Under the pieces are notes generated by a model, which worked only from the letters and a program-made list of their open reading frames with translations, searched no databases and was not told where the DNA came from. A stretch of 64,000 nt of DNA from Orobanche coerulescens. Taxonomy: Eukaryota > Streptophyta > Magnoliopsida > Lamiales > Orobanchaceae. Both the position numbers and the translations under genes were made by a program. Shown here piece after piece: positions 1-64,000 of the stretch. The DNA lies in contig CM065804.1 in assembly GCA_033398695.1 (NCBI GenBank), positions 40,811,501 through 40,875,500 on the forward strand. The letters are read 5' to 3'. The stretch's first letter is position 1; each line of letters starts with the position of its first letter.

Positions 1-1401
1 TGGAGGAGCCTAGTAGAGAGGAGGGTGTCGTTGCCATTCGTTAAGGAAATCCAAGACATGTACTCCCAAGCTAGAACGTGTGTTAGGACCCCAGTTGGTG
101 ACACCCAGTAGATAGGGTCGGCGCTAAGCCCTCTTCTCTTCGCTCTGATCCTTGACGTCATTTCGCGGGGGATACAAGATGGCGTCCCATGGTGCATGAT
201 TTTTGCTGACGACATTGTGTTAGTGGCCGAGTCGATGAGGGAGGTGAACTCGCAGTTGGAGCTATGGAGGTCTAAGTTAGAATCCCATGGCTTTCGTGTG
301 AGCCGTTCTAAGACCAAGTATCTCTGGTGTAACTTTAGTGGTGAGGCCATCGAGGAAGATGTAGAGGTAATGATTGCGGATCAGATCGTACCCCATACGG
401 ATAAGTTCAAGTATTTGGGTTCGATCATTCAGAAGGAAGGTGAGTGTGAAGATGATGTCACTCATCGCATCAAGGCGGGGTGGCTAAGGTGGAGAGCAGC
501 GACAGGGGTCCTGTGCGACAATAAAGTCCCTCTAAAGTTGAAGGGTAAATTCTATAGAGCGGCAATCCGACCTGCTATGTTGTATGGCTCCGAATGTTGG
601 GCGATGAAGAAGTCGCTTGAGAGCAAGTTGGAAGCGGCTGAAATGAGAATGTTACGTTGGTCGTGTGGTCGCACAATGTTAGATAGAATCTTAAACGGGG
701 TCTTCAGGAACGCGCTTGAAGTGGCGCCTATTTCAGCGAAAGTTAGGGAAGGGATATTGAGATGGTTTGGCCACATCCGCAGGAGGCAGGCATCTGCTCC
801 GGTGAGGAGGGTTGAGAGTTTATTGGTTGTCGGGGGGAGGAGGAGAGGCAGACCGAGGAGGACGTGGGAGAAGCAGCTGAGATTAGATTTGAAGGCCTTA
901 AACCTTTCCGAGACCATGACGGTTGATAGGTGCGCTTGGAGGCACCATATCAGAGTTGTGGATTCTTTAGCTGGGAGTGGAGCTGTAGTTGAGAGCCTCA
1001 GGGTTGGGTTGTCTCGGTTAGCTTTGACCTAGAGCTTTGCATTTTTACTTTTATTGTATATTTTATCCTATTGCCTTTTGCGTGTGGTGTATTTTTGACA
1101 GGGAGCTTTGCGCGGATTCAACCTCTCTTTTGTTTGAGCATCGGGCGTGAAGTAGCCAAATTCCTCTTAGGTAAGTCCCATGTGGATTAAGACATGGGCT
1201 CAGGTATGGTATTGAGCTTTTTCGAATCATATGCTGCCCTTTGTATTTTTCACGCAATATTTTGTTGTGCACTAAGCTGGGGTCTTCACGGAAACAGCCT
1301 CCCTACCGTAATAAGTAGGGGCATGGTCTGCGTACATCTTACCCTCCCTAGACCCTGCTCTGAGCGGGATATACTGGGTATGTTTGGTTTGGTTTGGTTT
1401 G
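1..1401 (+). mobile_element. RTE-clade LINE, 3' portion
   Basis: This is the 3' part of a non-LTR retrotransposon that enters from the left edge of the window. The C-terminal half of its reverse transcriptase is followed by a roughly 370-base 3' UTR. The UTR ends in the typical plant RTE tail: a CCCTAGACCCTGCTCTGAGC block, a GGGATATACTGGG block and tandem TTTGG units near 1381-1401. The same tail occurs in inverse orientation at 46740-46800, so two copies of one family lie in this window. Confidence 0.85.
58..1032 (+). pseudogene. LINE reverse transcriptase, C-terminal part (broken)
   Basis: The product is the palm/thumb end and C-terminal tail of an RTE-clade reverse transcriptase, which copies the element's own mRNA at a nicked target. 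The catalytic FADD motif is at about 205-216, preceded in the same frame by a GSALSPLLFAL stretch at about 115-150. Downstream are the YGSECWAMKK motif, the LRWSCGRT motif, and the basic RRRGRPRRTWE and RWFGHIRRR blocks usual in plant RTE proteins. A TAG at about 109-111 interrupts the reading frame upstream of the catalytic motif, so the long open stretch starts only at 196. The N-terminal endonuclease is outside the window. The 47.1-47.9 kb copy matches this one almost residue for residue. Clade assignment is from motif recognition only. Confidence 0.85.
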
Positions 1402-1570
1402 TGTTAGGCGTATTTTTATGCGCTTATTTGTCATTACTTTATGTCCATCTTGAGCCTAAATCAGCATAAATGAGCGTTTAATGCACTATTCTTACATGTT
1501 TTGCAGGAAATCGGAGTCCGGAAGCCAAAACGATGAAAAACGGGCGAAAACGGCAATTTTTAGCCGGGGG

Positions 1571-1695
1571 CCGCGGCACGAACCAAGTGAGCCGCGGCAC
1601 AGCCTAAGTGAGCCGCGACCCAGGAGGAAAAAAGGCGCCCAGGCATGGGGCGCTGAACATGTGAGCCGCGGCACAGATTAAGTGAGCCGCGGCCC
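1571..1695 (+). repeat. Palindrome array GCCGCGGCAC in Athila-like LTR
   Basis: Several copies of the palindromic core GCCGCGGC, most extended to GCCGCGGCAC, are separated by 11-base spacers (AAGTGA-type ends), giving a 21-base period. A degraded GCCGCGACCC copy is included. The array lies about 100 bases upstream of the TATA box, the same relative place as in the Tekay-type LTRs of T1 and T2. T2 carries the same motif. Confidence 0.8.
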
Positions 1696-1791
1696 ACCGG
1701 GCGGTTTTGCTGAATATTCCGCGTTTCTGGGCCGTTTTGGAGCCTGTTCTCGACCTAATCACACGGACGCGTTTTGGAGGCTGATGACGAC

Positions 1792-1799
1792 TATAAATA
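1792..1799 (+). promoter_or_regulatory. TATA box of the Athila-like LTR
   Basis: TATAAATA sits downstream of the palindrome array and upstream of an AT-rich leader, as expected for the U3/R boundary of a plant LTR. No transcript evidence is available here. Confidence 0.6.
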
Positions 1800-2639
1800 A
1801 GCATTGAAGGGCTGAAGAAAAAGGGGAATCATCTAGGGGGATCGATAGCTAGGGTGAAGAACACCAGGAGGAGATTTGTGGGCGACGACAAGACCATGGA
1901 TCCCTACGGTTTTTCTTAGTTTTTCCGCATCTTAGTTCCTAGATATGTTTGAGTAGGATTTTGATTGTAGCCGATTACATGACGGTATTTATTATTATTT
2001 CAATTCATTCGTTATTCTATTGAATTGGATTCTTCTTACTGTTCTTAATGCTTTTTAATTGTCTGGCCAACAGTTGAATTGTTTTGAATGTCTTTATGGA
2101 TTCGGGAGATGAAATTTAGGCATAGTTCTTGTGAGATGAATCATAATTTTCGTGAGATAGGAATATACTCATGGGAATTGTGAAGCCTATTTATTGTGGG
2201 AATTCTTGAACTGTTTTGGCTATTAATTATCTAATTCGAATAGGGATATATCGAGTTAATAATTCGTAGTATTTTCTATCGACCTTGGAAAAGGCTTTAG
2301 AATAATTTAGGAATTCCTGGCTTACAATCAATTGAATAAAAGTGAAATGAATTGAATAAATATCGTTCCTGATTATTTGAGGTGAAAATCATAATCCTAC
2401 GCCCTTATTAGTATTATTATTATTAGTAGTACTATTATTTATTTTCGGCAATTAGTTTAGGAATAATTCCATATAATTGTTCTTCAAATAAAATTGTGAG
2501 TTGACTATATTTTGGTACTTAGTGAAATCAGTCCTCGAGGGAACGATACTTTACTTATCACTTTATTACTTGTTGACACCGTGCACTTGCGGCATATTGT
2601 GAGGGATTTCCCACAACAGTTTGGTTTTTTTTAGAGTTC

Positions 2640-3711
2640 TACTTGCATAATACATTACAGTTGGCAATTTATTTTCTCTTTGACCCAATACTACACCGAC
2701 GGCATAGTCGGATGCATCACACATTATTTCAAAAGGAAGATTCCAGTGTGGAGATTTGATGATAGGTGCAGAGCTCAACATAGATTTGAGTGTCTTAAAA
2801 GCTTTAAGACAATGATCATCAAATACGAAAGGTGTGTCTTTTGAAAGTAAATTACATAAAGGCCTTGTGATTTTGCTAAAATCTTTGATGAATCGACGGT
2901 AAAAACCAGCATGGCCTAAGAATGACCGAATTTCTTTAATCGTTCGTGGGGGTGGAAGACTGGATATTAAATCAACTTTAGATTTGTCCACCTCAATTCC
3001 TTTTTCAGAAATCACATGTCCTAAGACAATTCCTTTTTTAACCATAAAATGACATTTTTCCCAGTTTAGGACAAGATTCTTCTCCTTACACCTAACCAAC
3101 ACTTGGGTTAAGTGGTGTAAACATTCATCAAAGCTAGACCCGAATACAGAAAAATCATCCATAAAAATTTCCAAAAACCACTCAACCATGTCAGAGAAAA
3201 TGCTCATCATACACCGCTGAAAAGTAGCAGGTGCATTGCACAAATCGAATGGCATTCGTCGGTAAGCAAAAGTGCCGAAAGGATAGGTAAAAGTGGTTTT
3301 TTATTGATCTTCAGGAGCAATGGGAATTTGGTTATAGTCGGAATATCCATCAAGAAAACAGTAACAAGCATGATCGGCTAACCTTTCTAGCATTTGATCA
3401 ATAAAAGGAAGTGGAAAGTGATATTTTCTTGTAACAGAGTTCAATTTTCTGTTATCAATACAGACTCTCCATCCAGTTTGAATTCTGGTTGGAACAAGTT
3501 CATTTTCTTCATTCGTGATTACAGTTATGCCAGATTTCTTTGGAACTATATGAACAGGACTAACCCAAGAGTTGTCAGAAATAGGGTAGATGATCCCTAC
3601 ATCTAAGAGTTTGATTATTTCAGCTCTTACAACTTCTTTCAAATTAGGATTTAGTCTTCTTTGAAATTCTCGGGAAGTTTTCGCATTTTCTTCAAGGTGA
3701 ATTCGATGCAT
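2640..3711 (-). pseudogene. Athila reverse transcriptase and start of RNase H (broken)
   Basis: The minus-strand product carries the Gypsy reverse transcriptase fingers and palm, with a VCIDNRKLN block and the catalytic FMDDFSVFG motif at about 3150. Next come the thumb (a SFLGHAGFYRRFIKDFS stretch) and the first RNase H strand (IMCDASDYAVGVVLGQ) ending at YASRTL. After that the frame runs into unrelated sequence, so RNase H is cut short and integrase is missing. A stop at about 3299-3301 lies just before the MPFDLCNAP block, where the family normally has MPFGLCNAP. Another break at about 3711-3756 separates it from the protease segment. It would convert element RNA to DNA in the virus-like particle; here it is a relic. 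Confidence 0.9.
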
Positions 3712-3755
3712 GCATATAGAAGGACTAATGCCTTTAATATTGGAGATGGTCCAGC

Positions 3756-5231
3756 CTATTCTTTATGTTCTTTAAGGACATTGATTAATTTATCTTCTTG
3801 TTCTTCATCTAAATCAGATGCTATGATGACAGGCAGGGTTTCTGATGGTCCTAAAAATGCATATTTTAGAGATTCAGGTAATGGATTGAGCTCTATCTTT
3901 GAATCCTCAATAGGTACTTCTTTATTCATTTGACTCTCAAGTGGTTCGGTTTTAGCTTTCCATTTATCATTATCCAATAATGGTGTAAACTCTAGTAAAG
4001 AATTTACTTCATTAATTGAACTGTCGATGTCAAAATCTGAGCCAAAATAAGCAAGACAACATTCAAAAAGATCATCATCATCCATTTTTGGAAAGAAATA
4101 AGGACTCATACTCTCTATCATATTTACCTCACAGACATCATCATAATCATCATGTTGTTGAGAAATGTTGAACATATTTAGTTCAAAAGTCATATTTCCA
4201 AAATAAAATTTTATGATGCCATTTCTACAGTTAATTAATGCATTTGAAGTAGCTAAAAATGGCCTTCCTAAAATGACAGGGATTTGATCTTTGGTATTCT
4301 CAACAGGTTCAGTGTCTATGACTATAAAATCAACAGAAAAGTAGAATTTATCTACTTGAATCAGAACATCCTCTACGATTCCTCGAGGTATTTTTATAGA
4401 TCTATCAGCTAGTTGAAGTATCATAGATGTTGATTTTAGCCCCCCTAATCCAAGTTGTGTATAAACAGAATATGGTAATAAATTCACACTGGCTCCTAAA
4501 TCAAGCAAGGCTCGTTTAATGATGTGATCTCCAATGACACAAGATATTGTAGGACTACCAGGATCTTTATACTTAACATGAGTTTTATTTTGGATTATTG
4601 AGCTAACATGTTCAGCTAAAAATGCCTTTCTTGGAACATTTGTTCTTCTTTTTACAGTGCAAAGATCTTTCAAGAACTTAGAATAAGCAGGCACTTGTTT
4701 AATAGCATCAAGGAATGGAATATTTATTCGAACTTGTTTAAATATTTCCATTATATCTTTGTATTTCGCACTTTTATCTTTTGGAATAAGTCTTTCAGGA
4801 AATGGAGCTTTTGGAACGTAAGGCTTTTCTTTTTCTTTAGAATTTTTTGATTTTGAAACTTGTGATTCATTTGATTTTTCTTCTGGATCATAGTCAGGCT
4901 TTTGTATTTCTTTTCCGCTTCTTAGGGTAATTATGGACTGAACTTCTGCGTTAGAAGAGTTTACTTCATATTGTCCTTTAGGATTAGGGATGGACTGACT
5001 CGGAAATTTTCCCTTTTCTCTTTCAGCTAAAGTTGTTGCAAGTTGACCAATTTGTGTTTCAAGCTTAGAAATATCCTGTGAGTTTGATTGTACACCTTGC
5101 TGAGTTGATTGGAACATTTGTTGAGTAGATTGCATGAATTGTTGCAACGTATCTTCCAAATATGGTTTCTTTGGCACTGTAGAAGGATACTGATAAGTAT
5201 TTGGAGGATATTGATTATGTAATATCCGCAT
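3756..5231 (-). pseudogene. Athila gag C-terminal part and aspartic protease
   Basis: The reading frame begins in the C-terminal, Gln/Ser/Lys-rich part of gag. It continues through a linker (a VPKAPFPERLIP stretch) into an aspartic protease whose active site reads LLDLGASVNLLP at about 4490-4520, as in Athila-type elements. A flap-side ILGRPFLATSNALI block follows at about 4240-4280. The upstream gag domain is now 8.8 kb away at 14012-15023 because T1 is inserted between them. The first codons (5218-5231) belong to T1's LTR and are not part of the gene. The 3' end runs toward reverse transcriptase but hits a stop at 3756. The protease would mature the polyprotein. Confidence 0.88.
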
Positions 5232-5744
5232 TTTTTCTTCTTTTTCCGATATTCCCGTTTTGGTGTATTTTTATTTTCGGTAGCTCGCTTGTAACCATGT
5301 AGACATTTTGAATCTATGTTATTCTTGGAGTTTCTCCATCTGGGATGACCTTGGTGATGTTTTGATATTATTCCGTTTTATGTCATGTATTATGGCATGG
5401 ACGTTCGATTCTCGTGGAACTCGTTCGCTTTCGTAATTTCTTTGGGTTCACGAGTTCGTATAGTTGAGTTGTTCGTGTTGGGAGTTTCGGTTTGTTAATC
5501 CGACGTCGTATCGCGGATTTTGAACGTTTGGGCCGTTTCGTAATTTCTCTAAGTTACGGGGTGGTTTCCATCCCTGTCTGTTCCGAACCCTCGAGTAGTT
5601 GGAATCACGTTTCATTTTATATCTTTTGTCGTTGGCTTGAATCTGTCGGAAGTATATCAGTTGGTAGCAGATACGTCTCGTTACTTCCCGATCATTTCCT
5701 CGTCGAGAAGTGATTCAGATTTCTGCTTGCTGTCTCAGGCGATG

Positions 5745-6051
5745 TTACGGCCGTAAGCCGCATTGTTACGGCCGTAATTCTCGAGAGTTACGGCCGTAAG
5801 TTTCCCTTATACGGCCGTAATATGAGTTCGTTTTCTGCACTTGATTCCAGTGGGGGGGTTACGGGCGTAACACGCTAGAGTTACGGCCGTAAGTATTGAT
5901 ACGGCCGTAATGGTGTCTTGATACAGCCGTAAGTGTCGTTCGTAAATTTGGCCCGATTTCATTCCCGGGAGCGATTCGGCCGTAAGAGGCGAGAGTTCTG
6001 GCCGTAATGTTCCTATGTTACGGCCGTATGTTATGGATGTTACGGCCGTAA
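5745..6051 (+). repeat. Palindrome array TTACGGCCGTAA in T1 5' LTR
   Basis: About a dozen copies or near-copies of the 12-base perfect palindrome TTACGGCCGTAA occur. Starts at 5745, 5766, 5788 and 5809, and again at about 5974, 5996, 6018 and 6040, give a 21-22 base period. Further copies lie at 5881, 5899 and 5921. The array ends 12 bases before the TATA box. Each unit holds two CpGs in a CGGCCG core. The 3' LTR array (12374-12680) differs from this one far more than the rest of the LTR does. Confidence 0.92.
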
Positions 6052-6063
6052 CACCGGCCAAGA

Positions 6064-6069
6064 TATAAA
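6064..6069 (+). promoter_or_regulatory. TATA box of T1 5' LTR
   Basis: TATAAA lies directly after the palindrome array; the 3' LTR has TATATAAA at 12691-12698. It is followed by a pyrimidine-rich stretch (TTTTTTCTCATTTCTCACC), a plausible start-site region. Confidence 0.7.
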
Positions 6070-6245
6070 CCGGCAAAGAACCGTGTTTTTTCTCATTTCT
6101 CACCTCTCTCATTTCTCTTCGCGACGGGAACGACTTGGGGAGCTAGGTTTCGCCCGATTTTCGCCCAAACACCATTGTAGAAGTATATTCAAGCTTCATA
6201 TCATCAACCTATCGCTAATCATTCATTGTTCATCGTCAAATCAAG

Positions 6246-6541
6246 GTAAAATCTCTTAGAACCCTACTTTTGGATAATTTGGGGGTTTTGGGATTTTCTT
6301 CCGATTCGTTCCGTTTTGTTGGTGGATTCATGATGAATATGATTAGTCTTGTTGATATCATTAGTTTTCCTACGGATTCATGGTATATTTTCATAGCTTT
6401 GCGAAATCGAGGGGGTTTGGTTGTGGTCCGCCCTCGTTGTTATTTTTATTCGATATACATGAATCGTAGGCGGGTTTCCGGGTGTATTCCATTTCCATAA
6501 TCGTTTAGAAGTGGTTGTGATTGTGCTTTTCGAATCGTTAG
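6246..6541 (+). other. Predicted leader intron 1 (GT-AG) of T1
   Basis: The donor is TCAAG|GTAAAATC and the acceptor TCGTTAG|GTTC, giving a 296-base intron about 180 bases after the TATA box. T2 has the same arrangement (22254-22538). Predicted only from sequence and cross-family conservation; the 69-base exon 2 would be 6542-6610. Confidence 0.5.
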
Positions 6542-6610
6542 GTTCATTTTCGTCGGTTCCTCGCGGTCGTGCTTGATTCTTCCGTTCCGTTCATCGTCTA
6601 TTTAATCGAG

Positions 6611-7009
6611 GCAAGTATCCTTATGAACTTACAATCTTGACGTAGTAGTATTGTATGAGAAATGGTGTGTGTGTGTGTATGCTCACTACGGGTTTGATCC
6701 GACGGGGTCTCGGTAGGGGTCCACAGAGATGTGGATCGACGAGCTTCCTTTTAACCACTACGGGTTAGATCCGACGGGGTCTCGGTAGGGGTCCACAGAG
6801 ACGTGGATCGACGGTTAATTGTGGTGCATTTTACAAATGTGATTTGATATTGGCATTTCCGGAAATGAGTGCTTTGGAACTATGTTTTCTTGATTGCATG
6901 CATTTACTATATGTATGAGATGTAAGTTGTTCATTTGGTTACTTGTACTAGCGTAATTGCTAACCCCTTTGGGGACCCATTTTGGGGAAATTCGTTTTAT
7001 GAATTTCAG
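6611..7009 (+). other. Predicted leader intron 2 (GC-AG) of T1
   Basis: The donor ATCGAG|GCAAGTATCC matches the consensus of the rare GC-AG intron class. A CTAAC branch-point motif lies at 6960-6964 and the acceptor GAATTTCAG|GTC at 7001-7009. The intron is 399 bases and contains a two-unit tandem repeat with GACG-loop stems. T2, T3 and T4 keep the donor, branch point and acceptor although the sequence between them differs. Confidence 0.55.
6696..6781 (+). repeat. Tandem GACG-loop hairpins in T1 leader intron 2
   Basis: A 72-base unit occurs twice. Each unit has the stem-loop GATCC-GACG-GGGTC (6696-6709 and 6768-6781; the second stem extends to six pairs). A second short stem follows (CCAC...GTGG, about 6721-6734 and 6792-6805). 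The 3' LTR carries the same hairpins at 13325-13338 and 13397-13410. T2, T3 and T4 have the same loop with compensating stem changes. Confidence 0.65.
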
Positions 7010-7387
7010 GTCAGGTTCATCGAGACGAGCGGGCGCTGGACCAGTACGCGGATGATGGTCGTGCGTGATGATTGTGCACGAGTGGTGTCTTATTGCTTTC
7101 TATCTTTTTATCTTTTGTGGTCTTTGAACTAATAGAAGTACTCGAGTACTTAAGAACTTTTACTCGTCGGGATTGTATTTGTTGATTATTATGTTTGTGT
7201 CGGATTATGGTGTTATGTTATACCGGTTGAACCGGGTGGATTATTTTGTTGGGCGTCTTTATGACGAGGTATTTTTCTGTAGTTTCTGTGAGTCGATGAG
7301 TATGATGCTTGTTCAGCCTGGTGGGTCCTATATAGGGATTCACGGCACTGTAATATACCTCGGATATCCTGGGGGTGTTACAGAAAA

Positions 7388-7399
7388 TGGTATCGGAGC
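7388..7399 (+). promoter_or_regulatory. T1 primer binding site
   Basis: TGGTATCGGAGC lies five bases after the LTR end and matches the TGGTATCAGAGC site complementary to the initiator methionine tRNA 3' end, with one change. It is where minus-strand DNA synthesis would start. Confidence 0.85.
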
Positions 7400-7450
7400 G
7401 CCCACGCTAATCGGGGCGGAGCAGATCGCTGGCTTCAGGATGTCATCAAG

Positions 7451-10411
7451 ATGCATCCTCCTCAGTTCTCGGGAGCTTCGGACCCGATCGGCTGGGAGGG
7501 GTGGATCAAGGAGATATCTAAGGTCTTCACTGCTACTAACTGTCCCGAGGACCGTAAGGTCCCTATTGCCCAGTACTTTCTCACGGGGGACGCTACGGAT
7601 TGGTGGGAGGCCGTTGGGCCCAAAGACCATGTTGCTTCGTGGGCCGAGTTTCAGGAATTGATGGAGGCCGAATATTGCCCGTGGCCGGTCAGACAGGCTC
7701 GAGTACATGCTTTCTATGATGCTCAACCACGAGATATCCCCGTATCTCAAGCTATTGCTGATTTTAACAAGGAGTTGGGTTATGTGAAGACCCAAGTTGT
7801 CGAGGAGAGCGACAAAATTTTCCATTTTTCCAGACGGATGAAGTTGTCGATTCGGGACTATATGTCGGGGCTCGTATGCACTACCTTGAAAGATTACCAG
7901 AGCAGGGCCCTTGCTTACGATATGTCTGTGACGGCGAGTGAGGCGGCCCGCGAGAGTAAGAAACATAAGTCTGCTGGGAACTTTTCGGGCCACAAGGGTG
8001 GGGGTCAGCAGAGATCCCAATCTGCTAACTTCCCCACCGGCGGTGGTCCAGCTCGTTCCGCTGGGGGTCCTCGTGGAACTACCATTGCTCCTTTCCGTGA
8101 TGTGAAGTGTTTCAATTGTGGTCGTACAGGCCACGTCAGTCGTACTTGTTTGAGCCCTTTGCTGACGTGTAATCAGTGTGGCCAGCCGGGCCACAAGGTC
8201 AGTCAGGCCGAGAGGGAGAGAATTCTTGGTGCCCGGGTTTCCATTCCAGCGCCTAGAGAACCAAGTGTGAATCAGGGATCGTTTGCTCCTCAATCTCCGC
8301 CGAGTGCTAGTCGGGGGAGAGGTCGGGGTAAGCCCTCTAAGGGGGGAGCCTCCAGTGTCGGCTCAGCCCACCCGCGTGTCTATGAGATGCGGAGAGCCGA
8401 TGACCCAGCGGCTACCGTGGCGACAGGTACCGTTTATATTCTTTCTCATCCTGTCAGTGTGCTTTTCGATTCAGGTGCTACGCATTCGTTCATATCTTTG
8501 GATTGTGTGCGCCGTTTGAGTCTCGACTGTTTGATGCCTTGTGAACCCTTCATCGTTAAGCTTCCTAGCGGTGATAGGATCGTTGGTGATCAGGAGGTTC
8601 GAGACTGTTCTGTACTTATTTGTGAGAGGACTTGGCCCTCTAATCTTATTGTTGTGAGTATCGAGGGTGAGGATTTGATTCTTGGGGATGATTGGCTCGA
8701 GCGGCATGGTGCGATCATGAACTACCGCACGAGAATCATCACTATGTTAGCCGAGGACGGCACCGAGCACTCTTTCGCGGGGCGAAAGAGGGGAAACCAG
8801 AAATTCGTTATTAACGCCTTGAAGGCGATGAGACTCCTGCGAAAGGGGTGTACTGGCTATTGGTGCTACGCCTTGCAGGCAGAGAGTGGTGGAGTCGAGC
8901 TTTCGTCGATTCCAATCGTTAGCGAGTTTCCTGATGTATTTCCTGACGAGTTACCGGGATTGCCACCGGACCGTGAGGTTGAGTTTGCTATAGAGTTAGA
9001 GCCGGGCGCGACTCCGATTTCTAAGGCGCCGTATCGCATGGCACCTTCAGAGATGTCAGAGTTGAAGAAGCAGTTGAGCGAGCTTCTTGAGTCGGGATAT
9101 GTTCGACCGAGTGCCTCACCTTGGGGCGCACCGGTCCTGTTTGTGCGGAAGAAGGATGGTTCTCTACGCTTGTGTATCGACTATCGCGAATTAAACAAGG
9201 TAACCATCAAGAACAAGTATCCTTTGCCGAGAATTGACGACTTGTTCGACCAGTTGCAGGGAGCTGCGGTATTCTCGAAGATTGATTTGAAATCGGGGTA
9301 CTATCAGCTCCGGGTGAGGGAGTCCGATGTGCCGAAAACAGCTTTTCGGATGAGATACGGACATTATGAGTTTGTAGTTATGCCTTTCGGGTTAACTAAC
9401 GCGCCGGCGGTGTTCATGCAGTTGATGAACAAAGTCTTTATCGAGTATTTGGATAAGTGTGTCGTCGTTTTCATTGACGATATTCTTATTTATTCGAGGA
9501 ACGAGGAAGAGCATGCCCATCATTTGCGAGTAGTATTAGACATCTTGAGGACCGAGCAACTCTATGCGAAGTTCTCGAAATGTGAGTTCTGGCTGAAGGA
9601 AGTGATGTTTCTAGGTCACGTGATTTCAGCCGAGGGGGTTCGTGTGGATCCACAGAAGATAGAGGCAGTATTGGATTGGGCACCGCCCAAGAATGTGAAG
9701 GAGATCCGTAGTTTCTTGGGTTTGGCTAGCTACTACCGTAGGTTCGTCGAGGGTTTCTCGAAACTAGCTCGGCCACTTACACAGTTGCTCCAGAAGTCCG
9801 AGAAGTTCGTCTGGAATGACGAGAGGCAGTCGAGTTTTGAGGAGCTGAAGAGGAGTTTGACTTCAGCCCCGGTTTTAGCATTGCCATGCGGTAACGAGGG
9901 TTTTGCTGTTTACACTGATGCTTCGGGTCAGGGTCTTGGGTGTGTATTGATGCAGCACGGCAAGACCATTGCGTATGCGTCAAGACAGTTGAGGCCGTAT
10001 GAGCTTAACGACCCTACTCACGATTTGGAGTTAGCGGCAGTTGTTTTTGCACTCAAGATTTGGCGTCACTATCTTTTCGGCTCTGCATGTCAGATTTTTA
10101 CCGATCATAAAAGCCTGAAATACATATTTACTCAGCGAGAGTTGAATATGAGGCAGAGGAGGTGGTTAGAGCTGATTAAGGATTATGACCTCGAAATCCT
10201 TTATCATCCGGGCAAGGCGAACGTCGTGGCCGACGCCTTGAGTCGGAAACCGGTTGCGTTGCGAACGCTTGAGATCTTTACGTCTCAGTCTGAGCTTCGG
10301 CGGGCTTTGATCGAGTTAGATGTTGAGGTTTTGTTGCCTGGAGCTGTCGGGCAACTTTGTGCTTTAGAGATTTCGTCGTCTTTGATCGATGAAATTAAGT
10401 CAAATGATTAG
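7451..10411 (+). CDS. T1 gag-protease-reverse transcriptase-RNase H polyprotein
   Basis: A 986-residue polyprotein for particle formation and cDNA synthesis. Order: gag (about residues 1-210, including a WWEAVGP block); a zinc knuckle [14 protein letters not shown]; a second, defective knuckle ([13 protein letters not shown], last cysteine missing); protease with [11 protein letters not shown] near residue 338; reverse transcriptase with [10 protein letters not shown] near 573 and catalytic FIDDILIYS near 674; and RNase H from YTDASG near 820 to ADALSRK near 926. The start is uncertain: homology begins a few codons upstream (DRWLQDVIK) and the basic N-terminal gag segment of T2 and T3 (MLRGRRGR type) is absent, so this gag is 5'-deleted. 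A frameshift at about 10405 ends the frame before integrase. Confidence 0.93.
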
Positions 10412-10419
10412 AGGATCCG

Positions 10420-11811
10420 ATGATTACTCAAATCCGAGAGAACGTTCTTAAAGGGAAGTCTCCTGGGTTTGTGATTCATGAGGATGGTGTTTTGAGATTT
10501 CAGAGTCGGCTTTGTGTACTGAACGACTCGAAGTTGAGGCAGAGTATTTTGCGTGAGGCCCATGCTACACCTTACTCCGTTCATCCTGGTTCGAGTAAGA
10601 TGTACAAAGACCTGAGGAGGAATTTCTGGTGGAATAATATGAAGGAGGAGGTCGCACAATTTGTAGCGAGATGTTTGACTTGTCAGCAGGTCAAAATCGA
10701 GCATCAGCGACCGGCAGGGTTATTACAGTCACTTCCTGTTCCGGAATGGAAATGGGAAGATATATCGATGGACTTCATTACGAGTCTGCCGAGATCGAGA
10801 TCGGGCATGAACATGGTATGGGTGATTGTTGATCGTTTGACCAAGTCGGCACATTTTCTGGGCATCAAGGACACTTGGGGCCCAGAGAAGTTAGCTCGTG
10901 TGTTTATCGCTCAGATTGTGAGGCTTCACGGTACTCCGAAGTCTATCGTTTCGGATCGTGATGGCCGTTTTGTATCGCACTTTTGGCAGGCGGTGCATAA
11001 GGCGTTGGGTACTCGTTTGCGTTTGAGTACCTCTTTTCATCCCCAGTCAGATGGACAGTCGGAACGCACTATCCAGACGTTCGAGGATATGATGCGTGCT
11101 TGTGCTCTCGATTGGAGCAATAACTGGGAGGAGCATTTGCCATTGATCGAATTCACGTACAACAATAGTTGGCACGCGTCGATTCGGATGGCACCGTATG
11201 AGGCGCTTTATGGGCGGCGATGTCGATCACCGATTTGTTGGGATGAGGCGTCCGATTTGATCGGGACCGAGCCGGATGTCGTTTTAGAGACGAGGCGGAA
11301 GATAGAATTAATTCGGGAACGAATGTTGACTGCCCAGAGTCGACAGAAGTCATATGTCGATGTCCGTCGTCGACCTTTGGAATTCGAGGTGGGAGACCAC
11401 GTTTTACTAAAAGTGTCGCCGACGAGAGGTGTTTTCCGTTTCGGGAAAAAGGGGAAGTTTAGTCCGAGATTTATCGGGCCCTTCGAGATTCTCGAGCGAG
11501 TCGGTGGGCTAGCATACCGTTTGGCGTTACCTCCGGCTTTGAGTCATGTGCATAGCGTTTTTCATGTTTCCCAGCTGAGGAAATATGTCCCGGATCCTAG
11601 TCACGTCATCGATTATGGGGAGATTGCTGTCGCCGAGGATGTTACTTTTGAAGAACGTCCTTTGAAGATCTTGGAGCGTCGTGAGAAACGACTGAGGCAT
11701 AAGACCATACCTTTGGTCAAGGTGCAGTGGTCGAGGCACGGTGTCGAGGAGGCAACTTGGGAAACCGAGGATAGCATGCGTGCTAGGTACCCCGAGTTGT
11801 TTGTTTCTTAA
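10420..11811 (+). CDS. T1 integrase with chromodomain
   Basis: This 463-residue frame is the rest of pol, separated from RNase H by a one-base frame change near 10405; in an intact element it would be one polyprotein. It holds the HHCC zinc domain (AHATPYSVHPG near residue 46, CLTCQQ near 85). Next is the catalytic core with D in MDFIT (about 116), D in SDRDG (about 177) and E in QSERT (about 213), then a GPFEILERVG C-terminal segment. It ends in a chromodomain-like tail (residues about 407-460, including VKVQWSRHG and EEATWE). The tail is typical of Tekay/Del chromoviruses and is thought to direct integration to marked chromatin. The stop codon overlaps the conserved palindrome at 11810. Confidence 0.93.
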   Translation: MITQIRENVLKGKSPGFVIHEDGVLRFQSRLCVLNDSKLRQSILREAHATPYSVHPGSSKMYKDLRRNFWWNNMKEEVAQFVARCLTCQQVKIEHQRPAGLLQSLPVPEWKWEDISMDFITSLPRSRSGMNMVWVIVDRLTKSAHFLGIKDTWGPEKLARVFIAQIVRLHGTPKSIVSDRDGRFVSHFWQAVHKALGTRLRLSTSFHPQSDGQSERTIQTFEDMMRACALDWSNNWEEHLPLIEFTYNNSWHASIRMAPYEALYGRRCRSPICWDEASDLIGTEPDVVLETRRKIELIRERMLTAQSRQKSYVDVRRRPLEFEVGDHVLLKVSPTRGVFRFGKKGKFSPRFIGPFEILERVGGLAYRLALPPALSHVHSVFHVSQLRKYVPDPSHVIDYGEIAVAEDVTFEERPLKILERREKRLRHKTIPLVKVQWSRHGVEEATWETEDSMRARYPELFVS

Positions 11812-11846
11812 GTTTCGGGACGAAACTTATTTTTAGAGGGGTAGAT
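11810..11846 (+). promoter_or_regulatory. T1 pre-PPT palindrome and polypurine tract
   Basis: AAGTTTCGGGACGAAACTT (11810-11828) can fold into an eight-pair hairpin and overlaps the pol stop codon. It is followed by TTTTTAGAGGGGTAGAT, the plus-strand priming tract, up to the 3' LTR start at 11847. The hairpin recurs at the same place in T2 (28310), T3 (30950, 38265) and the non-coding T4 (52793). Confidence 0.75.
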
Positions 11847-14011
11847 TGTAATATCCGCATTTTTTCTTCTTTTTCCGATATTCCCATTTTGGTGTATTTT
11901 TATTTTCGGTAGCTCGCTTGTAACCATGTAGACATTTTGAATCTATGTTATTCTTGGAGTTTCTCCATCTGGGATGACCTTGGTGATGTTTTGATATTAT
12001 TCCGTTTTATGTCATGTATTATGGCATGGACGTTCGATTCTCGTGGAACTCGTTCGCTTTCGTAATTTCTTTGGGTTCACGAGTTCGTATAGTTGAGTTG
12101 TTCGTGTTGGGAGTTTCGGTTTGTTAATCCGACGTCGTATCGCGGATTTTGAACGTTTGGGCCGTTTCGTAATTTCTCTAAGTTACGGGGTGGTTTCCAT
12201 CCCTGTCTGTTCCGAACCCTCGAGTAGTTGGAATCACGTTTCATTTTATATCTTTTGTCGTTGGCTTGAATCTGTCGGAAGTATATCAGTTGGTAGCAGA
12301 TACGTCTCGTTACTTCCCGATCATTTCCTCGTCGAGAAGTGATTCAGATTTCTGCTTGCTGTCTCAGGCGATGTTACGGCCGTAAGCCGCATTGTTACGG
12401 CCGTAATGCTCGAGAGTTACGGCCGTAAGTTTCCCTTATACGACGTAATATGAGTTCGTTTTCTGCACTTGATTCCAGTGGGGGGGTTACGGGCGTAACA
12501 CGCTAGAGTTACGGCCGTAAGTATTGATACGGCCGTAATGGTGTCTTGATACGGCCGTAAGTGTCGTTCGTAAATTTGGCCCAGTTTCATTCCTGGGAAC
12601 AGTTACGGCCGTAAGGCAGGAGAGTTACGGCCGTAATGTTCCTATGTTACGGCCGTATGTTATGGATGTTACGGCTGTAACACCGGCCAGTATATAAACT
12701 GGCAGCAACCGTGTTTTTTCTCATTTCTCACCTCTCTCATTTCTCTTCGCGACGGGAATGACTTGGGGAGCTAGGTTTCGCCCGATTTTCGCCCAAACAC
12801 CATTGTAGAAGTATATTCAAGCTTCATATCATCAACCTATCGCTAATCATTCATTGTTCATCGTCAAATCAAGGTAAAATCTCTTAGAACCCTACTTTTG
12901 GATAATTTGGGGGTTTTGGGATTTTCTTCCGATTCGTTCCGTTTTGTTGGTGGATTCATGATGAATATGATTAGTCTTGTTGATATCATTAGTTTTCCTA
13001 CGGATTCATGGTATATTTTCATAGCTTTGCGAAATCGAGGGGGTTTGGTTGTGGTCCGCCCTCGTTGTTATTTTTATTCGATATACATGAATCGTAGGCG
13101 GGTTTCCGGGTGTATTCCATTTCCATAATCGTTTAGAAGTGGTTGTGATTGTGCTTTTCGAATCGTTAGGTTCATTTTCGTCGGTTCCTCGCGGTCGTGC
13201 TTGATTCTTCCGTTCCGTTCGTGTCATCGTCTATTTAATCGAGGCAAGTATCCTTATGAACTTACAATCTTGACGTAGTAGTATTGTATGAGAAATGGTG
13301 TGTGTGTATGCTCACTACAGGTTTGATCCGACGGGGTCTCGGTAGGGGTCCACAGAGACGTGGATCGACGAGCTTGCTTTTAACCACTACGGGTTAGATC
13401 CGACGGGGTCTCGGTAGGGGTCCACAGAGACGTGGATCGACGGTTAATTGTGGTGCATTTTACAAATGTGATTTGATATTGGCATTTCCGGAAATGAGTG
13501 CTTTGGAACTATGTTTTCTTGATTGCATGCATTTACTATATGTATGAGATGTAAGTTGTTCATTTGGTTACTTGTACTAGCGTAATTGCTAACCCCTTTG
13601 GGGACCCGTTTTGGGGAAATTCGTTTTATGAATTTCAGGTCAGGTTCATCGAGACGAGCGGGCGCTGGACCAGTACGCGGATGATGGTCGTGCGTGATGA
13701 TTGTGCACGAGTGGTGTCTTATTGCTTTCTATCTTTTTATCTTTTGTGGTCTTTGAACTAATAGAAGTACTCGAGTACTTAAGAACTTTTACTCGTCAGG
13801 ATTGTATTTGTTGATTATTATGTTTGTGTCGGATTATGGTGTTATGTTATACCGGTTGAACCGGGTGGATTATTTTGTTGGGCGTCTTTATGACGAGGTA
13901 TTTTTCTGTAGTTTCTGTGAGTCGATGAGTATGATGCTTGTTCAGCCTGGTGGGTCCTATATAGGGATTCACGGCACTGTAATATACCTCGGATATCCTG
14001 GGGGTGTTACA
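11847..14011 (+). repeat. T1 3' LTR
   Basis: Same 2165-base length as the 5' LTR and the same order of parts. Outside the array the differences are few: single substitutions, a four-base indel near 13220 and a GT-repeat length change near 13300. Inside the array (12374-12680) about twenty changes cluster. Confidence 0.95.
12374..12680 (+). repeat. Palindrome array TTACGGCCGTAA in T1 3' LTR
   Basis: Same 21-22 base spacing as the 5' LTR array. Several units are perfect here but degraded in the 5' LTR (for example at about 12601 and 12623), while others are the reverse (the unit near 12440 lost two bases). It ends 11 bases before TATATAAA. Confidence 0.9.
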
Positions 14012-15023
14012 GATTAGGACAGACATTTTGTTGATTTGACATGTTCATTTGATGTCCTCCTTGATTCATTGGAGGCATGTTTTGCTTCCAGGAAAAATTT
14101 GGATGATTCCTCCAATTTGGATTATAAGTTGGAGCAAATGGACTATCCGAAGATTTTCCATATGAATGTAACACATTGACTTCTTCATTAAAAATTTCAT
14201 GATTTTGTGGACCAGAGGGACAAGATTGAGATGAATGAAATGATTCCGCACATAAAATGCAAAATTCATTTTTTGAGTTTGACGAGGGGATGGATTGCTT
14301 CAAGACTAACGCATCTACTTTTCGTACTAAATCATCTATAGTAGATTTTATTTCAACATCTTGTTTAACCTCGTAAATTCCACCTTTTTTTGGGGTCGTA
14401 TGCATCGATTTGGCTCTAGAGTCGAGTGAATTCCATTGTTGTGAATTAATTGACATATTTTCTAGTGCATTCCAAGCTTCGTCTCCAATAAGGTGAAGAA
14501 ATTTTCCACCATGCATTGATTGTATTAATTGGCGATTGTTTGGAGTTAAACCGTCATAAATATATTTTACCAAACGCCATATTTCAAAACCATGATGAGG
14601 ACACTTAAGGATTAAATCATTAAATCTTTCCCAACACTCATAAAATTCTTCATTTTCTTTTTGGAAAAATTCTGATATTTCTCTTCTAAGACTATCAGTT
14701 TTGGACATTGGAAAAATTTTTGTGAGAAATTTATTCACTAATTGGTCCCAACTAGTAATTGTTCTTGCTTGAAGAGAATTTAGCCAGAATTTTGCTTTAT
14801 CTTTGAGTGAAAATGGAAATAATCTAAGTTTGACAGATTCATCAGAGAAATTTTGGAATCGGAAAGTAGAACAAATGTCGAGAAATTCCTTGACATGCAT
14901 ATACAGATCTTCTCTTTCCAAACCGTGAAAAGATGGAAGAAGTTGAATTATTGATGGTTTAAGTTCGAAATGAGTTGCATTAGTTGTAGGCAACACTATG
15001 CAAGAAGGAGAGTTAGCACTCAC
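14012..15023 (-). pseudogene. Athila gag, N-terminal part (split by T1)
   Basis: The minus-strand frame encodes the N-terminal part of an Athila-type gag. A QLLPSFHGLEREDLYMHVKEF start of the gag domain (from about residue 30) leads through a KFWLNSLQ block and a WERFNDLILKCPHHG block to a cysteine-rich FCILCAESFHSSQSC segment near residue 250, then an Asn/Gln-rich tail. Gag would form the particle. The frame is cut at 14012 by T1; its continuation is the frame beginning near 5212 in the same strand. The open frame is long, so the break by T1 may have come while gag was still fairly intact. Confidence 0.88.
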
Positions 15024-16787
15024 TGGAGAAAAATATTCTATTAAAGTTTTCTCTTTTGCAACTTGATTATTCCGATTTTCGATTTCGTCATTTTTTGTAT
15101 CGGTTTTGTTTGTTGAACTTCAATTTTAGTTAAGGACAATCTTCTTCTCGTTAATTGACCTTTATTATTTCGTTGCCAAACTTGCATTCACCAATATTTT
15201 AATTTTTTTAACTTTGCATACAAACCAAATTATGATAGTCGATCGAACTTCCAGATCGTTGGAGGCGTCACAATGGTCGCACTTAAAATCCAACTTTCTT
15301 CGGCATGTACAACAGAGGCCTTTTTGCCAAAATTCAATCGATTTTCAAAATCAGTTTGTACAAGATTGATATTTAGCTTTTCTCTATTCAAATCGAACAA
15401 AGTAGTGAGTGAAAAATATCAATCCCTTGTTGAATCTTTTAAAGGATTTTGTTGTTTTAAGTATTTTTTTTGACTTTTTATATTTTTATTATTATTAATA
15501 ATAATGATAATTATTATAATTATTACTAAAATTATAGGATGTAATAGATTGCAAAGGAATAAATTTACTAATTGATCTACGGAAGCAATATATATTGATA
15601 AACTAAATTGTACGACGAGAAATATTGCAACTAAACTAAATGTCTAAGAATACTGTAAATAGAAAATAACAACTAAAAACACAATCTAACTTTACCACTA
15701 GAAGATTCTATTAAAACTAAAGACAAGATATAAAAATTAAAAAAAAATCTGATTTTTTTTAATATTTTATATTTTTTTAGTTTTTATATTTTTATATTTA
15801 TTATAATTTTATTATATTTTTAGACTAATAATATTGAGCTAATATATATATATCCAGATATATTATTTATTTTTTTCACAAAAAAAAATTCAGATTATTT
15901 TTAGAAAATAAATTACAAACTTTTATTTTATTTATGCAAACAATAAAAATAGTTTTTTTTAGACAAATTTTCGCTTCTGTTTTTTTTTTTTTTTTTATAA
16001 ATTTTCAGGTTTTTAATTTTTTTTAGTATTTTCCCTTTTTTTATTAAAGTATTGTAATTTATTTTCTTAAAAGAAATTCTGTTTTTATTAAAAAAAATTC
16101 AAAGTTCAGATTTTTTTGTTATATATATTCCATATTATTTAAATTATTAATTCTTAATCTGATTTTTTTTTAGATTTTTATGAAAAGTAAATTTTTAATA
16201 AAACTAGTAGGTTTTACTTTTTAAAAATAAAATAAATAATTCAGATTTTTATTTATTACAAAAAATAATATTCCAGATTATTTAAATTTATTTTTATTAT
16301 TTTTTTATTTTTTTCGAATTTAAATTAAAAATTTTGATTTTTTTAATATTAATATTCCAAAATTACAAAAATATTACCTTAAAGTCAAAAACTTTTTTGT
16401 ATTTTCCAGATCTTTTTTTTAAAATAAAAATAAATAAGTTCTGAATTTCTTAAATTTTTTCAGATTTTTTTTTATATTTTTGTATTTTTTTTGGACTTTT
16501 TATTTTTTTTTTATTTTATTATTATTTTTACGAAAATGAACAGTAGCTTTTATTATTATTACTTATATTTTTATATTTATTATTATAAGTTTTTATTATT
16601 TTTCAGATTTTTTTATGAACGTAAAGAGAAAATAAATTCTACTACTAACTATTATTTATACTAACACAATCTAAAACGGATATTAAAAAGATAGATAATA
16701 ATAAAGAAAAGCAGTAAAATAAATAACTAGTAGAAGAATTTAACTAACTTGGTGACGACATGCCTTGTACTTCGCTTATACTTTGCG
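15024..16787 (-). other. AT-rich Athila leader (no gene seen)
   Basis: This stretch between the primer site and gag has no supported ORF. From about 15480 to 16640 it is almost pure A/T with T-runs of 8-18 and many ATT repeats. A long AT-rich 5' region fits an Athila-type leader. I see no other feature in it. Confidence 0.6.
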
Positions 16788-16804
16788 CCTCCAAAACGGC
16801 GCCA
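16788..16804 (-). promoter_or_regulatory. Athila primer binding site
   Basis: The minus strand reads TGGCGCCGTTTTGGAGG just after the LTR end. TGGCGCCGTT is the usual start of Athila primer sites. Confidence 0.8.
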
Positions 16805-16810
16805 AAAACT

Positions 16811-18142
16811 TGTTGTTTGTTGATTCTTTAGTCTAATACTCGCAAGCGCACGATTTGTTCGATGTAGATATGCGGTGCAATGTCGATTCCACATGAAGGA
16901 CTATAATAGTGAAGTCAAATTATTCCTATCGTTTTGAACCAAATTATATTAAATTATAACCTAGTCCCAAATAATTTGATTTTTGATTGATTAAAATAAT
17001 TGCAACAAATAACATTAATTTTTAAGTAGATTTTAGATAAATTGATTTTAAATAATTTACTAGGGTTTAGAGTCCACCAATATCTATTTATTATTTATTT
17101 TATATTTTAATTCCAAGAAATTCAGGGAATAGATTCTGAAATCAATCTCACTATTTCCCTATAGATTTGACAATAAGTACCAAATTATAATTCAAATATA
17201 GATTTTCCTTCGCTTGAAAAATGTAATTTCTAAGCATTATATGTATCCAATTTAATGGAAAACAAATAATCAAAGAAATTAACTAATATCAATAATCACA
17301 AAGCAATGGGGAATTTATAACTATCAAAGATACGTGATATAATTGATGAAATAATATTCCCCTATTGAATCGAAAATCATAATCGTTAAAAATATTTATT
17401 TGAAATTATTATATAAATATTAATAATAATATAGACATGGTTTCAACATAACCCCAGTAAAAGAAAATTACTCACTCATAATAACAACATAAATAAATAA
17501 ATATTCCATAATATTATTACTTAAATATAATTTTATTACACAATATTTTTATTTCTCTCCCTTACAATAATATCTCTCTATTTTTTCTCCTTTTTTTCTC
17601 CTCCAAAACACTACACATCCATCCCCTATTTATACTACTTCAAAATCAATAAAATAATAATTTTTACAATTTTAAAATCCCACACTCAATAATTTCACGG
17701 TACGCTAAAGGTGCGATGTCATGGATGACATCAGCACAGAGTTGAATTTCTGATCCAATCGGGTGTTGACACGTGGCACAATATGGTCTGTCTATTTAAT
17801 TGTCCTTCGAACGGTCATAACTTCTTCATACGAACTCGGATTCGGATGAATTTTTTTTAAAACGATCATCTCGACGAGACGAATAAAATGAGACCAGTCG
17901 TGACTATATTTGAATTTTAGAAAAATATCGTCCTTGAACCAATTGATTTGTCTTGTACCGGTTGGTTAACCTGGAGATATAATTTAATTCCAATTAATAA
18001 TCCAAAAATAACACAAAATTATAGAAAATTCTAATAAAATGAAATAATATAAATATATGGTAAAACGAATAAATTATCACACAAAACACACAATTATATA
18101 TATAAAATACTAATAAAAATATTACTCAAAATATACCAAACA
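16811..18142 (-). repeat. Athila 5' LTR
   Basis: A block of about 1332 bases that begins TGTTTGGTATATT at 18142 and ends ACAACA at 16811 on the minus strand. It contains a TATA-like AGTATAAATAGGG at about 17625-17640, and the conserved LTR end motif with GTGGAATCGACA and GTGCGCTTGCGAG near 16845-16895. The left edge of the neighbouring Reina/CRM-like gag ends exactly here, so the Athila element probably inserted into that gag. No palindrome array is visible in this LTR. Confidence 0.7.
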
Positions 18143-18641
18143 GTTGTTTTACTCTTCTCCATGAACGTACCGGACCTTTCCGTTGTCGTTTCTGTTGGGC
18201 TATCAACTTATCCCACCATACGGCTGCGATGCTTTTCAGACGGAAAGCAATCATCTTTACTTGTTTGTGCTCTGGAATCTCCATGATGTCGAAGAAGCGG
18301 TCGACCTCGATTTGCCAATCTAAAAATTCTTCAACACCTACATTCCCATAGAAGTAGGGAATGTCGGACTTCATTCGATAATCGGGGTCTTCCCGGGGTG
18401 GTTCTTCATCTCGGTCGGACTCGGAGTCGGAACTAGAATTGGTGATCGGGTGGCATCGGCCACCGGGTTGAGGTTGATGACGACCCTCGTACCTATCTCG
18501 TCTTGGGCAGTTATTGTTGTTGGCGTTAAGCTACTTCGTGAATGCGGTTGTCAGTGTGTTGAGAGACGAGCAAAAGGCCGCTGTTAACCCATCAAGATCT
18601 GCTCTCGTGAGGGATGGTGGTGGTGGCGGTTGTTCTGCCAT
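18143..18641 (-). pseudogene. Reina/CRM-like gag, N-terminal part
   Basis: Starts MAEQPPPPPSL at 18641. It runs through an acidic Ser/Asp/Glu stretch to a conserved gag block (KSDIPYFYGNVGVEEFLDWQ, then EVDRFF, MEIPEHKQVKM, WWDKL and RKGPVRSWRRVKQL) before being cut. One in-frame TAG interrupts it near 18535. The block is the gag matrix/capsid start found in chromoviruses whose gag begins KVDIPxFxG. The last codons read into Athila LTR sequence. Lineage within the chromoviruses is uncertain. Confidence 0.75.
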
Positions 18642-18670
18642 CTCGAAGGTGAAGAGACAGGTAAGTTCGT

Positions 18671-18682
18671 TCTCTGATACCA
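18671..18682 (-). promoter_or_regulatory. Primer binding site of the Reina/CRM-like fragment
   Basis: The minus strand reads TGGTATCAGAGA two bases after the TGTGTCA LTR end, the initiator-tRNA type of site. Confidence 0.75.
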
Positions 18683-18684
18683 AT

Positions 18685-19150
18685 TGACACAGTAGGATTA
18701 TGCGTGGAATGGATCAGCTAGCGTCGGACCCAAATAGGGGATCAGTTTACCAATGTAAACTGATAAAAGATAAGTAGTCTTGAATAACAAGAACTAATAT
18801 CAATGATAGAAACTGAATTGTATTGAAAGAAAAATTGAATGCTTAACAAGTAGAACCTAATGATCTATATATATAGATCAACTAGGTGGGATAACATGAT
18901 GTAAACACAAGACAAATATGTGGAAATACAATGGGAAAGTAAAAACCATAAAGTTTGACACACATGGAAACACATGAAAACAAGTTGGAAAACAAATAAG
19001 GAAAAAGATGGCTGCTAGAAAAAGACTGCTGGAAGGATTGTTGACTTCGCAACCAATGGAGTTTGCCTTCCCTTTTTGACTTTGTTGCATGCCAAACTTA
19101 AATCAAACAATACTATATGCATCGTCCTCCATTTACAAGTCCCTATGTCA
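18685..19150 (-). repeat. Reina/CRM-like 5' LTR
   Basis: 466 bases with TGACA...TGTCA inverted ends. A TATA-like stretch GATCTATATATATAGATC lies at about 18860-18877. No second copy is present in the window. Confidence 0.7.
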
Positions 19151-20126
19151 GTTTCCTTTAGCTTGGTCTAGTAGTTGCCCTTCGTATCGAGTAGCTAGTG
19201 TAACACCCCCGATATATTCAGGAATATTATAGCGCCGTAAATCCTTTACATAAGGATTTGCAAGGCTGAAGAATTGAACAGACATTAATAGGTACAAATG
19301 AATGGAAGTAACTGAATTAAGATACAACAGTTCTAACCAAATACTGAAAATACAAATGTTCAACAGAAACTTATTAATACATCACCAAATTCAAATTCAT
19401 CATAAACGACTACGTACTCGAGTACTTATTGAAATAACCAACAAACAACCGTCAAATATACCCAGCCGGAACATCACTCTGCACCCTCGTCGTCATGCAG
19501 TTCCAGTGGTTGTTTTCCCGCTCTCCTGGATCCTGAACATAAACAAAATGTTCACCCCCGAAGGGGTTAGCACAACGATGCTAGTACAAGTACCACAACA
19601 TATTATTCATATCTCACGAAGAATAAAAACGTAAACGACAAAAATACCAACGAGTCTTCTCCTACGAGAAACTCATAAATGACATACACAACTGATAATC
19701 ACAACATGATATCATAACATACACATGGTAATTCCGACGATCCAGCGTTCACTGCCTAGAACCCACGATGATCCCGTCAGACCAACCCGTGGTGGAAAAA
19801 CCCGTCCGATGATCCAGCGCACGTTAGCATAGATCCCCCGATGATCCCGTCGGACCAACGCGAGGTGGACATACAACAACGACATACATGCACGACAATA
19901 TGTATAACATCAATACATAAAACAAATAAGGTACTTGCCTCGATTTGAAGACAAGAACAATACTTCTACGAAAATGAACACTCGAAGGTCGTCCCCCCTC
20001 AATCAATCACGTAACAAGCTTGAACCTTAACAAAAGAAATAATATAGAATTTATCTCACGTCGTACAAATGTCTAACAATTCGATTTACGGCCAAAAGCT
20101 CATAAAATGTAATCTGCCTGAACTTC

Positions 20127-20345
20127 TTAGCGCACGCTAAGTACTCTGTGTAGCGTGCGTTAAGTCTGCTCGATAGCGCATGCAAACAACAAAGCCTAGC
20201 GTACGCTAATTATGCATGGTCAGTACCTCACTGATCAGCCGACTGACTCGACTGATGGCCTAACGTATGTTACGTACCAAACGTAGCGTACGTTAACTCA
20301 TGTTCGATAGCGCACGTTAATATACATAGCTTAGCGTGCGTTAAC
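20127..20345 (-). repeat. Palindrome array A (TAGCGYRCGCTA) in T3 3' LTR, inside intron 1
   Basis: About eight units of AGCGYRCGCT and near variants are separated by 13-14 bases (period 23-24). Unlike array B, this one lies downstream of the TATA box, within predicted leader intron 1. Confidence 0.8.
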
Positions 20346-21738
20346 TGTGCATGTCAGTTCACTACTGGGCAGAAGACTGTTCTTATCATGATCAAACCAA
20401 TGAAATATTCAGTGATAATTCATGTTACCTCCATGAATATCATGTTCATATGATTATGAATGATCTTACGGATAACAAAAACTTCGGATTCAAGAATATG
20501 TACACTATTATAAAACCATATTACATTTCGACTACAAATCTTCATACGATAATTCAAAAGGCTTAACGGTCGATATCAACACCTTTATATCAATCAAAAT
20601 TATCATACTGTAGTTGTTTAACATTCCATCTTTAGCAGATAAATCCTTCCATGATCAATCCCTTAGATTCATCTAACAATAATGATGTTAAAGTCAAGTC
20701 CATGATTGCTATGAAGTCATCTACTAGATTTGGATTACTAATGATAGAAGCTTCCTCTACTTTGTTCATTGTAATAAGATTCGAATTAAGATGTTCAAAA
20801 TCAAGGTACTTGAGGCATAACCATCTCCATATTCCAAACATGATGCATGTTGAAGAATTCACTAATGAAATTCAATATCTCGTTACATGATCATCTAATT
20901 CTTTAGAATCCAAATTTAAGTCTGGAGATAGGTTGAACATACCTTAATATGACGAAAATCACTGAACTGTAAGGTAGAATCTGACTCCGGTTGGTTGTAT
21001 GCCACTCCAAGGTGCTAATCCACTTCAATGATCACTCACAAGTAATATCCAATATTCAAGGATCGAGAAGATGTTTACTAAGTGTGTTGGAAGGATAATT
21101 ATTGCTCTCTCGTCTCTCAAGAATGAAGTATAGACGAAGGAAATGTAAGCCAAAACGGTTTGTTGTCTCATTTATAACATTTCTGCACTTTAGCTAATTA
21201 GCGCACGCTAGCATACAATACTTAGCGCACGCTAATAAGTGTAATATCCGCGTTTTCTATTTTTAGTAGTTTCTATTTTTGGTGTATATTCGTTTCGGAC
21301 AACTCGCTTGGCACTGTTTTGGAATTCTGAACCTGTTTTGTTCTTGGAGTTTCTCCGCTTAGACGGGTCTCGATGATGTTTTTACGTAATTTCATCTTGT
21401 GTTATATTTTGTCTCATGTGTATTCGATTCTCGTTAAACTCGTTCGATTTCGTCATTTTCTTACTTCCATGAGTTCGTATGATTGAGTAGAGCATGTTGT
21501 GAGTTTCGGATTGTTAATCCGACGTTGTATCGTGATTTTCGGATGTTTGGGCCGTTTTTGTAATTTCCTAGAAGTTTAGGGAATTTATTCCTTGTTCGAC
21601 TTTGGTTGTGTACCTCAGATCGTTTTGGGGTTTCCGTACTTCCATTTCGTGTTATTGTTGCCCAAATATCGATTCCTATTGCTTTTATTCTCTTTCCGGA
21701 TCATTTTTCGTCATTTTGGGACCCGAGGGGGGGTGTGG

Positions 21739-22042
21739 GCCGCGGCACAAGGATTGTGCGCCGCGGCACACACATTACCCAGTTGCTGGCCGAGCGGTCA
21801 GACTGTGCCGCGGCACACAGTCAGCCAAGCCGCGGCACACTTTTCCGGCCGCGGCACACCGTGTGGCACTTGCCGGCCAAAACCTATCAGACCGCGTGCC
21901 GCGGCACAACCGGCAGGGCCGGCACATGCCGAGTCCGAGCCGCGGCACACTTCGAATGAGCCGAGGCACAACGAGCGGTCACCATCATCAAGGCGTAATT
22001 TTTGGCCTGTCTTTGCAGCCTGATTTAGCCGAGCCGCGGCAC
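21739..22042 (+). repeat. Palindrome array TGTGCCGCGGCACA in T2 5' LTR
   Basis: About ten copies of GCCGCGGCAC, several extended to the 12-14 base perfect palindrome (TG)TGCCGCGGCA(CA). The first two start at 21739 and 21760 (period 21). One unit has decayed to GCCGAGGCAC. The same motif forms the array in the unrelated Athila-like LTR at 1571-1695. Confidence 0.9.
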
Positions 22043-22253
22043 ACAATGCGGTCGCGCTATATCAGCGTTTTTTCACGGATGCGATTCATTTCTTCCTTCC
22101 TTCCACCGTACGCGAGAGAGAGGGGGTTGAGAGGGGGATTTTTCTCCATCTACCATTTGATTGTGTGTTTTTCTTCATCTTCCTTCGATCGTGTAGCTCG
22201 GATTGTGGATCTAGCACGTGTTCTTCGGATTATAGGGCTTGAATCTTCAAGAG

Positions 22254-22538
22254 GTAAGAACTCCTTTAACCCTAGTATGATTTTGGGGGGGGGGGGGTTG
22301 GTGATGATCTTGTACTTTAATCCGATTTAACCGATGTTGTTGTTAGATTTTGATAGTATACTCGTGACCCTTGGTTTTCTTGTTATGGGTTGGGATGAAA
22401 TCCCGTTATTGCACCGTTGACCGATTTCATTTCCTTATGCGCTCGTGGTGTCCGATGAATTGTCCCAATGGGTAGAACTAGGATGAATTTCTTCGTATTC
22501 ATGATGTTGAGATTGGTTGTATATCATTCTTGTGTTAG
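22254..22538 (+). other. Predicted leader intron 1 (GT-AG) of T2
   Basis: Donor CAAGAG|GTAAGAAC, acceptor TGTGTTAG|GGTC; 285 bases. The following exon 2 would be 22539-22610 (72 bases). Same position and size as in T1. Confidence 0.5.
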
Positions 22539-22610
22539 GGTCGGATTTGAGAGGATTGTTCGGACCGTAACCTATCCCTTCGTCGTTTCCTTCGCGTCGT
22601 ATTATCCAAG

Positions 22611-23129
22611 GCAAGTACATGTATTATATTTCATTATGTGTGTACGGTTTTGATGCGAATGATGTAAACTGGTTTATTGAACAATTGTATTGGTTACTCT
22701 TCCACCTGGGGATGGCATGGGGCCTCTGGGGGCCGATACTAATGGGTACGGCCACGGAAGTGGACTTGGGTGCGTGCGTTGATGTTCTTCCACCTGGGGA
22801 CGGTTTGACGGGACCTCTGGGGGCCGATACTAATGGGTACGGCTGCGGAAGTGGTTTCTCACCTGGGGACGGTCCGACGGGACCTCTGGGGGCCGTTACT
22901 AATGGGTACGGTCGCGAGTTACCAAACGTGGATAATTGTGATGTGGAAAGCTTGATAATATATTGATTTGGTGTAAATGTGATATTCCGGAATATTGATT
23001 TTTGAAATGATTTTTCCTAATAGTTTGCGTTGAATCGTGTATGTATATAACGTTGTGTAATTGTGTACTTGCACTAGCTATTCGAATGCTAACCCCATAA
23101 ATGGGGGAAATGCGTCTTATGCATTTCAG
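22611..23129 (+). other. Predicted leader intron 2 (GC-AG) of T2
   Basis: Donor TCCAAG|GCAAGTACAT, CTAAC branch-point motif at 23089-23093, acceptor GCATTTCAG|GTACC at 23121-23129; 519 bases. It encloses a three-unit tandem repeat (about 22702-22915). The frame 22619-22966, which repeats a GDGxTGPLGADTNGYG peptide, lies inside this intron and is not conserved in other families. Confidence 0.55.
22802..22884 (+). repeat. Tandem GACG-loop hairpins in T2 leader intron 2
   Basis: Stem-loops GGTTT-GACG-GGACC (22802-22815) and GGTCC-GACG-GGACC (22871-22884). An upstream third unit (about 22711-22725) has lost the loop. Each unit also has a possible second stem GGCCG...CGGCC. The 3' LTR has the pair at 29914-29927 and 29983-29996. 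Confidence 0.65.
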
Positions 23130-23481
23130 GTACCGGGAGGGCTGAGGAGCAAGCACGGGACATGCATGCAAAGGATGGGCTGGCTTGATGATGTGGCTCG
23201 AGTTTGCATTTTTATGTTTTGTCATTGCATTGTTGAGTATTGAAGTTAGACTGTCTATTTTGAAACTTGGTTTAAGTCCCCTGCGTGGGCAATGAATTGG
23301 TATTTAACCTCTGTTCATGTATTACGTTAAAAATGTTTTGGCCGAGGCCACGACCTTATTTACTTTTGAGTGCATCATTCGGGATTACATTGTGGTTTAT
23401 ATGTCATGTGTTAGCCTGGTAGACCTCACGAGGGTTCTACGGCGTGTAATGTCCCAGTTGTGAATTGGGGTGTTACATTTA

Positions 23482-23493
23482 TGGTATCAGAGC
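23482..23493 (+). promoter_or_regulatory. T2 primer binding site
   Basis: TGGTATCAGAGC, four bases after the LTR end; the standard initiator-tRNA site of chromoviruses. Confidence 0.9.
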
Positions 23494-23736
23494 TTAGGTT
23501 TTGAATACCTAGGCTGTCGGTTAATTTTGGGTCTGTTAGTGGCGTCATTTAGAGTCAGTCGTTGAGCCTAATATCATCATGCTACCGTCTTTTCATGCGA
23601 CCCGTGGCTGTAAGTCTCCTCGAACTCTTATATTCCTGTAATTCGTTTTCTTGCGTTGTTCGGGATTGTGAATTGTGATACCAATTTTGTCAATTGTGAA
23701 TCTTTCTGATTTTGTCCTTTTCATTCTTCCTCTAGA

Positions 23737-24790
23737 ATGTTGAGAGGTCGTCGTGGTAGACCAGCTAGGGGACGCGGCCGAGGCCGTGGTCGGGGTGCTG
23801 ATAATGAAGAGGGCTCACTTTCTCAGTCCTCTGCGGACTCAGCCTCTCACTCAGTGCCGTCGGGTAATAATGCCGGCTGGAGCTCTGCCATTTCAGCGAT
23901 TAGTAGCTCGGCTTGCTCGAGATAGCTCGGGCGGACACCTGAATCCGCCCCGACACCGAAGAGGAGGCTAGTAAATGGCTTGAGACGGTGACTAAGATGC
24001 ACCCTCCTCGTTTCTCCGAGCTTCGACTCCTCGGTTGGGAGAATTGGCTCTTTCGGTTGTCCAGACCTTTGATGCCGTAGCTTGTCCACGAAGACGGAGG
24101 GTACATATCGCCCAGACCTCCTGGATAAGGAAGTCGCGGAATGGTGGGAGGCCGTTGTGCCTGTGAGACCGTCGAGCTACTTGGGAGGCATTCCAGGCTG
24201 CTATGGAAGCGAGTATTGTCCGCCGCTATCAAGGAGCGCAGATTATGGAATTCTTCACCGCTACACCTCGGGATGTGCCTATTTCTCGTGCCATCATTTC
24301 TTACAATCAGCAGTTGGGTTTCGTAAGAGATCAAGTGAGAACGGAGGCCGATAAAATCCGTTACTTCAATATGCGCATGAAGCCGAATATCGTGCAGTAT
24401 GGCACCGCTCATGTGTGCCACTCAAGGAATACCGTGATCGCGCCTCGCGTCGAGATGGTCCGTCCGAATCGAGTCGGTTTCGAAGCTAAGAAGCGAAGAC
24501 TACCGCGGGTTCTCGGCCGGTAAGGTGGACGCTGAGGTCTCGTTCGCTCCTACACCGGGGAAGAGGCCGTTTCATCAGCCGGTGGATCCTGTGGTAACCG
24601 CTCGTCCAGTGTGGCACTGGCGGGAGAGTTTGTTTTAATTGCGTCACCGAGCACGTTATGAAGGATTGCCCATTTCCGTTAGTTGCTTGCTTTACTTGCG
24701 ATGCACGGACATCGGGCGGCTCATTGTGAGAGGGCCACCAGGCCACTAGAGTTCCGACTACCACTACCGATCGAAGGATCACGGTATTCC
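23737..24790 (+). pseudogene. T2 gag (heavily broken)
   Basis: The intended start is MLRGRRGRPARGRGRGR at 23737, a basic N-terminus like that of T3 (MLRGGRGRGHGRG). Recognisable gag pieces then appear in shifting frames: a KMHPPRF block near 23995, a WWEAVVP block near 24141 and a DVPISRAIISYNQQLGF block near 24270. Zinc-knuckle remnants (FNC, then CFTC) follow near 24635-24700. At least three frame changes and several stops separate the pieces. Gag would be the particle protein; this copy cannot make it. Confidence 0.85.
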
Positions 24791-24816
24791 ACCACTCATG
24801 TTCCGCAGGTTCGGTC

Positions 24817-27800
24817 GTGGTAGGGCCGGGCCAGCCGGATCGCCGTGCAGCCTCGAGTTCGGGTTCAGTTCACCCCCGATTGTATCAGATGAGGCGCACA
24901 GAGGAGGCAGACATTCCGGTGGCGTCAGGTACCACTCAGATCCTTACTCATCCAGTTTCCGTGCTTTTTGATTCGGGTGCTACCCATTACTTTATTGCAT
25001 CGGATTGTGTGAATCGTATTGGCTTTAACTGCTTGTTTGAGTGTGAACCGTTTGTGGTGGGTATGCCTAGCGGGGATCGTATGGTTGGGGACCGGGAAGT
25101 TAGGGATTGCCCCGTGAGGATTGGGAGCCGAGATTGGCCCTCGAATCTCATTGTTATAGACCTTAAGGGTGAGGATTTAATCCTCGGGGACGATTGGTTA
25201 GAGCGTCACGGTGCTATCATGAACTATCGGACTCGTACCATCTCGATAGTGGCCGAGGATGGCACCGAGCATACCCTCGTCGGTTGTAAGCCGGGTAGAT
25301 CGGGGAGTGTGATTAGCACCTTGAGGGCGATGAAACTTCTGAACTAGGGTTGTGTCAGCTATTGGTGTTACGCTCTGCAGGCAGAGGATGGCGGGGTTGA
25401 CATGTCGTCAATTCCAGTTGTTAGTGAGTATCCCGACATATTCCCAGATGACTTGCCGGGATTACCACCACAGCGAGAGGTGGAGTTTCCTATCGATCTT
25501 GAGCCGAATGCAGCCCCTATATCTCGAGCACCGTACCGTATGGAACCGTCGGAGATGTTAGAGTTGAAGAATCAGTTGGGAGAATTGTTAGATAAAGGGT
25601 ATATTCGACCGAGCGCATCGCCTTGGGGTGCGCCCGTACTCTTTGTTAAGAAGAAGGATGGGTCGCTTCGTTTATGCATCGATTATCGAGAATTAAACAA
25701 GTTGACCATCAAAAATAAATACCCTTTGCCCCAGATCGACGACTTGTTTGATCAACTTCAGGGGGCGACGGTCTTTTCGAAGATCGATTTGCGATCGGGT
25801 TACTACCAGTTGAGGATTCGGGACATCGATGTACCAAAAGCTGCCTTTCGGACGAGATATGGCCATTACGAGTTTGTGGTTATGCCTTTCGGGCTAACTA
25901 ATGCCCCAGCAGTGTTCATGCAGTTAATGAACAAAGTTTTTATTGAGTATCTAGATAAATTCGTAGTCGTCTTTATCGATGACATTCTGATCTACTCACG
26001 GAGTCGTGAGGAGCACGCCTTACATCTCCGGATTGTATTAGACATCTTGAGAGCGGAGCAGTTGTATGCGAAGTTCTCTAAGTGTGAGTTTTGGCTCAAG
26101 GAGGTGATGTTCCTCGGGCATATGATTTCAGCAGAAGGAGTTCGGGTAGATCCGCAGAAGATAGGGGCAGTGTTGGCTTGGGAGCCGCCTAAGAATGTGA
26201 AGGAGGTGAGGAGTTTTCTGGGGCTTGCGGGCTATTATCGTAGATTTGTCGAGCGGTTTTCTAAGATCGCTAGACCACTCACCCAGTTACTCCAGAAAAC
26301 CCAGAAGTTCGAGTGGACCGCAGTCAGACAGAGTAGTTTTGAAGAGTTGAAGAGACGACTAACTACCGCACCCGTGTTAGCATTGCCTCAGGGGAATGAA
26401 GAGTTCGTGGTATACAGTGATGCTTCGGGCCTCAGACTCAGATGCGTTTTGATGCAGAGAGATAGAATTATTGCTTATGCGTCCCGCCAGTTGAAACCGT
26501 ATGAGGCGAATTACCCCACGCACGATTTGGAGTTAGCCGCGGTCGTTTTCGCCTTAAAGATATGGAGGCATTATCTCTATGGATCATCTTGTAAGATTTT
26601 TAAGGACCACAAGAGTCTGAAGTATATCTTCAGTCAGAAGGAGTTGAATATGAGACAGCGCAGGTAGTTGGAGTTAATTAAAGATTACGACCTCGAGATA
26701 CTTTACCATCCGGGTAAGGCTAACGTAGTGGCTGATGCGTTGATCCGGAAGCCGATGGCATTACAGATGTTAGAGGTACTTACACCACAGAGTATGATCC
26801 AACGAGATTTTATTTGCCAAAATATCGAGGTTTGGGTTCAGAGAGTCCAGGGCTAGTTATGTGCATTGGAGATCACTTCGTCCTTGACTGATGATATCAA
26901 GGCGAAACAGTATGATGATCCGTTTTTAGTCCAGTTGAGGGAGGATGTGAGGAAGGCGAAAGCCCCTGGATTTGTGGTTCACGATGATGGAGTTTTGAGG
27001 TTTCGCGGCAGACTTTGTGTGCCGAGTGTTGTTGAGCTGAGACAGAAGATCTTGAGTGAAGCTCATGCTACACCTTACTCCATACATCCTGGTACGAGTA
27101 AAATGTACAAGGATGTGAGGAGCAACTACTAGTGGAGTAATTTGAAGACGGATGTTAGCGAGTTTGTGGCGAAGTGTTTGACCTGTCAGCAGGTTAAGAT
27201 TGAGCATCAGCGACCCGCGGGGTTGCTACAACCACTTCCCATTCCGGAATGGAAATGGGAAGACATCTCTATGGACTTCACACGGGATGCCTAGGACTGG
27301 ATCGGAATGAACATGATTTGGGTTATTGTTGATCGACTAACCAAATCAGCTCACTTTCTGAGTATTAAGGATACTTGGGGACCGGAGAGGCTGGCCCGAG
27401 TGTTTATTGCGGAGATCGTGAGATTGCATGGGACTCCTAAGAGTATTGTTTCAGATCGTGATGGCCGATTTGTATCACATTTTTGGCAGGCGGTTCATCG
27501 AGCTTTGGGGACTGAGTTGAGACTCAGTACGTCTAACCACCCTCAGACTGACGGACAGTCGGAGCGGACGATCCAGACGTTTGAGGATATGTTGAGAGCC
27601 TGTGCCTTAGATTGGAAGGATGATTGGGGGACACACTTGCCGTTGATCGAGTTCACGTACAACAATAGTTGGCATGCCTCGATCAAAATGGCACCATTCG
27701 AAGCGTTGTATGGGAGGAGGTGCAGATCGCCGTTGTGTTGGGATGATACGTCCGAGCTAATCGGTACCGAGCCCGACCTGATAGTTGAGACGAGGGAGAA

Positions 27801-28311
27801 GATTACCCTGATTCGTGGTAGATTGTTGACGGCCCAGAGTCGGCAGAATTCTTATGCCGATACACGTCGCCGACCGTTGGAGTTTGAGGTGGGAGATCAC
27901 GTCTTGCTTAAGGTGTCGCCGACACGGGGAGTTTACCGCTTCGGTCGGAAGGGTAAACTTAGTCCGAGATATATCGGGCCGTTTGAGATTTTAGATAGAG
28001 TTGGAGAACTTGCGTATCGGTTAGGCTTTCCGCCGTCCCTGAGCCACGTGCATAGCGTATTTTATGTTTCCCAGCTAAGGAAGTACGTATCGGACCCTAG
28101 CCATATTATTTATTTTGGAGAGATCGAGTTGGGGCCCGACATTACCTTCGAGGAGAGGCCGATTCAGATCTTAGAGCGTCGAGTGAAGCAACTCAGGCAC
28201 AAAACCATTCCTTTGGTCAAAGTGCAGTGGTCGAGGAATGGATCCGAGGAAGCCACATGGGAAACGGAGGAGAGTATGAGGTCGAGATACCCCGAGTTAT
28301 TCGTGTTGTAA
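24817..28311 (+). pseudogene. T2 pol: protease, RT, RNase H, integrase, chromodomain (stops)
   Basis: All pol domains are present in order. The protease has [11 protein letters not shown] at about 24958. Reverse transcriptase (25402-26400) keeps [10 protein letters not shown] and an intact FIDDILIYS motif. RNase H has YSDASG near 26413 and ends near 26750. Integrase has an HHCC domain near 27060-27190, catalytic residues at about 27280, 27450 and 27560, and a chromodomain-like end at about 28150-28300. In-frame stops lie at about 25345, 26666, 26854 and 27130, and the frame changes near 27290. At least two stops fit TGG-to-TAG changes and one fits CAG-to-TAG, as expected from cytosine deamination of methylated DNA. 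Confidence 0.9.
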
Positions 28312-28346
28312 GTTTCGGGACGAAACTTATTTTTAGGGGGAGATAA
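28310..28346 (+). promoter_or_regulatory. T2 pre-PPT palindrome and polypurine tract
   Basis: AAGTTTCGGGACGAAACTT (28310-28328) overlaps the pol stop and is followed by TTTTTAGGGGGAGATAA up to the 3' LTR at 28347. Identical in sequence to the T1 hairpin. Confidence 0.75.
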
Positions 28347-30587
28347 TGTAATATCCGCGTTTTCTATTTTTAGTAATTTCTATTTTTGGTGTATATTCGT
28401 TTCGGACAACTCGCTTGGCACTGTTTTGGAATTCTGAACCTATTTTGTTCTTGGAGTTTCTCCGCTTAGACGGGTCTCGATGATGTTTTTACGTAATTTC
28501 ATCTTGTGTTATATTTTGTCTCATGTGTATTCGATTCTCGTTAAACTCGTTCGATTTCGTCATTTTCTTACTTCCATGAGTTCGTATGATTGAGTAGAGC
28601 ATGTTGTGAGTTTCGGATTGTTAATCCGACGTTGTATCGTGATTTTCGGATGTTTGGGCCGTTTTTATAATTTCCTAGAAGTTTAGGGAATTTGTTCCTT
28701 GTTCGACTTTGGTTGTGTACCTCAGATCGTTTTGGGGTTTCCGTACTTCCATTTCGTGTTATTGTTGCCCAAATATCGATTCCTATTGCTTTTATTCTCT
28801 TTCCGGATCATTTTTCGTCATTTTGGGACCCGAGGGGGGGTGTGGGCCGCGGCACAAGGATTGTGCGCCGCGGCACACACATTACCCAGTTGTTGGCCGA
28901 GCGGGCTGTACCGTGTGCCACGGCACAAGGATTGTGCTCCGCGGCACACAGCCGAGTTAGTGCCGCGGCACACTTGTCCGGGCCGCGGCACACCCGTGTG
29001 GCACTTGCCGGCCAAAACCTACTGTACCGCGTGCCGCGGCACAGTCCGACAGGGCCGCGGCACATGCCGAGTCTGAGCCGCGGCACACTTCGAATGAGCC
29101 GCGGCACAACGAGCGGTCAGCCGATCACTGGGCGCAATTTTTGGCCCTGTGCCGCGGCACAATGCGCGGCCGCTATATCGTTTTTTCCGGATGCAGTTCA
29201 TTTCTTTCTTCCTTCCACCGTACGCGAGAGAGAGAGGGTTGAGAGGGGGATTTTTCTCCATCTACCATTTGATTGTGTGTTTTTCTTCATCTTCCTTCGA
29301 TCGTGTAGCTCGGATTGTGGATCTAGCACGTGTTCTTCGGATTATAGGGCTTGAATCTTCAAGAGGTAAGAACTCCTTTAACCCTAGTATGATTTGGGGG
29401 GGTGGGGGTTTGGTGATGATCTTGTATTTTAATCCGATTTAACCGATGTTGTTTTTAGATTTTGATAGTATACTCGTGACCCTTGGTTTTCTTGTTATGG
29501 GTTGGGATGAAATACCGTTATTGCACCGTTGACCGATTTCATTTCCTTATGCGCTCATGGTGTCCTATGAATTGTCCCAACGGGTAGAACTAGGATGAAT
29601 TTCTTCGTATTCATGATGTTGAGATTGGTTGTATATCATTATTGTGTTAGGGTCGGATTTGAGAGGATTGTTCGGACCGTAACCTATCCCTTCGTCGTTT
29701 CCTTCGCGTCGTATTATCCAAGGCAAGTACATGTATTATATTTCATTATGTGTGTACGGTTTTGATGCGAATGATGTAAACTGGTTTATTGAACGATTGT
29801 ATTGGTTACTCTTCCACCTGGGGATGGCATGGGGCCTCTGGGGGCCGATACTAATGGGTACGGCCACGGAAGTGGACTTGGGTGCGTGCGTTGATGTTCT
29901 TGCACCTGGGGACGGTTCGACGGGACCTCTGGGGGCCGATACTAATGGGTACGGCCGCGGAAGTGGTTTCTCACCTGGGGACGGTCCGACGGGACCTATG
30001 GGGGCCGATACTAATGGGTACGGTCGCGAGTTACCAAACGTGGGTAATTGTGATGTGGAAAGCTTGATAATATATTGATTTGGTGTAAATGTGATATTCC
30101 GGAATATTGATTTTTGAAATGATTTTTCCTAATGGTTTGCGTTGAATCGTGTATGTATATAACGTTGTGTAATTGTGTACTTGCACTAGCTATTCGAATG
30201 CTAACCCCTTAAATGGGGGAAATGCGTCTTATGCATTTCAGGTACCGGGAGGGCTGAGGAGCAAGCACGGGACATGCATGCAAAGGATGGGCTAGCTTGA
30301 TGATGTGGCTCGAGTCTGCATTTTTATGTTTTGTCATTGCATTGTCGAGTATTGAAGTTAGACTGTCTATTTTGAAACTTGGTTTAAGTCCCCTGCGTGG
30401 GCAATGAATTGGTATTTAACCTCTGTTCATGTATTACGTTAAAAATGTTTTGGCCGAGGCCACGGCCTTATTTACTTTTGAGTGCATCATTCGGGATTAC
30501 ATTGTGGTTTATGTCATGTGTTAGCCTGGTAGACCTCACGAGGGTTCTACGGCGTGTAATGTCCCAGTTGTGAATTGGGGTGTTACA
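28347..30587 (+). repeat. T2 3' LTR
   Basis: 2241 bases, nearly identical to the 5' LTR except in the palindrome array (28846-29160), where insertions, deletions and substitutions cluster. It holds the same predicted introns and hairpins. Confidence 0.93.
28846..29160 (+). repeat. Palindrome array TGTGCCGCGGCACA in T2 3' LTR
   Basis: About a dozen copies of GCCGCGGCAC or near variants. It contains whole units absent from the 5' LTR array (around 28910-28960 and 29145-29160), and units intact here that are decayed there. Confidence 0.9.
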
Positions 30588-30931
30588 ATAAGCGTTGACT
30601 CCAAATCTGTCCAGGTTCGTCCGCGGGAATCTTATCCGGACCCATGTCCCGGCTGGCGCATGTGCTAGCCGCCCAGCTCAATAATTGAGTGCTTAGCGCA
30701 CGCAACTCCTACATACGTAGCGTGCGCTAGTAGTAGCTCGATAGCACGCGTTAAGGTACATTCTTAGCGTGCGCTATCACGAGTTTGCATGAGGAATTTT
30801 GCATGTTGTTATACTTATGTACAAAGATACCAATGCAAGAAATATCATACTCCAATAATCAAGACCACAAATCCGAATAATACAGGGTTCAAATACAGAT
30901 GAAATACACAGTAATAAATCCGGATATTACA

Positions 30932-30968
30932 TACTCTCCTACTAAAAAGGAGTTTCGTCCCGAAACTC
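30932..30968 (-). promoter_or_regulatory. T3 pre-PPT palindrome and polypurine tract
   Basis: The minus strand reads GAGTTTCGGGACGAAACTC (30968-30950), then CTTTTTAGTAGGAGAGTA before the LTR. A second copy is at 38265-38283. The end pairs are G-C instead of the A-T of T1/T2, so the stem is kept by a compensating change. Confidence 0.75.
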
Positions 30969-33900
30969 AAGACGAAAATAACTCGGGATATCTGGACTTC
31001 ATGCCATCTTCCGTTTGCCATGTGGCTTCTTCCACTCTGTGGCGTGACCATTGAACTTTGACCAAAACGATGGGTTTGTTTCTCAACTGCTTAACTCGAC
31101 TTTCGAGTATTTTGACCGGTCTTTCTTCAAACGTCCCATCCTGAGCGACTTCGATCTCCCCGAAATAAATGACATGACTAGGGTCCGGTATATATCTCCG
31201 TAACTGGGATACGTGGAATACGTTATGAACATGGCACAATGACGGCGGCAATGCTAGTCTGTATGCCAACTCTCCAACTCTCTCAAGGATCTCAAATGGT
31301 CCAATATATCTCGGACTCAGCTTTCCTTTCCTTCCAAAACGAAAGATTCCCCGAGTAGGAGAAACCTTTAAAAGTACGTGGTCTCCCGTACTGAACTCCA
31401 AAGGGTGACGACGTACGTCTGCATAAGATTTCTGACGACTTTGGGCGGTCAACAACCTTTCACGAATCAAGGCATTGTTCTCTCGAGTCTGTACGATCAA
31501 CTCTGGTTCTGTTCCGATCAAGTCTGATGAATCGTCCCAGCATAGGGGCGATCTGCATCTCCTCCCGTATAATGCCTCGAATGGTGCCATCTTAATGGAA
31601 GCATGCCAACTATTGTTATAGGTAAATTCAATCAATGGTAGATGAACTTCCCAATCAGTTGACCAATCTAAGGCACAAGCCCTCAGCATATCTTCCACCG
31701 TTTGAATAGTCCTCTCGGATTGTCCATCAGTCTGTGGGTGATAAGCTGTGCTGAAGTTCAATTCGTTTCCCAAGGCCTTTTGAACTGCTTTCCAAAAGTG
31801 AGACACAAAACGGCCGTCTCGATCAGAAACAATGGTTTTTGGCGTACCATGCAATCGAACTATTTCCGAAATAAATACTCGCGCCAACCTCTCTGGTCCC
31901 CATGTGTCCTTAATGCCTAGAAAATGAGCTGATTTGGTTAAACGATCAACTATCACCCAAATCATGTTCATTCCCGTCTTGGTCCTCGGCATACTAGTGA
32001 TAAAGTCCATAGATATGTCCTCCCACTTCCATTCAGGAATCGGGAGCGGCTTCAACATTCCGGCAGGCCGTTGATGTTCGATCTTAACCTGCTGACAAGT
32101 CAAGCATTTCGAAACATAGTTCGCTACATCTTTCTTCATGTTGCCCCACCAGAAATTTTGCTTCAAGTCCTTATACATCTTACTGGTGCCCGGGTGGATA
32201 GAATAGGGCGAACTGTGAGCTTCCTTCATAATTGTCTGTTTCAGAACATCGATATCAGGAACGAAGAGTCGGTTCTGGAATCTCAAAACTCCATCATCAT
32301 GAATTAGGAATCCGGGGGCCTTTCCTTGGATCACTTCATCACGTAACCGAATCATCAGAGGATCATCCGCCTGTTTAGATTTGATTTATTCAGTTAGTGA
32401 TGAAGTTATTTCCATCACGCACAGTTGTCGTTGGACTCTTTGTAACCACACTTCAATTCCTTCTCGAATCATCTCTCGTTGAAGGCTAAGTTGGGAGGTC
32501 AGAGTCTCCAGCATCTGAATAGAAACAGGCTTGCGGCTGAGTGCATCGGCCACTACATTCGCTTTGCCTGGATGATACAAAATCTCCAAGTCATAGTCCT
32601 TAATTAGTTATAACCATCTTCTTTGCCACATGTTCAATTCTTTCTGACTGAAGATGTATTTGAGACTCTTGTGATCCGTAAAGATCTGACAGTGAGTCCC
32701 GTACAGATAATGCCTCCAGATTTTCAAAGCAAAAACTACTGCTGCTAGCTCCAAATCATGTGTTGGGTAATTCACTTCATAAGGTTTCAGCTGTCGCGAC
32801 GTATAAGCGATCACCTTGGCATTCTGCATCAATACGCACCCGAGTCCTTGGTTCGAAGCATCACTGTAAACTATAAATCCTCCAATTCCCTGTGGCAGTG
32901 ATAGAATCGGTGCCATCGTCAATCTCTTCTTCAATTCATCAAAACTAGTCTGACAAGACTCGTTCCACTCAAACTTTTGAGTTTTCTGCAGGAGTCGAGT
33001 AAGTGGGCGGGAAGTTTGGAAAATCCTTCCACGAACCGACGATAATACCCAGCAAGTCCTAAGAAACTTCGGACTTCTTTCACATTCTTTGGAGGCTTCC
33101 AACCCAAAATCGCTTCAATCTTCTGCGGATCTACTCGGACTCCTTTAGCTGATACCACATGACCGAGAAACATTACTTCCTTTAGCCAGAATTCACGCTT
33201 AGAGAGTTTGGCATACAGTTGCTCGCTTCTCAAAAGTTCTAATACAATCCGCAAATGCTGTGCATGCTCTTCCGGGCTCTTAGAGTACACCAGAATGTTA
33301 TCAATGAACACGACCACAAATTTATCCAAATATTCGATGAACACTCGGTTCATCAACTGCATGAATACAGCAGGTGCATTAGTGAGACCAAACGGCATCA
33401 CTACAAACTCATAGTGTCCGTAGCGAGTTCTGAACGCTGATTTCGGAACATCAGATTCCTTAATCCTCAGCTGATGATACCCTGATCTCAGATCGATTTT
33501 AGAAAATACTGTTGCCCCTTGCAACTGGTCAAACAGATCATCAATCCGTGGCAATGGATACTTGTTCTTAATCGTCATCTTGTTCAGCTCTCGATAGTCA
33601 ATACACAGTCGAAGCGATCCATCCTTCTTTCGGACAAAAAGAACTGGTGCTCCCGTGCAGGAAACGCTGTCAATATAGCCTTTGTCCAAGAACTCCTCCA
33701 GCTGCTTTTTCAGTTCATACATCTCAGTAGGTGCCATACGATACGGCGCCTTAGAAATTGGTGTAGCTTCGGGTTCCAGCTCAATGGTAAATTCTACATC
33801 CCTTCGTGGAGGTAGTCCAGGTAATTCGTCAGGAAATACATCTGGAAATTCGTTCACAACAGGAATGGATGAAAGTTCCACAATTTCGTTTTCTTTCTTC

Positions 33901-34688
33901 ATTGCATAGCACCAGTATCCGGTACATCCCTGTTTCAACAATTTGACAGCTTTCATTGCCTTGATCAATTTTCCTGAGCTTCCCGGCTTCCATCCCTCAA
34001 ACAGTATTTCGGAACCATCGTCAGCGATCAGCGAGATATTCCTCCTTCGGTAGTTTACAATTGCTCCATATCGATTAAGCCAATCGTCTCCGAGTATTAG
34101 GTCGTCTCCTTGCATTTCTATTACAATCAAATTTGAGAGCCACTCTCTGCCTCCAAATGATACAGGGAAATTTCTGGTTTCTAAGTTCCCGACAATCCTT
34201 TCTCCATTCGGTAAACCAACAACATAAGGTTCACAAGTATGAAAACCAGAAATATTCAAACGATTTACACAAGACAAAGATATAAAAGAATGCGTAGCTC
34301 CTGTATCGAATAAAACGCTTAATCGGCCGGGAAAGGATCTCGGACAAGACTGAGGCGACAAAGCAGATCCCGATCGTCTGCTTTCCTCATCTCGCATGCA
34401 CGTGGGGAACAGATCCGCACTCGATACACCCTTTCGGTCCCACTGCCCTCTGCCTCGCCCGCGGCCAAAATTCCGAGGCATCCGAACACTCTGTGGTCTG
34501 CTGATACTGGCTTCCTTCTGGACTGGCTGTGGTGTACGGGCTCTAAAAGACTTTGCAGCCTCTTCACAGAACACTGCACGATGTCCCTCTCGTCCATAAT
34601 CAAAACAAGTCACGGCAGGTAGGGGGCAATTCCGTCGATAGTGCCCTGTCTGGGCGCAGTTAAAGCATTTCCTGATAACATCAGTCAT
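30967..34688 (-). pseudogene. T3 pol: zinc knuckle, protease, RT, RNase H, integrase, chromodomain
   Basis: The minus strand starts with zinc knuckle [14 protein letters not shown] and a second one damaged at its second cysteine ([14 protein letters not shown]). The protease has [11 protein letters not shown] (about 34320-34290). In reverse transcriptase the catalytic motif reads FIDNILVYS (about 33305) instead of FIDDILVYS, a G-to-A change removing an essential aspartate. A frame change near 33000 splits the thumb from RNase H (YSDAS near 32870). Stops near 32607 and 32385 precede integrase (32355-30967), which keeps its HHCC, DDE and chromodomain-like segments. It cannot be active. Confidence 0.92.
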
Positions 34689-34790
34689 AGTTGATGTCGC
34701 TCCGAAGTTCTTTTTGCTCCTAACTGGGTGCGGAGGTTTCTTGAAAGAGTGAAAGGATGACTGGGCCTTGCGGGGCCCGCTGTTCTTGTG

Positions 34791-35651
34791 CTATGTAAAA
34801 GTACCAGATACTTTCTGCTTCTTAGATTCCGAAAACTTCTCCATAGCTGCTTCCTTGATCTCATACGCCAACGCCTTATCCTGGTATTGACGGAGTGTGG
34901 TACATTCAAAACCGGACATGTACCTCTGGATTTCTGGTTTCATCCTCATATCGAAATAGATCATCATTTTTGCATCGATTCTGACCAGATGTCGAACAAA
35001 TGCCAGCTGTTGGTTAAACGTCTTAATTGCCTGCGATACTGGAACATCTGAGGGCTGAGCGGAGAAAAACTCCCGAACCTTGGCTTCCCTCACAGGACGA
35101 GGGCAGTACTGAGCTTCCATCATCAATTTAAACTCTGTCCAATCAGCATCATTGTCTCCAGGCCGGATGGCTTCCCACCATTCAGACGCTTCCCCTATCA
35201 GAAAATATTGAGCGATAGAGGCTCTCCTATTGCCCAGGCGATTAATTCCGGCAAAGATTTTCTACAGTTCCTTCAACCAATGGTCCCAGGTGGGAGTCTC
35301 ACAAATGCCGTCGAATTTGGGTGGTTGCATCTTCGCCACCTCTTGCAGCCACCGGTCACCTCGATTTCCCATGTCCGAGATCCCTTGGTATCTCTCTCCC
35401 TGCTGTAGTCCTACCGCCACTTGCATTCGGTCCACGACCTGGGCGAACTGAATCATCTGGTTCACCACCTGACGAAGGATTTCTGGTACAGCAGGTTCCG
35501 GTTCGTTATTAATAGATCGTTGCGGCTCGCCTGAGCTATGACTGGCCTGATTATAAGGCAACGCTTCCCTTTCAGCATTTCTTCGTCCGCGTCCACGACC
35601 GTGACCACGTCCACGTCCGCCTCTCAACATACTGTAAGCATAAATACTCAA
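34791..35651 (-). pseudogene. T3 gag
   Basis: The frame opens MSIYAYSMLRGGRGRGHGRG at 35651, so the likely true start is the internal MLRGG methionine, as in T2. It continues through a VNQMIQFAQVVDRMQ helix and a DRWLQEVAKMQPPKFDG block to a stop near 35262. The next frame holds the rest of the gag domain (EWWEAI, MMEAQYCPRPVREAKV, VPVSQAIKTFNQQLAF, MRMKPEIQRYMSGFECTTL) and ends at 34791. The zinc knuckles are in the next frame downstream. One stop and one frameshift disable it. Confidence 0.88.
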
Positions 35652-35848
35652 TATACAAGAAACAGTATCGTTCTAATATTCGAGTATAAAGAGATACAAC
35701 ATGTAAAGAACGAGATAGAGTTTAGGAACTTACAACCACCGTTCGCATGAAGACGTAGGCAGTGCAGTGATGTCATTCACGGCCGGTTACCTCAAAAGAC
35801 GTAAATGACCCCTATTTTAACCCAACGGCCAAGATATCCATAATCTTA

Positions 35849-35860
35849 GATCTGATACCA
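35849..35860 (-). promoter_or_regulatory. T3 primer binding site
   Basis: The minus strand reads TGGTATCAGATC a few bases after the TGTTACA LTR end, an initiator-tRNA site with one change. Confidence 0.85.
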
Positions 35861-36199
35861 TATTCTGTAACACCCCCGATATATTCAGGAATATTACAGC
35901 GCCGTAAATCCTTTACATAAGGATTTACAAGGCTGAAGGATTGAACAGACATTAACAGGTACAAATGAATGGAAGTAACTGAATTAAGATACAACAGTTC
36001 TAACCAAATACTGAAAATACAAATGTTCAACAGAAACTTATTAATACATCACCAAATTCAAATTCATCATAAACGACTACGTACTCGAGTACTTACTGAA
36101 ATAACCAACAAACAACCGTCAAATACACCCGGTCGGAACATCACTCTGCACCCTCGTCGTCATGCAGTTCCAGTGGTTGTTTTCCCGCTCTCCTGGATC

Positions 36200-36605
36200 C
36201 TGAACATAAACAAAATGTTCACCCCCGAAGGGGTTAGCACAACGATGCTAGTACAAGTACCACAACATATTATTCATATCTCACGAAGAATAAAAACGTA
36301 AACGACAAAAATACCAACGAGTCTTCTCCTACGACAAACTCATAAATGACATACACAACTGATAATCACAACATGATATCATAACATACACATGGTAATT
36401 CCGACGATCCAGCGTTCACTTCCTAGAACCCACGATGATCCCGTCAGACCAACCTGTGGTGGAAAAACCCGTCCGATGATCCAGCGCACGCTAGCATAGA
36501 TCCCCCGATGATCCCGTCGGACCAACGCAAGGTGGAAATACAACAACGAAATACATGCACGACAATATGTATAACATCAATACATAAAACAAATAAGGTA
36601 CTTGC
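36200..36605 (-). other. Predicted leader intron 2 (GC-AG) of T3 with GACG hairpins
   Basis: On the minus strand: donor AATAGAG|GCAAGTACC, branch point TGCTAACCCC, acceptor TATGTTCAG|GATCC; 406 bases. It contains GGTCC-GACG-GGATC and GGTCT-GACG-GGATC stem-loops in a two-unit repeat. Intron 1 would be 37610-36693 (GT donor TTAAG|GTATGTTC, acceptor TTTTGTTAAG|G), leaving an 87-base exon 2. Confidence 0.55.
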
Positions 36606-36794
36606 CTCTATTTGAAGACAAGAACAATACTTCTACGAAAACGAACACTCGAAGGTCGTCCCCCCTCAATCAATCACGTAACAAGCTCGAACCTTAACAA
36701 AAGAAATAATATAGAATTTATCTCACGTCGTACAAATGTCTAACAATTCGATTTACGGCCAAAAGCTCATAAAATGTAATCTGCCTGAACTTCT

Positions 36795-37015
36795 TAGCGC
36801 ACGATAAGTACTCTGTGTAGCGTGCGTTAAGTCTACTCGATAGCACACGCAAACAACAAAGCCTAGCGTATGCTAATTATGCATGGTCAGTACCTCACTG
36901 ATCAGCCGACTGACTCGACTGATGGACTAATGTACGTTATGTACCAAACGTAGCGTACGTTAACTCATGTTCGATAGCACACGTTAATATACATAGCTTA
37001 GCGTGCATTAACTGC
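36795..37015 (-). repeat. Palindrome array A in T3 middle LTR, inside intron 1
   Basis: Units of AGCGYRCGCT at 23-24 base spacing, partly decayed by CG-to-CA/TG changes relative to the copy at 20127-20345. Confidence 0.75.
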
Positions 37016-37865
37016 GCATGGCAGTTCACTACTGGGCAGAAGACTGTTCTTATCATGATCAAACCAATGAAATCTTCAGTGATAATTCATGTTACCTCCA
37101 TGAATATGATGTTCATACGATTATGAATGATCTTACGGATAACAACAACTTCGGATTTAAGAATATGTACACTATTATAAAACCATATTCCATTTCGACT
37201 ACAAATCTTCATACGATAATTCGAAAGGCTTAACGGTCGATATCAACACCTTTATATCAATCAAAATTATCATACTGTAGTTGTTTAACATTCCATCTTT
37301 ACCAGGTAAATCCTTCCATGATCAATCCCTTAGATTCATCTAACAATAATGATGTTAAAGTCAAGTTCATGATTGCTATGAAGTCATCTACTAGATTTGG
37401 ATTACTAATGATAGAAGCTTCCTCTACTTTGTTCATTGTAATAAGATTCGAATCAACATGTTCATAATCAAGGTACTTGAGGCATAACCATCTCCATATT
37501 CCAAACATGATGCATGTTGAATAATTCACTAATGAAATTCAATATCTCTTTAACATGATCATATAATTCTTTAGAATCCAACTCTAAGTCTGGAGATAGG
37601 TTGAACATACCTTAATATGACGAAAATCACTGAACTGTAAGGTAGAATCCGACTCCGGTTGGTTGTATGCCACTCCAAGGTGCTAATCCACTTCAATGAT
37701 CACTCACAAGTAATATCCAATATTCAAGGATCGAGAAGATGTTTACTAAGTGTGTTGGAAGGATACTTATTGCTCTCTGGTCTCTCAAGAATGAAGTATA
37801 GACGAAGGAAATGTAAGCCAAAACGGTTTGTTGTCTCATTTATAACATTTCTGCACTTTAGCTAA

Positions 37866-38095
37866 TTAGCGCACGCTAGCATACAATACTTAGCGCACGC
37901 TAATAAGCGTTGACTCCAAATCTGTCTAGGTTTGTCCGCGAGAATCTTATCTGGACCCATGTCCCAGCTGGTGCATGTGCTATCCGCCCAGCTCAATAAT
38001 TGAGTGCTTAGCGCACGCAACTCCTACATACATAGCGTGCGCTAGTAGTAGCTCGATAGCGCGCATTAAGGTACATTGTTAGCGTGCGCTATCAC
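37866..38095 (-). repeat. Palindrome array B (TAGCGYRCGCTA) upstream of T3 TATA
   Basis: Two groups of units with 13-15 base spacers, the last ending about 20 bases from TATAAAT (37844-37838). One unit reads AGCGCGCATT, another ATGCGCGCT-like. T2's target site in the sister LTR lies between units of this array. Confidence 0.8.
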
Positions 38096-38281
38096 GAGTT
38101 TGCATGAGGAATTTTGCATGTTGTTATACTTATGTACAAAGATACCAATGCAAGAAATATCATACTCCAATAATCAAGACCACAAATCCGAATAATACAG
38201 GGTTCAAATACAGATGAAATACACAGTAATAAATCCGGATATTACATACTCTCCTACTAAAAAGGAGTTTCATCCCGAAAC

Positions 38282-39409
38282 TCAAGACGAAAATAACTCA
38301 GGATATCTGGACTTCATGCCATCTTCCATTTCCCATGTGGCTTCTTCCACTCTGTGGCGTGACCATTGAACTTTGACCAAAACGATGGGTTTGTTCCTCA
38401 ACTGCTTAACTCGACTTTCGAGTATTTTGACCGGTCTTTCTTCAAACGTCCCATCCTGAGCGACTTCGATCTCCCCGAAATCAATGACATGACTAGGGTT
38501 CGATATATATCTCCGTAACTGGGATACGTGGAATACGTTATGAACATGGCACAATGACGGCGGCAATGCTAGTCTGTATGCCAACTCTCCAACTCTCTCA
38601 AGGATCTCAAATGGTCCGATATATCTCGGACTCATCTTTCCTTTCCTTCCGAAACGAAAGATTCCCCGAGTAGGAGAAACCTTTAAAAGTACGTGGTCTC
38701 CCGTACTGAACTCCAAACGGCGACGACGTACGTCTTCATAAGATTTCTGACGACTTTGGGCGGTCAACAGCCTTTCACGAATCAAGGCTATCTTCTCTCG
38801 AGTATGTACGATCAACTCTGGTTCTATTCCGATCAAGTCTGATGAATCGTCCCAGCATAGGGGCGATCTGCATCTCCTCCCGTATAATGCCTCGAATGGT
38901 GCCATCTTAATGGAAGCATGCCAACTATTGTTATAGGTAAATTCAATCAACGGTAGATGAACTTCCCAATCAGTTGACCAATCTAAGGCACAAGCCCTCA
39001 ACATATCTTCCACCGTTTGAATAGTCCTCTCGGATTGTCCATCAGTCTATGGGTGATAAGCTGTGCTGAAGTTCAATTCGGTCCCCAAGGCCTTATGAAC
39101 TGCTTTCCAAAAGAGTGACACAAAACGGCCGTCTCGATCAGAAACAATGGTTTTCGGCGTACCATGCAATAAAACTATTTCCGAAATAAATACTCGCGCC
39201 AACCTCTCTGGTCCCCATGTGTCCTCAATGCCTAGAAAATGAGCTGATTTGGTTAAACGATCAGCTATCACCCAAATCATGTTCATTCCCATCTTGGTCC
39301 TCGGCATACTAGTGATAAAGTCCATCGATATGTCCTCCCACTTCCATTCAGGAATCGGGAGCGGCTTCAACATTCCGGCAGGCCGTTGATGTTCGATCTT
39401 AACCTGCAC
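38282..39409 (-). pseudogene. T3 upstream copy: integrase end with chromodomain (truncated)
   Basis: The minus strand holds the second half of integrase. It starts at the CQQVKIEHQRP block (cut at 39407), includes D in MDFIT and D in SDRDG, and continues after an in-frame TAG near 39047 (CAG-to-TAG in the HPQTDG block) with SERT-side sequence, the GPFEILERVG segment and the chromodomain-like tail. It is nearly identical to 30967-32090, so it belongs to the same family. It ends abruptly where the accessory-ORF block starts. Confidence 0.9.
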
Positions 39410-39411
39410 AC

Positions 39412-39418
39412 TATAAAA
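39412..39418 (+). promoter_or_regulatory. TATA box before the accessory ORF copy
   Basis: CTATAAAAGGG begins four bases after the T3 truncation point. It is about 90 bases upstream of the first ATG of the following relic ORF, followed by pyrimidine-rich leader. This may be a promoter proper to the ORF. Confidence 0.4.
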
Positions 39419-39504
39419 GGGCCAGTATGCTGATCAATAGACTCTTCATAGACTTCATCTTTGTATAGTTTTTACTTCTTACTTCTCATCTATCTATCTG
39501 CAAA

Positions 39505-41640
39505 AATGACTTCTTCATAGACTTCATCTTTGTCCGTGAAAAAGAAGGAAAGTATCTTCGACAGAAGAATCTTTGCCTGCCATGTGCTGCAAGAATGCAT
39601 CACCTCTGAGGAAGAAGATATGGCCATGATAAATCTGGTGATTTCCCGTGTCAATCAACAAGGTCTTTACAAACTGGGTAGCCTACACCCAGAAAACTAT
39701 GATGAATCGACCGTGGAGAAATTTTATCTGGATGCTGACTTCAACTGCACATCTAATAAAAAGGGTTATCCGTTAACTGCCATTGTAAGCACCATGCAAG
39801 AGAATGGATCTCAATAACTAGGGAACTTCTGGACAAATTGTATAAGTTGTCCTCTGACGGGCTTTCATTGGAGGATCTAGAGACCTTTGGGTCTGATAGT
39901 ATGCTTTAAGTATACTGGAAGCTATTCACTAGAAATCCCAACGCGACATACATTCACCCCTCTTGCCATAAGAAGATTTTTGCTCTTCCTTACTTCTATT
40001 TGCACAAGTTCTGCTGCCAGGTCGTAGAGAATAGAACCGAAGCTTTTGAAACATGTAAGAACATAAGGTTCAGAATTATGGTGGCTATCTTGAGTGGAGA
40101 GAAGGTGAAATGGTTCCAGGTAGTTTTGAAGCGTCTACAGGAGGAGGCCTCCAATCCATAAATGTCAAGGAAATCTTTCGGCCTAATGTTGAACTACAGT
40201 CTGAGGAGCTGTGTCATCCAGCAGTTATCTACGACAAAGAAAATTCTTGCTGGGAAGTTCTTGGGTGGTTCCAAACCCACACTGTATGACAAGGCTATGC
40301 CGATTGCTCATAGGATGGACCCAAACTCTATGCCAATCTCGGGTGATCCAAAGGATGTCATTGGTCACTCTTCCAAGGTAAAAACTAGTAACCGCGATAA
40401 GAAGAAGAGGCCTGTAAGCAAGAAAAAAGCGATTCCTGACAGTAGCTCACCCACAACTGTCGCGAAGAAGAAGAAGAAGAAGCAAAAAACTAAGAAGGAA
40501 TCTTCAAAGTCAGAAGTTGTTCCTACACCACCTCAACCGATTACAGCAGTCATTGAGGCAGCTCCGCCTACTGTACCTACCCCTGCAGTAGTCCACCCAT
40601 CAGAATCCGTTCATATGAAAGAAGCACTGGCTGTTCCCATAGCAAATCTTGAGCCAGTTGCGGCTATTATGGATGACCAGTTGTTTGCAAATCTAGGAGG
40701 AGTTGGTGAATCGACTGACCCTTTGGAGCCCACAACTACATCTCCTCACAGGGTCCCTACCCCTATAAGGAGCCCCTCTCCCAACAGGACATACAACCTG
40801 TCATTGATCTCCTTAATAGGCTCTCATAACGGTAGAGGATCCCAACCCGGCACTAGAATCCTCTAATGTTTGGATTCCCTCCCCCTCAGCAATCATCAAC
40901 CAAGCAGTCCTCCAAGTCCAAATAGATGAAACATTCAAACGCTTAAAACTATGAAATGCTACAGGGTTGCCCCTTACGACACCTTGTACAATTGGGAAGG
41001 ATGGAAGGATGAGGAGCTATTTGTGTTGGAGGATACTAACACCTACAATGTCAAGGTCCTGATATGGTGGGATGATCCCCTTTGCCACGAGCTAATCACA
41101 AAATATTATGTGGAAAAGGAGAAGGCCCGATTCAAGGGGAAACAACCATCAAATGACGGAACGTGGAGCTCAAGTCACCATTTCGATCCAAACTCTGACA
41201 GTAACAATGAGGCCCTACAGACTGGGATGCGTATGAGCCGTGAAGAGGACGGAGAAAAAGAATTCACCAAAATATAGGATGCCTGGGGCCAGGGGACATC
41301 TGAGAAACCTAAGTCCCCCACCCCTCAGAATGAAGCAGGCCAGACTAATAGCTTACATAAGGAATCACTCCCTCCTGTAACTAATGAAATTGCTGCATCT
41401 GGCCCGCGCCAGGAGGAAACAACATCTCCCACTAAGGAATCAATCCCTTCAATTGAGGAGGATGCGACACACGCCGTCCGACAGGAGGATTCAGTCCCTC
41501 CTAACGACAGGCGGAAGCTGAGAGCCAGCAGGAGGAACCAGTCCCTCCTGTCCCATAGGCTACTGACACTCAACAAAGGCAAGAGGAATCAGTCTCTTCT
41601 ATCTCCCAGGTAACAGATCAGGTAAGAGGACATTGCTCAC
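39505..41640 (+). pseudogene. Accessory ORF copy A (KSFGLMLN / QEESVPP-repeat protein)
   Basis: I do not recognise a named family. The relic has a conserved N-terminal domain in shifting frames (RRIFACHVLQECI, ENYDESTVEKFYLDADF, then a KWFQVVLKRLQEEA block near 40110). Next come SRKSFGLMLNYSL and ILAGKFLGGSKP (40162-40300) and a Lys-rich basic stretch near 40380-40500. A Pro-rich linker and a YDTLYNWEGWKDEELFVLE block (about 40975-41020) follow, then a Glu-rich tail with the repeat (K/Q)E(E/D)(S/P)VPP near 41330-41600. At least four stops or frame changes break it. The first ATG is followed by a stop inside a short duplicated segment. A second diverged copy is on the minus strand at 61106-63124. 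It resembles repeat-rich uncharacterised proteins I associate with Lamiales (low confidence). Confidence 0.6.
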
Positions 41641-41877
41641 TTATTGATTGATCAAAAATCTGAAGCATTCATTATCTAAGAGCAATCTATATCTTCAAGT
41701 ATACAGCGTACAAGTACAAGCAACAATAATTAAACAATAAAAAGGAAAGATAGATTTAGAAATTAAGGATTTTAGAATGGTAGGTTTTATTTTATATATA
41801 TAATTAATATTTATTGTAAAATTATTAATAATATTTATTAATTATTGTAAAATTATTAATATATATATAACCTTTGT
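41641..41877. other. AT-rich spacer
   Basis: No gene is seen. It contains a short imperfect duplication (AATATTTATTGTAAAATTAT units near 41800-41860) ending in a TA run. Confidence 0.5.
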
Positions 41878-42035
41878 TCGCGAACTAACGAACATATATT
41901 ATTTTGTTCGTGTTCGGTTCATGTATGTAACGAACATATTCGCGAACTGTTTGAATTTGACCGAACCAAACATGAACTGAACATTGCCCGAACATTTTTG
42001 CGAAATTTTCACGAACGTTCGGTTCGGAATACACC
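41878..42035. repeat. GTTCG/CGAAC-rich tract, possible DNA-transposon end
   Basis: Many GTTCG and CGAAC words in both orientations (TTCGCGAAC, TTCGTGTTCGGTTC, CGAACGTTCGGTTCGG) are packed into about 160 bases. Such subterminal word clusters are seen at ends of some plant hAT-like elements. No terminal inverted repeat or target duplication was established. Confidence 0.3.
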
Positions 42036-43690
42036 ACTAGGTGCAGCATTTGGAACTTCCTCAGTTTTAGGGACAGGTTCCACCCCTTTGACAAATACCG
42101 TACTAGTTTTGCCATTGTTGGAGAATGAGTTGTATCCTAATCCACGTTTGTCATGAACATGCTGTCCAGTAATCAGGATGTCTTCCATCCTCCTAGATGA
42201 TTTCTCAAATGACTTGAGGATGATCTCAAGTTCTCCTTGTCTTTTCTGGAGAAGCTGTATCTTAGCTTCTAGTAGAGATAATCATTTGTCTTGCATTGAT
42301 TATGAGATCTTACCTCATTTAGTTCAGTTGCAAGTTGATGATTGCATTTCATGAGTTTTTCATGAGTGACATTACTATTTTCGCAATCTAAAGACATTTT
42401 CATAATCGTTTTTCAACAGGTCATTTTCATCCTTCGGTTCTACATTAGAAATAGAGACAGAGCTATAGCTTTTCTTGTTTAAGCATCTCATGGGCTTTTT
42501 GAATGGTCCAAAACTCATTCACCATGTTTTCAAAGGTATGTGATGCATTTACAGGTTTAACTGAGGTTGAGCATACCTCAACATCACTGTCGTCATCATC
42601 CTCTTCCTTTACCATAAAGCACACGTAGCCTTTATCTTCAATGTCATCATCAGAGGAGTCACTATCAGTGACAGCCTATAGGCATTCCTCTGTTTTGATT
42701 GGTGTGGGCGTGCCTTCTGATTCCCCAATTAGTGCCTTAAGCTTATTTCTCCAGACACATCTTTTCTCATCCTTCTCCTATTTCTCAGCCGTTGGCAGCT
42801 TCTGTATCTTAGGATGAGGACATCTATTTGCATAGTGTCCTAGTTTCATGCAATTATAACATAGATTAGATTCTCCAAAAGATGGAAGGGTTTAGGCTTG
42901 TAGGGAGCCTTTTCGGATTTCTTAATGAATTTCCAAAATTTGTATATAAGAAGGGCCAATTTATCTTGTAAGAGGATGTCATCATCACTGTCAGCGGGTT
43001 TGGATATGTTGGGGGTAGAGCAGTGTCTCCTGTCAGATACAACGGCCAGTGCTATAGTCTTCGTAGGGGACTCTTCAGCCTTTTCTCTTCTGTCAATGTC
43101 ATAGTTAAAGGCTTATAGGCCAGAAAAGAGGTCAAATTACATATATCATTAAGATTGCAAGACACACGCAGAGCTATGGTATTAATGTCCCAATGGGCAA
43201 GGAGTGATCTAGCAAATTAAAATTTTTCTCCTTTTGGATATACACTTTGCCCAAAGCTTCAAGTTCACCAACAATATCGATGAATCTGAGATCAAGTTCC
43301 TCAAGTGTTCAGTTGTTTTCATTTTACAAGATTTAAATTGGTGAGTGAGTTTTGAAATTTTATTTTATTTTGAGAGCTCAGTTCCCTCAGAAATTATCTT
43401 GAGTTTTTTGTAGATTTCTTTGGTTGTCTTACAACTCTATACCTTTGAGATTGTGCCTTTGTCGAGAGTGACAAATAGCGCATTCTTGGCGATATTGTCA
43501 AAATTCGGATGATTGCGATCATCGGTTGTCCACTGTTCCCTTTATTTTTCAAATATTTCTGCATGAGGTTGGCTTTCTATCCTGGCAGTTTGGTTGACCT
43601 TCATAATTTTGATAGGAACCTCAAATTTGGGATGCCCTAATATATGAACTTAAGCCTTGTGTTAACATCAGAAAAAAACTTTTAGGCATT
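42036..43690 (-). pseudogene. Copia-type gag relic (UBN2-like, CCHC knuckle)
   Basis: The minus strand translates, with many breaks, to a Ty1/Copia gag. An N-terminal KVNQTARIESQPHAEIFEK segment lies at about 43610-43550. NPNFDNIAKNALFVTLDKG-like and TTKEIYKKLKIISEGTE blocks near 43510-43390 match the gag (UBN2-type) domain. A zinc knuckle CYNCMKLGHYANRCPHPK lies at about 42870-42820, followed by an acidic, Ser-rich segment. The last part toward 42036 (a Pro/Thr-rich stretch ending NKIIYVR) is weak. No long ORF survives. It would be the particle protein of a SIRE-like element; which copy it came from cannot be told. Confidence 0.65.
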
Positions 43691-45040
43691 ATGGCAAAGA
43701 CAAGAGGTGGTTCAACTTGAGCTTCATCATCATGAAAAACACGCTCCCACACTCGCGCCTCTACCACAAAAAATGGTAATGTAACACCAACAATTCAACG
43801 ATCATTTTGCCAATGAAGAATTTCATAATTTATATCTAAACCGAGTACGAGACCGACCCATCATTTTTGAGAGCGTTTTTACTCTTTTGGCCGAAGATGG
43901 TGAGTGACTCGACATGATTAATGAACAAAAATGAGAAGCTTTCACTGCTCAACCAGACCTGGTCGTGATCTCTATTGTATATAAATTCTACACACAGGCC
44001 CTGCATGATGCTTACAAATAAATCGATCTATACAAAGCATAGATCCTACATACACCCAAGTCATGGTCCATGGAATAAACGTTGATTTCTCTACATGAAG
44101 CATAAGACGAATGCTTGGCTTACCACAGGTTGATAACACCACATATGAGGCACTGATGGATATCATAACTAGAGATGGAATTATCACAGCTATAGCTCAA
44201 CGAGGAACTCAATTGAATACAAGAGTGGTTGGTTCAACATCTTATTCATTAAAGTATTCAGCATTAACTAAATATCGAAAAGCTTGGATGCACTTTATCT
44301 GTGCACGTATCGTTCCGAGCTCACAGCCTCGCACTGTTCTTATTCCCCGAGCTTAGCTTCTATATGCAGTTGTGAGCGACTTTGCCTTCTATATGGCAAC
44401 TTTTTTGAGCCAGTCAATCTTTCAGTACATCACATGGGGCACAAATGTGGGTTTAAAACACCCTTCTTTGATTTGTGCGCTTTGCTGCCTATCAGGCCTA
44501 ACTTGATCGGACGATGAGCCTACTCCCCCACCTCTGCACCCAATCGATCATAGAAATATTGACCACTTTGATTAATGGGGTGGCGCACCGCCCTATGCTC
44601 TGGGAAAAGGATTTATTATCACTGACAACCATCGTTTTCAGCATGGCGAAGTAGTATCGGCTTCAAACACTCATGACAGTATAGATGAAGAGTTGCCTCA
44701 CACAGATATACCTACTCAAGAAAAGAGTTGACTCCCCCCGTCGATACTCAGGCCTTGGTGTGGGCAATTGAAGATTTACGGATGGAAATCCCGAAAGATC
44801 GAGCTTCTTATCTTGTTGAGAGAGATGTCACTGTTAGAGGTCATGCAACAAGATATGCGTGTTGAGGCTCGGCGAGCTAATCGACGGTCAGAGCATCGAC
44901 TTGCAGCGCAAGATGCTTATCATCGAGATCACCAAGCAGTATTGATGCACCACATCAGTCACCATGACGATCCTTTCATTTCTCCAGCTATGCCTACCAC
45001 CCCACCACCTCCACCAGACGAAGGCACATCCACTCCATGA
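43691..45040 (+). pseudogene. Athila-associated ORF relic (putative plant transposon protein domain)
   Basis: The plus strand begins MAKTRGGST at 43691, typical of proteins in Athila-type elements. It continues in broken frames with NRVRDRPIIFE, RGINVDFST near 44063 and RMLGLPQVDNTTYEALMDII (44111 on). A WMHFICARIVPSSQPRTVLI block lies near 44290-44340, then LLYAVVSDF. The RGxxVDFSxxxI-LGLP and (F)ICARI-PS blocks match the domain listed in protein databases as putative plant transposon protein (Pfam Transposase_32, from memory). The tail near 44900-45040 is Arg/His-rich, then Pro-rich (TTPPPPPDEGTSTP). Ten or so stops make it dead. Confidence 0.6.
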
Positions 45041-45601
45041 TAAATCAATGGTCCCGGAAGTTTCTCTATCTTACTATACTATTTTTATTAAGGGCAATGA
45101 ATGTTATAAGTTTGGGGGTAAATTTTTGGATTTCTATGCTTAGTTTGGAATGCGCTTTATTCGACTAAATCTTTGCTTGTCAAAAATTCAATTTCGGGCA
45201 TAATTTGTGAAAATTCACCTTTATACAATCATGAAAACTTTTACGCCAATTTGTATGCCACATCCAAATTACCTAGGGACTATTTTGAGAAACTCCAAAG
45301 ATCTTTCACACAAATTAATTTTTCATAGATCTCAAATTTTAACCGGTGAGCTTTTGGGCCTTGATGTATACATTATATTCATCCATTTTGGTTGAATGGT
45401 TCATCCATGATGTAGAACTCCAGAACTTTCCTTGGCATTTTAGTCAAAATCACAGTGTATGCAATTAGTGAAAATGATCTTAGGCAAATTTGGTTTAACC
45501 ATTCATATTATCTTTGCCTAACTCAAAATCATTAGTTCTCTAGTTGCCTTATTGTGCCTTAAAGGATATTTTGTTGGTAGCCGCATAATAAACTTTCTGT
45601 T

Positions 45602-45638
<37 letters not shown>

Positions 45639-45899
45639 TATTCCTATACTTGAAATTTAGAAAAATTTATGAGGAAGGATACTTAAATAATGTGGTGATA
45701 TTAGGGGATAACTCAGTTTTTTTATTTTGGGTTGTGTTTATTAGAGTTAGTGCTTGAAGAAGTATGGGGGAAAAATTATAAAGTTCGTTTTGCATTTCAA
45801 AAAAAAAAATTGTGTTGTTCGTTACATAAAGGGATATACTGTAAATGCCCCGATAATTGAACATGTTGACCACAAAGTATACAGTAAACACCTTCGAAA
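45041..45899. other. Non-coding spacer after the Athila-associated ORF
   Basis: No gene is supported. It begins with an AAGTTTGGGGGTAAA stretch, resembling the non-coding part after Athila ORFs. It includes a TA-dinucleotide run (45605-45636) and an A-run near 45800. Confidence 0.45.
45605..45636. repeat. (TA)n microsatellite
   Basis: About 16 TA units in a row. Confidence 0.9.
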
Positions 45900-46732
45900 G
45901 GGAGAATACAATAAGCTGTATGTTTTATGAAGTTAATGCGTAGCGGAAGTCTAATAGTGAGTTGCTGTAAGTACAGCAACTAGGTACTCTCCTGTTTGCT
46001 TGATGCGTACATAGTTTCCACAATATATAATTTAAATCACAGTTATAAATGGAAACAGTAAGGATGAAATGTAAATAACACACAGATATAAGTGGTTCGA
46101 GGTAAACCACTGTACATCCAGCAGTCCTCCGCACAAGAGTAAAACATTTATTAAAATCACTATGTACAAGTACGTGACTTTAATTGAACCTGTCTCTGTA
46201 TCGTCCATACACATTAATATAGTGACAACAACTTGGGCCGTTCACATAGATTGGCTTCAGCGTTTTTGACTTGATTCTTATCACATAGATCGAAGCTTCA
46301 TATTCAATGTTATTCATCCCACACATGTCAGAACTAGCAAGGACTTAGTCCACACCGGGCTAAGGTTTTATCTCAACGGTAAAAATGGTAGAAAAATTTC
46401 AAACAACAGTTGTATGCTTTGACGAGCGATTTCTGTATGCGGTGCTGTTTGCATTGAGGACTGAATATATTTATTCGCTTTGATAATGTTGTATGATCAG
46501 GAAATATACTACTCTTTTTAGCTTGATTGTCAGAGCTGATTGTCAAAATGTAATCGCGAAGTTAAGTCATTCAGTTCGTAAGCAATGTCCTCTGGCTTGG
46601 GACTATTTATAACCTTGGAAATAGATCCATTATAAATGTAGCCGTTGGCCGGTTGGTGAAATTAAGATGTCTTTGTTTGGCGTCTACAGAATGTTTGAAT
46701 TAAAGTCGATTCGCATTTAATGCTTCAGACAT

Positions 46733-47931
46733 TTTTTTTGAACCAAACCAAACCAAACATACCCAGTATATCCCGCTCAGAGCAGGGTCTGGGGAGGGTA
46801 AGATGTACGCAGACCATGCCCCTACTTATTACGGTAGGGAGGCTGTTTCCGTGAAGACCCCCAGCTTAGTGCACAGCAGAATCTTGTGTGATAAATACAA
46901 AGGAAAACATATGATTCAAAAAAGCTCGAGACCATACCTGAGCCCATGGCTTAATCCACATGGGACTTACCTAAGCGGAATTTGGCTACTTCACTCCCGA
47001 TGAACGCTGCTCTAACAAAAGAGAGGTTGGCTCTGCGCACAGCTCCCTGTCAAAAATACACCACACGCAAAGACAATAGGATAAAATATACAATAAAAGT
47101 AAAAATGCAATGCTCTAGGTCAAAGCTAACCGAGACAACCCAACCCTGAGGCTCTCAACTACAGCACCGCTCCCTACAAAAGAATCCACAACTCTGATCT
47201 GGCGCCTCCAAGCGCACCTATCATGATCATGGTCTCGGAAAGGTTTAAGGCCTTCAAATCTAATCTCAATTGCTCCTCCCACGTCCTCCTCGGTCTGCCT
47301 CTCCTCCTCTCCCCGACAACCATTAAACTCTCGACCCTCCTCACCGGAGCAGATGCCTGCCTCCTGCGGACGTGGCCAAACCATCTCAATCTCCCTTCCC
47401 TAACTTTCGCTGAAATGGGCGCCACTTCCAGCGCGTTCCTGAAAACCCCGTTCGCAATTCTATCTAACATTGTGCGACCACATGACCAATGTAACATTCT
47501 CATTTCAGCCACTTCCAACTTGCTCTCAAGCGACTTCTTCATCGCCCAACATTCGGAGCCATACAACATTGCAGGTCGGATTGCCGCTCTATAGAATTTA
47601 CCCTTCAACTTTAGAGGGACTTTCTTGTCGCACAGGACCCCTGTCGCTGCTATCCACCTTAGCCACCCCTCCTTGATGCGATGCGTGACATCATATTCAC
47701 ACTGACCTTCCTTCTGAATGATGGAACCCAAATACTTGAACTTATCCGTACGGGGTACGATCTGATCCGCAATCATTACCTCAACATCTTCCTTGTTGGC
47801 CTCACCACTAAAGTTACACCAGAGATACTCGGTCTTAGACCGGCTCACACGCAAGCCCTGGGTTTCTAACTTAGCCCTCCAAAGCTCCAACTTCGAGTTC
47901 ACCTCCCTCCTCGACTCCGCCACTAACACAA
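46733..47931 (-). mobile_element. RTE-clade LINE, 5'-truncated insertion
   Basis: A minus-strand copy of the same family as 1-1401, from just after the FADD motif to the CCAAA-repeat tail. It is flanked by CTTCAGACAT at 46723-46732 and 47932-47941, a 10-base target duplication that proves insertion into the S1 LTR. 5' truncation is the usual outcome of target-primed reverse transcription. Confidence 0.88.
47115..47931 (-). pseudogene. LINE reverse transcriptase C-terminal part (truncated, frameshift)
   Basis: Begins at VVLVAESRREV, immediately after where FADD should be, so the catalytic residues are lost. It continues through YGSECWAMKK, LHWSCGRTMLDR, RWFGHVRRR and RRRGRPRRTWE; a frame change near 47230 separates the final CAWRRQIRVVDS segment. 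It is close in sequence to 196-1032. The upstream codons of the open frame (47932-47953) belong to S1. Confidence 0.85.
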
Positions 47932-48348
47932 CTTCAGACATATTTTTTGACATTGCATTAAATGATCATCAACGCGTTCAGAATGTTATCTCTTTCGGCC
48001 GTATTAAATACTGTCCCATCAGCACTAAATGCTGCTTTAACTGTGAATACTTTATGAATAAACAAAGTTTATTTCACAGCGGTTTAAAGCTATTCTTCAG
48101 TCCTGTTGGATGTATTTTACTTTTCCTAAGTAAAACTCCTATAGCAAGATTATTGTATCCAACTCACTTCACTTCTGTTGTATGAAGATGTAGGCTCTGT
48201 AGGATCGGACTCTGTAGGAAGATCTCTTGTTTTATGGATATGCTGTACGGAGTTTCCTCACAACTTCCATACTTAAGCGAATTGCTGACTCTGAAGACTT
48301 CTTGTTGTACGATGGCGATTCTCAAAACCGGCTGTGTTTATCCCAACA

Positions 48349-48365
48349 ATTTCCCCCTTTTTGAT
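48349..48365 (-). promoter_or_regulatory. S1 polypurine tract
   Basis: The minus strand reads ATCAAAAAGGGGGAAAT directly before TGTTGGGATAAACAC. The S2 element has the related AAAAAGGGGGAGAT at 57960-57973. Confidence 0.75.
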
Positions 48366-48856
48366 AATGCGTAAACTTTCCTAGCAGAGAGGCTGTCTTC
48401 AGGTCTTCTGTTCGATAGATCTGGTCTTCATTACTTAGTCTAAAAATTTGAACTGCTCGCAGGCAAGTTCTAAAATGAAAGTCCTACAAGACTATGTATA
48501 TTACAACTTAACCTATAATTAGCGCGCAGGCATAATCTTACAGAATATATTCTAGATTGAATACAACTTAATCTATGAATTGTTCGCAGATAAGTTCTTA
48601 CAGCTTTGGGATTTAATAAGTTGTACTTGTTGAATATATCAGTACTTCGTAACCAAAACAGTAAAAATAGTAAAAGTAGATTACTAGCTGTAATCTTTCA
48701 ACAAGCCAAAATTTTGTTGATAATTGAAAATTAAAGGGCTTGAAAGATAAATAAATACTGCATCGACGAGCATACAGTAGGATAAAATACAGCATATAAC
48801 TAATAGAATCTAGTCCCTATAATGTGAATGTTTCCAAGTCCTTCTAGAGGGATCAT
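48366..48856 (-). other. S1 3' non-coding region
   Basis: AT-rich, no supported ORF; contains repeated (C)TTACAGCTT / CGCAGATAAG-type words on the minus strand. It separates the accessory ORF from the polypurine tract once T4 is removed. Confidence 0.55.
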
Positions 48857-49338
48857 TGTAACACCCCCAGAGCCGACCGGGAATATTACAGCGCCGTGGG
48901 GCCCGAGATGGAACCCACAAGGCTGAAGGATATTTTCACAAACATTTACAAACGCCCAAGAGGCTAACAATGGTACTATCTTTTAAAAACATTCGAAGAC
49001 TTTATAAAATCCGTTTATCAAAACGTCGTGAAATCTCATTTGAAACAATAAGGCCCGAAACGCCAAAACTCAACAGTTTAAAAACATACGTTAAGCTATC
49101 GCTTACTCGTACCGACAGAATAGATTTAGAAAACGATTGCCAAAGTGACCTAAGTTACCAGATACCAAAAGGCCATTTAAAAATACACACGCAGCGGAAA
49201 AAGACAAACAATTAAAATACTCTAGCAGCGGAATACAAGAACTAATCAGGAAACTCCATACATAAATACATGTCCTAGCCAGTATCCTCCGGTAAGCTCA
49301 TCTCTCCACGACCGCTACAAGCTTGATAATCCAAGAAC

Positions 49339-50210
49339 CTAAAAAGAAATCCCACGACAGGGTCAGCCATAATATCCAACAATGATAACCATCATATCAC
49401 GTCAATAATTACATACCAATGCAAATACTAAGTAAGAATATGACCAATGTAATCTTACCGCCATAACTTTACCAAACTCATAATAATTCTCATCATAATA
49501 ACCATTATTGCAATGCACATCTCGTGATCTCGATTAATCAATTAAATCAAATATAACATCCATACGGTACCTCAAGCAATACCCAAGATTCTAAAAACAT
49601 CCTCATACTCGCAATACGGAAGTATACTAACTCTATCCAATTCGATCTATCGAAAAAAAAACATTATCAAATCTCAACACGACAATCGATTGTCCATCCC
49701 GGGATAAGAATCAAGAAGGAAAATACGGAACATACATCAAGATATGAAATGCTACGACGAAATCACGTCAGTCTAATCCAAGATCAGATCAACACAACAT
49801 ACGGACATAATCCTAACACAAGACCTACAAATGCATACTCATATGACAACGTCAATATGCTCACAACAATAACAACAATGTTTACTTATGGCAAATCCAT
49901 AATATACATATGCACAACAACAATACATGGCAATCCGATGATCCAGCGTTCACTGCCTAGATCCCCCGATGATCCCATCAGACCAACCCGAGGTGGAAAA
50001 CCCGTCCGATGATCCAGCGCATGCTAGCATAGATCCCCCGATGATCCCGTAGGATGAACACGGGGTGGACATATGACAACAATGCACAACTGCACAAAAA
50101 AACGGTACACAATACATGACAACAACAATGCACAAATGCATGACAACAACGATACACGAATATATCACGACATGATCGACACAAATGATAAAAATGATTA
50201 GAGTACTTGC
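49339..50210 (-). other. Predicted leader intron 2 (GC-AG) of T4
   Basis: On the minus strand: donor ACTCAGG|GCAAGTACTC, branch-like GGCTGACCC, acceptor TTTCTTTTTAG|GTTCTTGG; 872 bases. It carries the two-unit repeat with the stem-loop GGTCT-GATG-GGATC (49984-49971) and a broken second unit. The right LTR has GGTCT-GACG-GGATC (54167-54154). Confidence 0.5.
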
Positions 50211-50490
50211 CCTGAGTCCTTCGAGAGCGATCTCAATGTCTAAACCATCACGAACCATTATCCTCAATATTCGACGGTCCAAAGTATCACGGATTACAGA
50301 TAATTTATATCTTCGTCTTTATCACAATATATCCTCGATATACAAGTATACCAATAACAAAAGTAAATCATATACATTATGATTTAGTTTCCCAAAACTC
50401 AATTACGATTTATAATCCCAAATCTCCTGTGATTACGATTATAAACATTGTTATACGAATTATAAACGAATGAAACTGAAACCATTCATT

Positions 50491-50720
50491 TGTTGGAATA
50501 TTTATTCCACACATTATTTAATTTGTGTTTTGATGATTAAAGTTGCTAAACAAACAAAACAACATCAAGGCGAAGCAAATCGACGAAGCAGACGAAGACA
50601 CAAAAATCTGAGCGAAATGCATGTCTTGCGCACGCAAGTCATCATACGTTAGCGCACGCTAACGAGGAGTAATCTGCATTCCAGCCAAGTTTCGAAGTAA
50701 GCTGCAGTGAAGTCATCTGA
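50491..50720 (+). repeat. Fragment of S2 LTR inside T4 left LTR (mosaic)
   Basis: About 230 bases identical or nearly so to the first 230 bases of S2 (54674 on), starting at the same target site (CATTCATT|TGTTGG). It then switches abruptly after GTCATCTGA to T4 LTR sequence that repeats the preceding 110-130 bases (50727-50856). No S2 right end or duplication closes it. Confidence 0.85.
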
Positions 50721-51184
50721 GGAGTAATATACATTATGATTTAGATTCCCAAAACTCGAATACGATTTATAATCCCAAATCTCCTGTGATTACGATTATA
50801 AACATTGCTATACGAATTATAAATGAATGAAACTAAAACCATTCATTAAATATTATAAACTGAGCAAGTAATAACTTGCCTCGATACCGATGAAGCCGTT
50901 ACCAATTCCATTGTCGTCATCTACAAGTCCCTCGGCCCCAATCAATGCAATTCACAAACATTATCGAACATGACCGCAACGCATAGTTCTAATCACCGAT
51001 CAATAATCTCAACCTATTACAATAATCGATAAACAACGAGTTCGACAACAATCAACAATCGATAAAACCGATTCACAAACCCAACGGCTCAACAATATCT
51101 CGGTTAACCACAAGTCTGATCAAACCAACTTAAACGATCACGAATTCATAACCGAAACAGAATATACTACCCTGCCTGTTAACT

Positions 51185-51268
51185 TAGCGCACGTTAATTA
51201 CTTAACATAGCGTGCGCTAAGTTGCTCCCGTTAGCGTGCTCTAGCCAATAGGCTTAGCGTGCGCTAAT
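51185..51268 (-). repeat. Palindrome array A in T4 left LTR
   Basis: Four units of AGCGYRCGCT type with 13-14 base spacers, downstream of the TATA box and the GT donor. The matching set in the right LTR is 59512-59596, partly decayed. Confidence 0.8.
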
Positions 51269-51988
51269 GACATGCAGTTGCATGTATTTCGGATACCGAT
51301 CAACATATGGCGATTATCAAGAGCAGTAAGTGATTCTGAACCATGTTCAAAGCTATCAAAACAACGAAATCCAATATCCTTTAACATACAAACAATCATT
51401 CAACTTATAATCCAATTCATATATTCACATATCATCTTCTTCCTCAAATATCTACATCATGAACACCAAGAACATTAACAACACTTCCCCAATCTAACAT
51501 TACAGAGATTAATCATCAACAATGACATCAACATCCGCAAAGGAGGGGGGATTAACCAACTTATCTCAAGAAAACGAACTACACAATTCCAACCACAAGA
51601 ATCATGTCAATATCCATATATCAATAACAATATCATCATAATCCAGTAATTCACCTCATAATCATGCTTGTCAACTTGTTTATGTAATAATCATCAACTC
51701 AAGAATCATCAATATTCAATCTAAAACGAAATCCAAAGATGAAGAGTGATTACCTTTTTGAAGGAATGGATTGATTTCCAAGGTTGAATCTATTTCCAAG
51801 AATCGCCAATGATTTAAAGAACAAAGCTTTAATCCATGATTTCCATCTTTAATCTTGTTAAAGAGGATAACCTCTCAGCGTTTAGGGACTCCAAATATCT
51901 TCCCAAGGTTCTCTCTATCGGTTGCAAGAAGAGAATGGACGAAATGAGGAATGATAGCCAACTACTCATATATATACTGTACATTATT

Positions 51989-52488
51989 AACATACGCTAA
52001 CATCTAAAATTAACGTACGTTACATGTTTAGCGTGCGCTAACTGTCTTTGTTAGCGTGCGCTATCGAAGTCCAGAGGCTACTGAATTACTTCATACAATG
52101 AGTTACGTATCTAATGCCCATGCAATAGCGTATGTAATCTCCTCTATTTAGCGTACGCAAGCCTTCAACCGTAGCGTGCGCTACTCATAGTTGACTCGTT
52201 TATCTGTATGCTCCGAAGACGGGTCCACACGCCGACAGCTCTGACTAGGATAAGATTCCATTTGGACAGATCTGATGTTAGCGTGCGCTAATCGACATGC
52301 ATTAGCGTGCGCTAACACTTCCCAAGAAACATCCGTTGACCTCGTCGGCACATGCGCCGAAAGTGACCGGGTCCACACATAGATTCCTTCTGAGCTAGTC
52401 TGTACTAGCGTGCACTATATTTCGCCTCTAGCGTGTGCTAAACCAGTACGATAGCGTACGCTAGGCATGTATATTAGCGTGCGCTAGT
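51989..52488 (-). repeat. Palindrome array B in T4 left LTR
   Basis: About 15-20 units of TAGCGYRCGCTA and variants, many in pairs 23-24 bases apart, starting about 12 bases from the TATA box on the upstream side. The right LTR copy is 60320-60818. It is the longest array in the window. Confidence 0.88.
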
Positions 52489-52774
52489 AATGTTACACTT
52501 AGCCATTTTCAGCTACTCTTGTCCAACGTCTCAACATACTATATACGAACATACGACATACTGAATACGTATACTCCTTCCAACAATATTCTCATACGAT
52601 AAGCCTGACACACAATGTCTTCCAATACAACTGTCAACCAAGTGCGGTAATAATACCAATACAGATGTTTTAGTCCTTCATTTATTTTATCCATACTGTA
52701 CAGATTCCACACTGTACAACATAACTCGGATAAAATAATATTAAACCACAGTAGTAGAAATTCCGGATATTACA

Positions 52775-53053
52775 TACTACACCACTTATAATAAGTTTCG
52801 TCCTCGAAACTTACAATCCGTCATAGAAAAACCAACAAACCGTTCAACCAAAATATTCCAAAACTATCACAACAACGATCAATCATCATCATTAACGAAT
52901 AACAAAAACAGTACACTTATATATGCGCTAAGTCGACGATCTCCTGAGGTACTAGCAAGTGAATTCACTGTAAAGCCTCAATACGCTTACAATAATAATT
53001 CCATGAGTCTCAACTGCCTAGGTTTTCTCAACCTAAGCTCTGATACCATATTC
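52775..53053 (-). other. T4 internal region, non-coding
   Basis: 279 bases between the LTRs with no ORF. On the minus strand it starts with the primer site, then TTAGGTTGAGAAAACCTAGGC, similar to the sequence after T2's primer site. It ends with the palindrome AAGTTTCG...CGAAACTT (52812-52793) and a GTGGTGTAGTA tract. Confidence 0.88.
53037..53048 (-). promoter_or_regulatory. T4 primer binding site
   Basis: The minus strand reads TGGTATCAGAGC, a perfect initiator-tRNA site. Confidence 0.9.
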
Positions 53054-54829
53054 TGTAACACCCACAGAGCCGACCGGGAATATTACAGCGACGTGGGCCC
53101 CGAGATGGAACCCACAAGGATGAAGGATATTTTCGCAAACATTTACAAATGCCCAAGAGGCTAACAACGATACTATCTTTTAAAAACATTCGAAGACTTT
53201 AAAAAATCCGTTTATCAAAAACGTCGTGAAATCTCATTTGAAACCATAAGGCCCGAAACGCCAAAACTCAACAGTTTAAAAACATACGTTAAGCTATCGC
53301 TTACTCGTACCGACAGAATAGATTTAGAAAACGATTGCCAAAGTGACCTAAGTTACCAGATACCAAAAGGCCAATTAAAAATACTCACGCAGCGGAAAAA
53401 GACAAACAATTAAAATACTCTAGCAACGGAATATAAGAACTAATCAGGAAACTCAATACACAAATACATGTCCTATCCAGTATCCTCCGGGAAGCTTATC
53501 TCTCCACGACTGCTACAAGCTTGATAATCCAAGAACCTAAAAAGAAATTCCAGGACGGGGTCAGCCATAATATCCAACAATGATAACCATCATATCACGC
53601 CAATAATTACATACTAAGTAAGAATACGACCAATGTAATCTTACCGCCATAACTTTACGAAACTCATAATAATTCTCATCAGAATAACCATTATTGCAAT
53701 GCATATCTCGTGATCTCGATTAATCAATTAAATCAAATATAACGTCCATACGGTACCTCAATCAATACCCAAGATTCTCAAAACATCCTCATACTCGCAA
53801 TACGGAAGTATGCTAACTCTATCCAATTCGATCTATCGGAAAAAAAACATTATCAAATCTCAACACGACAATCGATTGTCCATCCCAGAAAAAGAATCAA
53901 GAAGGAAAATACGGAACATACCTCAAGATATGAAATGCCACGACGAAATCACGTCAGTCTAATCCAAGATCAGATCAACACAACATATGGACATGGTCCT
54001 AACACAAGACCTACAAATGCATACTCATATGACGTCAATATGCTCACAACAATAACAACAATGTATACTTATGGCAAACCCATAATATACATATGCACAA
54101 CAACAATACATGGCAATCTGATAATCCAGCGTTCACTGCCTAGATCCCCCAATGATCCCGTCAGACCAACCCGATGTGGAAAACTCGTCTGATGATCCAG
54201 CGCACGCTAGCATAGATCCCCCGATGATCCAATCGGACCAACACGAGGTGGACATATGACAACAATGCACAACTGCACAAAACAACGGTACACAATACAC
54301 GACAACAACAATGCACAAATACATGACATGAACGATACACGAATGTATCACGACATGATCGACACAAATGATAAAAATGATTAGAGTACTTGCCCCGAGT
54401 CCTTCGAGAGCGATCTCAATATCTAAACCATCACGAACCATTATCCTCAATATTCGACGGTCCAAAGTATCACGGATTATAAATAATTCATATTTTCGTA
54501 TTTATCACAATATATCCTCGATATACAAGTATACCAATAACAAAAGTAAATCATATACATTATGATTTAGGTTCCCAAAACTCAATTACGATTTATAATC
54601 CCAAATCTCTTGTGATTACGATTATAAACATTGTTATACGAATTATAAACGAATGAAACTGAAACCATTCATTTGTTGGAATATTTATTCCACACATTAT
54701 TTAATTTGTGTTTTGATGATTAAAGTTGCTAAACAAACAAAACAACATCAAGGCGAAGCAAATCGACGAAGCAGACGAAGACACAAAAAGCTGAGCGAAA
54801 TGCATGTCTTGCGCACGCAAGTCATCATA

Positions 54830-55312
54830 CGTTAGCGCACGCTAACGAGGAGTAATCTGCATTCCAGCCAAGTTTCGAAGTAAGCTGCAGTGAAGTCATC
54901 TGAAGGGATAGCGCACGCTACACGTTATCATTAACGCACGCTATCGAAGTCTTGTTACCGTTGTGAAGGAATTCAAACACAGAATAACGTATGCAATGAA
55001 GTCAGCATTAGCGCACGCTACAGAGAAGGCGTAGCGCACGCTAAGCAGTTTGAATCAAGTCAATCAGAACTTTGGAAAAGCAGGTCAAAGTCAGCATATC
55101 AAATGGATACTTTGACAAGTCATACAACGGATATATTGGATTAGCGCACGCTACAAAGGAAGTGGTAGCGCACGCTAACTGTCAAGGACAGTAGCCACTG
55201 GACCGAAACATAAAAAGATTAACGTACGCTACATGAAAGACATTACGTACGCTAAAGCAAAAATGTGCGATAACGCACGCAAAGAAGAAAGGCTAGCGCA
55301 CGCTAGCTAGTC
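54830..55312 (+). repeat. Palindrome array TAGCGCACGCTA in S2 5' LTR
   Basis: About a dozen units, mostly arranged as pairs whose units are 23-24 bases apart (for example near 54905, 55007, 55140, 55217 and 55270). The array ends about 35 bases before TATAAATA. It is the same motif and spacing as in T3 and T4, but in a Copia element. Confidence 0.9.
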
Positions 55313-55346
55313 AACAGCCAGCAACGGCTAGTTTGTGGGAAATGCC

Positions 55347-55354
55347 TATAAATA
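55347..55354 (+). promoter_or_regulatory. TATA box of S2 5' LTR
   Basis: TATAAATA; in the 3' LTR the same place reads GATAAATA (about 58648-58655). Confidence 0.7.
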
Positions 55355-55869
55355 CCATTCCTATGGTATTGTTTGAGAACAACAACCTCAAGCATTCAAG
55401 ACATACATCTGAGAATCATATACTTACATTTTTGTTGTAATATTGAGCTTATATTATGAGTTTGAGTGTTTATACATTCAACATTATACACGAGAGGTAA
55501 AAGAAAAGATACGATTGGATTCGGTGTTATTAGGATCAAGTATCCGGCATTGTTAGAATCGCAATCGATATCTAACTGAGGTTTATCTAGTACCCATAGA
55601 AAGCTAGAGTGGTTGATTCCTTATCCAATAGAAAAGGAAAAACGGTTTTACTCGGACCGATAGAAGACGAGCTTGTAAACGGTAATCCCTCGACCGATAG
55701 AAGAGAGGCGTAGAGGTTTTGATCTTAATCCTATAGAATAAGATACACCGAGAGAGGACGTAGGCTTCGTTAATAGCCGAACCTCTATAAATCCTTGTGC
55801 CAGTTATTTTCCGCAATTTATTTTCGCTTCCGCACAAAACGGCGCAAATATCCGATTTCGTACCCAACA

Positions 55870-55885
55870 ATTAGTATCGGAGTGG
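55870..55885 (+). promoter_or_regulatory. S2 primer site (degenerate)
   Basis: ATTAGTATCGGAGTGG directly follows the LTR and resembles the TGGTATCAGAG initiator-tRNA site with changes. Confidence 0.5.
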
Positions 55886-55926
55886 TACTCCAATACGCGG
55901 CTTAACATCCGAGGAGAAGATCCAAA

Positions 55927-57414
55927 ATGGCATTTCAAATGGCTCCAGTCGATGGCCTTGCTCTCAACCGACCACCATATTTTGATGGCGTGAACTTCAT
56001 GACTTGGAAAAAGAAGATGTCGATATTCATTCGAGCTTACGACATCGAACTTTGGAAGGTGATTTGTCTTGGTCCAAAAAATGCCAACGAATTCAAACGG
56101 TACGCTTAAAACATTTGAAGAATATGACGACTCCGATTGGAAAAACGACCATTTCAGTTGTAAGGCAACTCAACTTCTCTATTGTGCCTTAAATCCGGAA
56201 GAACACAACCGGATATCATCGTGTGATAGTGCCAAAGAAATCTGGAAAATGCTTGAAGTAACACACGAAGGTACGTCTCAAGTAAAAGAGACGAAGATAA
56301 ACATGCTCCTTCATGATTATGAGTTATTCCAAATGAAAGACGACGAATCCATCTCGATTATGCTCGACCGATTTTTGGTCATCACTAATGGATTAGCATG
56401 TTTCGTTAAACCACTTTCGAGTAGTGAGAAAGTAAAGAAAATTCTCCGATCACTACCTCGAGAATGGGACGGTACGGTTATGGCAATAATGGAATCTAAA
56501 GATTTAAACAATCTTGATTTTAGTGCTCTTGTTGGTTCTCTTATCAACTATGAGATTGTTCTAAAATCTCGGAATGCCAAAACGAAACCGAAGGAAAGAT
56601 CGATAGCCTTCAAGGCTAAGGTGCCGAAAAAGAAAGAAGAAATTCCAGTGGACGAAAGTGATGAAGAAATGGCATATTATGCCAAAAATATTAATAAGTT
56701 CCAACACTTATTAAACCGTAGGAAGAAGGATATTCAAGCGGGCGAACCTAAGAAATTCGACAACACCTGTCGATTATGTGGAAAACCAGGCCACTTTGCT
56801 AAGAACTGTCGAGTAAAACAAAAGGAGGTCCTAATCGCAACATGGAGCGACGAATATCCTGATGAAGATTTTCTTGAACAAAATAATCTCGCGCTCATGG
56901 CCCGGAGTTCATTCGACGATAGCGACGTCGAAAGCCAAGTAAGCAATTCTTATGATGAACTTTTTGAAGCATTCGAGTTATTACATACGGACTATCAAAA
57001 TGCTTTAAATGAAATTAAATCCCTCAAGTCTAAATATAAAACTTTGGAAATTGAAAATTCCAAAATACTTGAAAAAGGGAAATTTATTGAAATCGATCAT
57101 TCGAAATGCATTGAAAATGAGAATATTTTAAAGAATGATCTTTTAAAAGTTCAAGATGAACTAAAAATTTTGACAACGATAAATTTGAACAAATGTTATG
57201 TGTTCAAAAATATACGTTAAATAAAGAGGGGTTAGGATTCAAACCACATTCGAAAGACGAATCCGTTAATTTCAAAATACCCCGATGTGAAAAATGTTTG
57301 AAAATCGGGCATCACATTTCAAATTGCAAAAGCCCAAGACGGACGATAAAAATTAAAAAGATTTGGGTTCCTAAAGGAACAAACATTCCAAATATCGTCT
57401 ACGTTTCAAAATAA
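55927..57414 (+). pseudogene. S2 gag (UBN2-type, CCHC knuckles, coiled coil)
   Basis: Starts MAFQMAPVDGLALNRPPYFDG at 55927; this N-terminus (PPxFDGxNFxxWKxxM) is the usual start of SIRE-type gag. A frameshift near 56095 moves it to the next frame, which carries the UBN2-type domain (AKEIWKMLEVTHEGTSQVK near 56230, then a SLPREWDGTVMAI block near 56455). A zinc knuckle CRLCGKPGHFAKNC lies near 56770. After it comes a Glu/Lys-rich predicted coiled coil (about 56950-57200). A second frame break near 57200 precedes a second knuckle CEKCLKIGHHISNC and a KIWVPKGTN end at 57414. Gag forms the particle. Length of about 490 residues is near full for this type, but two frame breaks disable this copy. 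Confidence 0.88.
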
Positions 57415-57832
57415 AAATCAACTATAGGTTGGATCCCCAAAAATAAATTTTGACAAGTAATATTTTACAAAGGGGGAGAAGAAATATTTTTGAGGGTAAA
57501 TAATATTTTCAGGGGGAGTTTATACCCTTATTAATGCATAAATTGGTATCATGCATATTTATATTTAATTTGATATCCTTTATATTTTTACACTTTTTGA
57601 TGAAGACAAAAAGGGGGAGAAGGAGATGAATTGAGATAAAAATGAGAAGGAGAAGAATTGAGATTAGAATGAGAAAAATCGAAGAAGTCGAAAAGAAAAG
57701 AAAAGCACACAAATAGGGGGAGTTGAAAAATTGAAAAATGAAAATCAAAGAAGTTGAAAAGTAAAGGAGATGTCGAAAAGAAAAGAGAATTGGAGGAACT
57801 AACGAAACGATCAATGCCGAAAACTTTGATTC

Positions 57833-57911
<79 letters not shown>

Positions 57912-57973
57912 GTTTTTTTTTACAGATTTTATCCAATTCAAGAGTTGTTTTGTAATCATCAAAAAGGGGGAGA
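57415..57973 (+). other. S2 3' non-coding region with purine-rich stretch and (TA)n
   Basis: Purine-rich sequence with AAAGGGGGAGAAG repeats (57466-57790), where pol would be expected, then a TA run (57834-57906) and the polypurine tract at 57960-57973. No pol relic is seen. Confidence 0.75.
57834..57906. repeat. (TA)n microsatellite
   Basis: About 35 TA units. Confidence 0.95.
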
Positions 57974-59170
57974 TTGTTGGATTATTTATTCCACACATTA
58001 TTTAATTTGTGTTTTGATGATTAAAGTTGCTAAACAAACAAAACAACATCAAGGCGAAGCAAATCGACGAAGCAGACGAAGACACAAAAAGCTGAGCGAA
58101 ATGCATGTCTAGCACATGCAAGTCAACATACGTTAGCGCACGCTAACGAGGAGTAATCTGCATTCCAGCCAAGTTTCGAAGTAAGCTGCAGTGAAGTCAT
58201 CTGAAGGCATAGCGCACGCTACACGTTATCATTAACGCACGCTATCGAAGTCTTGTTACCGTTGTGAAGGAATTCAAACACAGAATAATGTATGCAATGA
58301 AGTCAGCATTAGCGCATGCTACAGAGAAGGAGTAGCGCACGCTAAGCAGTTTGAATCAAGTCAATCAGAATGTTGGAAAAGCAGGTCAAAGCCAGCATAT
58401 CAAACGGATACTTTGACAAGTCATACAACGGATATATTGGATTAGCGCACGCTACAAAGGAAGTGGTAGCGCATGCTAACTGTCAAGGACAGTAGCCACT
58501 GGACTGAAACATAAAAAGATTAACGTACGCTACATGAAAGACATTACGTACGCTAAAGCAAAAATGTGCGATAACGCACGCTAAGAAGGAAGGCTAGCGC
58601 ACGCTAGCTAGTCGACATCCAGCAACGGCTAGTTTGTGGGAAATGCCGATAAATACCATTCCTATGGTATTGTTTGAGAACAACAACCTCAAGCATTCAA
58701 GACATACATCTGAGAATCATATACTTACATTGTTGTTGTAATATTGAGATTATATTATGAGTTTGAGTGTTTATACATTCAAGATTATACACGAGAGGTA
58801 AAAGAAAATATACGATTGGATTCGGTGTTATTAGGATCAAGTATCCGGCACTGTTAGAATCTCAATCGATATCTAAGTGAGGTTTATCTAGTACCCATAG
58901 AAAGCTAGAGTGGTTGATTCCTTATCCAATAGAAAAGGAAAAACGGTTTTACTCGGACCGATAGAAGGCGAGCTTGTAAACGGTAATCCCTCGACCGATA
59001 GAAGAGAGGCGTAGAGGTTTTGATCTTAATCCTATAGAAAAAGATACACCAAGAGAGGACGTAGGCTTCGTTAATAGCCGAACCTCTATAAATCCTTGTG
59101 CCATTTATTTTCCGCAATTAATTTTCGCTTCCGCACAAAACGGCGCAAATATCCGATTTCGTACCCAACA
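57974..59170 (+). repeat. S2 3' LTR
   Basis: 1197 bases, close copy of 54674-55869, with palindrome array 58127-58612. Differences include several CG-to-CA/TG changes inside palindromes. Confidence 0.93.
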
Positions 59171-60319
59171 TCATTAAATATTATAAACTGAGCAAGTAAT
59201 AACTTGCCTCGATACCGATGAAGCCGTTACCAATTCCATTGTCGTCATCTACAAGTCCCTCGGCCCCAATCAATGCAATTCACGAACATTCTCGAACATG
59301 ACCGCAACGCATAGTTCTAATCACCGATCAATAATCTCAACCTATTACAAAAATCAATAAACAACAAGTTCGACAACAATCAACAATCGATAAAACCGAT
59401 TCAGAAACCCAACGGCTCAACAATATCTCGGTTAACCACAAGTCTGATCAAACCAACTTAAACGATCACGAATTCATAACCGAAATAGAATATACTACCC
59501 TGCCTGTTAACTTAGCGCACGTTAATTACTTAACATAACATGCGCTAAGTTGCTCCCGTTAGTGTGCGCTAGCCAATAGGCTTAGTGTCCACTAATGACA
59601 TGCAGTTGCATGTATTTCGGATACCGATAAACATATGGCGATTATCAAGAACAGTTAGTGATTCTGAACCATGTTCAAAGCTATCAAAACAACGAAATCC
59701 AATATCCTTTAACATACAAACAATCATTCAACTTATAATCCAATTCATATAATCACATATCATCTTCTTCCTCAAATATCTACATCATGAACACCAAGAA
59801 CCTTAACAACACTTCCCCAATATAACATTACAGAGATTAATCATCAACAATGACATAAACATCCGCAAAGGAGAGGGGGGGATTAACCAACTTATCTCAA
59901 GAAAACGAACTACACAATTCCAACCACAAGAATCATGTCAATATCCATATATCAACAACAATATCATCATAATCCGGTAATTCACCTCATAATCATGCTT
60001 GTCAACCTGTTTATGTAATAATCATCAACTCAAGAATCATCAATATTCAATCCAAAACGAAATCCAAAGATGAAGAGTGATTACCTTTTTGAAGGAATAG
60101 ATTGATTTCCAAGGTTGAATCCATTTCCAAGAATCGCCAATGATTTAAAGAACAAAGCTTTAATCCATTATTTCTATCTTTAACCTTGTTAAAGAGGATA
60201 ACCTCTCAGTGTTTAGGGACTCCAAATGTCTTCCCAAGGTTCTATCTATCGGTTGCAAGAAGAGAATGGACGAAATGAGGAATGACAGCCAACTACTCAT
60301 ATATATACTGTACATTATT

Positions 60320-60818
60320 AACGTACGCTAACATCTAAAATTAACGTACATTACATGTTTAGCGTGCGCTAACTGTCTTTGTTAGCGTGCGCTATCGAAG
60401 TCCAGAGGCTACTGACTTACTGCATACAATGAGTTACGTACGTAATGCCCATGCAATAGCGTATGTAATCTCCTCTATTTAGCATATGCAAGCCTTCAAC
60501 TGTAGCGTGCGCTACTCATAGTTGACTCGTTTGTCTGGATGCTCCGAAGACGGGTCCACACGCCGACAACTTTGACTAGGATAAGATTCCCTTTGTACAT
60601 ATCTGATGTTAGCGTGCGCTAATCAACATGCATTAGCGTGCGCTGACACTTCCCAACAAACATCCGTTGACCTCGTCGGCACATGCGCCGAAAGTGACCG
60701 GGTCCACACATAGATTCCTTCTGAGCTAGTCTGTACTAGCGTGCGCTATCTTTCACCTCTAGCGTGCGCTAAACCAGCACGATAGCGTACCCGAGGCATG
60801 TATATTAGTGTGCGCTAG
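60320..60818 (-). repeat. Palindrome array B in T4 right LTR
   Basis: Same units and spacing as 51989-52488 with scattered decay (for example AGCGTACCCG near 60785 and AGTGTGCGCT near 60806). Confidence 0.85.
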
Positions 60819-61105
60819 TAATGTTACACTTAGCCATTTTCAGCTACTCTTGTCCAACGTCTCAACATACTATATACGAACATACGGCATACTGAATACG
60901 TATACTCCTTCCAACAATACTCTCATACGATAAGCCCGACACACAATGTCTTCCAATACAACTGTCAACCAAGTGCGGTGATAATACCAATACAGATGTC
61001 TTTGTCCTTCATTTATTTTATCCATACTGTACAGATTCCACGCTGTACAACATAACTGGGATAAAATAATATTAAACCACAGTAGTAGAAATTCCGGATA
61101 TTACA

Positions 61106-63124
61106 ATCATGATCCGTTCCTTCCCACCAGTTGATTAAAGAGTCTCTACCTCAGTCTCTGTAGATGTTTCATCCTTCATTAGAGACATCGTAGGCAAGGA
61201 TCCAATCTTCCGAATAGGTTACCTGTTCACCCTTCTAGTGATTAGACTTCATCTTTAGCTGTAACAGAAGATTTCCTTCTGCCAGTAGCCTCGAGAACTC
61301 GTTGGTGGCATCCTCCAGAGTTTTGAATTTATTGAACATGGCAGACTCCCTGATGAGCATATAAAAGTATCTCAACAGTTCATTGTTTTTCCAGTCCTTT
61401 AATTCAGTTGATGTAGGTTGTCGATCAGTTGGGAGCAAAATCTCAGAAGGCTTTCATACTATACTCTTCCATAGAAAATTGGGATCCCGGAACTCAGGTC
61501 GAGAACCAGTTACCCGGTTCCTTTCACTCCTTGACCTGGCCCAGGTCCGGCCAGTCGTCCGATGGCAGTAATGACTTTTTCTTCTAATGCAGCCTCTACT
61601 CTTTCTCTCTATAGCCTCCACTTCATGGTAGACTCTCTAGACACTTCGCCCTTTTGGCATCATCAAGATCCAAGACTTGCCGTGAATATCTCGAAGGAGT
61701 TTCATTGATTTGGCCTGTTAGGTCTTTAGATCATTGACACTATCGACCAGCCCCCAAACCACTGCTGTAAGATCTTCAATCTTGTGATCGTGGTCAGTCA
61801 GTTTGGATCCAATGTATTCAAGGACGGCAACAGTCTTTGCTTAAGCGACCTGAAGCTTCTCTTACTCTTGCTTCAGGATCCGCTCTCAATGATGTTTAAG
61901 TTGGTTAAGGGCTTGCCATAATGCTGTTGGCATGAGGCGAAAAACCTCTTCCACATTGTTGATATCCATTTTTAGATTCAGGAGCTCTTCCTGAGATGTT
62001 TCGTACATCTATTCTATCTCCTTTCTGATGTCATACAGGACCTTTACGACATCCTGCAGAAATACAGTCTGGTGATCGATGGCTTGAAGTTGCTCAATTC
62101 GTGCCTCTGTGCGCGGAGAGCCAGGGCGCGCAATCTTTGAGTCTGACGGTTCTCCGAGCAGTCTTAGAACCACGTTTTGATGGGGTTTCTATTGTCTGTA
62201 GTCAGGAAGGAAACCATCATCAGATTCAGAGTGGGAACCTGTAGAGATAGGAGATTCAACCTGTTCAGAAGCAGGGGCTTTTGAAGGTTGAGCTACAGTG
62301 TCTATCTGGAAGACAGAAGCGACTGATTCTTCCGGCCTTGGTTGGTTTTCAGTAGTCTGAACAATAGGTTGGACTAATTTCTCCTATAGACTCTCAGCTT
62401 CCGCCTGTTCCGGAAGAGGGACTGATTCCTCTTGGCGAACGGCGCGGGTGGTGTCTTCTTCTTCTTCTTCTGTCTGCTGGACAAATGCATCATGTACAGG
62501 ATGAGCTTCCTGTATGGGAGAAGTAGAAGGTTCTTTATGGATGATAGGTGGGACTGATTCCTCCTGTTTCTGTTCTTCATGGGCTACTTCCTGCTGTAGG
62601 GGCGGGGACTGATGTTTTTCATAGGATGTCCCCTGGCCCTGTTGGGATTGGATGTTGGTGATTTCTCCTTCCCTAACCTTTTCTCAGCTCATACGAAGGC
62701 CTGCCTGTAAGGCCTCATCATCATCGTAAGAGCCTGGCTCAGAGTGGTTGCTTGATGATGGAGCATGACTTCCCTTTGAGTTGGGCCTTTTCTTTTGCCA
62801 TGAAGTAGTTTGAGATAAGCTCAAGGGAAAAGTGATCATCCCATCTGATCAGGACCTCAACGTTTTGGGTGCCCGTGACCTCCAGAGCAAATAACTCCTC
62901 TTCCTTCCAGTCCTCCCAGTTGTACAAGGTGTCGTATGGGGCGACCCTGTAGGATCTCCAACCTAGAAGCGCTCGAAGGCTTCCTCTATTTGGACTTGAA
63001 GGAGAGTGTTATTTATAATATCCGTCGGGGAGGGACTCCACATAGTGGTGAGTTCTACTATTCGGTTGGGATTCTCGACAGGTAAGGGAGCCTGTAGAGA
63101 AGTGGGATCCCTGACAGAGGTGCA
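61106..63124 (-). pseudogene. Accessory ORF copy B of S1 (QEESVPP-repeat, coiled-coil tail)
   Basis: No named family is recognised. The minus strand is cut at 63124 by a Copia LTR. It reads LLQVQIEEAFERF (about 63000), YNWEDWKEEELFALE and LIRWDDHFSLELI blocks (62930-62800), homologous to copy A. A Glu/Pro-rich stretch with QEESVPP repeats follows (about 62620-62380). A long tail then has a helical, heptad-like pattern (IEQLQAIDHQTVFLQDVVKV near 62110, MYETSQEELLNLKMDINNVE near 62010, then a DHDHKIEDL region near 61790). Several stops and frame changes interrupt it. It sits just before the S1 3' non-coding region and LTR, the position of env-like or accessory ORFs in SIRE-type elements. A coiled-coil structural or binding role is only a guess. 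Confidence 0.65.
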
Positions 63125-64000
63125 TGTTAGGAGTATGCCCTCGAATACCACTCTAGCATTGTACTTTTTATTATTGAAATTATTATCAGAAGGCAATTGT
63201 GTGTTTGTTTATTTACTGGTAGTCACTGCATTACTGACTAGTGAATATATAGATAGAAATTAGTCCTTGTATTTGAAAGCAAAACGTTCCACTCCTTATT
63301 GGATAAGGGTATCGGCACTGGAAAGGTTTATGGCTCAAATACTTAATCGTTCGCAAGTCGATGAAAATCGACTGGGCGTCAAGTTTATGTGAAGAGTTGT
63401 ATGATGTGTTCTTTGACTTGGAGAGTGCCTATCGATCACTATTGGTTAGTGGGAACACATGTTATAGGTATGCTAATGAGATTAGTATACTCGAACCGAC
63501 TCACCCTCGATTCATCACACGGATTTCACTCCAGGACAATCAATGACGGAATCGAAAGGTTGGGATAGGTATTCGTGAACCTACGACTTGAGGATTTAGT
63601 AGGGATGTGCTTGTGACATTAAGATTTTCATTAGAGTAGTTCGATCTAAAAAAATGGAAGGTGGGGGTCAACCTCGACGTGCATCTTGACGGGCAAGTAG
63701 AACGTTCTAATAAATGCCAAGATGGGACTGTTTCTCCTCTAAGTGAATGGGTATATGTCCTATGCGGTTATTGGCAGCTGAGATCATAAGTCTTTGGCCA
63801 AAGAATTGGATCTAGTTGTATTGGATACACGAGAGCTCAGTGATTTCAATTTGCATTAACTCACGCATAGCGTCAAGTACAGATAGGGGTTTGACTGACG
63901 GTGACCCTATAACTTGATCTGGACATTTGAAAGAGGGGTTTATACGTATACTGGTATTCACAACAAAAAGTTTTTAGAATGATCTCAATCATTCGTTCTC
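63125..64000 (+). repeat. Copia-type LTR, 5' part (runs off the window)
   Basis: Begins TGTTAGGAGTATGCCCTCGA, like Copia LTR starts of the TGTxGGAxTATGCCCT type, and interrupts the S1 accessory ORF. It continues with AT-rich, non-coding sequence to the window end. The preceding bases GTGCA may be the target duplication, but the other end is outside the window. Confidence 0.6.

Follow-up and report, generated by a model that had tools for sequence, protein, structure and literature searches.

Several long terminal repeats (LTRs) in the window analysed here, a 64-kb stretch of a 3.65-Gb plant genome that holds nested LTR elements, carry rows of short palindromes in front of a TATA box. A sequence-only reading had taken these rows for evenly phased docking arrays of a dimeric host factor. 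We asked which elements carry the palindromes, how the sites are arranged, and whether bound protein, folded RNA or mere repeat history explains the arrangement best.

LTR elements of the window

The element with the array under study, T1 (about 5218-14011), is flanked by the target duplication GATTA (5213-5217 and 14012-14016). Its 5′ LTR lies on the plus strand at 5218-7382, with the LTR ends TGTAATATCC...GTGTTACA, and its gag-pol part occupies two open reading frames on the same strand (7292-11811), encoding gag, protease, reverse transcriptase (RT) and RNase H and then a zinc-binding integrase domain and SH3_Tf2-1, that is, with RT before integrase. T2 (about 21240-30587, target duplication ATAAG) sits within T3, which has an LTR on the minus strand at 35866-38246. 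In a domain search RVT_1 and a strong SH3_Tf2-1 match were found in each of T1, T2 and T3, RNase H in T1 and T2, and the zinc-binding integrase domain in T1 and T3, and the copia domain RVT_2 was absent; T1, T2 and T3 are Ty3-type elements and not Ty1/copia Sireviruses. A chromodomain match in T2 was weak (PF00385, 21.8 bits, E 1.8e-4, below the curated cut-off of 25.1), and none was among the domain matches listed for T1 or T3. The three may be Tekay elements, a name prompted by their long LTRs. With the T1 integrase as protein query, the matches were plant Ty3 pol relatives that bear no lineage names; all organisms named among the 120 matches listed are plants. T4 consists of an LTR pair that encloses hardly any internal sequence and no coding part, and it was placed with T1-T3 by its LTR ends alone. 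Inside one T4 LTR lies S2 (54674-59170, plus strand, target duplication TCATT), with a copia gag at 56063-57217 and five AGGGGGAG octamers at 57471-57965, the last of which reads AGGGGGAG-AT-TG. Such octamers and the AT/TG attachment site are described as signs of Sireviruses (PMC2829016), and by both S2 is a Ty1/copia Sirevirus.

The nest also bears traces of its history. The other T4 LTR contains only a short piece of S2 (50490-50720) where the second T4 LTR has the whole S2, as if S2 predated the copying of T4 and was then mostly deleted, or as if conversion had occurred. The 3′ end of T3 pol is duplicated outside the T3 LTR, where 38228-39407 copies 30913-32092 (region 35866-39407 versus 19199-32092), as after unequal recombination. 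A 158-bp stretch, 86-89% alike, is common to the T3 and T4 LTRs (19723-19880, 36390-36547, 49925-50080 and 54108-54263) and is overlapped by a 72-bp tandem repeat (49934-50069 and 54117-54252). The insertion point of T2 immediately follows a TAGCGCACGCTA palindrome in the T3 array next to TATA (21235-21245 and 30588, compare 37891-37907; duplication ATAAG); this is one case, which could be chance or a hint at integration near bound arrays.

Palindrome arrays in the LTRs

Array sites were called at no more than two mismatches to the palindrome of the respective class. In the T1 5′ LTR we observed 12 sites of the TTACGGCCGTAA type (class P1) on the plus strand at 5745-6051, five of them exact, compared to a mean of 0.05 palindromes in shuffles. 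Their spacings (21, 22, 21, 50, 22, 18, 22, 53, 22, 22 and 22 bp) form three quartets with starts at 5745-5809, 5859-5921 and 5974-6040. From the end of the last palindrome at 6051 there are 12 bp to TATAAA (6064-6069, plus strand), which is followed about 30 bp further on by a pyrimidine run containing TCATTT. The dozen palindromes ending 12 bases before TATAAA, as first described, were thus recovered, and the other arrays named with them were likewise present. A comparison with shuffled LTRs, which had been put forward as a check, gave at most one site in each of 20 shuffles per LTR stretch of the window, far below the arrays.

The T1 3′ LTR carries 11 P1 sites (12374-12680, plus strand), with TATATA 10 bp beyond. 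In T2 the sites belong to class P2 (GTGCCGCGGCAC) and lie on the plus strand: nine in the 5′ LTR (21737-22042, TATATC 15 bp beyond) and 11 in the 3′ LTR (28844-29160, TATATC 13 bp beyond), the latter arranged as a pair, a quartet (21, 24, 20), a further quartet (21, 23, 21) and a single site. Four P2-type sites in an LTR-like stretch at 1568-1695 (plus strand) form two doublets at 21 bp, with TATAAA at 1792, 96 bp off. T3, T4 and S2 carry class P3 (TAGCGYRCGCTA). The T3 array on the minus strand (37867-38091) consists of a doublet and a quartet, six sites in total, with TATAAA 22 bp beyond on that strand; the T4 array (51988-52486, minus strand) has 12 sites, including a quartet at 52406-52475, and TATATA on the minus strand 11 bp beyond; the S2 array (54809-55305, plus strand) is built of six doublets of 23-24 bp each, with TATAAA 41 bp beyond the last. 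The T3 and T4 LTRs each have a second P3 array, likewise containing quartets, at a distance of about 0.7-0.9 kb from the one on the TATA side (36482-37010 and 51185-51266): in T3, about 0.87 kb deeper in the LTR, seven sites at 36795-37010 (minus strand) and an eighth at 36482, and in T4 one quartet (51185-51266, minus strand; 23, 24, 23). Complete LTRs thereby hold 12 and 11 sites in T1, 9 and 11 in T2, 14 in T3 (six before TATA and eight deeper; 10 + 4 in the LTR split by T2), 16 (12 + 4) and 13 in T4, and 12 and 11 in S2.

Four palindrome classes

P1 (TTACGGCCGTAA) is a 12-mer with a CGGCCG core and the half TTACGG, and P2 has a CCGCGG core. P3 is an imperfect palindrome in which TAGCG and its complement flank a 2-bp pyrimidine-purine centre; such a centre was found in 183 of 189 sites by a scan that allowed any two bases, at loci preselected by at least one exact pair having a pyrimidine-purine centre. 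A fourth class, P4 (TTACGTACGTAA), first surfaced at locus L011 in the motif-free scan described below and has the half-site TTACGTA, with CGT and ACG abutting. All four classes contain CpG, as had been claimed for the palindromes of the window. Exact pairs 12-42 bp apart are widely spread in the genome: 53,946 for P1, 14,411 for P2, 471,302 for P3 and 25,209 for P4, compared to 0 for the backwards pattern of each class. P3 doublets at 23-24 bp had 0 matches in a collection of prokaryote genomes, and P1 doublets at 21-23 bp had no match in viral contigs. A motif-free scan of 264 kb, 200 kb of which were centred on T1 copies, found 56 clusters of repeated palindromes versus 0 in one shuffle per sequence; by their seed 50 of the 56 were P1-P4-like (some arrays being listed twice) and six were other repeats.

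We considered NAC proteins as the candidate factor. Their sites are given with the core TTNCGT[G/A] and the palindrome CGT-N7/8-ACG (PMC4081100). The P4 half-site TTACGTA fits this core, but P1 (TTACGG), P2 and P3 (TAGCGY) do not, and the palindrome as given there is not matched by P4, where CGT and ACG abut without a spacer. With the P4 half-site alone fitting, NAC proteins were set aside as the factor.

Doublets and quartets

Among the matches listed, all of them places from the start of one contig, P1 doublets were spaced 22 bp in 26 and 23 bp in 9 of 50 cases, P2 doublets 21 bp in 37 of 50, P3 doublets 23 bp in 54 and 24 bp in 33 of 100, and P4 doublets 23 bp in 26 and 24 bp in 14 of 50. 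Between groups the gaps are wider, mostly 51-54 bp for P1 (also 30 and 38-46 bp) and 41-126 bp for P3, with 64 bp the commonest; P1 sites show an extra distance peak at 118 bp. The uniform spacing of 21-24 bp proposed at first does not describe whole arrays, but it holds inside doublets, where 22 bp (P1), 21 bp (P2) and 23 or 24 bp (P3 and P4) predominate. In the same way the idea of a layout that stays constant while the motif changes had to be narrowed: sites are grouped and the doublet spacing depends on the motif. A placement of all sites on one face of the DNA would agree with the 21-22 bp of P2 and P1 but not with the 23-24 bp of P3 and P4, which correspond to 2.2-2.3 turns at 10.5 bp per turn.

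For run lengths we used 20 P1 and 17 P3 loci, hand-picked from the listed pair places at the start of contig C1 (within 5.4 Mb for P1 and 1.3 Mb for P3) with near-duplicates omitted. These loci are not independent: together with six LTR stretches of the window, the 37 loci fall into 23 groups (80% identity over 400 bp), the largest having 8, 7 and 6 members. Runs of 1, 2, 3 and 4 sites numbered 7, 42, 9 and 17 for P1, and runs of 1 to 5 sites numbered 10, 34, 3, 25 and 1 for P3. At no more than two mismatches, even runs (two or four sites) made up 59 of 75 for P1 and 59 of 73 for P3, compared to 28.5 and 25.8 when the gaps were permuted within each locus, and none of 5,000 permutations reached the observed values. 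Runs of at least five sites were depleted (0 for P1 and 1 for P3; 8.4 and 10.4 permuted). The excess of even runs persisted at one, two and three mismatches (P1 at one mismatch, 47 of 73 versus 27.5 permuted). Quartets exceeded the permuted number at all three thresholds for P3 and at two and three mismatches for P1; at one mismatch P1 quartets showed no excess (7 versus 7.2).

Within quartets, called at no more than three mismatches and for P1 dominated by T1 copies, the two outer spacings vary little (P1 mostly 21-23 bp, P2 20-21 bp, P3 mostly 23-24 bp), whereas the middle spacing is looser (P1 17-23 bp, P2 23-24 bp in five quartets, P3 18-26 bp). This difference suggests that a quartet is made up of two doublets. 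P4 quartet counts at three mismatches were set aside, as two positions separate P4 from P1 and the two classes are confounded at this threshold. The array layout is therefore a grammar of doublets and quartets with motif-specific spacing rather than plain phasing.

Register of the arrays with the TATA box

An outward-facing TATAWA lies within 80 bp of 36 of 53 arrays; at random positions, which served as control, the background is 0.064 per 80 bp and per strand, with two ends per array. In 24 of the 53 arrays the TATA box stands 10-12 bp beyond the last palindrome, mostly at 10 bp for P1 and at 11 or 12 bp for P3, which puts it about one doublet step past the last site. No outward TATAWA was found within 80 bp of the remaining 17 arrays, which include both T2 arrays, the array at 1568-1695, one S2 LTR and the second arrays of T3 and T4. 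That the arrays adjoin TATA, as had been stated, is common but not constant: the distances in the window range from 12 and 10 bp (T1) and 11 bp (T4) to 22 bp (T3) and, in S2, to 41 bp or to no such box within 80 bp. Wrong-strand TATA boxes (29 of 53 arrays) were rejected as a control, as TATATA reads on both strands and these were mostly the same boxes again.

Downstream of the outward TATA box, 26 of the 36 arrays have TCATTT at 20-60 bp, mostly at 26-30 bp, compared to a background of 0.034; of the 24 arrays with the close register, 21 have it. Array, TATA box and TCATTT are thus arranged as in a Pol II core promoter. In the whole genome, P3 followed by TATAWA within 30 bp gave 159,471 matches, some sites being counted repeatedly, versus 7 for the backwards control. 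Among 100 matches listed the gap was 11-12 bp in 49 and 9-14 bp in 68, compared to 19.4 expected in the latter range if gaps were even.

Palindromes are conserved between changing spacers

Doublet spacers of P1 and P3 are near random, with a mean pairwise identity of 0.27-0.32 and at most 0.45 bits at any position, chiefly adjoining the palindrome (P2, with n=10, had too few spacers for comparison). A fixed distance without a fixed spacer sequence suggests a pattern imposed by bound proteins. For 83 unordered pairs with aligned flanks (at least 300 flank, 48 motif and 40 spacer bases aligned) the mean divergence was highest in spacers (0.257), intermediate in flanks (0.187) and lowest in palindromes (0.111). 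Palindromes diverged less than spacers in 81 of the 83 pairs, the other two showing the opposite, and less than flanks in 73; spacers diverged more than flanks in 69. The pairs are non-independent, as they share groups, and palindrome conservation is favoured in this comparison because sites were called by motif likeness in either sequence. The 83 pairs replaced an earlier set of 333 ordered pairs, which included motif grids aligned out of register.

These data bear on the simplest reading, namely that the arrays are a functionless residue of tandem duplication. Tandem Repeats Finder does call parts of the arrays in T1, T2 and at 1568. However, spacers are unrelated while palindromes and spacing persist, and the even-numbered runs and the TATA register contradict such an origin as well, which leaves this reading with very little probability.

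The palindromes might also act as RNA, in that transcripts would fold at the clustered inverted repeats and serve as templates for small RNAs. This has been put forward for the LTRs of maize Sireviruses, where small RNAs are reported to concentrate on palindrome clusters (PMC10760457, PMC5311732). Compared to dinucleotide shuffles, the RNA of the T1 array has a much stronger fold (z −7.5), and that of S2 has a z of −2.2. However, a strong fold like that of T1 is as expected for any string of mutual palindromes. When the palindromes were kept and only the spacers were shuffled (60 shuffles), 9 of 11 arrays had |z| below 2, the exceptions being S2, which folded better (−2.58), and L033, which folded worse (+3.58); this result favours action at the DNA level. 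A loopless 12-mer such as P1 cannot make a good hairpin alone, and RNA folds would not predict a 21-24 bp spacing, even runs or a TATA register. After the spacer-shuffle control, which gave no support for folds beyond the palindromes, we rejected RNA hairpins as the main cause and consider an RNA role quite unlikely.

Arrays shared between superfamilies and differing between relatives

P3 is common to the Ty3-type elements T3 and T4 and to the Ty1 elements S2 and L062; the last has copia gag, integrase and RT downstream and is probably of the Sirevirus kind, like S2. Conversely, LTRs that are close relatives carry different classes. L048 (P1) and L064 (P3) share 91% identity in a 259-bp stretch that lies about 200 bp upstream of the array. 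For L047 (P1) and L063 (P3) the identity is 85% in 413 bp following TATA, for T1 (P1) and L063 (P3) 82% in 456 bp, and for T1 (P1) and T2 (P2) 72% in 345 bp where the LTR begins. L049 combines a P2 array, in sequence 81% similar to that of T2, with a P3 array 12 bp from its own TATA. From these relatives with different palindromes we infer that arrays were probably exchanged or rebuilt whole, with all sites together. Two classes can stand in one locus, with P3 beside TATA and P2 farther away (L049, 462-1413; L059, 523-1337, where P2 is degraded). A likeness between S2 and L045 was dropped as an example of a motif swap within copia, as the similarity lies at the L045 edge, apart from the array.

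Sharing across superfamilies bears on who provides the factor. A host protein acting in trans, as had been suggested, is favoured over an element-encoded one by the presence of P3 in Ty3 T3 and in Ty1 S2 and L062 and by T1 showing gag-pol domains only. The main rival to a host factor is an anti-silencing protein like VANC, encoded by some other transposon, that would bind the arrays in trans and remove methylation. VANC motifs are located in tandem repeats of non-coding regions and are not the same in related VANDALs, and an unrelated element, AT9TSD1, is a target of VANC6 too (PMC5735166); fast-changing spacers and different motifs in close relatives are found here as well. However, the VANC motifs given in PMC5735166 are non-palindromic, its main text contains neither the word palindrome nor the word spacing, and T1 itself shows gag-pol domains only. 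A 340-aa antisense open reading frame in gag (7340-8362, minus strand) is interrupted by stops in 13 of 16 matched copies (sense frame, 7 of 16), is likely chance and was rejected as a T1-encoded binder. We regard an anti-silencer of this kind as unlikely. A further open reading frame of 177 aa (7128-7661) spans the T1 LTR end.

Alternatively, a host repressor could dock on the arrays and silence the LTRs. A repressor and an activator leave the same footprint, and CpG in every palindrome class would suit methylation-linked silencing. It is hard to explain, however, why elements keep a dozen intact repressor sites amid fast spacer change, and why a full new set of sites is retained where an array differs from that of a close relative. 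We consider this reading highly unlikely.

A proposed model of docking dimers

Taken together, our findings suggest that the arrays are multi-site upstream promoter elements at which dimers of a trans-acting host protein, or of a family of paralogues with the specificities P1-P4, would dock; from the sequence comparisons we give this reading a probability of roughly 0.6. The candidate would be a sequence-specific host DNA-binding protein or a small paralogue family with four specificities, since P1-P4 differ enough that a single factor cannot be assumed. Two dimers would occupy one doublet at fixed spacing, presumably cooperatively, two doublets would build a quartet, and the last site would fix the position of the bound complex relative to the TATA box. 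The complex may then recruit or stabilise the Pol II machinery, keep the CpG-bearing promoter unsilenced, or both; activation rather than repression is only assumed here. The docking of dimers, part of the sequence-only reading, is in accordance with the symmetry of the sites, with the fixed spacing without spacer sequence, with palindromes conserved in 81 of 83 pairs and with the TATA register, and it stands as an interpretation of these. LTR families of different superfamilies would use the same factor, and LTRs would change their factor by replacing the whole array.

Going further, one trans-acting dimeric family with at least four specificities may drive a large share of this plant's LTR promoters regardless of superfamily, by reading TATA-locked doublets and quartets, with LTRs swapping whole arrays in an arms race or a niche shift; we put this tentatively, at slightly less than even odds. 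The triggers that switch on plant LTR retrotransposons are established for a handful of families. Should one factor family act on such a share of LTR promoters, bursts would have an explanation, and so would the joint regulation of elements that are not related; from array swaps one could date when an element went over to another regulator. The short symmetric sequences, exactly spaced, occur in this genome as several hundred thousand pairs, in Ty1 as well as Ty3 elements, and offer a probe for the candidate protein, with the P3 doublet as bait.

Comparison with known systems

VANDAL elements, the precedent first named, are a fair functional analogy, but the nearest precedent is the set of palindromes upstream of TATA in Sirevirus LTRs, described in 2010 (PMC2829016). 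VANDALs resemble the present case in their arrays of short motifs in non-coding regions, in rapid divergence and in motif changes between relatives; they differ in being DNA transposons with a VANC gene of their own and non-palindromic motifs, compared to the gag-pol domains of T1 (PMC5735166, PMC10398659). The heat-responsive element of ONSEN and the W-boxes of EVADE are likewise LTR motifs read by host transcription factors, but as described they concern one element family each, without a paired-array grammar or sharing across superfamilies (PMC12786077).

A literature search over titles and abstract openings, with few subscription papers, found nothing about phased palindromes in Ty3 LTRs, nor about an arms race or niche shift by array swaps in Ty3 elements, and a text search for the palindromes as words gave occurrences in six papers, unrelated by title. 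In maize Sireviruses, Bousios et al. (2016, Genome Research) reportedly ascribed fast-changing palindrome clusters of the LTR cis-region to secondary structure and small RNAs. The arrays here are also fast-changing LTR palindromes, but our spacer-shuffle control gave no support for extra folds.

The RM boxes of Sireviruses number 8 to 32 palindromes per element, are clustered before TATA and form CpG islands; they were called Sirevirus-specific among the copia elements compared, and no binding factor was identified in that account (Bousios et al. 2010, PMC2829016). As in the arrays here, one short palindrome occurs many times per element, varies from element to element, is conserved amid diverged surroundings and stands shortly before TATA. 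RM boxes are defined by a cluster before TATA in which one palindrome is present at least eight times per element; such numbers were found in T1, T2, T3 (14, of which six before TATA), T4 and S2, and S2 is itself of the Sirevirus RM-box kind, L062 probably so. In contrast, RM boxes are described as peculiar to Sireviruses within Ty1/copia, whereas the present arrays lie mostly in Ty3-type LTRs, and a CGG-CCG core is found in 12 of 13 RM boxes but here in P1 alone (PMC2829016). From that article no spacing rule, no doublets or quartets and no sharing with Ty3 elements are known for RM boxes, the word spacing occurring only in a reference title. VANDAL/VANC is the nearest functional model and the Sirevirus RM boxes are the nearest known kind, compared to which the Ty3 hosts, the grammar of doublets and quartets, the TATA register, the sharing across superfamilies and the probable array swaps are new.
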